A stretch of DNA of 50,966 bases. Origin: Candidatus Woesearchaeota archaeon. Its GTDB lineage: Archaea; Nanobdellota; Nanobdellia; Woesearchaeales; JABMPP01. Shown piece after piece: positions 1 through 50,966 of the stretch. Each line of letters begins with the position of its first letter. Position 1 is the stretch's first letter. Position numbers and translations under genes: made by a program. Under the pieces are notes generated by a model, which saw nothing but the letters and a program-made list of their open reading frames with translations, was not told the DNA's origin and searched no databases. The stretch spans positions 14,163 through 65,128 of the forward strand of contig JAGVYD010000018.1 of the NCBI GenBank assembly GCA_018303405.1, written 5' to 3'.

Positions 1-2
1 CA

Positions 3-2909
3 GTCTGGGACAGGGTAAGCTTTGAGGCTTCGACTGTGGCTTACAGGATAACATTGGACAATATTGCTCCCGGAGTGAGGCTGGATGGGCCTGGGAACAG
101 GACTCTTACAAGCGCCAGTATAGTCTTGTTCAATTTCACTCCATCTGACAGCTATCTGAAAAATTGCAGTTTTTATGCAAATTTCAGCGGCGCATTTTCA
201 CAGAACTTGAGCAACACCACGCCTACAGCCGATGTGGAAAACACATTTGTCCCGACTTCCATTAATGATGGGTACTATATATGGAACGTGCAATGCTATG
301 ACCAGGCAGGCAATTATGCTTTCAATGATTCAAATTATTCTATAGAGATAGATACAACCTACCCAAGCGTATTCAATCTTTTTGCTCCATCCAACAATTC
401 ATATTCAATCAACCGGACTCCTTATGTAAATTGGTCTGAAACAGCAGAGGCCCATTTCAAGAATTACACAATAATCTTCTCAGTGCACACTGATTTCAGC
501 ATATACGACTTCGTTTATTCAGCAATTGGCAACATTTCCAACCATTCCTTTGTCATCCCGCTCTCGAATCAGCTCAACGACAACAGCAGGTATTACTGGA
601 AAGTCATTGCCTATGACAATGTGAGCCAAAGCAGGGAATCAAACACTACATTCACGTATACAGTAGACAGCTGGTATCCCCAAATTAGGTTGATATCGCC
701 AAACAACAACACATTGCAGACCACCAGCAATTCGTTTACAGCCTACTATAATGTCTCTGATAATTTTGGGGTAAGCAGCTGCTATATGGTAATTGATGGC
801 GTTGCGGACGCGAGCTCAAGCTCCATTGAGGTGAATACCACCTTGACACTTTCAACAGTCCTGACAAACGGTCAGCATAACTGGAGCGTCAACTGCACAG
901 ACTATGCCGGCCACACTAACTCATCATCCTTCAGGAATATAACAATAAATGTAGCGACGCCAAAATTGAGGTTTTATGAAACATTGCCTGGCACAGACAC
1001 TGGCATAACAGGGGACAAGAACACAGCCTACCCGATAAACCTTTCAGACCATATGGATGGGGGCGCAAACACTATCTCCGTGGCAATGTCAAATGGCAAT
1101 TCCGGGACTTTCTGGCTGGTTGAAGCTGTCCTTTCAAACAATAGTGTCTATGGGCCGCAGGGATTGTACATCCCAGCAAGCAGCACAATTGAATTCGACG
1201 GTTATTTTAGCTCCAATAGGGTTGAGAATGCAAGCTGGAGATTGATCAAGAGAAACTCAACTGGTGACACAACAATTTGCCAAGTAGTGGATGATCAAGC
1301 TTTTTCATCTTCCTCATCGCAGAGATCTGCAAGATGCACTACTGGGTCGTCATACATAGACATTCTGCCAAGCAACGAGATGGTATTTGATGTCAGATTT
1401 TACAGGGACCCGACAAATGGGGCAACTGTAACGCACAGCTGGGACCCGACTACAAACAGCGGTTTCAACATATCTGCATATAAATTGGGAAATCTTGCTG
1501 CGAACCTTTCAGGCCCCCTGGCAATGCTCAGCATTAACCAGTCATTGACATTTAATGCCACATGCAATGTCAGCTGCACAGGCGGATACTGCCTGGGAAC
1601 AGTGGTCACAGTCCAGCGAAACACATCAACGTCTGCGTGGGAAGCAATTGATATTGACAGTGGCGACCCATTGATACTTTCCGGGTCCACAAATCCAATA
1701 GGCATAGGAGTGGTTAATGTCTCACAATATGTCAATTTCACCCTAAAGGCAAATCAGTATTCGACCGACAACAATATCCGGTGCATTGCCACGAGTGATT
1801 ATTCCAGCTCAACTGGCCTTTATAGCACAAGAATCATTGTGCGCGATCCAGACAATCCTGCAATATACCTATACAGTCCGGAAAACAACAGCTTTGACAG
1901 CAGCCAGGCCGTGAGATTCCACTACACGCCAAGTGACAATTACAACCTCTCGAATTGCACCCTTGTTGTCAACGGCATTGCCAATGTCACCAATTTCACC
2001 ATAACAAATAACATAGTCAATAATTTCTCAGTCTCAACTCTCGGTGACCTCAACTATACATGGAGTGTCAATTGCACAGACAGCTTTGGGAATTCAAATG
2101 AGTCAGCGTTCAGGATTTTGGTAGTTGACAGGACTCTGCCCAATCTGACTTATTCCGGCGGGACTGCCACCAACAATTCCTTCCTTGCGCAGGACAATGT
2201 GCTCATCAATTTGTCCGCATACGACCTGAACCAGGCAAACCTCACTTTCTATCTTTACAACAGCACTTTTGAGATGGTAAACACAACAGTGCTTTATGCA
2301 TTTGGCCAAGGCAACGCCACGCTAAACTTTAGCCGTCTGGCAATAATAAACCAGGCGTATTACTACAATGTCACTCTTGTGGACAGGGCCAACAACAAGA
2401 ACACAACAGAAACCAGGAAAATAACTCTCGACAATACTGCACCCCAGATTGCATTTGACACAGGCACGGCAGCAAACAACTCATATTACAGCAGGGACTG
2501 GATTTATGCCAATGTGAGCATAACTGAATCGAATTTTGCCAACCTCACTTTTTATTTATACAATAGCAGCCTTGATCTGGTAAATAGCACAAATTACACA
2601 AGCCCTGCCTTTTTTGTAAATTTCACAAGCCTGGCTGATGCCAATGAGGATTATTACTATAATGTCACAGTTTTTGACAGGGTAGGATTTGAAAATTCCA
2701 CAGAAACAAGGGTAATAACGCTTGACAACACCGCACCCCAGATTGCATTTGACACAGGCACGGCAGCAAACAACTCATATTACAGCAGGGACTGGATTTA
2801 TGTCAATGTGAGCGTGAATGAGAGCAATTTTGCCAACATAACATTCTACCTGTACAATTCAGCGTTCTCTTTGGTGAATGCGACAAACTACACATCGGGC
2901 ATGCTTTGA
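3..2909 (+). CDS. Giant Ig-like surface protein, 5' fragment (cut by window edge and by a frameshift)
   Basis: The frame is open from base 3, so the gene begins upstream of this window; the GTG at 36 is internal, not a start. The product is a chain of ~95-residue Ig-like beta-sandwich domains rich in Asn-X-Ser/Thr sequons, with Cys pairs in the pattern NC-x-L near one strand and W-x-V-N-C-T-D near another. A non-Ig beta-rich stretch lies at roughly nt 950-1850. The last domain stops abruptly at TGA 2907-2909, in the middle of a repeat whose neighbours continue for about 28 more residues. The next frame (2878-9690) resumes at exactly the following sub-repeat, so I read the two as one broken gene. 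The expected role is an extracellular adhesin or stalk. No catalytic motif is visible. Confidence is high for coding, moderate for the single-gene interpretation. Confidence 0.85.
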   Translation, partial: VWDRVSFEASTVAYRITLDNIAPGVRLDGPGNRTLTSASIVLFNFTPSDSYLKNCSFYANFSGAFSQNLSNTTPTADVENTFVPTSINDGYYIWNVQCYDQAGNYAFNDSNYSIEIDTTYPSVFNLFAPSNNSYSINRTPYVNWSETAEAHFKNYTIIFSVHTDFSIYDFVYSAIGNISNHSFVIPLSNQLNDNSRYYWKVIAYDNVSQSRESNTTFTYTVDSWYPQIRLISPNNNTLQTTSNSFTAYYNVSDNFGVSSCYMVIDGVADASSSSIEVNTTLTLSTVLTNGQHNWSVNCTDYAGHTNSSSFRNITINVATPKLRFYETLPGTDTGITGDKNTAYPINLSDHMDGGANTISVAMSNGNSGTFWLVEAVLSNNSVYGPQGLYIPASSTIEFDGYFSSNRVENASWRLIKRNSTGDTTICQVVDDQAFSSSSSQRSARCTTGSSYIDILPSNEMVFDVRFYRDPTNGATVTHSWDPTTNSGFNISAYKLGNLAANLSGPLAMLSINQSLTFNATCNVSCTGGYCLGTVVTVQRNTSTSAWEAIDIDSGDPLILSGSTNPIGIGVVNVSQYVNFTLKANQYSTDNNIRCIATSDYSSSTGLYSTRIIVRDPDNPAIYLYSPENNSFDSSQAVRFHYTPSDNYNLSNCTLVVNGIANVTNFTITNNIVNNFSVSTLGDLNYTWSVNCTDSFGNSNESAFRILVVDRTLPNLTYSGGTATNNSFLAQDNVLINLSAYDLNQANLTFYLYNSTFEMVNTTVLYAFGQGNATLNFSRLAIINQAYYYNVTLVDRANNKNTTETRKITLDNTAPQIAFDTGTAANNSYYSRDWIYANVSITESNFANLTFYLYNSSLDLVNSTNYTSPAFFVNFTSLADANEDYYYNVTVFDRVGFENSTETRVITLDNTAPQIAFDTGTAANNSYYSRDWIYVNVSVNESNFANITFYLYNSAFSLVNATNYTSGML
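19..99 (+). repeat. 81-bp exact direct repeat, copy 1
   Basis: Bases 19-99 are identical to 2903-2983, an offset of 2884 bp, which is not a multiple of three. Both copies encode the same inter-domain peptide FEASTVAYRITLDNIAPG and flanks, followed by different Ig domains. Copy 2 sits exactly at the frame break. Confidence 0.9.
2439..2508 (+). repeat. 70-bp exact direct repeat, copy 1 (copy 2 at 2733-2802)
   Basis: Bases 2439-2508 equal 2733-2802, exactly one 98-residue Ig domain apart. This indicates recent duplication or gene conversion between adjacent domains and provides a substrate for slippage or misassembly close to the frame break at 2903. Confidence 0.88.
2733..2802 (+). repeat. 70-bp exact direct repeat, copy 2
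   Basis: Second copy of the 2439-2508 repeat, 294 bp downstream and in frame. It encodes the start of the domain that is later truncated at 2909. Confidence 0.88.
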
Positions 2910-5900
2910 GGCTTCGACTGTGGCTTACAGGATAACATTGGACAATATTGCTCCCGGAGTGAGGCTGGATGGGCCTGGGAACAACAGCTGGAGCCCAGCT
3001 TCCCAGGTAGATTTCTATTACACTCCAAGCGACACCAACATTGCATCATGCACTTTGTACCATAATGCATCAGGCAGCTTTGCTGCCAATGAGACAAATT
3101 CCACTGTTGCAAATGGCATACAGGACACAATAAGCATAAGCCTGCCTGACGGCAGCTGGCAGTGGAATGTATTCTGCAATGACTCTGCGGGGAACGGCGC
3201 ATTCAACTCGAGCAACAGGACCGTAAATGTGGACACACAGAATCCGAACATAGACTTTGACTCAGGCACTGCAGCCAACAATTCCTATTTCAACAGGAAT
3301 TGGATATTTGTCAATGTGAGTGTCACGGAAATAAATTATGCGAACATCACATTTTATTTGTATGACTCCAATTTTGCCCTGGTTAATGCTACAAATTACA
3401 CAACAGGGACGTTTTATGTTAATTTCACAAGCCTCAGTGATGTAAATGAAGCTTATCATTATAATGTCACTGTCTGGGACAAGGCATCAAAATACAATAG
3501 CACTGTGGCAAGGGTTATAACTCTTGATAGCCTCAATCCAAATGTGAATTATGCTTCCCCTACACCACCTGACAATACCAACCAGACTCAAACATCGCTT
3601 GTTGTCAATGTGACATTAAGCGATGCCAACAGCAACTCCGTCACCCTGAATTTCAATGGGTCCCTTACAACTGAAGCTATTTCAGTGAGCTATGCGAATT
3701 TCACAATACAGGGGTTGGGTGATGGTGTCTATGCCTATAATGTAACAGCAAATGATAGTGCTGGCAACAGCAACACAACACTTGCAAGGACTGTCAGGAT
3801 TGACAACACCCCGCCGTGGCTTTACCCCGAATCTCCATTGAACAATTCATGGATTGGCAACCATTCCCATCCTGTAGTATACAAATACAATGTCACCGAT
3901 GCTATTTTGTCTGTATCCAACTGCAGCCTCTATGTGAATGGCCTTCTGAATCAGACCAATTACTCATTGGCCCAGGCCACCTCCCTTAATTTCACCCAGG
4001 CAATGCCATCAGGCTATTTCAATTGGAGCGTCTCATGCAGCGACGCGCTGAAAAATGAGAATTATACAGGAAACCGCAGCCTCAGGGTGGATTTGACATA
4101 TCCTGTGATTTCAGATGCATCAATCAATATGACTTCACTTAACATAACAACATATCTTTGCCTCAATGTCACTGTGACAGACACTTTTTCAGGGGTCAAC
4201 GCCACTTATGCGAAAATCCTGGACCCGGATGGCATATATGAGAATGTATTTATGAATGAAACAGGGACAGGCTCATGCGGTGATGCTGATGGCAACAATG
4301 TTTATTGGGTGGCCTACAAGGCCAACAAGGTTGGCATTTTCAATTGGACTGCGACTTATGCCAATGACACTGCAGGCAACATCAATTCATCCATTGCAGG
4401 ATTGCTCTTCAATTCCTCAAGCATAGCGACTTTGACTGCAAATATGACATTTCCTTTATCCAATTTCCAGATTAATGAGTCTGAAGACTACCAGAATTAC
4501 ACCTACAGGCAGGAATGCCGCGCCTATTGCAACGGGAATGACGGAGTCCAGAATTGCACTGAAGTGTATCTCTATGCCCAGTATAACCTGAGCGGGGCTG
4601 CTGCAGATATAACTACAGCTTCCTCGTTCCTGGTCAATTATAATAACAGTTATTATTGCGGGAACCTCACCGAAGGCGACCAGGGAGATTATTGCGCATA
4701 TAATTTCACAATAAGGACATCTGCAACAGCAGGCATGACTGCATGGAAAATAAACTGCCGTGCCGGGTCAGCGACAATCGGGACATATACTTCCTTTGAG
4801 AGCATTAACCTGACTGTCAATGACCATCCAAATGCGAGCTTTGCCTATCCGAAAAACAGCACCTGGCTGCATGGCGTTGAAATACTGAACGGCTCGGACA
4901 CAACAGATGACAAGCCAATAATCAGGTATGCGTTCGAGATTGATGATAATGCGGGCTTCTCGTCGCCAGGCCTTGTCTGCGACACCGCTGACCAGAACTG
5001 CACATTGAACACGCTCTCCCAGACCCAGTGCGAGAATGAGTCCTATGCCTGCTACCTCAGGTTAAATGTGACTGACTCGGACTGGCTGGAGAACAGCACA
5101 ACAACAAACATAGGCATTGACAATCTTCCGCCGAGGATTGTCCTTGGGGCACCTTCAAATAACACATGGAGCAATGAGTCTGCCGTGAAGATTAATTACA
5201 CTGCAACAGACATCAACTTGGATACATGCACAGTTTACCACAATGCGTCAGGGCCCTTTGCTGCCAATGTTTCTAACGGGACTGTTGATTCAGGTGTCCG
5301 TGATTCAATATCCATACCGTTCCCTGACGGCAATTTTGTGTGGAATGTTTATTGCAATGACACTGAAACAAATGCAGCATTCAATGCCACAAACAGGACC
5401 TTGAATGTTGATACAGTGTATCCAAGCATCAGCTTTGCGGGCGGCACTGAAGCCAACAACACCTACTTCCCAAGGGACTACATATTTGTCAATTTGAGCA
5501 TCACAGAAAGCCATTTTGCAAACCTGACATTCTATTTATACAACTCAACCTTTGAATTGATAAATCTGACAGTGTACAGAGCAGTGCAGCTTACGGGCCC
5601 AACAAATGCCAGCATAAATTTCTCATACCTTGAAATTACAAATGGAGTGTATTACTATAATGCCACCATGGTTGATCTGGCAAATAACATTAACAGTACA
5701 GAGACGAGGAAAATCACCCTGGACAACACCAATCCCACAGTGGATTATGCAGGCCCGACGCCCATTGACAATTACAACCAAAGCTCAACAAGCTTCATCG
5801 TCAATGTGACGCATTCGGAAACCAATCCCGACAAGGCCCTGCTCAATTTCAATGGGACACAGTATCTGCTGTCCTATGCAGGGGCATCCACTAATTTTAC

Positions 5901-8900
5901 CTTGGCCGGGATAACCCACGGCTATTATGTGTACAATGTGACGGTCAATGATTCAGCAGGCAATTCAGCGCAGACTGCCGGCAGGGTTATTAGAATTGAC
6001 AGAATCCCGCCCTTCATCAGCCTTGAAGCCCCGGGCAATAATACCTGGAAGCCGGCGAATACGACATTTTACTACAATGTGACAGACGACTTGCTTTTCC
6101 CCGGCAATTGCTCCTTGGTTGTCAATGGCACAATAAATGAAACTGACTACACAATTTCCGAGCAGGCTTCGCAGAATTTCACAATGTATAATTTTGCAGA
6201 GGGATATTACAGCTGGGCAATAAATTGCACAGACACCGTGGATAACCAGAACAACAGCATCGCCTATATTTTCAAAATTGACAGGACAGGGCCTGTCTCA
6301 ATTCTTGACAGGCCGTCTAATTTCACCAACATATCTGCCAATGTATATATGTTAAACGCTACAGTAACAGATGGAGAGGTAGGGGTTAACACCACAATTT
6401 TTGAATACAGCCAGAACCTTGGCCAGAGCTTCCAGGCTGCCTGCATTGACCAGGATGGCTCTGACAGCTATAACTGCTCATGGGACATATCATCCCTGCC
6501 AGACAGCAGGCTTTACCAGGTCAGGGTCAGGGCAAATGATAGTTTCGGCACCTATGGCGAATATTTCACAAAATATAACATAACATTGGATAGGGCAGCG
6601 CCGGTTATTACATTGCTGAATCCGGGGAATAATTCGCGCGACCTGGATGGCACAGTCCTGTTCCGGTACAATGTTACTGATGTGACATCAGGCATTGGAA
6701 ATTGCAGCCTGATTATTAATAACGAAGTCAATGCCACCAACTATACAGTTTTGGGCAATAATACAAACAATTTCACGATTTATCTTGCTGAGGATGTGTA
6801 CAACTGGTCAGTTAATTGCACTGACACTGCAGGCAATGTGAATAGTTCAGTGAGCTATAACCTGTCTGTTGAGCCTGACAGGGCATCGCCCCGGGTAAAT
6901 TTGAACTTGCCCCTGAATAACACAATTTCAACAATAACCACAATAAATTTCTATTTCAATGTGACAGACGCGCTGTCTGAAATAGCAAATTGCAGCATTT
7001 TCATAAACCATACCCTGAACCAGACCGACAGCACAATCGCCAAGAATGCAACACAAAGCTTCGAAGTCTCCGGATTCAATGACAACAGCTATTCCTGGCA
7101 GATAAATTGCACAGACAACAGCTCTGGTTATTATAATGTTGGCACAAGCGATTTATACAATCTCACTGTTAGCAGGGCAACCAACCTGTATGTTTCGGTA
7201 TTGAGCAATAAGCTGTTATATGAAGTGGACAAGTCAACAGGGCTGGGCGAAAATGCAACAATAACCGTAAATGTGTCAGACAAATTTGGCAATAAGCTTC
7301 GGGCAAACATAACTGCTGATGTGATATACCTAAATACATCAAATGTGCCTGTGATATGGTGGAATGTCAGCTACAAATACAGGACCAGGGTGAATATCAC
7401 AAATAGTGAGAACCTGGCCCAAAATTGGTCAAGGGTGCTCCTGGCAAATTACACAGTCAATTTCACAATGGACACTGCAACATTGATCGCTGCTGGCAAA
7501 ATGCAGGCCGACGGGGACGACCTGAGGGTTGCTTATTGGAACAATGATACGGGCAACTGGACACAGCTTGACAGGCTTGTCTTTGGCATAAACTCGCTTT
7601 ACACTAGCGTATGGTTCAAGACAATTGCAGACATCCCGATAAACACGAGCGAGATTAGATATTATATTTATTATGGGAACAACAGCGCCGGCAATCCGCC
7701 AGCCAATAGATCAAATGTCTATTTTTATTATGAGGGTTTTGACGCCAACACCACAAGCTTGTATAACCTGAGCAAGGACTTTGAAGACCTGAGTGAGGAT
7801 GTGGCCGGGACAATACAGTACGATGCAACAAATAAATGGCTGAATCACAGCGCATCGGGTGCATTTGGTAAATCAATCAGGAAAAATATCCCCTTAGCCG
7901 ATTCTATCATCGAAGTTTCGCATTATTATAATGACAGGAATGGATTGCTGAATAGGATGGAAGTGGCAAGCATGATTGACGGCGACACTTACTATTACTT
8001 CTACACAACAAGCAATATTGAAGGGACTGTGCTCAACAGGTATAATGGCGGGGCAAAGGAAGACCCTGTGCTTGCAAGCTCTGCCACAACCTATTCCACC
8101 AAAAACCAGTGGTACAGGCTGACCCTTGAGACCTATAGCAATGATTCAACAACCTTCCTAAAAGGTTATGTGGATGATACGCTGTTGCTAAGCTACAATG
8201 ATTCCAGCCCTGAGAGGATAGTGGCAGCAGGCGGCTTCGGTGCCGGCGAATTCAGGACAATTGGGTATTGGGACAACCTTTCAGTGAGAAGGAAAACGCT
8301 TGTTGGGCCGAATTTGAGCAGCTCTGATGAAGAAGCCTGGATTTACCGCAAATACAATGAGTCAGGAGGGGATGGCTCCTATAAATTCAACTTTACAACA
8401 ACAGGAAGCCAGTTTGGCAATTACTCTGTTGTTGCCCTGGCGCACAATGATAATTACCTGAATGGGCTTGGCTTTGTGACATTCGAGCTGACTCCGGATG
8501 TCACTTCACCTGCAATTACACTGAGGCTGCCAGTCAATGATGATAACATTACTGTAAGCACGGCTGTTTTCAATTGGACAGCAAGCGACAGCGTAGATAC
8601 AAATGCCTCATGCAATGTCACAGTCAATGGCAATGTTGAGGCCCAAAATGTCAATAGCCCGCGGGACCAGACCATGAATATTTCTGTGCCTGGCCTGCCT
8701 GAAGGCGCCAATTTCTGGAACGTGACTTGCTGGGACGACTCAAATAATACGAACACCTCGGTGACATGGAATTTCACAGTTATTGCCGGACCATCGGCGC
8801 TTAATGCGTCATTGGATGATGATAATGCCAGTGTAATCCTTGACTGGAACAACATATTATATGCAGACTCGTTTAACATTTACATCATAGATGACTTCAA

Positions 8901-9690
8901 CGATGAGTTCGGCGAAACACCGAACATTACGGGGATTACAGACAGCAACTATACAGACAGCGGCGCTGATGGAAAGCCGCAAAGATACTACAAAGTATCA
9001 ACAGTCAGGGGGAATGCCAACAAGACATCTTCCATTATTGTCGGGAAATATGACATTGAGCTGGTGAACAATACCAATGCTGTTTCAGACTGGAACTTAA
9101 TCAGCCTGCCGTTTAACATATCAAATTTCGAGCTGAACAATGGGACAAACAATGGCTATAATTTTGCCGTGAGGCCTGCAAGCTGCCTCTGGCACCTCTA
9201 TGCCTACAATTCAACCACTGATTCATTCGATAAGACTGATTTCAATGGCACAGCCTGGAGGCCGGCAGCAGGAAGCGATAATTTCACGCATCTGGAGATT
9301 GGAAGGGGATATTGGGCCGAGGTCAACAAAACATGCAATATCACCTTTGTCGGGCAGGTGCCCACAATAAACGTGTCAGTCAACCTTACCCAGGGGTGGA
9401 ATGTTGTTGGATGGTATTCGCCAAATGAATCCGCCCTGCCGCAGGATTACAATCCACCTTATCCTGTTGTTGTCAATCCTGCGAATTCCGTTGTGGCTAT
9501 TGACAGGTATAACCCTTATACAGACCTTTTCGAAGTTACAATCCATTACGTAATTGCTGGCACGCCATGGGGCTGGTTCCCATCATTCAATAACCTGGAT
9601 TTCCTTACCATGGAACCGGGCAAGGGGTATTATTTCGATGTGACGCCGCCAGCCTATTGGCAGCACGAGCCAAATACAAACAAGGGATAA
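2878..9690 (+). CDS. Giant Ig-like surface protein, 3' part with DUF2341, LamG-like, FN3 and tandem GWN-type tail
   Basis: The frame opens at ATG 2878, but the first nine codons are the preceding gene read out of frame. Homologous sequence starts at TTT 2905, and there is no signal peptide or start context, so this is the continuation of the upstream fragment. Order: about 14 Ig-like domains (to residue ~1480); a DUF2341 domain at ~1490-1620 (WWNVSYKYRTRV start, YYIYYGNNSAGNP end); a concanavalin/LamG-like domain at ~1625-1810; an Ig domain; an FN3-like domain at ~1975-2060; then two tandem modules beginning DWNLISLPFN and GWNVVGWYSP. It ends without a transmembrane anchor. DUF2341 and LamG-like folds suggest glycan or ligand binding at the cell surface; that is inference from the families. 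The gene at 9728 follows after 37 bp, so they are probably cotranscribed. The same GWN module recurs in the protein at 22482-23255. Confidence 0.85.
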   Translation: MRQTTHRACFEASTVAYRITLDNIAPGVRLDGPGNNSWSPASQVDFYYTPSDTNIASCTLYHNASGSFAANETNSTVANGIQDTISISLPDGSWQWNVFCNDSAGNGAFNSSNRTVNVDTQNPNIDFDSGTAANNSYFNRNWIFVNVSVTEINYANITFYLYDSNFALVNATNYTTGTFYVNFTSLSDVNEAYHYNVTVWDKASKYNSTVARVITLDSLNPNVNYASPTPPDNTNQTQTSLVVNVTLSDANSNSVTLNFNGSLTTEAISVSYANFTIQGLGDGVYAYNVTANDSAGNSNTTLARTVRIDNTPPWLYPESPLNNSWIGNHSHPVVYKYNVTDAILSVSNCSLYVNGLLNQTNYSLAQATSLNFTQAMPSGYFNWSVSCSDALKNENYTGNRSLRVDLTYPVISDASINMTSLNITTYLCLNVTVTDTFSGVNATYAKILDPDGIYENVFMNETGTGSCGDADGNNVYWVAYKANKVGIFNWTATYANDTAGNINSSIAGLLFNSSSIATLTANMTFPLSNFQINESEDYQNYTYRQECRAYCNGNDGVQNCTEVYLYAQYNLSGAAADITTASSFLVNYNNSYYCGNLTEGDQGDYCAYNFTIRTSATAGMTAWKINCRAGSATIGTYTSFESINLTVNDHPNASFAYPKNSTWLHGVEILNGSDTTDDKPIIRYAFEIDDNAGFSSPGLVCDTADQNCTLNTLSQTQCENESYACYLRLNVTDSDWLENSTTTNIGIDNLPPRIVLGAPSNNTWSNESAVKINYTATDINLDTCTVYHNASGPFAANVSNGTVDSGVRDSISIPFPDGNFVWNVYCNDTETNAAFNATNRTLNVDTVYPSISFAGGTEANNTYFPRDYIFVNLSITESHFANLTFYLYNSTFELINLTVYRAVQLTGPTNASINFSYLEITNGVYYYNATMVDLANNINSTETRKITLDNTNPTVDYAGPTPIDNYNQSSTSFIVNVTHSETNPDKALLNFNGTQYLLSYAGASTNFTLAGITHGYYVYNVTVNDSAGNSAQTAGRVIRIDRIPPFISLEAPGNNTWKPANTTFYYNVTDDLLFPGNCSLVVNGTINETDYTISEQASQNFTMYNFAEGYYSWAINCTDTVDNQNNSIAYIFKIDRTGPVSILDRPSNFTNISANVYMLNATVTDGEVGVNTTIFEYSQNLGQSFQAACIDQDGSDSYNCSWDISSLPDSRLYQVRVRANDSFGTYGEYFTKYNITLDRAAPVITLLNPGNNSRDLDGTVLFRYNVTDVTSGIGNCSLIINNEVNATNYTVLGNNTNNFTIYLAEDVYNWSVNCTDTAGNVNSSVSYNLSVEPDRASPRVNLNLPLNNTISTITTINFYFNVTDALSEIANCSIFINHTLNQTDSTIAKNATQSFEVSGFNDNSYSWQINCTDNSSGYYNVGTSDLYNLTVSRATNLYVSVLSNKLLYEVDKSTGLGENATITVNVSDKFGNKLRANITADVIYLNTSNVPVIWWNVSYKYRTRVNITNSENLAQNWSRVLLANYTVNFTMDTATLIAAGKMQADGDDLRVAYWNNDTGNWTQLDRLVFGINSLYTSVWFKTIADIPINTSEIRYYIYYGNNSAGNPPANRSNVYFYYEGFDANTTSLYNLSKDFEDLSEDVAGTIQYDATNKWLNHSASGAFGKSIRKNIPLADSIIEVSHYYNDRNGLLNRMEVASMIDGDTYYYFYTTSNIEGTVLNRYNGGAKEDPVLASSATTYSTKNQWYRLTLETYSNDSTTFLKGYVDDTLLLSYNDSSPERIVAAGGFGAGEFRTIGYWDNLSVRRKTLVGPNLSSSDEEAWIYRKYNESGGDGSYKFNFTTTGSQFGNYSVVALAHNDNYLNGLGFVTFELTPDVTSPAITLRLPVNDDNITVSTAVFNWTASDSVDTNASCNVTVNGNVEAQNVNSPRDQTMNISVPGLPEGANFWNVTCWDDSNNTNTSVTWNFTVIAGPSALNASLDDDNASVILDWNNILYADSFNIYIIDDFNDEFGETPNITGITDSNYTDSGADGKPQRYYKVSTVRGNANKTSSIIVGKYDIELVNNTNAVSDWNLISLPFNISNFELNNGTNNGYNFAVRPASCLWHLYAYNSTTDSFDKTDFNGTAWRPAAGSDNFTHLEIGRGYWAEVNKTCNITFVGQVPTINVSVNLTQGWNVVGWYSPNESALPQDYNPPYPVVVNPANSVVAIDRYNPYTDLFEVTIHYVIAGTPWGWFPSFNNLDFLTMEPGKGYYFDVTPPAYWQHEPNTNKG
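2903..2983 (+). repeat. 81-bp exact direct repeat, copy 2, at the frameshift junction
   Basis: Identical to 19-99. The sequence to its left (TSGM peptide) does not match the left flank of copy 1 (WDRVS), and the reading frame changes by one across the junction. The local sequence CTT TGA G is the break point. Confidence 0.9.
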
Positions 9691-9727
9691 TGATTTAATG
9701 ATAAAGCATGAAGATGTGACTTAAAGA

Positions 9728-12079
9728 ATGAAACGGAAAAAACCAAAAATGGGCATTGGAACAGGTATATCAAATCCTGCTGGGCTAAAAATATTTACAT
9801 GGCTGATTCTGGGCCTGATATTGGTATCAGTTGGCCTTGCCCTGCCAGTCCCGCACGGCATAGACGGCAAGATCTATGAGCTTGATGGCATAACAGAGGT
9901 TCCCGCTGGAACGCAATTTTCAGTTCTCAACATGAATAATGGGTTGGCTGTCTTCGGGACTACGGGCCATGTTGGGACAGGTGGATTTTCAGCATCACTT
10001 AAGGGAGAAGACGGGGACACAATTGTGGTTAAGGCATGGAATCTTTATAATGAAGTTGAATTAACATTGGCCCTGGCAGGCGTACTGCACAATGTAAATC
10101 TTTATCTTAACATGACCTACCCGGCAATGCCGCCAAACATAACATCTGCTCCTGGGACAGAGGCAACCCAGGGTGTGCCATACTCATATCAAGTTACAGC
10201 TGTCGACGGCAATAATGACAATCTTGACTATGGCCTTGCAATCTGGCCAGAGGGCATGTCAATCAATTCTGGCACAGGGCTTATAACGTGGACGCCGCAA
10301 AACGAGGATGTCGGAGTGAATTTTGTGTCAGTTTATGTTAATGATGGAACATACACCGTTTATCAGAATTTCAGCATAACTGTCGCAAATGTGAATGATG
10401 TCCCTGTCATAACTTCCTTGCCTGTTTTAACTGCGACTGAGAAAGCTTCCTATCTTTACGATGCTAATGCTGCTGACCCTGACAATGACACGCTGTTTTA
10501 CGCATTAATGCAGAATCCGCCAGGCATGTCAATTAATCAGCAAACCGGCTTGATAAACTGGACACCTAACCAAAGCCATATTGGCCAACAAGGCATTTCG
10601 ATAAGGGTTTCAGACGGCTTGGTCGGTGCAGACCAAAATTTCACAATTGATGTCTCAAATGTCAATGACTTGCCGGTTATTACCAGCCTGCCGGTCACAG
10701 AAGGCACGCAGGATATGGCTTATGCATATGATGTTGAAGCGAGTGATATTGACAATGATGCCTTGGCTTACAGTCTATTGGAGAGCCCGCCTGGAATGGC
10801 TATCAACGGCACAAATGGCATCATCAGCTGGCTGCCTGATAATGGCCAGGTTGGCACACATAATATTACTGTAAGTGTCATGGATGATAATGGCAGTACC
10901 TCTCAGGAGTTTGCCCTGATAATCGCAAATGTGAATGATGCCCCTGCAATAATTTCTTCACCCATAACCATAATTAAGTCGGGCCAGACATATCTGTATG
11001 ATGTGGACGCCGTGGATATTGACGGCGATGCAATCCTATACTCAATTGTGCAGGGCCCGGCGGGTATGTCAATAGATTCAGCAAATGGCCTGATAACATG
11101 GAAAACAAAAAGGTCAGTGGAAGGGGTGTATTTGATCATTGTGCGGGCAAGTGATGGAAGCTTAATTGATTTGCAAGAGTACAACCTAACAGTCTCCAAG
11201 AAACCAGACCAAACTGCAGGAAGCAGCTCCACCCTACCAAGAAGAATTCTTTTCCAGTCATCGAGTTTGTCTGACACAGTCATACTTGTGCAGGCTGCTG
11301 AGGCTATGGGCACTGTTGAAATTCAGCCTATTGAGATGTCAACGAGAACGGCTGGGACAGAGCCGTTGCAGTTGAGGGCGTACAAGTACTTTGTCCTGGA
11401 ACATGCAGAGCCTGCTGAAGATGGATTTGTCCAGATAAGGTTTAAGATTGAAAGGCAATGGATGGACAGCAGGGAAATAAAATATTCAGACATGGTGCTG
11501 TATGTGTTTGAGGATGGCAAATGGCTTGAGCTGCCAACCCAGTTTGCGGAAACTGATGGCACATTTGCCTATTATGATGCAACTTCATCAGGATTTGGCA
11601 ATTTTGCGATTGCTTTGCGGGAAGGGGTGCCTGTAAAGGATATTGACGCTGCCCAGAGCTCAGGATTAAAAACACCATTCAGGATTTCTGGAATTATTTA
11701 TTATAATGACAAAACACAGGTTCCGCCGGGAACTGAGTTTGAAATCCGGAATATTGACACCGGCGAGACTGTAAAAGGACACACAGGTGTCGGCCCATAC
11801 AGCGGGCTTTATGCAGTCAACATGCACGGCAAATTCGGGGACAGGCTGCTTGTCAGGATACAGGGGTCCGCGCAGGTGTTTGAGGCAACCATGCAGGATT
11901 TGGACAGCTTTGACTTTGTAATTGACAAGAGGACAGGCGGGCTTTCGCAAATAACAGGCTATGCAGCCAGGGGAAAAGGGCTGCAAAGCCAGGCTTTGAC
12001 AGTATTGTGGATGCTGATTGTAGGATTCATTGTTGTATACATTGGCTTAATGGCCTACAATAAGCTGAAGAAATTATGA
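9728..12079 (+). CDS. Membrane-anchored surface protein: PHG module, four putative-Ig repeats, PGF-pre-PGF domain
   Basis: A 783-residue protein. Residues ~19-38 form a signal or membrane segment. A beta-sandwich module starting PHGIDGKIY follows (~41-130), then four ~92-residue cadherin-like/He_PIG repeats (~136-500) with the family hallmarks DxDND, GMSIN and G-L-I-x-W-x-P. Residues ~510-632 match the PGF-pre-PGF domain of archaeal surface proteins (YKYFVLEHAEPAEDG region). A second, diverged copy of the N-terminal module (ISGIIYYNDKTQVPPGT) lies at ~650-740. A C-terminal transmembrane helix (~757-776) ends in a short basic tail, KLKKL. No PGF tripeptide anchor is seen, so anchoring appears to be by the helix. 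It lies 37 bp after the giant gene and 33 bp before the next, consistent with one operon. The start is ATG 9728; no strong Shine-Dalgarno is evident. Confidence 0.9.
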   Translation: MKRKKPKMGIGTGISNPAGLKIFTWLILGLILVSVGLALPVPHGIDGKIYELDGITEVPAGTQFSVLNMNNGLAVFGTTGHVGTGGFSASLKGEDGDTIVVKAWNLYNEVELTLALAGVLHNVNLYLNMTYPAMPPNITSAPGTEATQGVPYSYQVTAVDGNNDNLDYGLAIWPEGMSINSGTGLITWTPQNEDVGVNFVSVYVNDGTYTVYQNFSITVANVNDVPVITSLPVLTATEKASYLYDANAADPDNDTLFYALMQNPPGMSINQQTGLINWTPNQSHIGQQGISIRVSDGLVGADQNFTIDVSNVNDLPVITSLPVTEGTQDMAYAYDVEASDIDNDALAYSLLESPPGMAINGTNGIISWLPDNGQVGTHNITVSVMDDNGSTSQEFALIIANVNDAPAIISSPITIIKSGQTYLYDVDAVDIDGDAILYSIVQGPAGMSIDSANGLITWKTKRSVEGVYLIIVRASDGSLIDLQEYNLTVSKKPDQTAGSSSTLPRRILFQSSSLSDTVILVQAAEAMGTVEIQPIEMSTRTAGTEPLQLRAYKYFVLEHAEPAEDGFVQIRFKIERQWMDSREIKYSDMVLYVFEDGKWLELPTQFAETDGTFAYYDATSSGFGNFAIALREGVPVKDIDAAQSSGLKTPFRISGIIYYNDKTQVPPGTEFEIRNIDTGETVKGHTGVGPYSGLYAVNMHGKFGDRLLVRIQGSAQVFEATMQDLDSFDFVIDKRTGGLSQITGYAARGKGLQSQALTVLWMLIVGFIVVYIGLMAYNKLKKL

Positions 12080-12112
12080 AATGTTCCACAGGGCCGTGCC
12101 CTGCAGCAAAAT

Positions 12113-13606
12113 ATGGAGAATGCGAGCTTGAAAAAAGGGATAGTGCTTACAATTTGGCTAATTGCGCTTTTATGGCTGGTGGATATTGCGATTTCGCCGC
12201 CCGGCCCGCACAACGTAGTTGGAAGGGTTACAACTCTTTCTGGAAATGGGGTGCAGAACGGCATTCCGGTCTTCATCAATGACACCACTTTTGGCTCTTT
12301 TGTTCAGACTTACACAAATGCGCCTCCCATACCGCAGCTATTGGGCAGTTATTCAGCGACTATAACTGGAGAGGATAATGATGCAATAATTGTAATCGCC
12401 TGGAATGCAACCCATTACGGGCAGAATGCCTCGGTTTTGGCTCCTACAACCACAAGCGTCAATGTTGTCATAAACACAAGCAGGCCGAGCGAGCCCAATG
12501 TGACCATCTTGTTTCCGGCCAACAATTCAGTGGTCAATAAGACTGTTCACTTTAACCTGACTGCCAACATCTCCATGTTTGGCAATGACGGGATAAACTG
12601 CAATGCAACAATCTCTTTCAGCAACCTTCTTGTGATTAATGTGACAGTAGGAGAGAATCTCACCCATTTTCTGGGAAATATCACATTATCAAACCACAGC
12701 ACCACAACCTGGACAGTTGCAGGGAAAGCCAATGCCACAGCAAATATCACAGTTGCGGCAAATTGTGAAAGTGATGGCAGGAAGTTTGAGAATACAAGCA
12801 ACCGCTACATGCTCCACAATGTCACAATTCAAAATTTAAGGCCAATTGTCAATAACGTTGGCTCCATCCCGCTGATTGAGCTTGTCCCGGGCAACAATCT
12901 TTCAATAACCTGCAATGCCACAATTACGGATTATAACACCGAGCATGACATTCGCATCGTGAATGCCTCCCTTTACCAGGAGATTATTGGATCGACATCT
13001 GCTGATGATTTTAATTACCACTACAGCAACTCAAGCTGTGTGAACCTAAGCAGCAATGTTTTTGAGCGCAATTACACCTGCAGCTTTGATGTCGCATATT
13101 TTGCCAATAATGGCTCATGGGTATGCAATATAAGCGCGTTTGACTACAGCAATTCTACGCTCTCAAACTATACCCCGACATTTGTGAATGACCTTCTTGC
13201 GCTTGATGTGAGCCCAAGTGCCATTGATTTTGGGATAATGTCGCCTTCCCAGACGTCAAGCGAGGATGTCAATGTCACGATCACGAATTTTGGCAATCTT
13301 CCGCTTAATTTGACCATTGATGTGTATGGCAGTGCGGATGGTGATAATGTTTCCATGTCCTGTGCGGGCGGCGGGAACATATCCATCAAGAATGAAAGGT
13401 ATTCAGTTTTTTATGGCCTGCCTTTTTCTGAAATGCAAAACACATCTGATGACCCGGCCCTTGTAACTAATTTCACACTGTTCCAGCGGACCAATGATAT
13501 GTCCTATGGCAATGACCGGAATTTGACATTTTGGAAAGTCTCAGTGCCTGCAGGGATTAGAGGCATATGCAATGGCACAGTTGTGTTTGGCGCCAGGGCT
13601 GCGTGA
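12113..13606 (+). CDS. Secreted surface protein, paralogue of the 44475-46694 protein at its N-terminus
   Basis: A 497-residue protein with a hydrophobic N-terminal segment (~10-28). A PHNVVGRV beta-sandwich module follows (~33-125), then a region beginning PSEPNVTILFPANNSV. Both are closely similar to the first third of the protein at 44475-46694 (shared motifs NATHYG, SRPSE-NVTI, CNATISFS). A domain starting near residue 254 (ITCNATITDYN, HYSNSSC) matches the partial protein at the right edge of the window (YCNATIDDGNG, HYTNGSC). The final ~135 residues begin LDVSPSAIDFG and end with an RGICNGTVVF motif. There is no C-terminal anchor. Function is unknown; the context is a surface-protein operon with the two genes upstream. 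Its convergent neighbour ends at 13672. Confidence 0.88.
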   Translation: MENASLKKGIVLTIWLIALLWLVDIAISPPGPHNVVGRVTTLSGNGVQNGIPVFINDTTFGSFVQTYTNAPPIPQLLGSYSATITGEDNDAIIVIAWNATHYGQNASVLAPTTTSVNVVINTSRPSEPNVTILFPANNSVVNKTVHFNLTANISMFGNDGINCNATISFSNLLVINVTVGENLTHFLGNITLSNHSTTTWTVAGKANATANITVAANCESDGRKFENTSNRYMLHNVTIQNLRPIVNNVGSIPLIELVPGNNLSITCNATITDYNTEHDIRIVNASLYQEIIGSTSADDFNYHYSNSSCVNLSSNVFERNYTCSFDVAYFANNGSWVCNISAFDYSNSTLSNYTPTFVNDLLALDVSPSAIDFGIMSPSQTSSEDVNVTITNFGNLPLNLTIDVYGSADGDNVSMSCAGGGNISIKNERYSVFYGLPFSEMQNTSDDPALVTNFTLFQRTNDMSYGNDRNLTFWKVSVPAGIRGICNGTVVFGARAA

Positions 13607-13671
13607 TTGTAGCCACTCCCCCTGCCCCCGTCCATGCTGCTTGCTGCTGCATTCCAGAAGTCTTGTGCATA

Positions 13672-14847
13672 TTACCTGTAATGGAGTTTTTTTTCTATCT
13701 TGAATGCATCGACCACCAAGAAAAGTATTATTAGGATTATGACTACGGCCTCTGCAACTGCTTTCATAATGCTGGAGTTGTTATTCACGCACTGGTGGCT
13801 TATTTCATCCTGGAAAAAATAACAGTTGAGCTTTTGGCAGGTGTGATTGAGGAATTCCTCATCTTCTTTGCAATTAAGCTCATAACAAGTATGGTTCCTG
13901 TATCCCTGGTAGATTGTGCAGTCGAGCTTTAGGCACCTGTGGTCACGCAAATATTCATTTTCAGCGCACGTTATTTGGGCGCACCTGTGGTCAACATACC
14001 CTTCGTCTTCTTCGCACTTCAAATCCAGGCATGTATGGTTGTATAAATATTGGCTGTCAAGGCATCTTAGCGGCATGCAGGAATGGTTGGAATATGCCTC
14101 ATCCTCCTGGCATTTCAAAGCCAGGCAATTGTTGTCATGGCAGTATTCGCCGTCATTGCATTGATTGGATGAGCAGCATTCATAGGCACGGCAGGTGTGG
14201 TTGGCAAGGTATTCGCAGTCAGCGCACCCGAATTCCTCGCAAAGGTTGGCATTGCAAACCTGGTCTTCGCTGCAGTGGTTGTCGTTGACACAAGGCACGA
14301 CAAACATGCTGTAATTTACCTTGGAGCAATACCTGACCTCATGGATATCCCGGGGCTGGTAGTAAAGGTCGCCCTGCTTTGTCGCAAGCCCGAAGCAGGG
14401 GAAAACAATGACTTTCCTGTATTCTATTGGCAACGGCATAATGCCTGAAAGGTTGAAGGTTGAGTTCTTGCCAGGATTTATTTTGATCCCGCCAGGCGCC
14501 TCGCTGTAAATCGAGGTTGGCTGCCCGTGATAGACATATTGCGCAACAGAGTATGTTGTGTGGAAATCAATTAATTCAAAGCTTGTCAGCTCCAAGGATG
14601 AAACGCCCTCATTTGTCACTGTGACAATCCAGGTGGTATTCTGCCCGGCCGCGCACGGCTCAGAATTGCAGAATGTGTCAATTGTGTATAGCAGGCCAGA
14701 AGATGCTCCGGCATTCAAAACGAATAGGATGCTAAATGCCAGCATTATAGATATTATAGTCGATATTATAGGTGCAGTATTGATTTCCTGCCGGGTTTGG
14801 GGAGCAATGGCCCTCCCGGCATAGCCCTGTGCAATTTTATTCTTCAC
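13672..14847 (-). CDS. Two-helix membrane protein with an extracellular 16-residue Cys-repeat domain
   Basis: A 391-residue protein starting at GTG 14847, with an upstream GGTGA. Residues ~26-48 form a membrane helix, then a beta-rich domain (~50-185). A Cys-rich domain (~186-355) holds eight units of exactly 16 residues, C-x10-C-x4, with consensus LxCxxDExYxNHxC; one 22-residue Cys-dense insert separates unit 1 from unit 2. A second helix (~358-380) and a basic tail (KIEKKLHYR) close the protein. The repeats are presumably disulfide-bonded outside the cell; the conserved NHxC also allows metal binding. I do not recognise the family: it has EGF-like Cys density but not EGF spacing. The gene is the last member of the RHH-led operon, 82 bp after the 864-residue protein. 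Confidence 0.85.
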   Translation of the reverse strand: MKNKIAQGYAGRAIAPQTRQEINTAPIISTIISIMLAFSILFVLNAGASSGLLYTIDTFCNSEPCAAGQNTTWIVTVTNEGVSSLELTSFELIDFHTTYSVAQYVYHGQPTSIYSEAPGGIKINPGKNSTFNLSGIMPLPIEYRKVIVFPCFGLATKQGDLYYQPRDIHEVRYCSKVNYSMFVVPCVNDNHCSEDQVCNANLCEEFGCADCEYLANHTCRAYECCSSNQCNDGEYCHDNNCLALKCQEDEAYSNHSCMPLRCLDSQYLYNHTCLDLKCEEDEGYVDHRCAQITCAENEYLRDHRCLKLDCTIYQGYRNHTCYELNCKEDEEFLNHTCQKLNCYFFQDEISHQCVNNNSSIMKAVAEAVVIILIILFLVVDAFKIEKKLHYR

Positions 14848-14929
14848 AAACTCACCGCTTTTTTTATTTTTATGTTGCCACCACGCTATAATTTGGATAT
14901 GTCAATTGGCACGGCATCATATATCTATT

Positions 14930-17524
14930 TTATGTTTTTTTCTGGCTATCCAAATGCTTTTGTATTTTAGCATGAAGCTCTACGCATTTTGGAAGGAGCA
15001 GGGATTTTGATGACTCGGGAAGATATTTGTAAATTCCAGATATCTCGTCATAGATAAGCCTTGCCCTGACTGCCTTGCCGCGCTTGAGTTCCTTTCCAGC
15101 TTCGCCTATCAGCTGTTTTGCATATTTGTAATGCTGCTTGGATTTTTCAGACTCCTCGCTTTCAAAGAATCTCTTTTCCTCAACCTGCTGGCTCCTGATG
15201 AAGTATACATAATACATTGACAGGAGTATGATGGTGGCGAAGCCTATCCAAAGCATGATCTTGACCATGGAGCCAAAGCCGGCAAAGCTGACATTCTGGA
15301 TTGCATTGCCAACTATTGATGAGCTGGAATCATCATATGTCCCTGCACGGTCAGGCAGCACAATTGTCTTGATGGTTTCTGCATCAAGCCTTCCAACATT
15401 CTTTTCAACAGCATAGGTTATCACGTTTTTCTGGTAATTGAATTGAGCAACATCCCATAATAGTATTGGGTCCTCTTTCAGTATCTGGTATCCCAATGTC
15501 TTGATGCTCAGGTCGCCGGCAACCTGCGCAATATCCTTTGGGATTATTTCCGCTATTGCCACATTATTCGCAGTGTCAGCGCTTTTGTATGACACAGACT
15601 TGGAAATGAGGCTCATGTTTGAGTAGCTTTTGTCTATATTCTCAATCATGACCTGTGTGAGCGATACTGCAACTTCCACCTTATCCTGGAAATTTGCAGT
15701 AAATTTCTTATATTTTTCAGCATCAGGGCCCGGATTGTAAAGGCCTGCAACTTCATTTGAGTCTTCTGGCACTGTTATCTGTACAAATTCACTTCGGGAC
15801 ATGATACGGGCATTCTTTGGTGTCTTATGCTTAATCCTGGCTATGCCGAGGCTGTATGTTTCCAGCTCAGAGAGTTTTTCCTGCTCTGTCAACCTTGAGC
15901 TGGACATTGTGTTAAGCTGGTTCTCTATGCTGGACAGCTCCTTCCTTGCATCATTAGTCTTCAGGGTAAGGCCGAGTGAGTCGATTGCCTTGGCTACGTC
16001 AGGGTCTGCATTGTCAGCAAGGTTGTTCAGGGCCCAGTCAATTTCAACTGACAGGGTCTTGATTTGCCTGTAAAGCTCTGTTATTTTTTTCTCGCTTTCA
16101 AGCTCAGGCTGCGGCTGTTCCTGTTGCGGAGGCTCTTTTTCCTCTTCCTCAGCTTGTTGCTGCTCCTGTTTTTTGATAATGTCTTCCACCTGCTTTGCGA
16201 TATCTGCAGGTGCCAGCGCATCCACAGCAAGTTCAGCTGACAAGGCGCCGTGGTTGCCTGCTTTGTCAATTGCTGCGACACGATAGTTGTAGGAAGTGTT
16301 ATCCAGGACAGAGGTGTCCGTGTACTCGCTGCCTGATGTTGTTGCCAGTGCATCAATGTACGAGACGCCGGAGCCTTCCTTGCGATAGATTTCAAATCGG
16401 TCGGGTGTCTCGCCTTCATAATACCAATCCAGCTTTACATCCCCGTTGGGCAGCCTTGTGGCGCCAAAGCTCAAAGGCGACGGTGGCTTTTCTGTGTCAA
16501 CAACAAAAAGTTTCCCTTCTGTGATTATGCTTGCGGTTCCCCCATAAACAGTTGTTCCCTGGAAACTGAAGGAGCCAACTCTCACATTCTGGTCATCATC
16601 TATATTGATGTACCCCTGCCAGGCTGACCCCGATCCCTGAAGGGGGACATCCCTGGAATTTCCAGGGGAATCGCTGAAAATGAAGCTTAGCGCAGGGGTC
16701 TGGATCAGGCTTTCAGTCGAATAAACGCTGACTTCGAGGATGCCTGCCTTTACAGGGCTCGGGTCGCTTAATGAAATCCTGACAGTTGCCTCGCTAATCT
16801 TGCCTTGGTATGAAAGCATTTGGGAGCTTTGCATCTTATTCCCGGCCAAATCTGCGCATCTTACATAAAAAGAATAATTCCCGACCAGGCCGGTCAGTAT
16901 CTTTGAATGCTCAGCGCTGCCAGTGACACTGAAAATGCCCGGCATGGAATCATAGGCAGTGTCTGAGGCATGGTATTTGCAGATTGAATTCTCATTCGTC
17001 GTGACAGACAATGTGGCAGTTGATTCATCAGGGGGTGCCGCTGTTAGCGATGCTGTTGTTATGGAAGGCGCAATGGTGTCAGCCACCTGGCCGGTTTTTG
17101 TGGCTGTGACCACCTGGCTTGAAAATTCATCCAGTGCTACTGATGTCACAACATACGGGCCAGTATTGGTTGGCGCCAGGGCCAGTATCTTCGAGACTGT
17201 GAAGTAATTTCCCTGGCTGGCGAAATCCCCTGTTCCAAAGCTGACAGTTGAGCTGGAAAACTGGATATTGGCAGAGCTTGACAATTGCAGCTGCCCTGCA
17301 AATGCTTCAGATGATGCCAAAAGCAGGCTTAATTGCGCATTTTGCCCCAATTCCAGGTTTGGCTGAAGCGTAAGGTTGAGGCTGACATTCCCCGGCGAGG
17401 CCAGGGAGATTTGCATGCCTGCCATGAAGAGCAGCATGAGAACTGCAAGTCCAAGTGCCCCGGAGGATAGCCTATGCCGGGCCTTTCCTTTCATGCTCGC
17501 TTCTTCTGCATCTGTTCCTTTCAT
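14930..17524 (-). CDS. Single-pass surface protein with FN3 domain, coiled coil and cytosolic helical tail
   Basis: 864 residues. A signal or membrane segment lies at ~22-42. Ig-like beta domains follow, then a clear FN3 domain at ~348-440 (RFEIYRKEG, YRVAAIDKAGN). Residues ~445-490 are a Gln/Glu/Pro-rich linker leading into helical coiled coil (~490-560) and a mixed domain. A transmembrane helix at ~752-773 (IMLWIGFATIILLSMYYVYF) is followed by a ~90-residue cytosolic helical tail (ARLIYDEISGIYKYLPE). The tail resembles the C-terminus of the cytosolic coiled-coil protein at 27814-30132 (SLYDQIREAYAGM), so the two may share a cytosolic partner. The start at ATG 17524 is 27 bp after the second RHH gene; ATG 17494 is an alternative. 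It probably links the outer layer to the cytoplasm. Confidence 0.88.
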   Translation of the reverse strand: MKGTDAEEASMKGKARHRLSSGALGLAVLMLLFMAGMQISLASPGNVSLNLTLQPNLELGQNAQLSLLLASSEAFAGQLQLSSSANIQFSSSTVSFGTGDFASQGNYFTVSKILALAPTNTGPYVVTSVALDEFSSQVVTATKTGQVADTIAPSITTASLTAAPPDESTATLSVTTNENSICKYHASDTAYDSMPGIFSVTGSAEHSKILTGLVGNYSFYVRCADLAGNKMQSSQMLSYQGKISEATVRISLSDPSPVKAGILEVSVYSTESLIQTPALSFIFSDSPGNSRDVPLQGSGSAWQGYINIDDDQNVRVGSFSFQGTTVYGGTASIITEGKLFVVDTEKPPSPLSFGATRLPNGDVKLDWYYEGETPDRFEIYRKEGSGVSYIDALATTSGSEYTDTSVLDNTSYNYRVAAIDKAGNHGALSAELAVDALAPADIAKQVEDIIKKQEQQQAEEEEKEPPQQEQPQPELESEKKITELYRQIKTLSVEIDWALNNLADNADPDVAKAIDSLGLTLKTNDARKELSSIENQLNTMSSSRLTEQEKLSELETYSLGIARIKHKTPKNARIMSRSEFVQITVPEDSNEVAGLYNPGPDAEKYKKFTANFQDKVEVAVSLTQVMIENIDKSYSNMSLISKSVSYKSADTANNVAIAEIIPKDIAQVAGDLSIKTLGYQILKEDPILLWDVAQFNYQKNVITYAVEKNVGRLDAETIKTIVLPDRAGTYDDSSSSIVGNAIQNVSFAGFGSMVKIMLWIGFATIILLSMYYVYFIRSQQVEEKRFFESEESEKSKQHYKYAKQLIGEAGKELKRGKAVRARLIYDEISGIYKYLPESSKSLLLPKCVELHAKIQKHLDSQKKT

Positions 17525-17551
17525 TTTAACTCGCGTTCAAATTTTCAGCTT

Positions 17552-17701
17552 TTACCTTAGCTTCTCCAAAAGCTTCCTCTCCTTTGCTGCTGCCTTTTCT
17601 ATTGCTTTCTCAAAGTACTCATTGAGGCTTATGCCTTTGAGAACCGCCAATACCTTGGCTTTTGTGTGCACTTCATTATCGAGAGCAATGTTGATTTTCA
17701 T
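17552..17701 (-). CDS. Small ribbon-helix-helix-like DNA-binding protein (second of a tandem pair)
   Basis: A 49-residue product beginning MKINIALDNEVHTKAKVLAV and ending KLLEKLR. Its ATG (17699-17701) overlaps the TGA of the upstream gene as ATGA, so translation is coupled. The short N-terminal strand (KINIALD), the following two helices and the AVLKG(I/V)SL motif parallel the upstream 69-residue protein, so the pair are paralogues. By family knowledge such proteins bind DNA as dimers through the N-terminal strand. The pair could form a heterodimer or act separately. No toxin gene accompanies them; the next gene is a surface protein. It is short, but the conserved pattern makes coding very likely. 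Confidence 0.85.
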   Translation of the reverse strand: MKINIALDNEVHTKAKVLAVLKGISLNEYFEKAIEKAAAKERKLLEKLR

Positions 17702-17907
17702 TTTCTGGCCTCCTTTGACGTGCTGCTGTTGTCCTTTTTCCGCAGCGGCCTGGCAATGTCGGCTAATAGGCCCGAGTCAGATGTGATAGAATCAGCAATG
17801 GCGTCCTGCACGAATTTCGCCAGGGAAACGCCTTTTAGAACTGCAATGGCCTTGGCCTGCCTGTGCAGGTCATCCTTAAGCTCAATATTGACTCTTTTTT
17901 CGCTCAT
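17698..17907 (-). CDS. Ribbon-helix-helix-like DNA-binding protein (first of a tandem pair)
   Basis: 69 residues, starting MSEKRVNIELKDDLHRQAKA. A beta-strand with alternating polar residues (RVNIELK) precedes two helices containing AVLKGVSLAKFVQDAI, the layout of CopG/Arc-type regulators and antitoxins. A tail of ~20 polar residues follows. An AAGGT Shine-Dalgarno precedes the ATG. The gene heads a minus-strand operon running through the second RHH gene, the 864-residue and the 391-residue surface proteins. A 14-bp perfect palindrome lies 18-31 bp upstream of its start, downstream of the predicted transcription start, which suggests autoregulation. Antitoxin function is less likely because no toxin is adjacent. 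Confidence 0.88.
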   Translation of the reverse strand: MSEKRVNIELKDDLHRQAKAIAVLKGVSLAKFVQDAIADSITSDSGLLADIARPLRKKDNSSTSKEARK

Positions 17908-17924
17908 TTTACCTTGTCGTTGCC

Positions 17925-17938
17925 ATTAGTATACTAAT
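17925..17938. promoter_or_regulatory. 14-bp perfect palindrome ATTAGTATACTAAT, probable operator
   Basis: A perfect inverted repeat of ATTAGT/ACTAAT half-sites located between the predicted transcription start (~17950) and the start codon of the RHH gene. The identical 14-mer occurs at 48698-48711, at the predicted transcription start of another surface gene. The candidate binder is one of the RHH proteins or the winged-helix protein of this window. Confidence 0.65.
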
Positions 17939-17968
17939 TTCTATAGTTGTAGATGATTATAACAATTA

Positions 17969-17986
17969 TTATATAAATACTTTTCG
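17969..17986 (-). promoter_or_regulatory. Archaeal BRE/TATA promoter of the RHH-led operon
   Basis: Read on the minus strand the sequence is CGAAAAG followed by TATTTATAT, a good BRE plus TATA box. The expected start of transcription is near 17950, giving a leader of about 43 nt that contains the palindrome at 17925-17938. Confidence 0.65.
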
Positions 17987-18011
17987 TTTTATATATGAGT
18001 TTTATTATAAA

Positions 18012-18027
18012 ACTAATGATTATTAGT
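18012..18027. promoter_or_regulatory. Inverted ACTAAT-N4-ATTAGT half-sites
   Basis: ACTAAT and ATTAGT separated by GATT, upstream of the RHH operon TATA box in the divergent intergenic region. These are the same half-sites as in the 14-bp palindrome, in the opposite arrangement. ACTAATGATTAT also recurs at 48557-48568. Confidence 0.5.
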
Positions 18028-18071
18028 TCATATCCTGCCATGCCTGGCACGGAAGGAGGAGGCGAAATGCC

Positions 18072-18224
18072 ATGATGAAAATCAGGACAAAGCATGCACC
18101 ATCTGCTTTGCCCGAAAACCCGCCTTCCGGCCCGGTTTGGGCAAATCCATTCGACCTCCGACCGCAAAATATTTATAGAGCCCTGACATCAGAAATTGGG
18201 GAAATTAGGGGTGATTTGTCATGA
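18072..18224 (+). CDS. Possible 50-residue leader peptide coupled to the TPR gene
   Basis: An open frame starting MMKIRTKHAPSALPEN and ending EIRGDLS, with stop TGA overlapping the ATG of the TPR gene as ATGA. A strong Shine-Dalgarno-like AAGGAGGAGG at 18053-18062 precedes it by about 9 nt. Against it: a good TATA box for the TPR gene lies inside it (18170-18177), the peptide resembles nothing I recognise, and a closer ATG at 18067 stops after two codons. It may be a translated leader or chance. Confidence 0.35.
   Translation: MMKIRTKHAPSALPENPPSGPVWANPFDLRPQNIYRALTSEIGEIRGDLS
18163..18178 (+). promoter_or_regulatory. TATA promoter of the TPR gene
   Basis: CGCAAAATATTTATAG fits an archaeal BRE/TATA. 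Transcription would start near 18199, about 22 nt before the ATG, with a GGGGTGAT Shine-Dalgarno in the leader. Confidence 0.6.
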
Positions 18225-18793
18225 AAAAAAGCAATATTTTGGGTTTTGCATTGATTCTGGCAGGCATTCTTGCAATGGCTTCGTTTGCTGGCCTTGCCCT
18301 GGAAAATTCAGGCAAAGTCATAATCTTGCTGAAAGCAGGAGATGGGCAGTCAATTTCACCAGACAGCAGCCTTGCACCGCTTTACCATAATATAGGGGTC
18401 CTGCAGTTTTATTCTGGCAATGAAGAAAATGCAATCGACCTGTTTAAAGCCGCAATTGCCTTGGACCCTGGCTATGAAAAGGCCTACAAAAGCCTGGCCT
18501 TGGCTGAATACCATAGTGGAAACCTCATCAATGCCATAGCCTACCAGGAAAGGCTCATTGAGCTTTCTCCAACAAGCTCAGAGGCGCAGTGGGACTTGGC
18601 AGTTATGCTCGTGGAAAATTTCAGGAATGCAGAAAATAATGGCATGCTGACCCCTGAACATATTGGCTTGCTGAGCCAGGCCCGTCAGTTGTATCTGGCA
18701 GTCTATGCTGCAGACAGTAGGAATAGCCAAGCCATGCTAAACGCCGAGGTCATCAGTGGCGTATTGCATGATTACGGCCAGGATTCATACTGA
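18221..18793 (+). CDS. Exported TPR-repeat protein
   Basis: 190 residues with a cleavable-looking signal segment (~6-27, ILGFALILAGILAMASFAGLAL) followed by about three tetratricopeptide repeats. The typical positions are visible: LAPLYHNIGVLQFYSGN, EENAIDLFKAAIALDPGYE, KAYKSLALAEYHSGN. TPRs are protein-interaction scaffolds, so this is likely an extracytoplasmic or membrane-tethered adaptor for the surface proteins around it. It is the only plus-strand gene between two minus-strand surface operons, divergent from the RHH-led operon and convergent with the gene ending at 18834. It has its own TATA box and Shine-Dalgarno. No catalytic residues are seen. Confidence 0.88.
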   Translation: MKKSNILGFALILAGILAMASFAGLALENSGKVIILLKAGDGQSISPDSSLAPLYHNIGVLQFYSGNEENAIDLFKAAIALDPGYEKAYKSLALAEYHSGNLINAIAYQERLIELSPTSSEAQWDLAVMLVENFRNAENNGMLTPEHIGLLSQARQLYLAVYAADSRNSQAMLNAEVISGVLHDYGQDSY

Positions 18794-18833
18794 TAAGCTG
18801 ATCAATTTTGACAAAGAATTTATTTTTGAGAGT

Positions 18834-21755
18834 TTATTTTAGCCCTTTGCCCAGGGCTTGCCTTTTCTTGATGCTGTTGTAAATCAGTATCAGGTCATTG
18901 TACAGCAATGCCGTTTTCTTGTTTTTTGATATCTGCTCAATTGCAGTTCTATCCTTGGAAATGCTGTCAAGCAAGGCAAGGTACTCTTTTTCTTCCTCTG
19001 CCATGCTTTTTTGCAGCTCATTTTGCGCAAGATGGCTTTTTTTCAGCAGGTGATATGAGTCAGAGAGGTTGTTGTAGGGCTTCACCAATTCTTCGCGCGC
19101 CATTATAACGCTTAGTAGGTGTCGATCCCTCGCAATATCCCGGCAAATTGCCATGAACTCCTTCTCATCCTCAATGTCCGCCTTGCGATTGTTCATATTT
19201 TTGAGTATTTTCATGGCAGAAAGCACTGCAAAGTGTGGCTCAGGGTATTCTTTGGCAAATTTACTGAAATAGGGGTCAAATACAAATTGTTTTGCGTTGC
19301 TTTCAAATTTTGCATCGGGATAATATCCTGCTATGCGAGCGGATAGTGCATTCAAAGCATTGAGCTTTTCCATGAGAGGCATGATGCTCTTGACTTGTGC
19401 TTCTGAATCAGGTTCCATGCTGCCTTTCTTGGCCTGCAGCTGCTCGACAATTTTCATTGCCTTGCCATAAAGCTCGCTGATAATTTCCTGCTCCTGCCTC
19501 ATGAAATATTCAAGTTCATGGTTGTGCATCTCATTGAGCCTTCTTTCTTTGGTCAGCTTTCTGTATTCATTGTATTCGAGCTGCTTGAAGGCCAGTCCAA
19601 CGAGGAAAGGGGTGGCAAGGATAGCCGCGCCAAGGACCCAGACATTTACCGTATACAATGACCCGACAAAGTAGAGATAAGTGATTGTCAGCGCGCCAAG
19701 CGAATCAAAATTTGTCAGGAATTTGTAAAGTTTTCTGCGGAATGGAGCGTATTCCCTCATCATCTCCAGGAAAATCTCAAACGGCTGTTTGCGGATTTTG
19801 TGGATGCGGCCCCAGTCATAAGATGTGGTGAAAAAATTCACAACCAGGATAAGGATAAGTAATGCCCACGGAAACTCCCTGAGATAAGAAGGCAAAAATA
19901 TGGGCGATGGCCGTTCAAATACAAGGCCTGCATATTTCACAAGGGTGCAAGGCTCGCACGGCCCGCCGCAGTCTATTCCGGTTTCCCCCTGGTTCTGGAT
20001 TCCATCCAGACATGTCGGGCAGGGAGGGCACGGCCCGCCGCAGTCTATTCCGGTTTCCCCCTGGTCTCTTTTTTTGTCAGTGCAGGATGATGGAGGCTCA
20101 TAAGCGCAATCCCTAAGGGCAAAAGGCTGGTTGTTCATGGAACCGCAATTGTTCAAGTCGCGGCACACCCTTTCCTGCACGCCTCGTGCTGTTGCTCCAG
20201 TCCATTGCAGCGGCCTGCAGGACAGCCAAGGTGAACAAAGCCAGTCTTCCACACAATAGTATTGTGCCTGTGCCTGGCTGCTGATTAGGTCCTGAATGCT
20301 TGGAATTGACACTGCTGCGTCGCTTTCACTTGTGCCAATGCCGCTGGTGGCCCCGGATCCGCCTCCGGCGCTTCCGCTTCCTTCACCTTCCCCTCCTCCA
20401 GAAGGGCATTCCCCACAATCAACAGCGCACGACGAGCATGTTTCACCAGCAGCGCAGAGGTTGTCTCCGCAATACGGTGCCCTAATCACTCGCAGCAAAA
20501 TTACTTCTGAGTCATTAATCGTGCCATCACTCACAAATATTTCTGCTGTATAATTGCCAATCCCGTATGCAATTCCGGAGAATGTTGCGGTGGCTTGTGT
20601 ATTCGATATTTTTGAGATGCTCAGGCCGGTATGGTTTGAGGAATATGTCAATGTGTCATAGTCTGCGTCTTCTGCATAGATGCTAAAAGTCAAAATTGCA
20701 TCTGAGTAAACACTTTGGTCCCCGATGCCAGTGAGAACCGGGGCATTGTTTATATCAACAACTTCAATGTTGAATGTTTGGCTTGATGTGCTTTCACCAT
20801 CTGAGCATGTTGCATTTATTGTGTAAAGCCCGGTGTCATTATGCAAGGGAGTCCATGTGATTAATCCGGAGCTGCTGCTTATGGTTATCTTGGATACGTT
20901 GAGCGAGTATGAAATGCTGTCGCCGTAATCAATGTCATCATCAGAGCAATTTATGTCATAATTGGTTGCATTGCCTTCATAGACAGTCTGGTTTGTCAGG
21001 TTCTGCAGGAAATATGGCGCATCATTTGTATTCAGGACGCGTAGCTGGATGTCCTCATAATCGGATAAAGATCCATCGCTAACAATGATCCTGACATAAT
21101 AGACACCAACATCATCATTGTCAGGAGTGGTGTTGATAACGCCCGTGGATGAATTGAGGGTCAGGCTGGCAAAAGCCGGGCTGACAATCAAGGAGTATTG
21201 CAGAGTATCATTGTCAGGGTCAGATGCATTTATATCCAGATAAAAGACAGCATCTTCAGTTGCATTGTGGTTGCCTATGCTGTCGAGCACTGGCGGCCTG
21301 TTGATGAACAAATCAACCCGCTTGAATGTCCCGGAGGACCAGACAGAATCATTAAGTGTTCCTGCTGTCTCATTGTTTATGAGAAAAGACAGGGCGTCTC
21401 CTTCATCTGCCCCCTCATCCACAGCAGTATCCGGGTCATCGCCATTGCATGACAGGAAACCATAATAGCCTGTTGAGGTTACATTGTATTGTCCGCATAG
21501 CACACCATCAGCGTCGTAGAAGCTGACATTCGTGCCAGCGGGGAAAGAGGCTCCAAGTTTATTGACAACAGTGCCGTAATATTCCGCAGCAGGAGGGGGG
21601 AAAGCCAAACCCTTATCAGTCAATAACACTATAAAAAATAAGCATGATATTGCCAGTAATGGAAGCAGGGTAAAAAAATTGCCTCGCGGCGTTTTTTCCC
21701 TGTTTCGCTTGATTGATTTTTGTGAGTTTGTATTCATTTTATGCATAATCTCCAT
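18834..21755 (-). CDS. Large polytopic surface protein: AEYYG module, cadherin-like repeats, Cys motifs, cytosolic helical domain
   Basis: About 973 residues from ATG 21755; ATG 21746 or 21737 are alternatives, the last lying 1 nt after the upstream stop. A signal segment (FFTLLPLLAISCLFFIVLL) is followed by an AFPPPAAEYYG module shared with the upstream gene, then three putative-Ig/cadherin-like repeats. Next comes a Cys motif CGDNLCAAGETCSSC, a Gly/Ser linker, a thrombospondin-1-like WLCSPWLSC stretch, and two copies of a 24-residue unit ending ETGIDCGGPC. Then follow membrane segments (~632-650 and ~680-720) and a ~250-residue alpha-helical cytosolic domain with ELEYFMRQEQEIISELYGKA. It is the last gene of a four-gene operon. 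The frame stays open upstream to 22223, but that part overlaps the neighbouring gene and is not coding. Likely role: an envelope-spanning anchor or sensor. Confidence 0.86.
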   Translation of the reverse strand: MEIMHKMNTNSQKSIKRNREKTPRGNFFTLLPLLAISCLFFIVLLTDKGLAFPPPAAEYYGTVVNKLGASFPAGTNVSFYDADGVLCGQYNVTSTGYYGFLSCNGDDPDTAVDEGADEGDALSFLINNETAGTLNDSVWSSGTFKRVDLFINRPPVLDSIGNHNATEDAVFYLDINASDPDNDTLQYSLIVSPAFASLTLNSSTGVINTTPDNDDVGVYYVRIIVSDGSLSDYEDIQLRVLNTNDAPYFLQNLTNQTVYEGNATNYDINCSDDDIDYGDSISYSLNVSKITISSSSGLITWTPLHNDTGLYTINATCSDGESTSSQTFNIEVVDINNAPVLTGIGDQSVYSDAILTFSIYAEDADYDTLTYSSNHTGLSISKISNTQATATFSGIAYGIGNYTAEIFVSDGTINDSEVILLRVIRAPYCGDNLCAAGETCSSCAVDCGECPSGGGEGEGSGSAGGGSGATSGIGTSESDAAVSIPSIQDLISSQAQAQYYCVEDWLCSPWLSCRPLQWTGATARGVQERVCRDLNNCGSMNNQPFALRDCAYEPPSSCTDKKRDQGETGIDCGGPCPPCPTCLDGIQNQGETGIDCGGPCEPCTLVKYAGLVFERPSPIFLPSYLREFPWALLILILVVNFFTTSYDWGRIHKIRKQPFEIFLEMMREYAPFRRKLYKFLTNFDSLGALTITYLYFVGSLYTVNVWVLGAAILATPFLVGLAFKQLEYNEYRKLTKERRLNEMHNHELEYFMRQEQEIISELYGKAMKIVEQLQAKKGSMEPDSEAQVKSIMPLMEKLNALNALSARIAGYYPDAKFESNAKQFVFDPYFSKFAKEYPEPHFAVLSAMKILKNMNNRKADIEDEKEFMAICRDIARDRHLLSVIMAREELVKPYNNLSDSYHLLKKSHLAQNELQKSMAEEEKEYLALLDSISKDRTAIEQISKNKKTALLYNDLILIYNSIKKRQALGKGLK
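19956..19993 (-). repeat. 38-bp exact repeat inside the 18834-21755 gene (second copy 20028-20065)
   Basis: Bases 19956-19993 and 20028-20065 are identical, 72 bp apart. They encode the QGETGIDCGGPC unit twice in tandem with a 24-residue period. Exact DNA identity suggests a recent duplication or correction. Confidence 0.85.
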
Positions 21756-22482
21756 GTTTTTGGGATAATAGCCAGCTGAGCCCAAGCAATAGCACAAATG
21801 CAAAGAGTATTTCATTGATGCTGGCTGGTTTTTGAGGGAGTGTTTTGTCAGGACTGTCTGATAAATGGGATTGGGCCTGATTTGGCTCCGGATTGTCAGT
21901 TTCAGAAATTTCAGGTGATGCTCTTTCAATTCCGGATACAGCTGAATCTTCTGCGAAACCAGGGAGTGCCCGGGAAGTCGAGCCCTGTGAAACATCGAGA
22001 ATGACTTCGATGAAGGCGCCCTGCGCCCAGCCTGTGCTCGAAAGGGTTTTATCTGGATAAATGGCAGTTGCAATCCTGCCATTGACATAAAAGACAATAT
22101 TTTCATTTTTTGTTGCGCCCTCATCATTTTGTGTTGACAAGTCATCGCCGTTGCATGAAAGGAATCCAAATTTTCCAGGGGTATGGACATCAAATGCTCC
22201 GCATCTTGTACCTGACAGATCATAGGCCAATACCCTTGCTCCTGCAGGCGCTGGCTGGCCGTCCAGGATTACATTGCCATAGTACTCTGCAGCAATGGGC
22301 GGAAATGCCTTGGACTCTGGCAACATTGACAGGGCTAATAAGAGAAATATGAAAGGGACCAATGCATTGCGGCCCAATGCATTGCTAAAATTGGCCCGAA
22401 GTTTCATTTTTGAATTTTGCCTTATGACATTTAGATTAATGCGGTTGAGTGTATAACTGTTTAGACTTTTGTCTTTTAACAT
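21739..22482 (-). CDS. Small anchored protein with the AEYYG surface module
   Basis: 247 residues from ATG 22480-22482, which overlaps the upstream TGA by one base; a TTG one codon earlier is less likely. A signal segment (LVPFIFLLLALSMLPESKA) is followed by AFPPIAAEYYGNVILDG-type beta-sandwich sequence with PAPAGARV, FGFLSCNGDD and FYVNGRIA motifs, the archaeal surface module also found at the N-terminus of the next gene. A Ser/Pro-rich linker leads to a C-terminal helix (EILFAFVLLLGLSWLLS) with a short tail. It looks like a reduced paralogue of the following 973-residue protein, module plus anchor only. It is the third gene of the operon 23887-18834, and its stop is overlapped by the next start region. 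Confidence 0.86.
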   Translation of the reverse strand: MLKDKSLNSYTLNRINLNVIRQNSKMKLRANFSNALGRNALVPFIFLLLALSMLPESKAFPPIAAEYYGNVILDGQPAPAGARVLAYDLSGTRCGAFDVHTPGKFGFLSCNGDDLSTQNDEGATKNENIVFYVNGRIATAIYPDKTLSSTGWAQGAFIEVILDVSQGSTSRALPGFAEDSAVSGIERASPEISETDNPEPNQAQSHLSDSPDKTLPQKPASINEILFAFVLLLGLSWLLSQKHGDYA

Positions 22483-23255
22483 CAAATCACCTTGAGAGTT
22501 GCATCAATTGTCATGTTGATCCAGTATCCTTTGAAGGGAATCATGTAAAGCAGGTCGCTCAGGCCTGGCGCAAGATTCGGGTTATACACTTTCCATGGGT
22601 CAACGCTGTCATTGGAAAAATAGGCATGCACCGAGGTAAAGGTTCCTTGTATAGAAACCAATGCGACAGAGATGTTTTTGGTCTCATTGCTTGTCCAGCC
22701 AATCAGGTTCCAGCCAGTGTGCAATGAAATGAAATTTGGCACAGTCACATTGCCGTGCATTGTCAGGTTGGAGGTGGCATTGACATTTACCCAGTAGCCA
22801 TCCTGGATTGCAAAATAGGCAAGGTCCTGCACGGCAAAGCTGTCCGCGTGCGGGCTGTAGGCTTTCCAGGTGTCATCAATCCCGGACCCGTTGAAGCTAT
22901 GTATAGATATGAAATTTGGCGGAAGTGTCCGTACAGCATATGTCACGGAAGCGTTGTCTTCCAGGCACGGGGATGATATGAGGTTCCAGGAATAGTTCAA
23001 GTCAATATTGCAGGTGATGTTGTAGAATATTTCCTGGGCATAAGTTTGAGAAACTGATTTTCCGGTAATGCCTGAAATTGTGGTGATATTCTTGGAAACC
23101 GGGGAGTTTAAAACCAGAAGCAGATACCCTGCCAATAACAACGTCACGAGCAGGGAAATTAAGGCTTTGCGCTCAATTCCCTGCTTTTTGTGCTCAGGGT
23201 TTTCCGCCTGCGCAGGATTATTCCCCTTTACCGTTGTTCCCAAGCCTATTGTCAT
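22482..23255 (-). CDS. Type II-like membrane protein with two GWNLIGW-type modules
   Basis: 257 residues. A cytosolic N-terminus of ~28 residues, a membrane segment (ALISLLVTLLLAGYLLLVL, ~31-50), then an extracellular part with two ~75-residue modules. These begin YSWNLISSP and GWNLIGWTSN, and each ends in a G-Y-W-[VI]-N motif (IQDGYWVNVN, FKGYWINM). The same tandem modules close the giant protein at 2878-9690 (DWNLISLPFN, GWNVVGWYSP), so this is a stand-alone anchored version. Its ATG overlaps the upstream TGA by ATGA (23252-23255). The binding partner is unknown; I infer a surface docking or ligand-binding role. Confidence 0.86.
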   Translation of the reverse strand: MTIGLGTTVKGNNPAQAENPEHKKQGIERKALISLLVTLLLAGYLLLVLNSPVSKNITTISGITGKSVSQTYAQEIFYNITCNIDLNYSWNLISSPCLEDNASVTYAVRTLPPNFISIHSFNGSGIDDTWKAYSPHADSFAVQDLAYFAIQDGYWVNVNATSNLTMHGNVTVPNFISLHTGWNLIGWTSNETKNISVALVSIQGTFTSVHAYFSNDSVDPWKVYNPNLAPGLSDLLYMIPFKGYWINMTIDATLKVI

Positions 23256-23887
23256 TTTGCAAATACCTCTTGAGTTCGGTAGCTGACCTTGAAATTGCTG
23301 AAAAAAATCTCAACATTCGAGTGATACACCGCAGGGTAAAGAATGCTTGACTTACCTATTTTTTCCCCCTGGACTTTTTCCAGGAGACCCGGATAGGCGT
23401 AATCTCGTGCACCTGCATTTTGTGATTTTCCATTTGTTGATACCGCTTCAGAATTGGCAGGGCTTCCTGATTTGCCTTTGTGGCTGGATTTTTTAATGTA
23501 GCCGTAGAGACGCTGATAGAATCGGATTTTATCCTTGGTGACAAGGGAGGAGGTGTCAAAGGTCAAGAGAATTTTCAAGGCCGTGCCTTCCCGGATTTTG
23601 GAAGCTGACTGCATGGCATAAATGACAGTGAGGTCATGGGCGTTGGATATTCTGCCTGACATTTCAGTGCTGTCTGGAATGAGCACTCTGAGAAATCCCT
23701 GTGACAGATTTTTTTCAGCCATGTAATCCTGGCAAAATGACAGGATTTCATTTTTCTCTTGGCCAGCTCCAATAAGTAAATGCCGTGCCTTACTGTCAAG
23801 ATATATGGAAGATATATAGAAGCGCTGGACCAGCTCTGCAGCTAATTTCAATGAAATGCCAGCTAGCCTGCTTTCATCTGGAGTCAT
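23252..23887 (-). CDS. Cytosolic protein of unknown function, first gene of the four-gene surface operon
   Basis: 211 residues, no signal peptide or membrane segment, mixed alpha/beta composition. I do not recognise the family. Visible features: an N-terminal helical stretch (LAGISLKLAAELVQRFY), a central part with LKILLTFDTSSLVTKDKIRF, and a low-complexity Ser/Gly/Lys linker before a C-terminal YHSNVEIFFSNFKVSYRTQE. The TATA box at 23914-23923 predicts a leader of only ~7 nt. In other blocks here the first gene is a DNA-binding regulator, so a regulatory role is possible, but no helix-turn-helix or RHH pattern is evident. It overlaps the next gene by ATGA. Confidence 0.8.
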   Translation of the reverse strand: MTPDESRLAGISLKLAAELVQRFYISSIYLDSKARHLLIGAGQEKNEILSFCQDYMAEKNLSQGFLRVLIPDSTEMSGRISNAHDLTVIYAMQSASKIREGTALKILLTFDTSSLVTKDKIRFYQRLYGYIKKSSHKGKSGSPANSEAVSTNGKSQNAGARDYAYPGLLEKVQGEKIGKSSILYPAVYHSNVEIFFSNFKVSYRTQEVFAK

Positions 23888-23913
23888 TTTTACTATAAAT
23901 ATAAGAAATATCG

Positions 23914-23925
23914 ATTATATAAATG
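23914..23925 (-). promoter_or_regulatory. TATA box of the 23887-18834 operon
   Basis: On the minus strand TTTATATAAT, centred about 31 bp from the ATG at 23887. The expected transcript has almost no leader. Confidence 0.55.
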
Positions 23926-24003
23926 TTTTTATTATAATTATAAGAAAAATAAGGCTGGCCCGATCTTCCTTGTGATATCTTTTTGTATCCCTTAGAAGGG
24001 GAA

Positions 24004-24124
24004 TATGCCTCAAAGCCAAGCATGCCAACAACTCATGAAGATTAAGCTGGAAAGAAGCAAGAGAAGAATTCAAGGATGTGAAGGAAAAAAGAAAAAACAA
24101 AAAAGAAAAAAATAAATTTTCCGC
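24004..24124 (-). terminator. Poly-T termination region after the small surface gene
   Basis: On the minus strand, directly after the stop of the 24125-24865 gene, T-runs of 4-7 bases occur repeatedly (24083-24120). This is the usual archaeal intrinsic terminator. The plus-strand Lys-rich frame in the same place (24004-24114) is the reverse of these T-runs and not a credible gene. Confidence 0.65.
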
Positions 24125-24865
24125 CTACGTCAGCTCTGCAAAGAAATAATAGTTGGTAACGGCTGAATCATCGCCATTTTCTCCCACTATCATTTCAAAG
24201 TCAAAGGAGTCGCCAGTGAAGCCTGTTGCGTCCTGCTCAAGCAATGCTGTATACACAACATTTTCTGTTGAGTTGTCAGTCAGCAATACTTCAACATAGT
24301 CAACATATTGTTCACCATTGCTGGTAAACATGTAAGCTGCTGAACAGCCGCTTGCAGTGTTGATTGTAGTGTCGCCTACGCTAAAGCTTCCGCCAAATGA
24401 GTTGTTGAATGTCTCATTTACGCCATCCTGGTCATTGGTGGCCATCCCGAGGCTGCCTTCCAGCATGCTTAATGTAACCCTTTGCGAAGCTGCTACCTTG
24501 GTAAAGTTAAAGCAGGTTATGTTGGTCCATGTGACTGTTGATGTGTTGGACGCATAAATTTCTCCGCGTGGAGATGCGATTTTCCAGTCATACAGGATGT
24601 TATTTGACGAATCTGACAAGGAGATTGCCCCTGTGACGTTTCCGAAATAACCCTGCCACCTTTCCGTGGTCCTGTTGTTGTTAATCACAAGCAATGATAC
24701 ATTGCCTGCCAATGCCTGCACTGTTGTCCCCGAGGTTCCCTCGGTTCGGCCGCTGGAATTCACCAGTGTAACTGAATCCGCGACATCTGGTGCTGCAAAC
24801 ACAAACCAGGCACCCACTAGAAGCAGGGCGCCTATTATGAATGCAGTTGTTGTTGCCCGTTTCAT
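24125..24865 (-). CDS. Small secreted surface protein, stand-alone YGN/Y-x-E-L domain (paralogue 1)
   Basis: 246 residues: a signal segment (AFIIGALLLVGAWFVFAA, ~8-25) and a ~220-residue beta-rich sequon-rich mature part. Key motifs in order: VTLVNSSGR, ERWQGYFGNVTGAISL, PRGEIYAS, VNETFNNSF, EVLLTDNSTENVVYTALLE, FDFEMIVGENG, and C-terminal NYYFFAELT. The same motifs run in the same order through the proteins at 48838-49641 and 49739-50512, and through the last ~190 residues of the giants ending at 44457 and 46694. There is no C-terminal anchor. It is translated with the winged-helix regulator upstream (4-bp overlap) and followed by a poly-T terminator. I infer a structural subunit of an extracellular layer or fibre; homologous small proteins are common in DPANN genomes but I know of no assigned function. 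Confidence 0.88.
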   Translation of the reverse strand: MKRATTTAFIIGALLLVGAWFVFAAPDVADSVTLVNSSGRTEGTSGTTVQALAGNVSLLVINNNRTTERWQGYFGNVTGAISLSDSSNNILYDWKIASPRGEIYASNTSTVTWTNITCFNFTKVAASQRVTLSMLEGSLGMATNDQDGVNETFNNSFGGSFSVGDTTINTASGCSAAYMFTSNGEQYVDYVEVLLTDNSTENVVYTALLEQDATGFTGDSFDFEMIVGENGDDSAVTNYYFFAELT

Positions 24866-25533
24866 TTCGATTCCACCTCTCCATTCATTTCATTTCGGAC
24901 ATTCTTGAATGCCCTGTTTCCTGTTTGGATCATTCCCTCAGGATCATGAAGAACAAGATATTCGCTGGCGTCTTTCCTTTTCAGTTCAGAAAAAGACTGC
25001 CTGTCAATGGCCTCAAACAGCAGGCCGTTTTCGGTGAAGAGTTTCTCCTTTTGCAAATCCTTCAGAAGCTGGGGTGCAGCCTTGCTGCCATTGAAAACCA
25101 GCTTCATTTCCAGGCCTTTGGAATTCTCAGCAATGTAGATGCAGTCAAATTCTGCCAGGCTCGGCAGCAACGTGGCATATGCCTGTGCCACTACGGGATG
25201 CTTTTTGGCATCTGCCAGCGACCAAATCTTCAGGATGGCTTTGTGGTAATCAGTCAAAGCCAACAGCCTCTTCGATGCAAAATTTTTTGTAATAGATATC
25301 AAGTATGCATAATCATCTGTAAGTGTGAAAAGGGCTCTCGGCTTGCCCTTGTCCCTGTTAGATATTTTCTTTTTTTTGACAAGGCCCGCTGCTTCAAGGA
25401 GCCTGAGCTGCTGGCTGATATTGGAGATTGTAGTGTTTGTCTTATGTGCGAGCTGAAGAGGGGAGAATTCGCCTGTAGAGAGATGAAAAAGGATATTCCA
25501 TTTTTGGTCTGTGAATAGCTGCTCCAGTTCCAT
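24862..25533 (-). CDS. Winged helix-turn-helix transcription regulator
   Basis: 223 residues. Residues ~1-75 form an ArsR/MarR-like winged helix: helices ending in FSPLQLAHKTNTTISNISQQLRLLE (quoted as helix 2, turn, recognition helix), then a wing KKKKISNRDKGKPRALFTLT. The remainder is a helical and mixed domain of unknown ligand specificity, without metal-binding Cys. An AAGGTGGG Shine-Dalgarno precedes ATG 25533. Its TGA overlaps the ATG of the small surface protein, so it very likely controls that gene. Its promoter is bracketed by ACTAAT and ATTAGT half-sites, consistent with autoregulation. It could also act on the distant paralogues, which share the operator. Confidence 0.9.
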   Translation of the reverse strand: MELEQLFTDQKWNILFHLSTGEFSPLQLAHKTNTTISNISQQLRLLEAAGLVKKKKISNRDKGKPRALFTLTDDYAYLISITKNFASKRLLALTDYHKAILKIWSLADAKKHPVVAQAYATLLPSLAEFDCIYIAENSKGLEMKLVFNGSKAAPQLLKDLQKEKLFTENGLLFEAIDRQSFSELKRKDASEYLVLHDPEGMIQTGNRAFKNVRNEMNGEVESK

Positions 25534-25584
25534 TAACCCACCTTTGTGACCCGTCTAACCCATTTATCGTCTTGGAGGATTTTT

Positions 25585-25704
25585 GTATACTAATCTAAAA
25601 TAGCATACAAAAGCCATTTTAACATACTGATAGTGCAACTAATATATAAATATTTCGATTAGTGATTAAGTAGTGTAGTTTTGTAACACTTTTAGTATAT
25701 TAAT
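25585..25704 (-). promoter_or_regulatory. Promoter and ACTAAT operators of the winged-helix/surface-protein operon
   Basis: The minus-strand TATA box (TATTTATAT, 25644-25652, with BRE CGAAA) lies between ACTAAT (25638-25643) and ATTAGT (25658-25663), an inverted pair 14 bp apart. A further GTATACTAAT lies at 25585-25594, downstream of the expected start (~25622). A 12/14 match to the palindrome (TTTAGTATATTAAT) is at 25691-25704, upstream. The rest of the gap, 25705-25871, is AT-rich and shows no gene. Confidence 0.6.
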
Positions 25705-25871
25705 ATAATAATTAATTGACTATTAAATTAGTGGCAAAAAAGAGTATCCTCCTATTGGGAATTAGCCTAATCGTGAATCAGGGGATGAAAAATGCCAAAA
25801 AGAGATTAAGAAAGGATAAAAAGATAATAGACACAAAATTATAGATGTAGAATTTCATAGAATCTTAGTGG

Positions 25872-27575
25872 CTACTTGTTCTGGCCAGGCCCGTCATTCT
25901 TCTTTTTCCTCCGTTTCCAGAGGATAAGGAGGATGAGCAGGATTATTATTACTATTAATGTGTAGAATAGATAATCGGCTTTGGAAAGTATGAGGTCAAA
26001 TGTTCCTTCAATTGTATTGACGAGGCTGTTCTCGCGCTCGCCATAGTATACCCTTATCCTTACCTCGCTGTTTTCCTCGACATCTTCACCAATAAGAGGT
26101 GGGTCTGCCTTGATTTTCAATTGCTTTTTATCGCCCGGCTCAATGGATTCAATGCTGTCAAATCCGAAAATGTAGAAGTCTCCGGCCACGTCCACATCCA
26201 GCAGTTCTGCGTCAATGTAGCATGTGACATCCCCCGCATTCTCAACATCAACATAGAAAGTGTTTCGGCGCAGGTTGAAACTTAGCCCGCCTATGCTTAT
26301 CTGGCAGTTGTCAAGTATTCGAACTGACTCTATTGTTCCGATATCCTGGTCAATGACTTTTTCCAGGCTGTTTTCAGATTCCCCGTAGATTATATATGCC
26401 TGGCCGCTCAGTGCTCCCTCGGGCAAATTTTCAATGTCATAAGTGATGGTCTTGAGCTCGTTGCCATCTATGAAAATAGGTGTTTCGTCTCCCACAGTTA
26501 TCCTGGTATCATCGCTGGATATGATTGTGTACGTGCCCATGAAGTAGATTCCCTGCTCAGCGGTGTTCCTGAGCGTGACTTCAAGCTTATTGGTTGCGCG
26601 ATTGTACTTTATTGATTCAAGGGCCAGGTTTATGTTATAGACAGGGAGATAGAACATGTCCAGGGCTTCAACCTGTGAAATTGACCCTTGCGGCTGCCTG
26701 GCACCCTGGGCGAATTTGACGAATACGCTTATGCCAATTTGCCGCCTGATGAATGTGGCCGTCCCCACCAGCTCATTCCCAATGAGGATGCCAATCTGGA
26801 TATCGCTTCCGCGGACATAGTCTGCAATTATTGCAGGCACATTATTTGTGCCGATAAAGACAACAGGCTCTGTGCCCGACATTATTTCCCGCTCAATAAA
26901 TTCTCCATTTGTGAGGATGGCCTGCTTTGCATGGTTGATGTCCTGGTATTTTTTCAGGATTTCAATGTTGTTGGCAAACCTGTCGCCTCCTTTGTTGATA
27001 ATCTCGGGATTGTAGGGCGCAAGGGCATCCCTGACTTCCCTGTCAACCAGGCCGTATATCAGGATTTTCTGGGCGTCCTGCTCCTCCAGGAATGAGACAA
27101 TGTCATCAATGTTTCTCTGGTCCGCGAAAAGGACAAACGATCTTGTTGATGCCGCATATGGCGCAACAGCAATTGCATTGTATCCGTACGAATCATCCAC
27201 TATTACATAATCCTCCACATCGGCCCTTTCTGCCATGTCAAGGTTGATATTGCCTGGCTTGAATTCCTGCACTTCGTAGCCCCTTCCCGACAGGAAGTTT
27301 TGATAGCCAAGCACAAATGGGTTTTTTGATGATGAAAAAACCCAGAGCGGCTCTGTGATAGGGATTTGCCCGGTAATAATGCTGGCGTGCTTGTCGCTCA
27401 CCAGGAAATTGGTGTTGATTTTTTGGAGCGAGCCATAAAGCATTACTGAGTAGACATCCTGCCAGTCCTGGGAATTGACAAGTATCCTGGTTGGCTCATT
27501 GACCTGGGCAATAGACATGGAAAGTACCAGAAGCAGGATTACGGGATAAAAAAATAGTTTTGTAAGATGCCTCAT
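25872..27575 (-). CDS. Membrane-anchored surface protein with a cell-wall-binding-repeat-2-like region
   Basis: 567 residues. A signal peptide (~1-23, LTKLFFYPVILLLVLSMSIAQ) is followed by an alpha/beta region. It contains GGDRFANNIEILKKY (~195-210) and alternating strands ending in PVVFIGTNNVPAIIADYV, a layout reminiscent of putative cell-wall-binding repeat 2 (PF04122). Beta domains with YGESENSLEKV and YGERENSLVNT (two copies of one module) follow. A C-terminal helix (~530-555) and a basic tail (WKRRKKKND) anchor it. A GAGGAG Shine-Dalgarno precedes the ATG. The cell-wall-binding call is by resemblance only; archaea of this kind lack peptidoglycan, so the ligand would be an S-layer glycan or similar. 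It is a single-gene unit with its own promoter. Confidence 0.83.
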   Translation of the reverse strand: MRHLTKLFFYPVILLLVLSMSIAQVNEPTRILVNSQDWQDVYSVMLYGSLQKINTNFLVSDKHASIITGQIPITEPLWVFSSSKNPFVLGYQNFLSGRGYEVQEFKPGNINLDMAERADVEDYVIVDDSYGYNAIAVAPYAASTRSFVLFADQRNIDDIVSFLEEQDAQKILIYGLVDREVRDALAPYNPEIINKGGDRFANNIEILKKYQDINHAKQAILTNGEFIEREIMSGTEPVVFIGTNNVPAIIADYVRGSDIQIGILIGNELVGTATFIRRQIGISVFVKFAQGARQPQGSISQVEALDMFYLPVYNINLALESIKYNRATNKLEVTLRNTAEQGIYFMGTYTIISSDDTRITVGDETPIFIDGNELKTITYDIENLPEGALSGQAYIIYGESENSLEKVIDQDIGTIESVRILDNCQISIGGLSFNLRRNTFYVDVENAGDVTCYIDAELLDVDVAGDFYIFGFDSIESIEPGDKKQLKIKADPPLIGEDVEENSEVRIRVYYGERENSLVNTIEGTFDLILSKADYLFYTLIVIIILLILLILWKRRKKKNDGPGQNK

Positions 27576-27695
27576 GATAGTATGCTCCTCGTTGCCGCAA
27601 ACATTTGCATTCCGATAAAACTGGACAATATAGGTGAATCAGATATAAAACCAAATGGTTCCGAATTCTGCCCCTTTTTTCCATTTTTGCATAGC

Positions 27696-27715
27696 ACTAA
27701 TCATTATATAAACTT
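27696..27715 (-). promoter_or_regulatory. Promoter of the 567-residue protein gene with an adjacent ACTAAT half-site
   Basis: Minus strand GAAAAGTTTATATAATGATT: TATA over 27703-27712, with ATTAGT (27696-27701 reversed) immediately downstream. Expected start ~27682, leader ~107 nt. The gap 27576-27813 otherwise shows no gene. Confidence 0.55.
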
Positions 27716-27813
27716 TTCTATGGATGATACTGCTGATGCTGTTGCGTATAATGCCCCTGATAGTGCTGCAGAAAATCGCATTATGGCATTATGCTCTGCC
27801 ATAGGTTTGCCGT

Positions 27814-30132
27814 TTACCTTGTAGAGATCTTTTGCCTCAGCTCCATGATTATGCCATATGCAACGCTGCGTGTTTGGGGGTCCATGCCAGCATAAGCTTC
27901 ACGGATTTGGTCGTAAAGGCTCTTGACCAGGAGATAATCCCCATTCTCAAATGCAATGGTGCATTCCCGTATTTTGATGTCCAGCTGGACTATTTTATCT
28001 TCAGCCTTAGCCATCTGCCTCGCCGCGCCTGTTTCCGCAATCTCCTTCCTTAATTCTTCCTGTGCTTTTCTCACAGTCACTTTTGCCCTGGCAGTCACAG
28101 CCTCTGCGGTGTCAACTTCCACGCCCACCTGGCGCAGCAGCTTCTCAACCTTGGCCTTTATTTGGCTTGAAACCCTGATTTTTGATAATTCGCGGTGTAT
28201 TAATTTGACTTTTTTCACTGCCTTTTGCTCTTCTGCCTGCTGTTCCTTCAGGCTTTCCCAAATCCTGTTGAGGTTTTCCTTCATTCTCTGCTCATCTGAA
28301 AGCATCCTTTCCAGCTTCTTTTCCTTTTGCCTTATCTGGTCATCAATCTCCTTTTCCACCTTTAGGCTTTCGCTCTGCAGGGATGTGGCCTCTTTCCTTG
28401 TTTTTTCGAACTGCAGTTCCCTCTCCCTGAGGTCTTTTGTTTTCTGCGCAACTTCCTCTTTTTCCTTTGCCACGCTTTCCTCCCTGGCTTCGAGCTCTTT
28501 TTCCCAATTGATCAGTTTTCTTTCCCGTGTATCAGAAATCTTCCTTGTATCCCTTATCAGTTTCTCCAGGTCAGCAAGCTCCTTCTTGGCCTTTTCAGCT
28601 GCCTGCATTTTCTGGCCCATGACTATTTCTGCATTCTCAACTTCCTTTCGTGATTTTTCCATTTGCAGCTGCAGCCTGGACTGCTCCTGCGCAAGCCTGG
28701 TAAGCCTGGCCTGGTATTCCCTTGCATCTGCATCCATTTTATTGAGCAGTATTCCGGATTCCCTTGACAGTTTCTCCTCCTTTCCCTCCGCTTCCCGGAT
28801 TTTGGCCTGCTTCTGCTTTATTTTCTCCAGGACAGACTGGTGCTCTGCTTCAGCTGACTCAAGGAGTTTCCTTGCGGTGATGATCTGGGAATCCATGGTC
28901 GCAAGCTGCCTCTGCCGGGCGTCAATGGCCTCAGAGATTTCCCTGAGCTTTGCCGACGCGCGCTCCGCCTTCTCTTCCAGTATTTTCTCCTTTTCGCCAT
29001 GCCCGCTTTCCAGCTGCGACAATGATATTTTTTGCTGCTCAATCTCCTGGATTTTTTCATTGAGCTTCCCGATTTTCCTGTCTGTCTCCTCTTCGCGCTT
29101 AGCAGCAGCCATCACTCTTGACTGCGCCTGCTTTTCAAGGTCAGCCAGCCTCGCCTCGGCGCCCATGAGCTCAGAATTCTTTTTGGCAATCCTTCTTTCA
29201 ACCGCCACCATCTCCCTGATTTTTTCAGCGGCATCTCTCTTTGCCTTCTCCGCTGTTGCTATTCCATTCTCAAGCTCCTGTTTCCCTGAAACAATGGCAG
29301 CCTCCTGCCTGCGCATTTCCTTTTCAGCCTCCTCCCGATTTCTCATCATCATGCTGATTTCTGATTTGATGGCCTTGAGTTCATTTTGCGCCTCTGTTTT
29401 CCGCATTTCAATTTTCTCCAGTCTATGCATTGCCTGCGAAACCTTTGTTTCCATTTCGCGCTCCTTTTCCTGGATTTTCAGGTTGAGGCTTTCAGCAATT
29501 TTTTCCTTTGCTGCCAGGTCCTTTATTCTTTCAAAATGCTGTTGCTCCAGGTTCAGGAGTGTTGCCTCCTTTTCCCTGTGGGCGGCCACAATTGTCTTCA
29601 GTTTTTTGTTGACATCATCAAGAAGTTTTTTCTTTCCGCTTATTTCATTCTGCATTTCCCCGAGGGTCCTGGAATTTTGGCTCTGCATGGCCTCGATTTC
29701 CCTTGTTTCCCGCTTCAATTGCATTTTCCTTTGATTCAGCTCATCCTCGCCTTGCCTTAGCGCGCCCCATTTCCCGTCGAGGCTTATGCGCAGTGATTCC
29801 AGTCTTTCTTCCTCCTGGTCAAGCTCCCTTTGCTTTCGCTCTGCGAGTGACATCCTGTTTTCCAGCTCTTTTTCCTTTTGCACCGCGACATCTATGAGCG
29901 ATTTGAAATGGGCTTCAAGCGCATGTGCGACACTTTGTTTCTCACTAAAGGTCGCCCTGAGCTCATCTAATTCATGAAAAGTTTTCAGGGGATTTTCTGA
30001 TGTTTTTTTGCCTGGTTCCTTTTTCACGTTGATTCCTTTGATGCCAATTTTCTTTGTTACATTCCTTATATTCCTGTCAGAAATTTTTTGGCGATTGGCA
30101 ACTGGTCCCGGAACAGAATCAGGCATTGGCAT
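27814..30132 (-). CDS. Long cytosolic coiled-coil protein
   Basis: 772 residues from the first ATG. After a basic N-terminus the protein is almost continuous heptad coiled coil (~60-700) rich in Glu, Lys, Gln and Arg, with no membrane segment and no Walker motifs, so it is not an SMC ATPase. The last ~70 residues (ECTIAFENGDYLLVKSLYDQ region) form a helical-hairpin module similar to the tail of the 864-residue surface protein. I infer a cytoskeletal or scaffold role linked to the envelope. No Shine-Dalgarno precedes ATG 30132. Instead the frame continues upstream for 28 codons to ATC 30216, preceded at ideal spacing by AAGGAGGG, and the added peptide begins (M)SPFGFFKKRK. I think translation starts there, giving 800 residues. 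Confidence 0.88.
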   Translation of the reverse strand: MPMPDSVPGPVANRQKISDRNIRNVTKKIGIKGINVKKEPGKKTSENPLKTFHELDELRATFSEKQSVAHALEAHFKSLIDVAVQKEKELENRMSLAERKQRELDQEEERLESLRISLDGKWGALRQGEDELNQRKMQLKRETREIEAMQSQNSRTLGEMQNEISGKKKLLDDVNKKLKTIVAAHREKEATLLNLEQQHFERIKDLAAKEKIAESLNLKIQEKEREMETKVSQAMHRLEKIEMRKTEAQNELKAIKSEISMMMRNREEAEKEMRRQEAAIVSGKQELENGIATAEKAKRDAAEKIREMVAVERRIAKKNSELMGAEARLADLEKQAQSRVMAAAKREEETDRKIGKLNEKIQEIEQQKISLSQLESGHGEKEKILEEKAERASAKLREISEAIDARQRQLATMDSQIITARKLLESAEAEHQSVLEKIKQKQAKIREAEGKEEKLSRESGILLNKMDADAREYQARLTRLAQEQSRLQLQMEKSRKEVENAEIVMGQKMQAAEKAKKELADLEKLIRDTRKISDTRERKLINWEKELEAREESVAKEKEEVAQKTKDLRERELQFEKTRKEATSLQSESLKVEKEIDDQIRQKEKKLERMLSDEQRMKENLNRIWESLKEQQAEEQKAVKKVKLIHRELSKIRVSSQIKAKVEKLLRQVGVEVDTAEAVTARAKVTVRKAQEELRKEIAETGAARQMAKAEDKIVQLDIKIRECTIAFENGDYLLVKSLYDQIREAYAGMDPQTRSVAYGIIMELRQKISTR

Positions 30133-30230
30133 TTCTTGATTGCCCTGCCTATGAGAATCATCATCTAGTGGTTCCTGTGCTGTCTTCCTCTTTTTGAAAA
30201 AACCAAATGGGGAGATTTAAAACCCTCCTT
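30133..30230 (-). promoter_or_regulatory. Probable true translation start of the coiled-coil gene: AAGGAGGG plus AUC codon
   Basis: Shine-Dalgarno AAGGAGGG occupies 30223-30230 on the minus strand. Six nucleotides later stands ATC (30216-30214), directly after an in-frame TAA. The 28 codons from there to the first ATG contain no ATG, GTG or TTG, yet encode a plausible basic N-terminus. Confidence 0.6.
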
Positions 30231-30347
30231 GATTCCCTTGGCTTGGAGTATAAAGCCGATTAAATGATTCATGCTTCATGATTATGCCCCAATTCCCAAA
30301 AAAAGGCCAAAATATACCCCTTGCCCATTCTAAAAAAGCCCTTTACT

Positions 30348-30367
30348 AGTATAAATAGTTTTGTTGT
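30348..30367 (-). promoter_or_regulatory. TATA promoter of the coiled-coil gene
   Basis: Minus strand CAAAACTATTTATACT, TATA over ~30350-30357, start expected near 30329. The rest of the 323-bp gap up to 30500 is AT-rich with no further gene seen. Confidence 0.5.
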
Positions 30368-30500
30368 GACTTTTAAATGGGAAATTCCTGGAAACACTGG
30401 CTCTTGGCATAATTAAAAATTCGGCAAGAGATGATTACGGCATGAATTTTGGAAACCGTCCAAACAAAAAACACAATTAATATACATTTTTCTATTTTTT

Positions 30501-30519
30501 GCAGAAAAATATATAAATT
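30501..30519 (+). promoter_or_regulatory. Promoter giving a leaderless RHH transcript
   Basis: GCAGAAAAATATATAAATT is a BRE/TATA centred ~26 bp before ATG 30540, so transcription should begin at or within two bases of the start codon. No Shine-Dalgarno is present, as expected for a leaderless mRNA. Confidence 0.6.
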
Positions 30520-30539
30520 AATTATAAATTAATATTAAT

Positions 30540-30686
30540 ATGGTTAAGAAGACAATTACTATGACAATAGACGAAAATGTTCTGAACGATTTTAAATCGT
30601 ATTGCAGGCAAAATGGGATGAAGCTGTCTACCCGTGTTGAGCTGCTGATGCTGGAGAATGTCAAGGCACCAGAAAGGCGGATTTGA
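30540..30686 (+). CDS. 48-residue ribbon-helix-helix-like DNA-binding protein
   Basis: The product starts MVKKTITMTIDENVLNDFKS and ends KAPERRI. The strand KTITMTID, the first helix ENVLNDFKSYCRQNG and the second helix KLSTRVELLMLENV match the CopG/Arc pattern closely (M-K-L-S-x-R-V-E is typical). It is the first gene before the 4552-residue giant (112 bp away), with no obvious promoter between, so it probably heads the transcription unit of the giant, paralleling the RHH pair before the 864-residue protein and the winged-helix gene before the small surface protein. Easily missed because of its length. Confidence 0.82.
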   Translation: MVKKTITMTIDENVLNDFKSYCRQNGMKLSTRVELLMLENVKAPERRI

Positions 30687-30798
30687 AAGTTCGGCATATT
30701 TCACGTTAATTCATGTTCAGTAAGAATGGGAATCATTAGTGCCCTTTAATCTTTTCATTGTCTTTTGAAAAAAGAGGGGCGCAAAGGGCGTAGATGTG

Positions 30799-33700
30799 AT
30801 GAAGAGAAAGTGGATTGGGTTAGTTGGTATACTTTTAATGCTAGCCCTGTATGCCACGGCCATAGGCGGATTTGGCCTAGCAGACAGCGGTATATTAGGC
30901 AGTTCTATAAATACTTTAAACACTATTGATTCCCAAGAAAGCTCTGCAGACTTCATTGGCAGCAAGAATATCTTGACTGCGCCAACGGTGCAGCTGGGAG
31001 CCCCGCTCGCCATTGATTTTGCAAGGCTTTCCGCAGCAAATGCCTCCTGGAAGCATGTCAATTTTTCTTTCCTTGACCTTACCATCAGGCACGGAACGCA
31101 AGTTTACAAATTCTTTGCCAAGGACAATAAGAAAGAGGTGTCCTTTACCCCCAAAACTGAAGGTGTTTATGTTCTTGAAATTCTTGACACAGCCAGCGGG
31201 CTTTCCCATTCGGAGACCTTTTCTGCAGCCATTGACCTGCAACAGGCTAAAAAATCCGCTGGCTCAGCCGCCCAAAAAATCCCGGTGATTCTTACAGACA
31301 AAGACAGCTATGAGCTTGGAGAAACAGTCAAGGTAATAAGCAGCAACATTGAAAAATATGCCATGCTGTCAGGCATGCAGGCCAATAGCTTTGACAAGCT
31401 TGCAATAGAGATTGTTTCTGATGAGGCCACAGTCAGATTTCTTGGAAAGCAGAATTCCACAAGCTTCTACACGCCAAAAAGCATAGGCATCTACGCAGTT
31501 ATTGCGAAGCTTGGGGAGAGAGTTATTGCAAATTCCACATTCTATGTTTCTGTGACCGGCGGCGGCCTGCCTGGCAGCGCCGGGCACGGTATTCTCGACA
31601 TTTATATGCCAAAAACAGAATACAGGATAAATGAGCCTGTCCTTATTGAATTTTCCGTTGCTGTCGGGCAGGATTACGAATTCTACATTGAGTCAGGGGA
31701 GGATAAGTACAGCTTCCTTGGATTGATAAGCAACAAGGTCAGCTTTGTGCCGAAGTCTGCCGGTAATTACACAGCCAGGCTGCTTCGGGCCGGGAAGGAA
31801 GTGGCTGTGAGAAAATTCCAGGTGAGTGCGCAGGAATACCAGGGAGAGGATAGCATTCCTGCAGATATCCCGGCAGGCGACACAGCAGAATCTCAAAATG
31901 TGCCATCTGGCGCCACGACCAGATTGCCGCCATTCTCACCTGGCCAGCCAGTGGAAATACTTTTTGATTTCAGGGACAGGATTGAAAGAAAAAACATACT
32001 TGACAAATTGTTCAGGATTACCTCCATAGAATCAGCAACAGGGTATGTGGAAGGCCAGGAATCCAGCAATGGGCTGGCAGTTGCTTTGGAGCCGGCTGAA
32101 AGAAACAGGTTTGTGATGAAAATAAGCGGGACCGAGAATTTGCCTGATGGGGTTTATGCGGCTGTTGTGGTTGCGGCCTACGGGCAGAGCCAGGCAGTTG
32201 AAAAAATATTTTTTGAGATAAGCGGCCTCACCGATAGCGTCACAGTCGGAAAACAGGAAGTCAAATCTGAACTGCGGCCGGGCGAATTGCCCCTGGCACC
32301 TGCTGAAGAAGAGGATGAAAGCGCCATTGTTGCAAAATTCGTCGCAGCCAAATTCACATCGGAGCACGTCATTAGCACCAATATTGATTTCTCCAAGGAG
32401 CTTGAAGGAAAAAGGTCTGTGCTCAATGACATATTTGCCACATCCGTCATCGATACAATAAACATTTTTGTCAATGAGGACCCCCAGAAGGAATTATTTG
32501 ATGTGCAACTTGACTATCTTGGCAAGGAGAGTTTTGCCCTGAAATTGACAAAGAAACAGGAAGTAAAAAGGGGGCTGTATAAGGTCATCCTTGTTGCCAG
32601 CTCAGGGCAGCAGCAAATCAGGAAGGACCTGATTCTTGACCTTGATTCCAGGACTGAGAATTCCATAAGCCAGCTTGAGGATTACGGCCTCATTGAAACC
32701 AAGACCCGCCTGGACCAGCAGTTGGCCAGTTCCATGAATGGCAATGAGTTCAAGGTTATTGATAAGGATGGCAAGGGAATCAAGTCCAGGGCGCGCCTCA
32801 GGGGCATGAGTGATGGCAAGGCAGATGTTGACGTGCAATTGACCGAGCCAAAAGTCAATTTAATCTCAGTAAGGGGGATGGACACACAAAAATCAGCTTT
32901 CATAAAGTTTGACACAGCTTCAAAGCACATGCCTGCCCCGCCAGGTGAAAAATGGGAAAAGGTCTATGCCATTGACCCGGCAGGCATTGATGCACAGTCA
33001 ATGGCAATATCAGCTATAGCCGAAGGGATGTACCTGTACAAATGCAAAGAATGGGATTTTGCAGCACAGCAGTGCAGTGGGGATTGGGCAAAGATAAAGG
33101 ACCTTGTCATTGGGCAGCCATACATTGTGGATGTTGGGCCAAATGATCCGGCCTTTGCTGAATCAGGATTGATAGCGGTAAACACCAACAAGTCAATTTT
33201 CCTGCCTGGCGAAGCTGCCTTTGTTGCCATTGGGCTGCTGAATAATCAGGGGAATATGGTCTGTGATGCTGATATGGCCCTTTCCATAACAGATCCATCA
33301 GGCCTGGTTACCTCTTTCGATGTCGACAGCGGAGGCATCACAGTTTCCCCCGAATGCAGCTATTACGGCCCAACAAGCCTGCCAGACTATTATGCAACAT
33401 ATAATGTAGGAGGGACTGGCACTTATATAATCAATGTCACTGCAAATTGGACCCAGGATGGCGCGCCAAACAATGCAATCAGGATTTCCAATTTCTCAGT
33501 GCAATCCAGCGTTCCGTTTGACATCTCCAGGATTACCGCGACAAGGATTTTCCCCTATGTTCCATATGATGTGAACATTACGGTTGTTGCAATTCAGGAT
33601 TATTCCGGCCCGGTTTATGAATATGTCCCGGCCAGCTTTGCCATTGAACCCAGCCCCAATTTTGATGTTAACACAGTCAATCAAACCAAGGTGTTGTCAT

Positions 33701-36700
33701 GGATTGCAGATTTTTCAGCAGGAAACAGCTATAAGCTCAGCTACACCTATGATGCTCCGGATATAAGCCCATATTTCTATATGATAGGGCCTTTGGAAAT
33801 CGGAAATTTCTCAGAGGCCAGGCAGTGGGAAATAGCCAGCGACGATAAAGTCCTCCAGTCAGTGGCAATGACTGCGCCTGCGACAAACCAGTCCATTTTG
33901 CTGGGCGCAACTTTTACTATAACCTGCACCCCAACCTGCACTGGATCTGGCGCAAATCCAACAGTGACACATACATACCAGTGGTGCGAAGATATTGACT
34001 GCTCAGGTGGCGCCAACACAATTTCTACCAGTTCAGGGACATCAGATGAATTATCTGTCGCAAACAATCCTGAATCAAATGCCTGCAACCAGGCGGTCAG
34101 CGATACAATAACTGCAAGAAATGTGGGCACTGTCTATATTAGGTGCAGCTCTACTGCAAATGCAGTAACCAAGACAAGCTCACCTACAATAGTTGTGAAT
34201 GTGTCAGGCGACGTCGGGCCGTATCTTTCATCCAGCCAGACTCCCAACCCTGCAAAAAATACAACATCTATTTACCAGAATACTGCAGTGCTTTTTAATG
34301 CAACATGGGAGGATGATTATGGCCTGATAGGCTGGAAATTCTCATGGAACAATTCAGGCTCGTGGGTCAACGTCACTTCCCAAAGCTTCACTGGCCTGAT
34401 TAATGTTTCAAACATAACTTTGACTGTGACAGCTGCCGAAGGGAGCATTATCGGCTGGCTGTTCTATGCGAACGATACGGCAAACCAGACATCTAACAGT
34501 GGCATTTCCACATTCACGGTTGCCTCAACTACTGATACTATTGCACCCTCAATCACCAATTTCAGGATTTCGCCCAATGTCACAGTTTCGGGTGGGATTG
34601 TTTATATCAACGCTACTATAACGGACAACTATGGTGTTAATGGCGCTTATGCTGAAATTCAATTTCCAAATACAAGCAAATTCAACTACTCTATGAGCAA
34701 TTCGGGAAGTTCATATTATTATGCGCATACAACAGATGTCGGCGGGAATTTTTCAGTGATTCTTTATGCAGTTGATGGCAACAGCAACTACAATATCACG
34801 GCCAATGACAGGAAGTATTTCAATGTGACGTCATACATTTTCACCAACACATTTTATTATGCTCCTGGGGAAACAGTGACTGTCAAGGGAATTGGCTTCT
34901 CCTCAAATAACAATGTGACATTGAATATCCTGGACAACACATGGCAGTCTGCATCCGGGTATCCTGATACCACTGTCCAGACCAATAGGACAGGAGGTTT
35001 CACAACGACATGGCAGATTCCAACTTCCTCAACCTCAATAAGAAGCGGGAATTACACGATTAATGCAACAGACAACAAGCTCTCGTGGCTCAGGAACACA
35101 ACAGGCATGGCAGTTGTGCTGAAACCCTATGTCGCAATTGAAAATGATGATGATGGCACTGGGAGTGTCCTTTATGAAGTGAACAACAGCGATGATGTGC
35201 CTGCTGTGGTGAACAGTGCTGGCGGCAGTGAAGATTACCTTGAAATGAACTGGAGCAATGGCTTCAGCGGCCTTTATGTCATAAACAAGGTTGAAGTGCT
35301 AATTCAGCATTATGCCAGTGCTGCGGAGACAATGTACATACAGTGGTGGGATGGCAGTGCATATCAGTCAGTGTGCACAATCGCAACCACGACGACGGAA
35401 CAATTCAGCAACTGCACAATATCGGGCATTGACACCATTGCTGAAGCAAACTCAATAAGCCTGAGATATACGGACAACAACGGCGCAGCTGCAAGGGACA
35501 TGAGTGTTGATTTCATTTACATGCTCATTAATTATTCGCTGGACACGAACACACATGTAATAATACAGAAGCCATCAAGGCCAAAGAATTTCGGGAATTT
35601 CACTGACACAGGCAACAATCATGCGTATTTCGGGGGGGATTCTGCCCGTCCGCCTGTGTCAATTGCATCAGGCCAGGAGTTGACATCTTCGGATTATTCT
35701 ATGCTTATTTCAAGCGACAACCAAAAGTTCAGCAGCATAAATGAGACAGTTGGCTCTGTTGCATACCATGTTTTTAATTTCAGGGTTCCGGAAACCAATG
35801 CAACCCTTTCAGAGTTCAGGGTTGTGTATGAGGGTTTTGCATCCAGGGGAACATCAGCGCAGGAGAGGGCTGTCGGCTACAGCGTATTTTTGTGGAATTA
35901 CACCGCAAGTTCATACTCACTGATACAGAATACAAGCTGGAGCACTCTTGGCACAGATGTTGTGTTCAATAGGTCTTTTGCCAATCCAACGTATTTCATA
36001 AATGCAACAGGGGATGTCAGCCTTCTTGTTGAGGCGATGAACGCAACGGGCGCCGGTGTCGGCGAGGGCCGGAGCAATCTCACAACAGACTATGTTGCGC
36101 TTGAGCTTACACTGCATCCGCTGCTGAGCGGCATCCAGATTATCAATTTCACTGCCACAGATGGGGATACAATTTCAGCCTGCAATTACAGATACAGGAA
36201 TGGGACAGACACACTTGGCCACATCTTCATGAACAACACAGTCGGATACGACTGGATAAATTACAGTGACACAAATGATTATGGTGATGGCTTTTACAAT
36301 ATTGATGCGAATTGCACTGACAGCCTTGGGAATTACAATGCAAGCGAGACAATTTATGCGCTGATTGACAACACAAACCCAACTGTCACATTGAATTCGC
36401 CGGTTAACCTAGCCAACTACACAACTTCATCAGTTACGCTCTCCTGGACTGCAAGCGATGACCAGCCGGGCAACCTGAAGTGCGACATATTGATTAATGG
36501 CGCCAAAAATACCAGCCATCCAATTGTCTCAAGGAATGGAGTTGCTCAGGAGTATTCCCTTTCAGGGCTCAATGATGGATGGTACATATGGAATGTAAAT
36601 TGCTCTGACCTTATCGGAAATTATGATGCTGCCACAGAGCGAAATTTCAGCGTTGACACGTCCCGCCCGACGGTCCAGCTAAACTGGCCTGACATTGATT

Positions 36701-39700
36701 ATTCAACTGCATCGTCATCAATCACATTCAATTACACGCCAAGCGACTCCACAACCGGCCTTGCAAATTGCACATTGGTGCTGGATACGGCAGCCAATTT
36801 TACTAACAGCACAATAACCAACAATCAGCCCAATTTCTTCAGCATATTTGGCATAAGCGGTGGCAAGCACAACTGGAGCGTCAATTGCACTGACTATGCC
36901 GGTTTCACAGGCAATAGTACCACCAGGAATTTCACGCTGGACGCGGGCGGGCCCGTGGTTGTCCTTAACTACCCGGTATCTCTGAACATTACTTCCGGAA
37001 ATGTGCAATTCAATTTCACAGCAACTGATGACACAGATGGGGTTGTTGACTGCAACCTGACCCTGGACAGTGTGGTAAACAACACCGCATTGATTTTGGC
37101 AACCAGCGGGGCTAATACGCTTTACACAATCACTGGATTGAACGATGGTGACCATGTCTGGAATGTCACCTGCTGGGATGACGCAAACAATCCAGGCGCT
37201 GCTTCAAATGAATCATTTACAGTCGACAAACCACCCAGGGTCACCCTGAATTTTCCAATTGACTTCAACGCCACAAACATGACATTGATACCATTTAATT
37301 ACACACCTTCTGATGCATATGATGTTGCGAATTGCACACTCTATCTGGACGGCGCGTTTAATGCGACAAACTACAGCATCACAAACGGTGAGCCAAATTT
37401 CTTCAACATTTCAGCATTGCTGGAGGGGAATCATTATTGGCAGGTAAATTGCTCAGACAGCAGGGGCTCGGTTGGCAATTCCACTTTTGAAAATTTCACA
37501 GTGGATTATTCCAAGATGTCCATCAACCTGAGCGCGCCGCCGAACGGCACCCTTTTCCAGTCAAGCAGCATAACATTCAATTTTACAGCGACGGACAACC
37601 TTGACCCGGGCTTGTCATGCTATATTACAATCAACAATGTCATTGAGGCATCTGGCATTGCAGCGACCTCAGGCTCAGTATCGACTACTCTGGTTCCAGG
37701 CTTGACAAACGGGTACAAATACTGGAATGTAACTTGCCAGGATGATGCCGGAAACCAGAACACCAGCCTGACCTGGGAATTTAATATCTCGTCTCCCACG
37801 ACGGTAAATCTTACATCCCCTGCAAACAATTACTTCCAATCCCTGCCAAACATTACATTGTATTATACTGCCAACAGCAGCAACGCAATGGCCAACTGCA
37901 GCTTATACATCAACAATGCCCTCAACCAGACAAATGCCACCCTGCTCAACACCACCGGCGGCCAGAATAATTTTACCCTGGGCGATTTAGGTGATAAGCA
38001 ATATAACTGGTCAGTCAGCTGCATCGACATCACAGCTTTGGCTGGCTCGTCAGAAAGGAGGATTTTTTACATTGATTCGGCAGCGCCGGAAATAGCGCTC
38101 AATTTTCCGTCGAACAATACAAACCATACTGCGGTAAATATCAGTTTTAATTTTACAGTATCGGATTTGCTGAGCACAAATTTCTCCTGCAATATCACCG
38201 TCGACGGAAATAGGAATAATTCCCAAAATATCATTGCCTACAACAATATTCCCGCCGAGCATAATATCAGCAATTTCAACGAAGGCTTCCACCAGTGGAA
38301 TGTTTCATGCAGCGACCTGGCAAACAATGGAAATTCGAGCGCAACGTACATTTATTACATCCGCGCCCCGCCGAGGGTTTCATTAGCTAATCCGCTGCAG
38401 AATTACACCACACCTTCGCAAGACATTAATTTCAGCTATATCCCGTATGACGCCTTCGGAATTTTCAACTGCAGCATTTATATCGACGACATTCTGAATT
38501 TGACAAATGACTCCATCATAACAAACAATTCGAATTATTTCAACATCACTGGAATAAATGAAGGCGTCCACAACTGGACAGTCAGGTGCACAGATTATGA
38601 TTATAGCGTCGGAAATTCCTCGGCCCGCAATTTTACCGTCGACATGACAGGGCCCAATGTCAGCCTGAGCTACCCCGCTCCTGGAGCAATTTTTCCGCAG
38701 GGAACTAATGTTACATTTAATTTCAGCGCAGTGGATAATTTTGACAACATCCTGAAATGCAACCTCTCATTGGACGGAATAGTCAATGTTTCCGGAATCT
38801 CTGCGCAGGCAAGCCAAAATACCTCAGTTACAGTCTATGGCTTAAACAGCTCAACACATTTTTGGAATGTTACCTGCGAGGACAATGCGGGGCTCACAGG
38901 GGCAAGTGCCACGCGCAACCTGACTTTGCAGGAAGTCCCTGAAATTTATCTTGCATCTCCACTCACTGGCGATGGCTTCACTGATCCAAATGTGACGATG
39001 TCCTACCAGGTATTTTCGGGCTATGACCTTCTCAGTTGCGGGCTTATAGTCAATGGGGAGACTAACCAGACCAACACTTCAAATGTGCAGCTTGGCGGCC
39101 CATTGAGCTATTTCAACCTGACAAATCTCACAGAAGGAAGGTACAACTGGACTGTGAACTGCACAAATGTGAATGGAATCACAGGAACTGCGACCGAGGA
39201 ATCATTTGACATAGACAACAGGACCCCGCTTCTGTCGCTGGTTTCACCTTCAAACAATAGCGTGAATTACCTGTCATATATGGACTTCAAATTTAATGTA
39301 ACTGACAATGTCGATGCCAATCTCAGCTGCAACCTGAGTGTCGATGGAACTATTAATCTTTCCAATTTCGGGGCAACAAGCAATACAACCACCACAAAGA
39401 CAGTCAATGATTTCATTGAGGGCTACCATTACTGGAATGTTACCTGTTGGGACAATACAGGCTTCACCAATGAAAGCCCGACCTGGCAGTTTTACCAAAA
39501 TTTCTCACCTTCCCTGACATTGGACTTCCCTGATGACGGTTACTTCACAAGGCTCACATCCCTGGATTTCAATTTCACCCCGCTGGACAATGATGCCAGC
39601 CTCCTGGAATGCCGGCTAAATATAGACAATACCCAGAACGGCTCAACATTCATAACACCGGCCTCAGGAGCACAGTTGACCAGGACTGTAAATGATTTCA

Positions 39701-42700
39701 ATGAAGGCATCCATAACTGGACTGCCAATTGCACTGACAACGACCTGAATGTCGCGGCCCCGGCGTGGAGAACATTCTACATTGATCTCACTGGTCCTGG
39801 CATTTACCTGCACACACCAAATGGGACAAGCTACTCCTTTGATGAGGTCATTTTCAATTACACGGCAATAGATAACTTTGGCACAAATCTGAGCTGCAAT
39901 CTTACAGTGAACAACACCCTGCGCTCCCAGGGAATGAGTGCCACATCAAACCAATACTATAATTTGACAGTGGCCAACTTCACTGATGGAAGGCTTTACT
40001 GGAATGTTTCCTGCACAGACCAGGCCGGCAATTCTGGGAGCAGCACGTTGTTCAATTTTTCAATGCAAGTTCCGCCCACAGTGATTTTAGGGCACCCGCC
40101 CAACAATACCAGGGCCAGCGACACAAATTATTCATTCAATTTCACGCCGAACGACAATTCTTACAACATCAGCAGTTGCACTTTGGTTCTCAATGATATT
40201 GCCAATAACACAAACAGCACATTGGGCTATGGCCTTGAAAATCTTGTAAGCGGCGACTATCTTGTCCATGGGAGCTATGACTGGACGGTAAATTGCACCG
40301 ACCATGCAGGAAACATCGGGACCAATACAACGGCCAAAAGGTTCTATGTGGATCTTTTGGGCCCGGGGTTTGCAATGACAACCCCCTATGATGGTGAGAC
40401 ATTCAACTATGATGATATTTACTTCAATTTCACAATATTTGAGCAATTCGGCTTCAACAACACAGTCAATTGCAACCTGACACTGGATGATATTGTGAAT
40501 AGGAGCGTATCATCATATCCTGGGACTCCCAATGCTGTAGAGATAGGCAATATTAGCCAGGGCGACCACAATTGGACACTTGTCTGTTGGGATGACCTGA
40601 ACAATACAAACACCAGCTCCACCTTAAGCTTCATAGTCAATGCGCCTGACCTGGTTATTACGCCAGGCAACATCACTTTTAACAACACCAATCCGGACAT
40701 CAATGACAGCATTTTAATCAATGCCACAATTTATAATGTAGGAGGGATAGAAGCTGATAATTTCGATGTTTATTTCTTCGACAGGTCCACATTTTTGGGG
40801 ATTGCCAGTGTGGCCACATTGGCATCCGGGACCAGCACCACAGTAAATGCAACCTGGAACATCACAACCGGATTCCGTAGCATAACAGTGAATGTCAGCT
40901 ATGCCGGTGTGGAACTAAATTATACCAACAACAATGCCACAAATAACCTGACCCTGCTTTATCCGAGGATTACAGACCCAGTGAATAGCACGTGGAGCCG
41001 GATTACCTCGAATAATCTCAATATCAAGGTCAATGATTACCTGAATAATTCCCTGAATTACACTGTTTATCTGGACAATGCGCCAAATTCCACATTCGAA
41101 TTCACCGACGGGTTGGAAAGTGTCTACATTGCGAACCTGAGCGAGGGCAAGCACACTTTCATTGTGGAAGCCCTTGCGCCAAGAGCTGATGTTGAAGGCA
41201 TTGATATTGGTTTGACCCGCAGGAAAAACAGCTCGCTCTTCGCGCTGAATGTTGACCTGACAAATGCCACCATATCCTGGGAAACCGCCAACAACAGCTG
41301 GCATTCAGATTTTAGCCCGGAAGTCTGGTTTAATATTACCGACAATCTTGCGAGCCTGATAAATTATACAGTTTACCAAAACGGTTCCTATTATGTCCAA
41401 AATTCAACAAGCAACGGCACCAGCATTCATGTGAATCTTTCAACACCATCCCAAGGCCCCTGGGAAATAATCATTGAGGCCGCTGACTTGGCCGGGAATA
41501 AGAAAAATTCCACTTTCCTGAGAGTGAATATAGATACCAACCCTCCATTCCCCAATATCACCACAGCAAACAACACGAATTCCTCGGATATAACCCCTTT
41601 GATTGAATTTAATATTACAGATAACCTTGCTCCCACATTAAATTACACATTCTACATAGATTTCATGGCAGTGAGCACTAATGGCACTGTGAGCAACGGG
41701 GCAGCTGGCGCCAATTCATTGACTTCTCTTGCAGATGGCTATCACAACATCACTTTGGAGGCAAAGGACCTGGCAGGAAACAGGCAAAATTCCTCATACA
41801 TCACTATTTTTATTGATTCAACCGCGCCTGTCATCACCATCCAAAGCCCGACAGATGGCAACGCATTTGGCTACATCATAGATTTGCTTGCCTCAATTAC
41901 TGACGCCGGGACTGGCCTGGACACAGCGTCTTATGCATTGCTCAATGACTCAGGAAGCATTTACCAGGCTGGAAGCCTTAATGCGACAGGCAATTTTGAT
42001 GCATGGTGGAATTCCACCATAAACGTAACTGAGGCTGCGGATTATATTTGGGTGATGTTCAATGTAACTGCCAATGATACCTTGGGCAACAGGGCCAATG
42101 CCAGCGTCCGGTTCATTGTTGACAACAGGAAACCAAGCATAGTATTCTATGCTCCTGACGGCACAGATTACAGGGATGATTTCTACCTCGACATGAGGAT
42201 ACAGAACAGAAACCTCACAGTTTCCGCTTATAACATAACCAATTCCACTTTTGAGAGGATGGCAAACAACAGCAATATGTCAATTGGCCAGCAGTATTAC
42301 AATTGGTCAGACTTGATCTCAATTCCTGTTGCGACTTGGCCTGAGGGAGTTTACAATGTTTCAGTCTATGCTGTTGATTCAGTCGGCAATAACAGGACAA
42401 GCTACAATTATTTCAGGATAGACAGGACCCCTCCATCTGTAATTCTCTACGAGCCCATTGCATTCTATAATACATCAAGCCAGAGTGTTTATTTCAATTT
42501 CAGCGCAAATGACACATTTGATGCGCAAATGATCTGCAATCTGACAGTCAATGGTGCCATTGTTGCACAGGATATTCAGGCCAATAATGGAACATATGCA
42601 AATGTCACGGTGAATGGCCTGGCCCAGGGGCCAAAAATGTGGAATGTCACTTGCCAGGACAACGCTGGCAACAATTTCACAAGTGAATCAAGGAATTTCA

Positions 42701-44457
42701 CAATTGACCTTACAGGGCCGGGCATGCTGATGAATTCGCCGGTAAATGGGTCCTGGTCCAGTGCAACGATTATTGACTTTTATTTTACTCCATCTGACAA
42801 CTTATTGGAAGTGGAAAGCTGCACCCTGATCATAAATTCCACTGCAAATGTGACAAATAGCACCATCAGTATGGGCCAGCAAAACCAGTTCCAGCAGGCA
42901 TTCCCGGAAGGAAGCTATACATGGAGCGTCAATTGCACAGATGACGTGGGCAATGAGGGCACAAACAGCACCCAGTGGCAGTTTTATGTTGATTCGAGCG
43001 CGCCCAATCCTGTCATAACATACTCAAACAACACATGGCTTTCAAGCATTTATCCGGATATCACATACACAATATCAGACAACCTGGACACACTGCTTAA
43101 TTGGACTTTCTATGTGAATGGGACTGCCAACATCTCCGGAAATATCAGCAACGGAGGCTCTGGCAGCCAGCTGGTTGGGCCAATGGCTGAAGAGGATTAC
43201 CTGATAATTCTGGGGGCCTTTGACAATGCAAACAATACGCGGAATTCCAGCTTCATTGTAGTGCACATTGACACCACCTCTCCTAATGTCACTCTGCTGG
43301 CACCTGCAAACAACAGCAATTTGTCCAACACCTACACCACTTTCAATTTCACTTCCGCTGACAATCGCGCAGCCCAATTATACTGCAATCTTACAATTGA
43401 CAACGCAATAAATGTATCCGGAATAATAATAAATTCAACACTGAACTACAGCCAGTATGTTTCAGGGTTCAATTCAGGCCTGCATAACTGGAGCGTGTCC
43501 TGCAGGGACAATGCCTCAAACACAGGCACAAGCCACACTTTCTACTTCAATGTCACGCCTCCTGACCTTATCATAACGACAAACAACATAACTTTCAATG
43601 AAAGCAGCTTTGTCGAGGACAAGCCATTCATTGTGGAGGCAAATGTCTGGAATATCGGAGAAGGGGCGGCAAACAACTTCACAATAGGGTTTTACCTCGG
43701 TGACCCTGATAATGGCGGCACACAGCTTGGCAATAGCCACCTGGCCAGCCTGCAGCCGGGTGAAAACATAACAGTCAACACTACAGTGACACTTGATATC
43801 GGGGATTTTTCAATTTTTGTGCAGGTTGACAGGAGTAATTTGGTGTCTGAGGAGATAGAGACAAACAACAAGGCCAACAGGACAGGCAATGTCGGGGCCT
43901 ACCAGATAATTTATGGCAATCTTTCAGGTGATTTGGTATTAAGCCTGAATGCGAGCAAAATTTTTAGGTGGGACTTCAGCAATTCCACTTCCGGCACGGT
44001 TTTTGCAATTGACAGCGACAGCCAGGTTGTCTGGAGCAGCCTTAAGGCATTGGGAATCAATTCAACGGATGAGAATTCTACAAATGATTTCTATGAGCTT
44101 GACTCAGGCCTTTTGATGGGCAATCTCACCGATTCAATCAATGTTACCTGGACTGACCACGGCATTCCCCTGAACAGGACAAACCTCACTATATTTGGCA
44201 AGACTGTAATCAATGTCCCGCTTGTCAATACCACCAACACAAGTGTGTTTTCAACCGGGATTTTATGGGACAGCACCGATGCGCCGGCTGCAGAGTACAA
44301 CGGGACCCAGGATGTCATATTCATAGCGCCAATCAATAAGGCGCAGCCCGGCAGGTATGGCACATATGACTTTGAAATGAGGATACCTGCAAGGCTGAGG
44401 CAGTACATACAGCCTGACCTTGACACAAGCGTAACAGTTTATGTGGAGCTAAGATAG
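30799..44457 (+). CDS. 4552-residue giant Ig-array surface protein with CARDB domains and a C-terminal YGN/Y-x-E-L domain
   Basis: The start is ATG 30799 (GTG 30796 adjacent). Signal peptide ~6-27. Residues ~45-345 hold three related ~90-residue beta domains; to ~1850 come assorted beta domains. Residues ~1857-3280 are 15 Cys-paired Ig-like domains of two alternating types. A CARDB-like domain (PDLVITPGNITF, ~3282-3387), about nine more Ig domains, a second CARDB (PDLIITTNNITF, ~4254-4360) and a ~185-residue C-terminal domain (~4369-4552) follow. The last domain matches the three small secreted proteins and the protein at 44475-46694 and ends VTVYVELR. There is no membrane anchor, so attachment must be through a domain, probably the last. 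Sequons are extremely dense. Expected role: a long extended stalk or adhesin. The next gene starts 17 bp later. Confidence 0.93.
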   Translation: MKRKWIGLVGILLMLALYATAIGGFGLADSGILGSSINTLNTIDSQESSADFIGSKNILTAPTVQLGAPLAIDFARLSAANASWKHVNFSFLDLTIRHGTQVYKFFAKDNKKEVSFTPKTEGVYVLEILDTASGLSHSETFSAAIDLQQAKKSAGSAAQKIPVILTDKDSYELGETVKVISSNIEKYAMLSGMQANSFDKLAIEIVSDEATVRFLGKQNSTSFYTPKSIGIYAVIAKLGERVIANSTFYVSVTGGGLPGSAGHGILDIYMPKTEYRINEPVLIEFSVAVGQDYEFYIESGEDKYSFLGLISNKVSFVPKSAGNYTARLLRAGKEVAVRKFQVSAQEYQGEDSIPADIPAGDTAESQNVPSGATTRLPPFSPGQPVEILFDFRDRIERKNILDKLFRITSIESATGYVEGQESSNGLAVALEPAERNRFVMKISGTENLPDGVYAAVVVAAYGQSQAVEKIFFEISGLTDSVTVGKQEVKSELRPGELPLAPAEEEDESAIVAKFVAAKFTSEHVISTNIDFSKELEGKRSVLNDIFATSVIDTINIFVNEDPQKELFDVQLDYLGKESFALKLTKKQEVKRGLYKVILVASSGQQQIRKDLILDLDSRTENSISQLEDYGLIETKTRLDQQLASSMNGNEFKVIDKDGKGIKSRARLRGMSDGKADVDVQLTEPKVNLISVRGMDTQKSAFIKFDTASKHMPAPPGEKWEKVYAIDPAGIDAQSMAISAIAEGMYLYKCKEWDFAAQQCSGDWAKIKDLVIGQPYIVDVGPNDPAFAESGLIAVNTNKSIFLPGEAAFVAIGLLNNQGNMVCDADMALSITDPSGLVTSFDVDSGGITVSPECSYYGPTSLPDYYATYNVGGTGTYIINVTANWTQDGAPNNAIRISNFSVQSSVPFDISRITATRIFPYVPYDVNITVVAIQDYSGPVYEYVPASFAIEPSPNFDVNTVNQTKVLSWIADFSAGNSYKLSYTYDAPDISPYFYMIGPLEIGNFSEARQWEIASDDKVLQSVAMTAPATNQSILLGATFTITCTPTCTGSGANPTVTHTYQWCEDIDCSGGANTISTSSGTSDELSVANNPESNACNQAVSDTITARNVGTVYIRCSSTANAVTKTSSPTIVVNVSGDVGPYLSSSQTPNPAKNTTSIYQNTAVLFNATWEDDYGLIGWKFSWNNSGSWVNVTSQSFTGLINVSNITLTVTAAEGSIIGWLFYANDTANQTSNSGISTFTVASTTDTIAPSITNFRISPNVTVSGGIVYINATITDNYGVNGAYAEIQFPNTSKFNYSMSNSGSSYYYAHTTDVGGNFSVILYAVDGNSNYNITANDRKYFNVTSYIFTNTFYYAPGETVTVKGIGFSSNNNVTLNILDNTWQSASGYPDTTVQTNRTGGFTTTWQIPTSSTSIRSGNYTINATDNKLSWLRNTTGMAVVLKPYVAIENDDDGTGSVLYEVNNSDDVPAVVNSAGGSEDYLEMNWSNGFSGLYVINKVEVLIQHYASAAETMYIQWWDGSAYQSVCTIATTTTEQFSNCTISGIDTIAEANSISLRYTDNNGAAARDMSVDFIYMLINYSLDTNTHVIIQKPSRPKNFGNFTDTGNNHAYFGGDSARPPVSIASGQELTSSDYSMLISSDNQKFSSINETVGSVAYHVFNFRVPETNATLSEFRVVYEGFASRGTSAQERAVGYSVFLWNYTASSYSLIQNTSWSTLGTDVVFNRSFANPTYFINATGDVSLLVEAMNATGAGVGEGRSNLTTDYVALELTLHPLLSGIQIINFTATDGDTISACNYRYRNGTDTLGHIFMNNTVGYDWINYSDTNDYGDGFYNIDANCTDSLGNYNASETIYALIDNTNPTVTLNSPVNLANYTTSSVTLSWTASDDQPGNLKCDILINGAKNTSHPIVSRNGVAQEYSLSGLNDGWYIWNVNCSDLIGNYDAATERNFSVDTSRPTVQLNWPDIDYSTASSSITFNYTPSDSTTGLANCTLVLDTAANFTNSTITNNQPNFFSIFGISGGKHNWSVNCTDYAGFTGNSTTRNFTLDAGGPVVVLNYPVSLNITSGNVQFNFTATDDTDGVVDCNLTLDSVVNNTALILATSGANTLYTITGLNDGDHVWNVTCWDDANNPGAASNESFTVDKPPRVTLNFPIDFNATNMTLIPFNYTPSDAYDVANCTLYLDGAFNATNYSITNGEPNFFNISALLEGNHYWQVNCSDSRGSVGNSTFENFTVDYSKMSINLSAPPNGTLFQSSSITFNFTATDNLDPGLSCYITINNVIEASGIAATSGSVSTTLVPGLTNGYKYWNVTCQDDAGNQNTSLTWEFNISSPTTVNLTSPANNYFQSLPNITLYYTANSSNAMANCSLYINNALNQTNATLLNTTGGQNNFTLGDLGDKQYNWSVSCIDITALAGSSERRIFYIDSAAPEIALNFPSNNTNHTAVNISFNFTVSDLLSTNFSCNITVDGNRNNSQNIIAYNNIPAEHNISNFNEGFHQWNVSCSDLANNGNSSATYIYYIRAPPRVSLANPLQNYTTPSQDINFSYIPYDAFGIFNCSIYIDDILNLTNDSIITNNSNYFNITGINEGVHNWTVRCTDYDYSVGNSSARNFTVDMTGPNVSLSYPAPGAIFPQGTNVTFNFSAVDNFDNILKCNLSLDGIVNVSGISAQASQNTSVTVYGLNSSTHFWNVTCEDNAGLTGASATRNLTLQEVPEIYLASPLTGDGFTDPNVTMSYQVFSGYDLLSCGLIVNGETNQTNTSNVQLGGPLSYFNLTNLTEGRYNWTVNCTNVNGITGTATEESFDIDNRTPLLSLVSPSNNSVNYLSYMDFKFNVTDNVDANLSCNLSVDGTINLSNFGATSNTTTTKTVNDFIEGYHYWNVTCWDNTGFTNESPTWQFYQNFSPSLTLDFPDDGYFTRLTSLDFNFTPLDNDASLLECRLNIDNTQNGSTFITPASGAQLTRTVNDFNEGIHNWTANCTDNDLNVAAPAWRTFYIDLTGPGIYLHTPNGTSYSFDEVIFNYTAIDNFGTNLSCNLTVNNTLRSQGMSATSNQYYNLTVANFTDGRLYWNVSCTDQAGNSGSSTLFNFSMQVPPTVILGHPPNNTRASDTNYSFNFTPNDNSYNISSCTLVLNDIANNTNSTLGYGLENLVSGDYLVHGSYDWTVNCTDHAGNIGTNTTAKRFYVDLLGPGFAMTTPYDGETFNYDDIYFNFTIFEQFGFNNTVNCNLTLDDIVNRSVSSYPGTPNAVEIGNISQGDHNWTLVCWDDLNNTNTSSTLSFIVNAPDLVITPGNITFNNTNPDINDSILINATIYNVGGIEADNFDVYFFDRSTFLGIASVATLASGTSTTVNATWNITTGFRSITVNVSYAGVELNYTNNNATNNLTLLYPRITDPVNSTWSRITSNNLNIKVNDYLNNSLNYTVYLDNAPNSTFEFTDGLESVYIANLSEGKHTFIVEALAPRADVEGIDIGLTRRKNSSLFALNVDLTNATISWETANNSWHSDFSPEVWFNITDNLASLINYTVYQNGSYYVQNSTSNGTSIHVNLSTPSQGPWEIIIEAADLAGNKKNSTFLRVNIDTNPPFPNITTANNTNSSDITPLIEFNITDNLAPTLNYTFYIDFMAVSTNGTVSNGAAGANSLTSLADGYHNITLEAKDLAGNRQNSSYITIFIDSTAPVITIQSPTDGNAFGYIIDLLASITDAGTGLDTASYALLNDSGSIYQAGSLNATGNFDAWWNSTINVTEAADYIWVMFNVTANDTLGNRANASVRFIVDNRKPSIVFYAPDGTDYRDDFYLDMRIQNRNLTVSAYNITNSTFERMANNSNMSIGQQYYNWSDLISIPVATWPEGVYNVSVYAVDSVGNNRTSYNYFRIDRTPPSVILYEPIAFYNTSSQSVYFNFSANDTFDAQMICNLTVNGAIVAQDIQANNGTYANVTVNGLAQGPKMWNVTCQDNAGNNFTSESRNFTIDLTGPGMLMNSPVNGSWSSATIIDFYFTPSDNLLEVESCTLIINSTANVTNSTISMGQQNQFQQAFPEGSYTWSVNCTDDVGNEGTNSTQWQFYVDSSAPNPVITYSNNTWLSSIYPDITYTISDNLDTLLNWTFYVNGTANISGNISNGGSGSQLVGPMAEEDYLIILGAFDNANNTRNSSFIVVHIDTTSPNVTLLAPANNSNLSNTYTTFNFTSADNRAAQLYCNLTIDNAINVSGIIINSTLNYSQYVSGFNSGLHNWSVSCRDNASNTGTSHTFYFNVTPPDLIITTNNITFNESSFVEDKPFIVEANVWNIGEGAANNFTIGFYLGDPDNGGTQLGNSHLASLQPGENITVNTTVTLDIGDFSIFVQVDRSNLVSEEIETNNKANRTGNVGAYQIIYGNLSGDLVLSLNASKIFRWDFSNSTSGTVFAIDSDSQVVWSSLKALGINSTDENSTNDFYELDSGLLMGNLTDSINVTWTDHGIPLNRTNLTIFGKTVINVPLVNTTNTSVFSTGILWDSTDAPAAEYNGTQDVIFIAPINKAQPGRYGTYDFEMRIPARLRQYIQPDLDTSVTVYVELR
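36370..40640 (+). repeat. Array of 15 Ig-domain coding repeats in alternating two-domain units
   Basis: The first Cys codon of the even-numbered domains falls at 36769, 37333, 37897, 38470, 39037, 39610 and 40177 (188, 188, 191, 189, 191, 189 residues apart). That of odd domains 3-15 falls at 37051, 37618, 38188, 38758, 39328, 39895 and 40471. Even domains read NC[TS]L near the first Cys and W-x-V-N-C-T-D at the second; odd domains read [LF]SC-N-[LI]-[TS] and W-N-V-[TS]-C. Linkers alternate too: odd domains end PPRV-like, even domains end D-x-x-x-P-like. Confidence 0.85.
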
Positions 44458-44474
44458 ATTTGAAGCCAGAAAGA

Positions 44475-46694
44475 ATGGAAACCCAAAAACAGATTTCGAA
44501 AAAACAGAAGTTTGGTTTGAAGTATTTGAAAATCCTCCTGATGATATTTCTTTTTGCCGCATCATTGCAGCTTGCCTCTGCGCAGGCGCCCCAGCCGCAC
44601 AACATCCAGGGAAGGGTGTTTGCAGACAACAGCAAAACTACAGGTGCTGAAGCAAACCTGCCTGTTATTTTGAATGACACCTCGAGCGGGAATGTTGTCC
44701 TGACATATACGCAGAATCCTGGCCCGCCACCGCTAAAAGGCATTTATTCGGCAACAATACTTGGCATTACCGGAGACTTGATTATAGCAACATCCTACAA
44801 CGCCACGCATTACGGCACTGCCAATACAACCCTTCTTTCCACCACAACGGCCTTGGATGTGATCTTGAACCAGAGCAGGCCCAGCGAAACCAATGTCACC
44901 ATATTTTTCCCGGCAAACAACAGCGTCAGGAATACAACAGATGCTTTCAACCTTACTGCAAACATAAGCATTCTTGGCGCGGATGCATCTGACTGCAATG
45001 CAACCATTTCGTTTTCAGGTGGATATGCTAATATCACCCAGGATCAGCAATTCAGAATAGAGCTCGGCGATATTGCCTATCATTCCCACAGGACAGCTGC
45101 CTGGAATATTTCAGGCATAAAAGAGGGCACCCTAAATGTAACAGTCAGTGCATCCTGCGGAACAGATGGCCTGAATCTCCAGGGATTAAGCAGCTATACT
45201 ATTCTCCTGGACATACAGGATACTACACCACCGACAATCAACCTTGAATACCCTGCCAATGGCACATTCACAAATTTCCATAACCTGACATTCATGTACA
45301 ATGTTTCAGAAAATACCGGGCTTGAAAACTGCAGCCTGTATATAAATGAAGGATTAAATCAAACTTCCTCAAATTTGGAAACTTATGCCCGGCATAATTT
45401 CACCATCGAGGAAGCCCAGGACGGGGAATATGAATGGTTTGTTTCCTGTTTTGACAACAGCACAGGCAGATTGCAGGGAAACAGCACACGAAGGGCAATT
45501 ACAGTTGATACAGTTGCACCTGGCATTTCTCTTCTGTCACCCTTCAACAATTCAGTCATGGATTCATACAGCCTTTTGTTTGAATACAATGTGACCGACA
45601 GCTTTGAAGTGAGCAATTGCTCATTTATCCTGCAGGGCCAAACCGTTGAAATAAACACCTCGATAAGGCTGAACCTTTCAAATAACTTTTCCAGGTCCAT
45701 TCCCGGAAACGATTATGCATGGCAGGTCAATTGTACAGACAGGGCAAATAATCCCGGGGCTTCCCCGTTCTTCAGGATTCGCACTCCAGATTTCAAGGTA
45801 TATTCAGAGGACATTCACTTGAGCGTCGCGAACCCTTCTGAGAAACAGAACATAAGGATCAATGCAACCATTTTCAACCTTGGCTCAGGAAACTCAAGCC
45901 TGAACCTGACTGCCCAATTTTTTGAGGGCCATCCCTTATCAGGCGGATTTCAGCTTGGATCGGACTTTTCCCTGAACATATCAGCTGGCGGCAATGCCTC
46001 TGTTGAAGTCGATTATTACACACGGATAGGCTCTGCGACAATTTTTGTTGTCCTGGACCCGGTTTTATCAACAAACGGCTCATTAATCGAGTCCAATGAA
46101 TCCAACAACATTGCGAATTTTACAATTAACATCACTGCTTACTCCACATTTTATGGCAGCGTCATTTCAGACATTTTCCTTGATACATCCCAGAACCTGA
46201 CAGTGTTTGCCTGGATGAATGCAGTCGGATATGACGGAAATATATTTGCCACAGATTCGGAGAGCATTGTTAACTTCAACAATCTCACGGCATTAGGCTG
46301 GGATTTAGCACATTTGCCGAGGCTGGAGGATTTCGCCGAGCTCGACCTGAGAATAAACATGACTAATTTAACTGATTCCGTTAATTCCACCTTTACTTAC
46401 CTCGGCGGGGCCAGGTCATTTTCTAATTTTACAGTTTTCAACTATGGAATCCTTGATGTCCCTGTCATCAACAGCACCAATAATTCAGTCTTTCAGACTG
46501 GGATCCTCTGGGACCATTCAGATGAGAACCAGGGGCAGTTTAATGGGACACAGGATGTGGTTTTCATTTCAAAAATTGTCTCATCTGCATACGGACAATA
46601 TGGCAATGTGGATTTTGAAATCAGGATTCCCTCAAGGCTGAGCGCATTGGCCCTGCCTGAAGGGAGTGTCAAGTTTTACACAGAGCTCAGCTGA
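44475..46694 (+). CDS. Secreted surface protein with N-terminal PHN module, two Ig domains, CARDB and C-terminal YGN/Y-x-E-L domain
   Basis: 739 residues from ATG 44475; a TTG at 44460 is less likely. Signal segment ~16-36 (LKILLMIFLFAASLQLASAQ). The PHNIQGRVF module and following region (~40-245) are paralogous to the 497-residue protein at 12113-13606. Two Ig-like domains (~252-435), a CARDB-like domain (~437-554) and the C-terminal domain (~554-739) match the end of the 4552-residue giant: FYGSVISDIFLD, VPVINSTNNSVFQTGILWD, FNGTQDVVFI, VDFEIRIPSRL, KFYTELS. It is thus a hybrid of two protein families in this window. No anchor. It lies 17 bp after the giant and is probably cotranscribed; a UUCG hairpin follows. 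Confidence 0.9.
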   Translation: METQKQISKKQKFGLKYLKILLMIFLFAASLQLASAQAPQPHNIQGRVFADNSKTTGAEANLPVILNDTSSGNVVLTYTQNPGPPPLKGIYSATILGITGDLIIATSYNATHYGTANTTLLSTTTALDVILNQSRPSETNVTIFFPANNSVRNTTDAFNLTANISILGADASDCNATISFSGGYANITQDQQFRIELGDIAYHSHRTAAWNISGIKEGTLNVTVSASCGTDGLNLQGLSSYTILLDIQDTTPPTINLEYPANGTFTNFHNLTFMYNVSENTGLENCSLYINEGLNQTSSNLETYARHNFTIEEAQDGEYEWFVSCFDNSTGRLQGNSTRRAITVDTVAPGISLLSPFNNSVMDSYSLLFEYNVTDSFEVSNCSFILQGQTVEINTSIRLNLSNNFSRSIPGNDYAWQVNCTDRANNPGASPFFRIRTPDFKVYSEDIHLSVANPSEKQNIRINATIFNLGSGNSSLNLTAQFFEGHPLSGGFQLGSDFSLNISAGGNASVEVDYYTRIGSATIFVVLDPVLSTNGSLIESNESNNIANFTINITAYSTFYGSVISDIFLDTSQNLTVFAWMNAVGYDGNIFATDSESIVNFNNLTALGWDLAHLPRLEDFAELDLRINMTNLTDSVNSTFTYLGGARSFSNFTVFNYGILDVPVINSTNNSVFQTGILWDHSDENQGQFNGTQDVVFISKIVSSAYGQYGNVDFEIRIPSRLSALALPEGSVKFYTELS

Positions 46695-46717
46695 CTCATG
46701 CTTCATCACATCACGCG

Positions 46718-46753
46718 GCGCCTGCTGGCTTCGGCTGGCGGGCGCTCGCGCCC
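46718..46753 (+). terminator. UUCG-loop hairpin after the giant/739-residue unit
   Basis: 46718-46729 pairs with 46734-46745 over 12 positions (three G-U) around a TTCG loop; an alternative stem GGGCG-CTCG-CGCCC uses 46740-46753. CCCCTTTT follows. GC content is far above the surrounding AT-rich spacer. It could be a terminator, an mRNA 3' end stabiliser, or a two-state structure. Confidence 0.55.
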
Positions 46754-46802
46754 CTTTTCATCATGGCACCGAATATTGGACTATTACTTCTGAATCATAA
46801 CA

Positions 46803-47015
46803 AAAGTATTTATACTGTTTTGGCAAAGATAGATTAGGGGACAGTCGCGTATGGATAGGGATGCAGCATAATTCCTGGTAAGACAAGGGGCGCTTGAGAA
46901 AGCTGAAAATATATAAAATCACTATATGGTCCAGTTATTTTGATTGTATGGAACATGCAATTGCAATACAATATATATAGTGTATCTATACAGAGTATGT
47001 ATATAGTGTATGCCC
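46803..47015 (+). promoter_or_regulatory. Promoter region of the DUF5752 gene with three TATA-like boxes and nested repeats
   Basis: TATA-like elements: AAAAGTATTTATAC (46803-46815), GAAAATATATAAAA (46905-46918) and ATACAATATATATAG (46966-46980). ATTGTAT (46943-46949) and ATACAAT (46966-46972) form an inverted repeat around palindrome TGCAATTGCA (46956-46965). TATATAGTGTAT occurs twice (46974-46985, 47000-47011), 26 bp apart. A transcript from the first box would have a ~200-nt leader. No tRNA-like fold was seen in 46695-47037. Confidence 0.5.
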
Positions 47016-47037
47016 ATGTAGAAAAAAAGAGGGGAAG

Positions 47038-48438
47038 ATGGTTAAGGAATTGATTAAGAGTGTTCTTGGCAAAGGAGCAGACAACGCTGATTCTGTTCCA
47101 GATGAATTGCCAGGCCTTGTTGAGGATGCAAAGCCAGCAGCCGCGCCTGCAAAAAATGCTCCCCCTGACGAGCTGCCGGACCTTTCTCCAGTCAGAACAG
47201 CAAAGCCCGCGCCTACCCCTGCCAAAGAAGCAACCAGGCCCGAGCCACAGCCCATTCCGGACAAGGACAGGACTGTGATTGAGCGTGAGATTGAGATGAT
47301 GCACGAGGAGCTTAATTCTGATCCCGGACCGACAGTCCAGCCCATGGCAAAGCAGGGCCAAGATGATTTTTCACAGATAATAGCCAAAGCTGCCTCCGGC
47401 CCCGGTCCAGAAACGCCAGTCCAGGATGCACAGTTCAGCATGAGGAGCATGGCAACCAGGCTGGAGGATGAATCAGGTTCACCGGGATATTTTGCGCATC
47501 TTGCCAAAGTCATTAAAGAGCAGGGATTCAATGAAAGCCTTCTTTCCCAGGACATGTTCCAGAGGATGAAAGAACACTATGATGTCCAGGAGCATGAAGA
47601 AAAGGGGGTTTTCACAGGGGATGAAAAGGAGCTGAACGCCAAATTGCTGTCAAAGCTCGAGGAAATGAAAGAGGTTGAGGCAAAATGGCAGGTGCAAAAG
47701 CAGATACTGGAAGAGGACAAAAAATTCTTATTGCAGAGGGAAAATGAGATAAAAGACAAGATAGAGGGTTTGAAAAGGATAAGCAAGGAATTAAAGTTCC
47801 ATCAAAATGTTCCGCCTGAAAGGTATTTTGTCCTCAAGAACAAGATAGTGATACGGAATGTGAAGGAGATGATTGATATCCTAAAGGTGATAGATGATGC
47901 CACTTTCAGCCACCATGTAAATGAATACAAGAATGATTTTGCTGAATGGGTCAGGTTTTCAGTGCGCGATTTAAGGCTCGCGGAAAAGATCTCCGGCATC
48001 CGCGGCAGGAAAGGCTTGATAACCGCAGTTGAGGATGAGATAAAAAAGGAAGAGGAGGATTCGCATCCAGTCAGCTATTTTTTCAAGGCCGCGCTCGAGC
48101 AAAAAAATGCTGAGGAAAAGCCTGACGGAAAACAGGACCATGAGACAAAAGAAAAGGCAAAGCCGGCGCCAATATCGCTCTCCGACCATGAGGATAAGCA
48201 GGTAATCCCGGAAAATTATTTCAGGCTGAAAAGCGGTGAAGTGATTAAGAGGATTGAGGAGCTTCCCAGGGCAATGCGGAAAATTTCAGATGATGAGTTT
48301 TACCATCATGTTAATGAGGAAAAAAATGATTTTGCTGATTGGGTGCAGCATGTTTTCGGGGATGAAAAGCTTGCAGGCTATATCAGGCCAATAAAGAACA
48401 GAAAAGAGCTGGTTGACTTTCTGGACATTTTTCTTTGA
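47038..48438 (+). CDS. Cytosolic protein with coiled coil and two DUF5752 domains
   Basis: 466 residues, no signal peptide. Residues ~1-150 are Pro/Ala/Glu-rich and probably disordered; ~190-250 form a coiled coil. Two copies of an archaeal domain matching DUF5752 lie at ~259-336 and ~390-465: each has YF-x-L-K then H-H-V-N-E-x-K-N-D-F-A-[ED]-W-V and a following D-x-x-L-A. DUF5752 has no established function to my knowledge; the conserved HHVN...NDFA-W core suggests a small interaction or regulatory fold. A GAGGGGAAG Shine-Dalgarno sits close before ATG 47038. It is the only cytosolic gene between two surface blocks and may regulate or tether them. The downstream gene is 400 bp away with its own promoter. 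Confidence 0.87.
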   Translation: MVKELIKSVLGKGADNADSVPDELPGLVEDAKPAAAPAKNAPPDELPDLSPVRTAKPAPTPAKEATRPEPQPIPDKDRTVIEREIEMMHEELNSDPGPTVQPMAKQGQDDFSQIIAKAASGPGPETPVQDAQFSMRSMATRLEDESGSPGYFAHLAKVIKEQGFNESLLSQDMFQRMKEHYDVQEHEEKGVFTGDEKELNAKLLSKLEEMKEVEAKWQVQKQILEEDKKFLLQRENEIKDKIEGLKRISKELKFHQNVPPERYFVLKNKIVIRNVKEMIDILKVIDDATFSHHVNEYKNDFAEWVRFSVRDLRLAEKISGIRGRKGLITAVEDEIKKEEEDSHPVSYFFKAALEQKNAEEKPDGKQDHETKEKAKPAPISLSDHEDKQVIPENYFRLKSGEVIKRIEELPRAMRKISDDEFYHHVNEEKNDFADWVQHVFGDEKLAGYIRPIKNRKELVDFLDIFL

Positions 48439-48590
48439 ATTTGCCTGAAATTTATCGACGATGATGAAATTCTTGGAGATAATTGTATGGCAAAATTCAA
48501 TGTGGGAGGGGATAAATGCCTTTTCTGCTATTAACACCGTTAATAATGAGTTTTAGACTAATGATTATGTACTGCATGTTTAATCTATTC

Positions 48591-48636
48591 TAAATTAGTT
48601 ATAAATACTTTATTTTGAATTAAATTGGTTATAAAT
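48591..48636 (+). repeat. Two 16-bp direct repeats TAAATTrGTTATAAAT, 30 bp apart
   Basis: 48591-48606 and 48621-48636 differ at one base and repeat with a 30-bp period, about three helical turns. They lie upstream of the TATA box of the small surface gene at 48838 and may bind an activator. Confidence 0.5.
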
Positions 48637-48670
48637 GCCTATAATAAAATACCTATTTATAAATTAAAAA

Positions 48671-48711
48671 ACGAAACATTTATATAGGAGTATACATATT
48701 AGTATACTAAT
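48671..48711 (+). promoter_or_regulatory. BRE/TATA promoter with the 14-bp palindromic operator at the transcription start
   Basis: ACGAAACATTTATATAGG is a near-ideal BRE/TATA (48671-48688), predicting a start near 48707. The palindrome ATTAGTATACTAAT occupies 48698-48711, so a bound protein would cover the start. ACTAATGATTAT at 48557-48568 adds a further half-site. The leader is ~130 nt. The gap 48439-48837 shows no gene. Confidence 0.68.
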
Positions 48712-48837
48712 TTCCGATAAATGTTACCAATTGTGTTAATCGGATTTTAATTTAGTAAAAAATCATCCAGTATGGATAAATGATAAAAAAGTGAAAGAAA
48801 AATGGAAGGCAAAAGTCCTGAGAAAGAGGTGTAGGTG

Positions 48838-49641
48838 ATGGAAATCAAGAAAAAATCAATTTTAGTTCTGCTTGGTTTGTTTGGCATTCTCGCTGCATTG
48901 TATGTTTATGCCGCACAAGTGAGTCAGCCGCAGGGGCCAGACTCAATTTCCGTTCTCAACTCTGGAAGATATCAGGAAAAAAATACCTCTGTCACAATTG
49001 TGGCTGAAGCAGGAAACGTCACCGAACTGTTAATAAACGATACAAGGTCTACAGAATCATGGCAAGGTTACTATGGAAACATTTCTGGTACAATAACCTT
49101 GGATGATGCATCAAACTATACACTCTACAGCTGGAGCGCAGCAAGCCCAACCGGAGAAATATATGCAACCAACATCTCAACAGGGATTGCATGGGCTACT
49201 GTAAAATGCCTAAACTTCAACGGTGCAAGCAGTTCTGACACAATCAGTTACCAAACTATGAATGAAAGCTCGCTTGAAAATGATTACAGCATCAATTCCA
49301 CAGACAATGACGGCTTCAGCGAAACCTTCACGCAGACTTACACATGTGGTGGCGGAGAAGCAGCATGCTTCAAGATTGGACAACTGACAGTGCCCAATGC
49401 AACATGCCACATGGTCACAACCTATGTGGATGAAGCAGCACAGACTGCAAGCTTCAAGGAAGTGCTGTTGACAGACAACGTGACCTCAGGGCTCATCTTC
49501 GCAGCCTTGCTCGAGGACAATGTTGATGGCTTCAAGGGAGGCGTTGACGCACACGACTTCCAGATGCTCGTTGCAGAGAACGGCCATCCGGGCTTTGAAA
49601 CAACAACAACCAACTATTATTTTTACATAGAGCTGGCGTAA
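48838..49641 (+). CDS. Small secreted surface protein, stand-alone YGN/Y-x-E-L domain (paralogue 2)
   Basis: 267 residues from ATG 48838 (GTG 48835 is in frame), with a GAGGTG Shine-Dalgarno. Signal segment ~7-24 (ILVLLGLFGILAALYVYA). The mature part carries SISVLNSGRYQEK, SWQGYYGNISGTITLDDA, SPTGEIYATN, FSETFTQTY, EVLLTDNVTSGLIFAALLED, HDFQMLVAENG and C-terminal NYYFYIELA, collinear with 24125-24865 and 49739-50512 and with the C-terminal domains of the two large proteins. An extra Cys pair is present (YTCGGGEAACF). The strong promoter with operator and the poly-T terminator after the gene suggest an abundant, regulated product. Inference: a structural subunit of the surface layer or a fibre. 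Confidence 0.9.
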   Translation: MEIKKKSILVLLGLFGILAALYVYAAQVSQPQGPDSISVLNSGRYQEKNTSVTIVAEAGNVTELLINDTRSTESWQGYYGNISGTITLDDASNYTLYSWSAASPTGEIYATNISTGIAWATVKCLNFNGASSSDTISYQTMNESSLENDYSINSTDNDGFSETFTQTYTCGGGEAACFKIGQLTVPNATCHMVTTYVDEAAQTASFKEVLLTDNVTSGLIFAALLEDNVDGFKGGVDAHDFQMLVAENGHPGFETTTTNYYFYIELA

Positions 49642-49651
49642 GGCCTTGCTC

Positions 49652-49670
49652 ATTTTTTATTTTTTTTATT
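49652..49670 (+). terminator. Poly-T terminator after the small surface gene
   Basis: ATTTTTTATTTTTTTTATTG follows the stop codon by about 10 bp, typical of archaeal termination. Partial read-through could feed the next gene, for which I see no clear promoter. Confidence 0.6.
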
Positions 49671-49738
49671 GTTATCAGTACAGTGCAAGAACATCAGCAA
49701 GAGAATGTAACGGTACCTGCACAGTGCAGCGAAATGAA

Positions 49739-50512
49739 ATGGCAAAGAATCATCATAGAAACAGGATAGCAGATGTCACCGGGATTCTGGCTGCTATATC
49801 ATTATCACTTCTGATTATATTTGTTGTATTTGCGGCAACTCCAGAAGGCCCAACTGTCACCTTAGTCGCCAACAAGACCAAGGCAACAACAGCCGCGCAG
49901 ATAGTCAATTACACCGGCGGAGTTGACCAGAACATTTCAGGTGGGTACATATTTGCAATCAACCTGAATGCATTGCAGAAAAACGTCAGATGGAAAGCCT
50001 ACTATGGAAATGTGAGCGGTACCCTGACCCTGGATGATGCCTCTGGCTATACAATATATAACTGGCCTTTGCCTGGCACAACCCAGACTGGTTATGTTTA
50101 TGCAACAAGGGCCTCTGGAACAATAACGTGGGCTTCAGTAGCCTGTGCAACAGTCGGGCAGATAGAAACTGAGAATTTTGCAATCAACCATACTGCCAAC
50201 CCAAATGACAACATAACAAGCACATTCAACTCAACAAACCACACCAGCTTCGTGGTTGCAGGCACCACATTGAGCAATTGCAGGTCCACTTCAATCTATA
50301 AAGCTGATGCACAGACAAACCAGACAGACCTGTCTGATTTCCAGGAGATAATCATACATGATGGGACAAACGTCATCTATGGGACCAATATAGAAAGCAG
50401 TGTTTCAGCATATGACAACAGCCCTGCTGATTTCCAGCTTATAGTCCCGGAATATGGATTGGTAAATCCAACTGGGTCAATCGCATATTACTTTTATGTA
50501 GAATTGACGTAA
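49739..50512 (+). CDS. Small secreted surface protein, stand-alone YGN/Y-x-E-L domain (paralogue 3)
   Basis: 257 residues from ATG 49739. The frame is open from TTG 49646, but that segment covers the terminator and is not credible. Membrane/signal segment ~12-32 (TGILAAISLSLLIIFVVFAA). Mature motifs: GPTVTLVANK, RWKAYYGNVSGTLTLDDA, GYVYATRASG, ITSTFNSTNHTSF, DFQEIIIHDGTNVIYGTN, ADFQLIVPEYG, AYYFYVELT. It is the most diverged of the three small paralogues in the middle but keeps both ends. It follows paralogue 2 by 97 bp and precedes a third secreted gene by 58 bp, so the three may form one graded transcription unit with different subunit amounts. Confidence 0.88.
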   Translation: MAKNHHRNRIADVTGILAAISLSLLIIFVVFAATPEGPTVTLVANKTKATTAAQIVNYTGGVDQNISGGYIFAINLNALQKNVRWKAYYGNVSGTLTLDDASGYTIYNWPLPGTTQTGYVYATRASGTITWASVACATVGQIETENFAINHTANPNDNITSTFNSTNHTSFVVAGTTLSNCRSTSIYKADAQTNQTDLSDFQEIIIHDGTNVIYGTNIESSVSAYDNSPADFQLIVPEYGLVNPTGSIAYYFYVELT

Positions 50513-50522
50513 AACAACTCCC

Positions 50523-50541
50523 TTTTTGCCTTTTTTTATTT
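50523..50541 (+). terminator. Poly-T tract after paralogue 3
   Basis: CTTTTTGCCTTTTTTTATTT begins about 10 bp after the stop at 50512. Confidence 0.55.
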
Positions 50542-50570
50542 ATGGCATATGAAATGGAAGTGAAATGCAC

Positions 50571-50966
50571 ATGAAATTGGCAAATAGTAAGGTAGAAATT
50601 GCAGCTATTCTGGTTATCACAGCTCTTGCAATAATGCTCGGTTATGCTCCCTATTCCCTGGATGTTAAGGCTCTCGGCTTGTTCAGCACAAATGATTCAG
50701 CAATATCCAAGGCAAATGTGACCAATGAATATCCGAATGTCAGGAATGTAAGGCTATATTCCAACCTGTCATTTGATGATATCGAGCTTTACCCGGCCCA
50801 ATTGACAAAAGTCTACTGCAATGCCACAATTGACGACGGCAACGGTTACATTGACATAAATTCCAGCAATGCGACAATCTTCCATACAAGCAATGTGAGC
50901 ACTGACCCTGATGCGCCAACTGCGCATTATACAAATGGCAGCTGCAGGCTCTGGCAGGGCTCAGGC
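50571..50966 (+). CDS. Secreted surface protein, N-terminal part (runs off the window)
   Basis: 132 codons are visible, open to the window end. ATG 50571 (in-frame ATG 50565 also possible; GGAAG lies upstream). A hydrophobic signal segment (IAAILVITALAIMLGYA) is followed by a beta-rich part with YCNATIDDGNG, SSNATIF and HYTNGSC. These match the domain at residues ~254-330 of the 497-residue protein (ITCNATITDYN, VNASLY, HYSNSSC), so it is probably the start of a relative of that protein. Its position directly after two YGN-domain genes suggests a partner subunit. Confidence 0.8.
   Translation, partial: MKLANSKVEIAAILVITALAIMLGYAPYSLDVKALGLFSTNDSAISKANVTNEYPNVRNVRLYSNLSFDDIELYPAQLTKVYCNATIDDGNGYIDINSSNATIFHTSNVSTDPDAPTAHYTNGSCRLWQGSG

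Follow-up and report, generated by a model that had tools for sequence, protein, structure and literature searches.

A domain shared by small secreted proteins and anchorless giant proteins in a woesearchaeal gene cluster, and its possible part in a surface apparatus

Giant surface proteins without a membrane helix had previously no known means of being retained on the cell. How such proteins might be held is the question raised by a stretch of 50,966 nucleotides from a Candidatus Woesearchaeota archaeon (the window), which encodes a secreted protein of 4553 aa, a second protein with the same C-terminal domain and three small secreted proteins. A preliminary description of the window proposed that the small proteins are free-standing copies of the giants' C-terminal domain, and that they polymerise into a layer or fibre into which the giants are built through that domain. 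The five open reading frames (ORFs) on which it relied were all recovered by ORF translation. In the following, S denotes the domain of the small secreted proteins and G the C-terminal domain of the giants; the core common to both comprises ~185 residues.

Genes of the window

The features of the window that bear on this question are:

12113..13606, plus strand: W-like secreted protein, 497 aa, a W paralogue by family clustering
22482..23255, minus strand: p257, membrane-anchored WNLIS/GYW-domain protein, conserved neighbour (17 loci)
24125..24865, minus strand: SQ, third small S protein of the window, 246 aa, S domain at about 24673-24128
24862..25533, minus strand: Ha, winged-helix gene (ArsR/MarR-like) with an overlap at the SQ gene start
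25872..27575, minus strand: s567, surface protein, conserved neighbour (28 loci)
30796..44457, plus strand: giant secreted protein 1, 4553 aa from the GTG at 30796 (translation; G-profile match reaching the stop codon)
43561..43878, plus strand: CARDB of giant 1, directly preceding its G domain (profile match)
43882..44454, plus strand: G domain at the extreme C-terminus of giant 1 (profile; AlphaFold2 model with pLDDT 90.9 and pTM 0.87)
44460..46694, plus strand: second G protein, 744 aa (translation, domain matches, G profile)
46122..46691, plus strand: C-terminal G domain of the second G protein (profile match)
47038..48438, plus strand: gene D, 466 aa, two DUF5752-like domains (DUF5752, E 1e-12)
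48838..49641, plus strand: SQ (WQGY type), 267 aa, signal peptide and S domain (about 49042-49638)
49739..50512, plus strand: SK (WKAY type), 257 aa, S domain at about 49976-50509, second of a Q-K pair
50565..50966, plus strand: N-terminal part of W, truncated at the contig end

Giant 1 runs from a signal peptide through many Ig-like units to CARDB (E 6e-14) and the G domain, and the 744-aa protein consists of a signal peptide, an HNI-GRV domain, Ig-like units, CARDB and the G domain. The neighbour s567 has one C-terminal membrane helix with a short cytoplasmic tail and gave no Pfam match. In L176:3576-4832, an S-type domain is joined to a p257-like one. WNLI..GYW motifs are found both in p257 and in the C-terminus of a 2270-aa protein encoded at 2878-9690, and a relationship between these two, as a second pair of small protein and giant, was not detected by profile comparison.

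Homology and differences of the S and G domains

When the profile was built from just the three small proteins, the giants were the next-best ORFs of the window (E 1.4e-6 and 9.6e-6). A second profile, of 58 S sequences from several genomes with no giant included, matched both giants (54.0 bits, E 1.2e-16, and 53.3 bits, E 1.9e-16). Profile positions 7 to 175/176 were covered in the giants, ending one residue before the stop codon, which bears out the proposed end-to-end alignment. The 190-residue C-termini of the giants scored 59–62 bits in isolation, and the top score among composition-preserving shuffles (about 1,000 for each C-terminus, 2,000 in total) was 8.2–8.5 bits. Comparison of 118 S with 31 G sequences by hhalign gave a probability of 98.8% (E 9.6e-17) over 163 columns, reaching the last residue. 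The AlphaFold2 models of S and G also agree in the order of strands and helices, as expected for a common fold (pLDDT 89.4 and pTM 0.85 for the SQ protein at 48838-49641).

The motifs from which the relationship had first been read were collinear, as is the alignment throughout, but as written they are too strict. The first of them, [YF]GN[VIL]SG-x-[IL]-x-L, has no match in the small protein at 24125 or the giant ending at 46694, and D-x-[VI]-N-x-T-F is matched in only two of the five proteins. The term free-standing copies is likewise imprecise, as S and G form separate sister clades with 21–23% identity. Two invariant cysteines of S, which may form a disulfide, are absent from G, as are ~50 residues that precede the common core in S. 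Both kinds of domain have Y-x-E-L conserved as final residues, and the domain ends 0–5 residues from the stop codon in 293 of 305 complete ORFs. On the Kyte-Doolittle scale, no 19-residue window exceeds 1.6 in any G domain or in any of 212 S domains, in agreement with the claim that a C-terminal membrane helix is lacking.

No family of Pfam or NCBIfam was matched by more than one of the 118 S members, and one of the 31 G members had a Pfam match; the weak single-member matches, including one to a T9SS tail, were dismissed as chance. Nor did the domain match any PDB entry by sequence or by fold (E <= 0.001; copies to 2026), or S any viral fold in BFVD. A viral origin was also rejected, since none of 38 pattern matches in viral contigs was a relative. 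Both the family and the gene system are new in that no match to them was found, and the domain is a candidate new protein fold.

As the fold has no structural relative, there is no assembly mode to borrow for it. Donor-strand exchange was considered because S has an extra N-terminal segment that is missing from G and from the membrane ATPase described below. In the AlphaFold2 model of the S monomer, the segment before the domain is confidently placed and almost free of strands, so that a donor-strand tail is not indicated and exchange through the N-terminus finds no support from the model. The archaeal threads of Saci_0406/0405 resemble the S proteins in being small Sec-secreted surface proteins, independent of class III signal peptidase, with a structurally related companion gene (parts of PMC9715654). 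They differ in the N-terminal donor strand, which the S monomer model does not indicate. S also lacks a sequence or fold match to any PDB chain (PDB copies to 2026, scanned as a whole), and the available parts of PMC9715654 mention neither a giant nor an ATPase partner for threads.

Paired subunits in a conserved gene cluster

A heuristic scan found an N-terminal hydrophobic segment in all 212 S proteins and an A-x-A-like site after it in 210. The S proteins, which consist almost entirely of the domain, fall into two types, Q (WQGY) and K (WKAY). Adjacent S genes are ordered Q-K in 54 cases and K-Q in one, and both types are present at 52 of the 62 loci with at least two S genes. Tree distances of Q and K are correlated (Mantel r 0.45; best of 2,000 permutations 0.17). 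Swapping of pairs inside a locus was not significant for specific Q-K partnering (0.057), and specific co-evolution was set aside, since shared ancestry may account for most of the correlation.

Two gene orders recur, G-D-SQ-SK-W-Hb-SK and c1L-A-c13-CC-SQ-Ha-SQ. The first is followed by the window together with contig C22, which starts with the C-terminal part of W (L042:1-150); W is a secreted protein of 300–330 aa that usually comes after a Q-K pair. In many genomes, gene D separates G from SQ, and Ha-SQ is in itself a recurrent order. There are many divergent S paralogues with local helix-turn-helix genes, and the presence of several Q/K units with such genes between them suggests switchable surface versions.

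When the search was extended to other DPANN genomes, as the preliminary description had advised, the domain family was detected in 82 of the 371 genomes sampled from the phylum. It is common across Woesearchaeota/Pacearchaeota and consists mostly of free-standing S proteins, several copies per genome. Over the 371 genomes, S co-occurs with G (56 with both, 17 with S only, 7 with G only, 291 with neither; p 5e-43) and with the ATPase (54, 19, 7 and 291; p 1e-40), and the ATPase with G (p 8e-37). Most of the S-positive genomes without a detected ATPase (19/73) or G protein (17/73) are fragmented metagenome-assembled genomes. S, G and the ATPase belong to a conserved gene cluster that includes the window.

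Secretion by Sec, two types side by side and several copies per genome could also mean that Q and K are the two proteins of the main S-layer, with the giants anchored in its lattice; one or two proteins are usual for archaeal S-layers according to the available parts of PMC5744192. We find this very unlikely in view of the small size of the proteins, their lack of an anchor, their patchy distribution (82/371 genomes) and the absence of a fold match to any solved S-layer protein. Codon bias is also weak: the median CAI of S genes is 0.41 vs 0.71 for ribosomal proteins (four loci, four genomes). The absence of ribosomal-like bias argues, indirectly, against an abundant S-layer, and a highly expressed one is not supported by codon usage, with few genes compared.

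The same lack of codon bias for high abundance, and the many divergent paralogues with local helix-turn-helix genes, would suit soluble or loosely bound S proteins that bind ligands or a host, for example sugars or a host S-layer, under regulatory switching and without any polymer. The copies on giants and ATPase would then be binding domains too. However, a ligand-binding domain is not expected always to come last in the giants, and neither are ordered Q-K pairs followed by W, which makes this account decidedly improbable.

A membrane ATPase with the same domain

The domain also makes up the extracellular portion of a membrane ATPase of the HerA/VirB4 type, of the class that forms the motor module of the "SPEARE" giants (S vs the ATPase ectodomain in profile-profile comparison: probability 98.7%, 178 columns). 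These S-domain ATPases are about 1100–1700 aa long and carry the domain near the N-terminus, not at the C-terminus, followed in the same chain by a transmembrane helix and a cytoplasmic HerA/VirB4-like ATPase (DUF87). A DUF5752-like domain is common to gene D and the cytoplasmic tail of the ATPase (18 of 28 ATPase entries), and a signal peptide was not seen in the 466-aa product of gene D. With the same domain outside the membrane on the ATPase, retention of the giants need not depend on polymerisation alone, and the ATPase is probably the membrane seat that the preliminary description overlooked.

SPEARE giants were described in Nanohaloarchaeota (Hamm et al., 2019, PMC6642349) and later reinterpreted with a VirB4/TraG-like ATPase (PMC10266531); the available parts of these two papers make no mention of an S/G-type domain. 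The likeness lies in DPANN giants with an adhesive extracellular part (the window giants have Ig-like, Big and CARDB matches and repeated units) and in the membrane helix and cytoplasmic HerA/VirB4 ATPase class of the S-domain ATPase. Unlike SPEARE proteins, the window giants end in a G domain, without membrane helix or ATPase, and the S-domain ATPase is a short protein that bears the common domain. The genome of the window encodes a SPEARE-type protein as well (4197 aa, L151:3334-15927) with a membrane helix and a HerA/VirB4-like ATPase, the ATPase region of which is 41% identical to an S-domain ATPase.

Co-occurrence and gene linkage with the ATPase, the strict C-terminal position in S and G and the conserved final Y-x-E-L residues might instead point to a tag for retention or sorting. 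The end domain of the giants would be a handle read by the membrane ATPase, and the S proteins would be competitors, adaptors or processed carriers, a logic comparable to the C-terminal sorting domains of other secretion systems. Many large surface proteins that are anchored by sortase or archaeosortase, or that carry T9SS sorting domains, do end in a conserved C-terminal element. S and G, in contrast, have no sorting motif, C-terminal membrane helix or basic tail, nor a cleavage motif or further segment beyond the domain, and the domain also occurs as whole proteins and in non-terminal position. Free-standing multicopy S proteins in fixed Q-K pairs are left unexplained by a tag. Since the copy near the N-terminus of the ATPase works without a free C-terminus, it favours a binding role of the module over a tail signal, and we regard the tag as unlikely.

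The gene clusters of type IV pili and archaella each bring together subunits, including minor ones, with an ATPase associated with the membrane, and the S cluster likewise groups subunits with such an ATPase. S differs from type IV pilins and archaellins, however, in having a type I-like A-x-A site and neither a class III signal peptide nor an N-terminal helix stem. The ATPase, too, is HerA/VirB4-like (DUF87) and not PilB-like, and bears the subunit domain outside.

The interpretation given in the preliminary description is thus partly supported as a whole. Support was obtained for end-to-end homology, a common predicted order of secondary structure, anchorless secretion and the recurrence in genomes of one or two giants together with many small subunits. 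We see about an even chance that the shared ~185-residue domain is the extracellular assembly module of an undescribed DPANN cell-surface apparatus. In such an apparatus, Sec would export the Q and K subunits, which, once freed of their signal peptide, would assemble by way of the domain into a polymer or a hetero-oligomer. The giants could attach to it through the G domain at their C-terminus, with the Ig rod facing outwards. The ATPase ectodomain would seat the structure on the membrane by accepting the same contacts, the ATPase would energise assembly or transport, and the gene D product might act on its cytoplasmic side. Alternative surface versions could be switched. More tentatively, the cluster could represent a new class of surface machine for host attachment or predation, in which one fold serves as Q/K polymer subunit, as dock of the giants, which would be tip or side proteins of the polymer, and as extracellular seat on a HerA/VirB4-type motor that would form its energised membrane base, with switchable subunits.

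It has long been an open question how DPANN archaea attach to other cells and exploit them. The organisms concerned here, Woesearchaeota and relatives, are tiny and mostly uncultured. The shared domain links three previously unconnected gene classes: small secreted proteins, anchorless giants and SPEARE-type motor ATPases. The S/G/A domain profile is a marker by which the apparatus may be found in metagenomes, and each part of the conserved gene cluster is separately testable. For the retention of anchorless giants, the domain offers a specific and testable answer, the mechanism of which we put forward as a proposal.

Small secreted proteins and giant C-termini

The preliminary description had linked three small secreted proteins (domain S) to the C-termini (domain G) of two giants through motifs in the last ~185 residues. 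It had further inferred that the small proteins form a polymer which the giants enter as heterosubunits. All five open reading frames lie where it placed them.

24125–24865 (-), small secreted protein
48838–49641, small secreted protein
49739–50512, small secreted protein
ending at 44457, giant
ending at 46694, giant
47038–48438, gene D
50565–50966, start of W, a secreted protein
22482–23255 (-), p257
24862–25533 (-), helix-turn-helix gene Ha

The homology stood, while the exact motif strings were recovered only in part. A profile of the small proteins only matched both giants end to end (53–54 bits, positions 7–175 of 176). Isolated giant C-termini scored 59–62 bits against it, and the best score among their shuffled versions (about 1,000 each) was 8.5 bits. 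Profile-profile comparison of 118 S with 31 G domains gave a probability of 98.8% (E 9.6e-17) and reached the last residue. Confident AlphaFold2 models of S (pLDDT 89.4, pTM 0.85) and G (pLDDT 90.9, pTM 0.87), compared by order of elements and not by superposition, both have four strands, a short strand, two helices and further strands, the final one forming the C-terminus. The monomer model speaks against a donor-strand pilus. Fold searches of the PDB with both models, a search of viral models with S, and comparison of S and G with PDB sequences and curated families gave no match. The G domains form a single clade apart from S (support 0.998); within S, proteins with a WKAY motif make up a K clade, and the others are Q-type (WQGY).

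In a set made up of the window's genome and 58 more from its order, 22 of the 59 carry the domain, with 1–9 copies per positive genome; at the level of the phylum, 82 of 371 genomes do. The named loci of a genome scan belong to Woesearchaeota, Pacearchaeota and other Nanoarchaeota. It ends 0–5 residues before the stop in 293 of the 305 ORFs with complete 3' ends, both in ORFs of 235–330 aa and in those of thousands of residues, the longest G ORFs reaching 8809 aa. Of the 212 S proteins examined, every one has a hydrophobic segment at the N-terminus, 210 have an A-x-A-like site after it, and none has a membrane-like segment inside the S domain.

Two large ORFs, 3–2909 and 2878–9690, overlap on the same strand and share the stretch FEASTVAYRITLDNIAPGVRLDGPG at their starts; a frameshift may have split a single giant gene here, or the assembly may have been joined at a repeat. 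WNLI..GYW motifs are common to p257 and the C-terminus of the 2270-aa protein 2878–9690. The two may be another case of a domain shared by a small protein and a giant, although a p257 profile detected no match at the end of the latter.

Membrane ATPases carrying the domain

The exceptions to the C-terminal position are chiefly proteins of about 1100–1700 aa. A membrane helix at their N-terminus is followed by an outside S-type domain, carboxypeptidase-regulatory Ig units, another membrane helix and, in the cytoplasm, a HerA/FtsK-type ATPase. Their ectodomains score 31–55 bits with the S profile (hhalign: probability 98.7%, 178 columns). A DUF5752-like domain is present in the tail of the S-domain ATPase, and gene D is made of the same domain (E down to 1e-27).

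The window's own genome has one S-domain ATPase (L153:9036–11717), broken at the ATPase at the end of contig C14, with a fitting tail at the start of contig C1. A second ATPase of this kind, without the S domain, lies at the end of contig C22. The last 99 bases of C22 (L042) and C14 (L153) are identical, so the assembly breaks at a module common to two ATPase genes, and motor modules that are nearly the same but carry different ectodomains are probably present in the genome.

The same, HerA/VirB4-like ATPase is part of a 4197-aa protein on contig C9 (L151:3334–15927), which has a membrane helix at its N-terminus, a region with S8-type serine protease motifs, Ig-like repeats and a further membrane helix. 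In this it is similar to the SPEARE proteins of Nanohaloarchaea, initially interpreted as having a restriction domain (PMC6642349) and later as having a VirB4/TraG-like ATPase (PMC10266531). It has S8-type protease motifs, although the presence of protease domains in SPEARE proteins was questioned in later work. An order-level relative (G023) has the same ATPase module in open frames of 15809, 11928 and 9175 aa on contigs C41, C93 and C97, which are very large even among DPANN giants.

Gene order and co-occurrence

Where S genes are adjacent, Q precedes K 54 times and K precedes Q once; loci of related genomes are not independent in this count, and the bias holds across most named genomes. In 34 of 50 cases the Q-K pair is followed by W (300–330 aa). 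The recurrent orders are G-(G)-D-SQ-SK-W-Hb-SK-Ha-SQ-SK-W-p257 in a first group and c1L-A-c13-CC-SQ-Ha-SQ-M50, where A is the S-domain ATPase, in a second. The window fits: G, G, D, SQ and SK are followed by the beginning of W, which the contig end cuts; contig C22 starts with the remainder of W, then SK, Hb, SK and M50. Two variants support further parts belonging to the system: in L176 an S domain anchored in the membrane is joined to a domain resembling p257 by eye, and L177 is an S-domain membrane protein whose cytoplasmic part differs. In some genomes the cluster adjoins a ribosomal protein gene block (L073, L099, L107, L117).

With presence thresholds set by hand and kinship uncorrected, S and the ATPase occur together in 54 of 371 genomes and apart in 19 and 7 (p 1e-40), S and G together in 56 and apart in 17 and 7 (p 5e-43), and the ATPase and G are likewise associated (p 8e-37). 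These data show that the pairs of small secreted proteins, the giants and a membrane motor are linked by one new domain family, within a gene system that is conserved and whose members co-occur.

A possible surface assembly

The ATPase copy of the domain is not C-terminal, so the module does not need a free C-terminal end, a point in favour of an interaction module rather than a tail signal. The large number of paired S genes speaks for a structural role rather than a tag. A dominant S-layer would be another reading, against which stands the lack of codon bias in the S genes. In the assembly-module model the domain would mediate assembly and hold the giants, and the ATPase would serve as seat and energy source; we regard the chances of this model as evenly balanced.

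The window's giants and S proteins lack a defining feature of each family tested; the similarity to SPEARE proteins lies in the motor, and in its logic the system is like pili whose major and tip subunits are related. The open-access papers that were searched held no description of the system.

Two kinds of helix-turn-helix genes are interleaved with S genes at many loci (e.g., L075, L103, L131; also 24862–25533 in the window and L042:1261–1899), suggesting that alternative sets of surface subunits are switched. The full case, a novel motor-based surface polymer, is put forward tentatively, as somewhat less likely than the assembly-module model.
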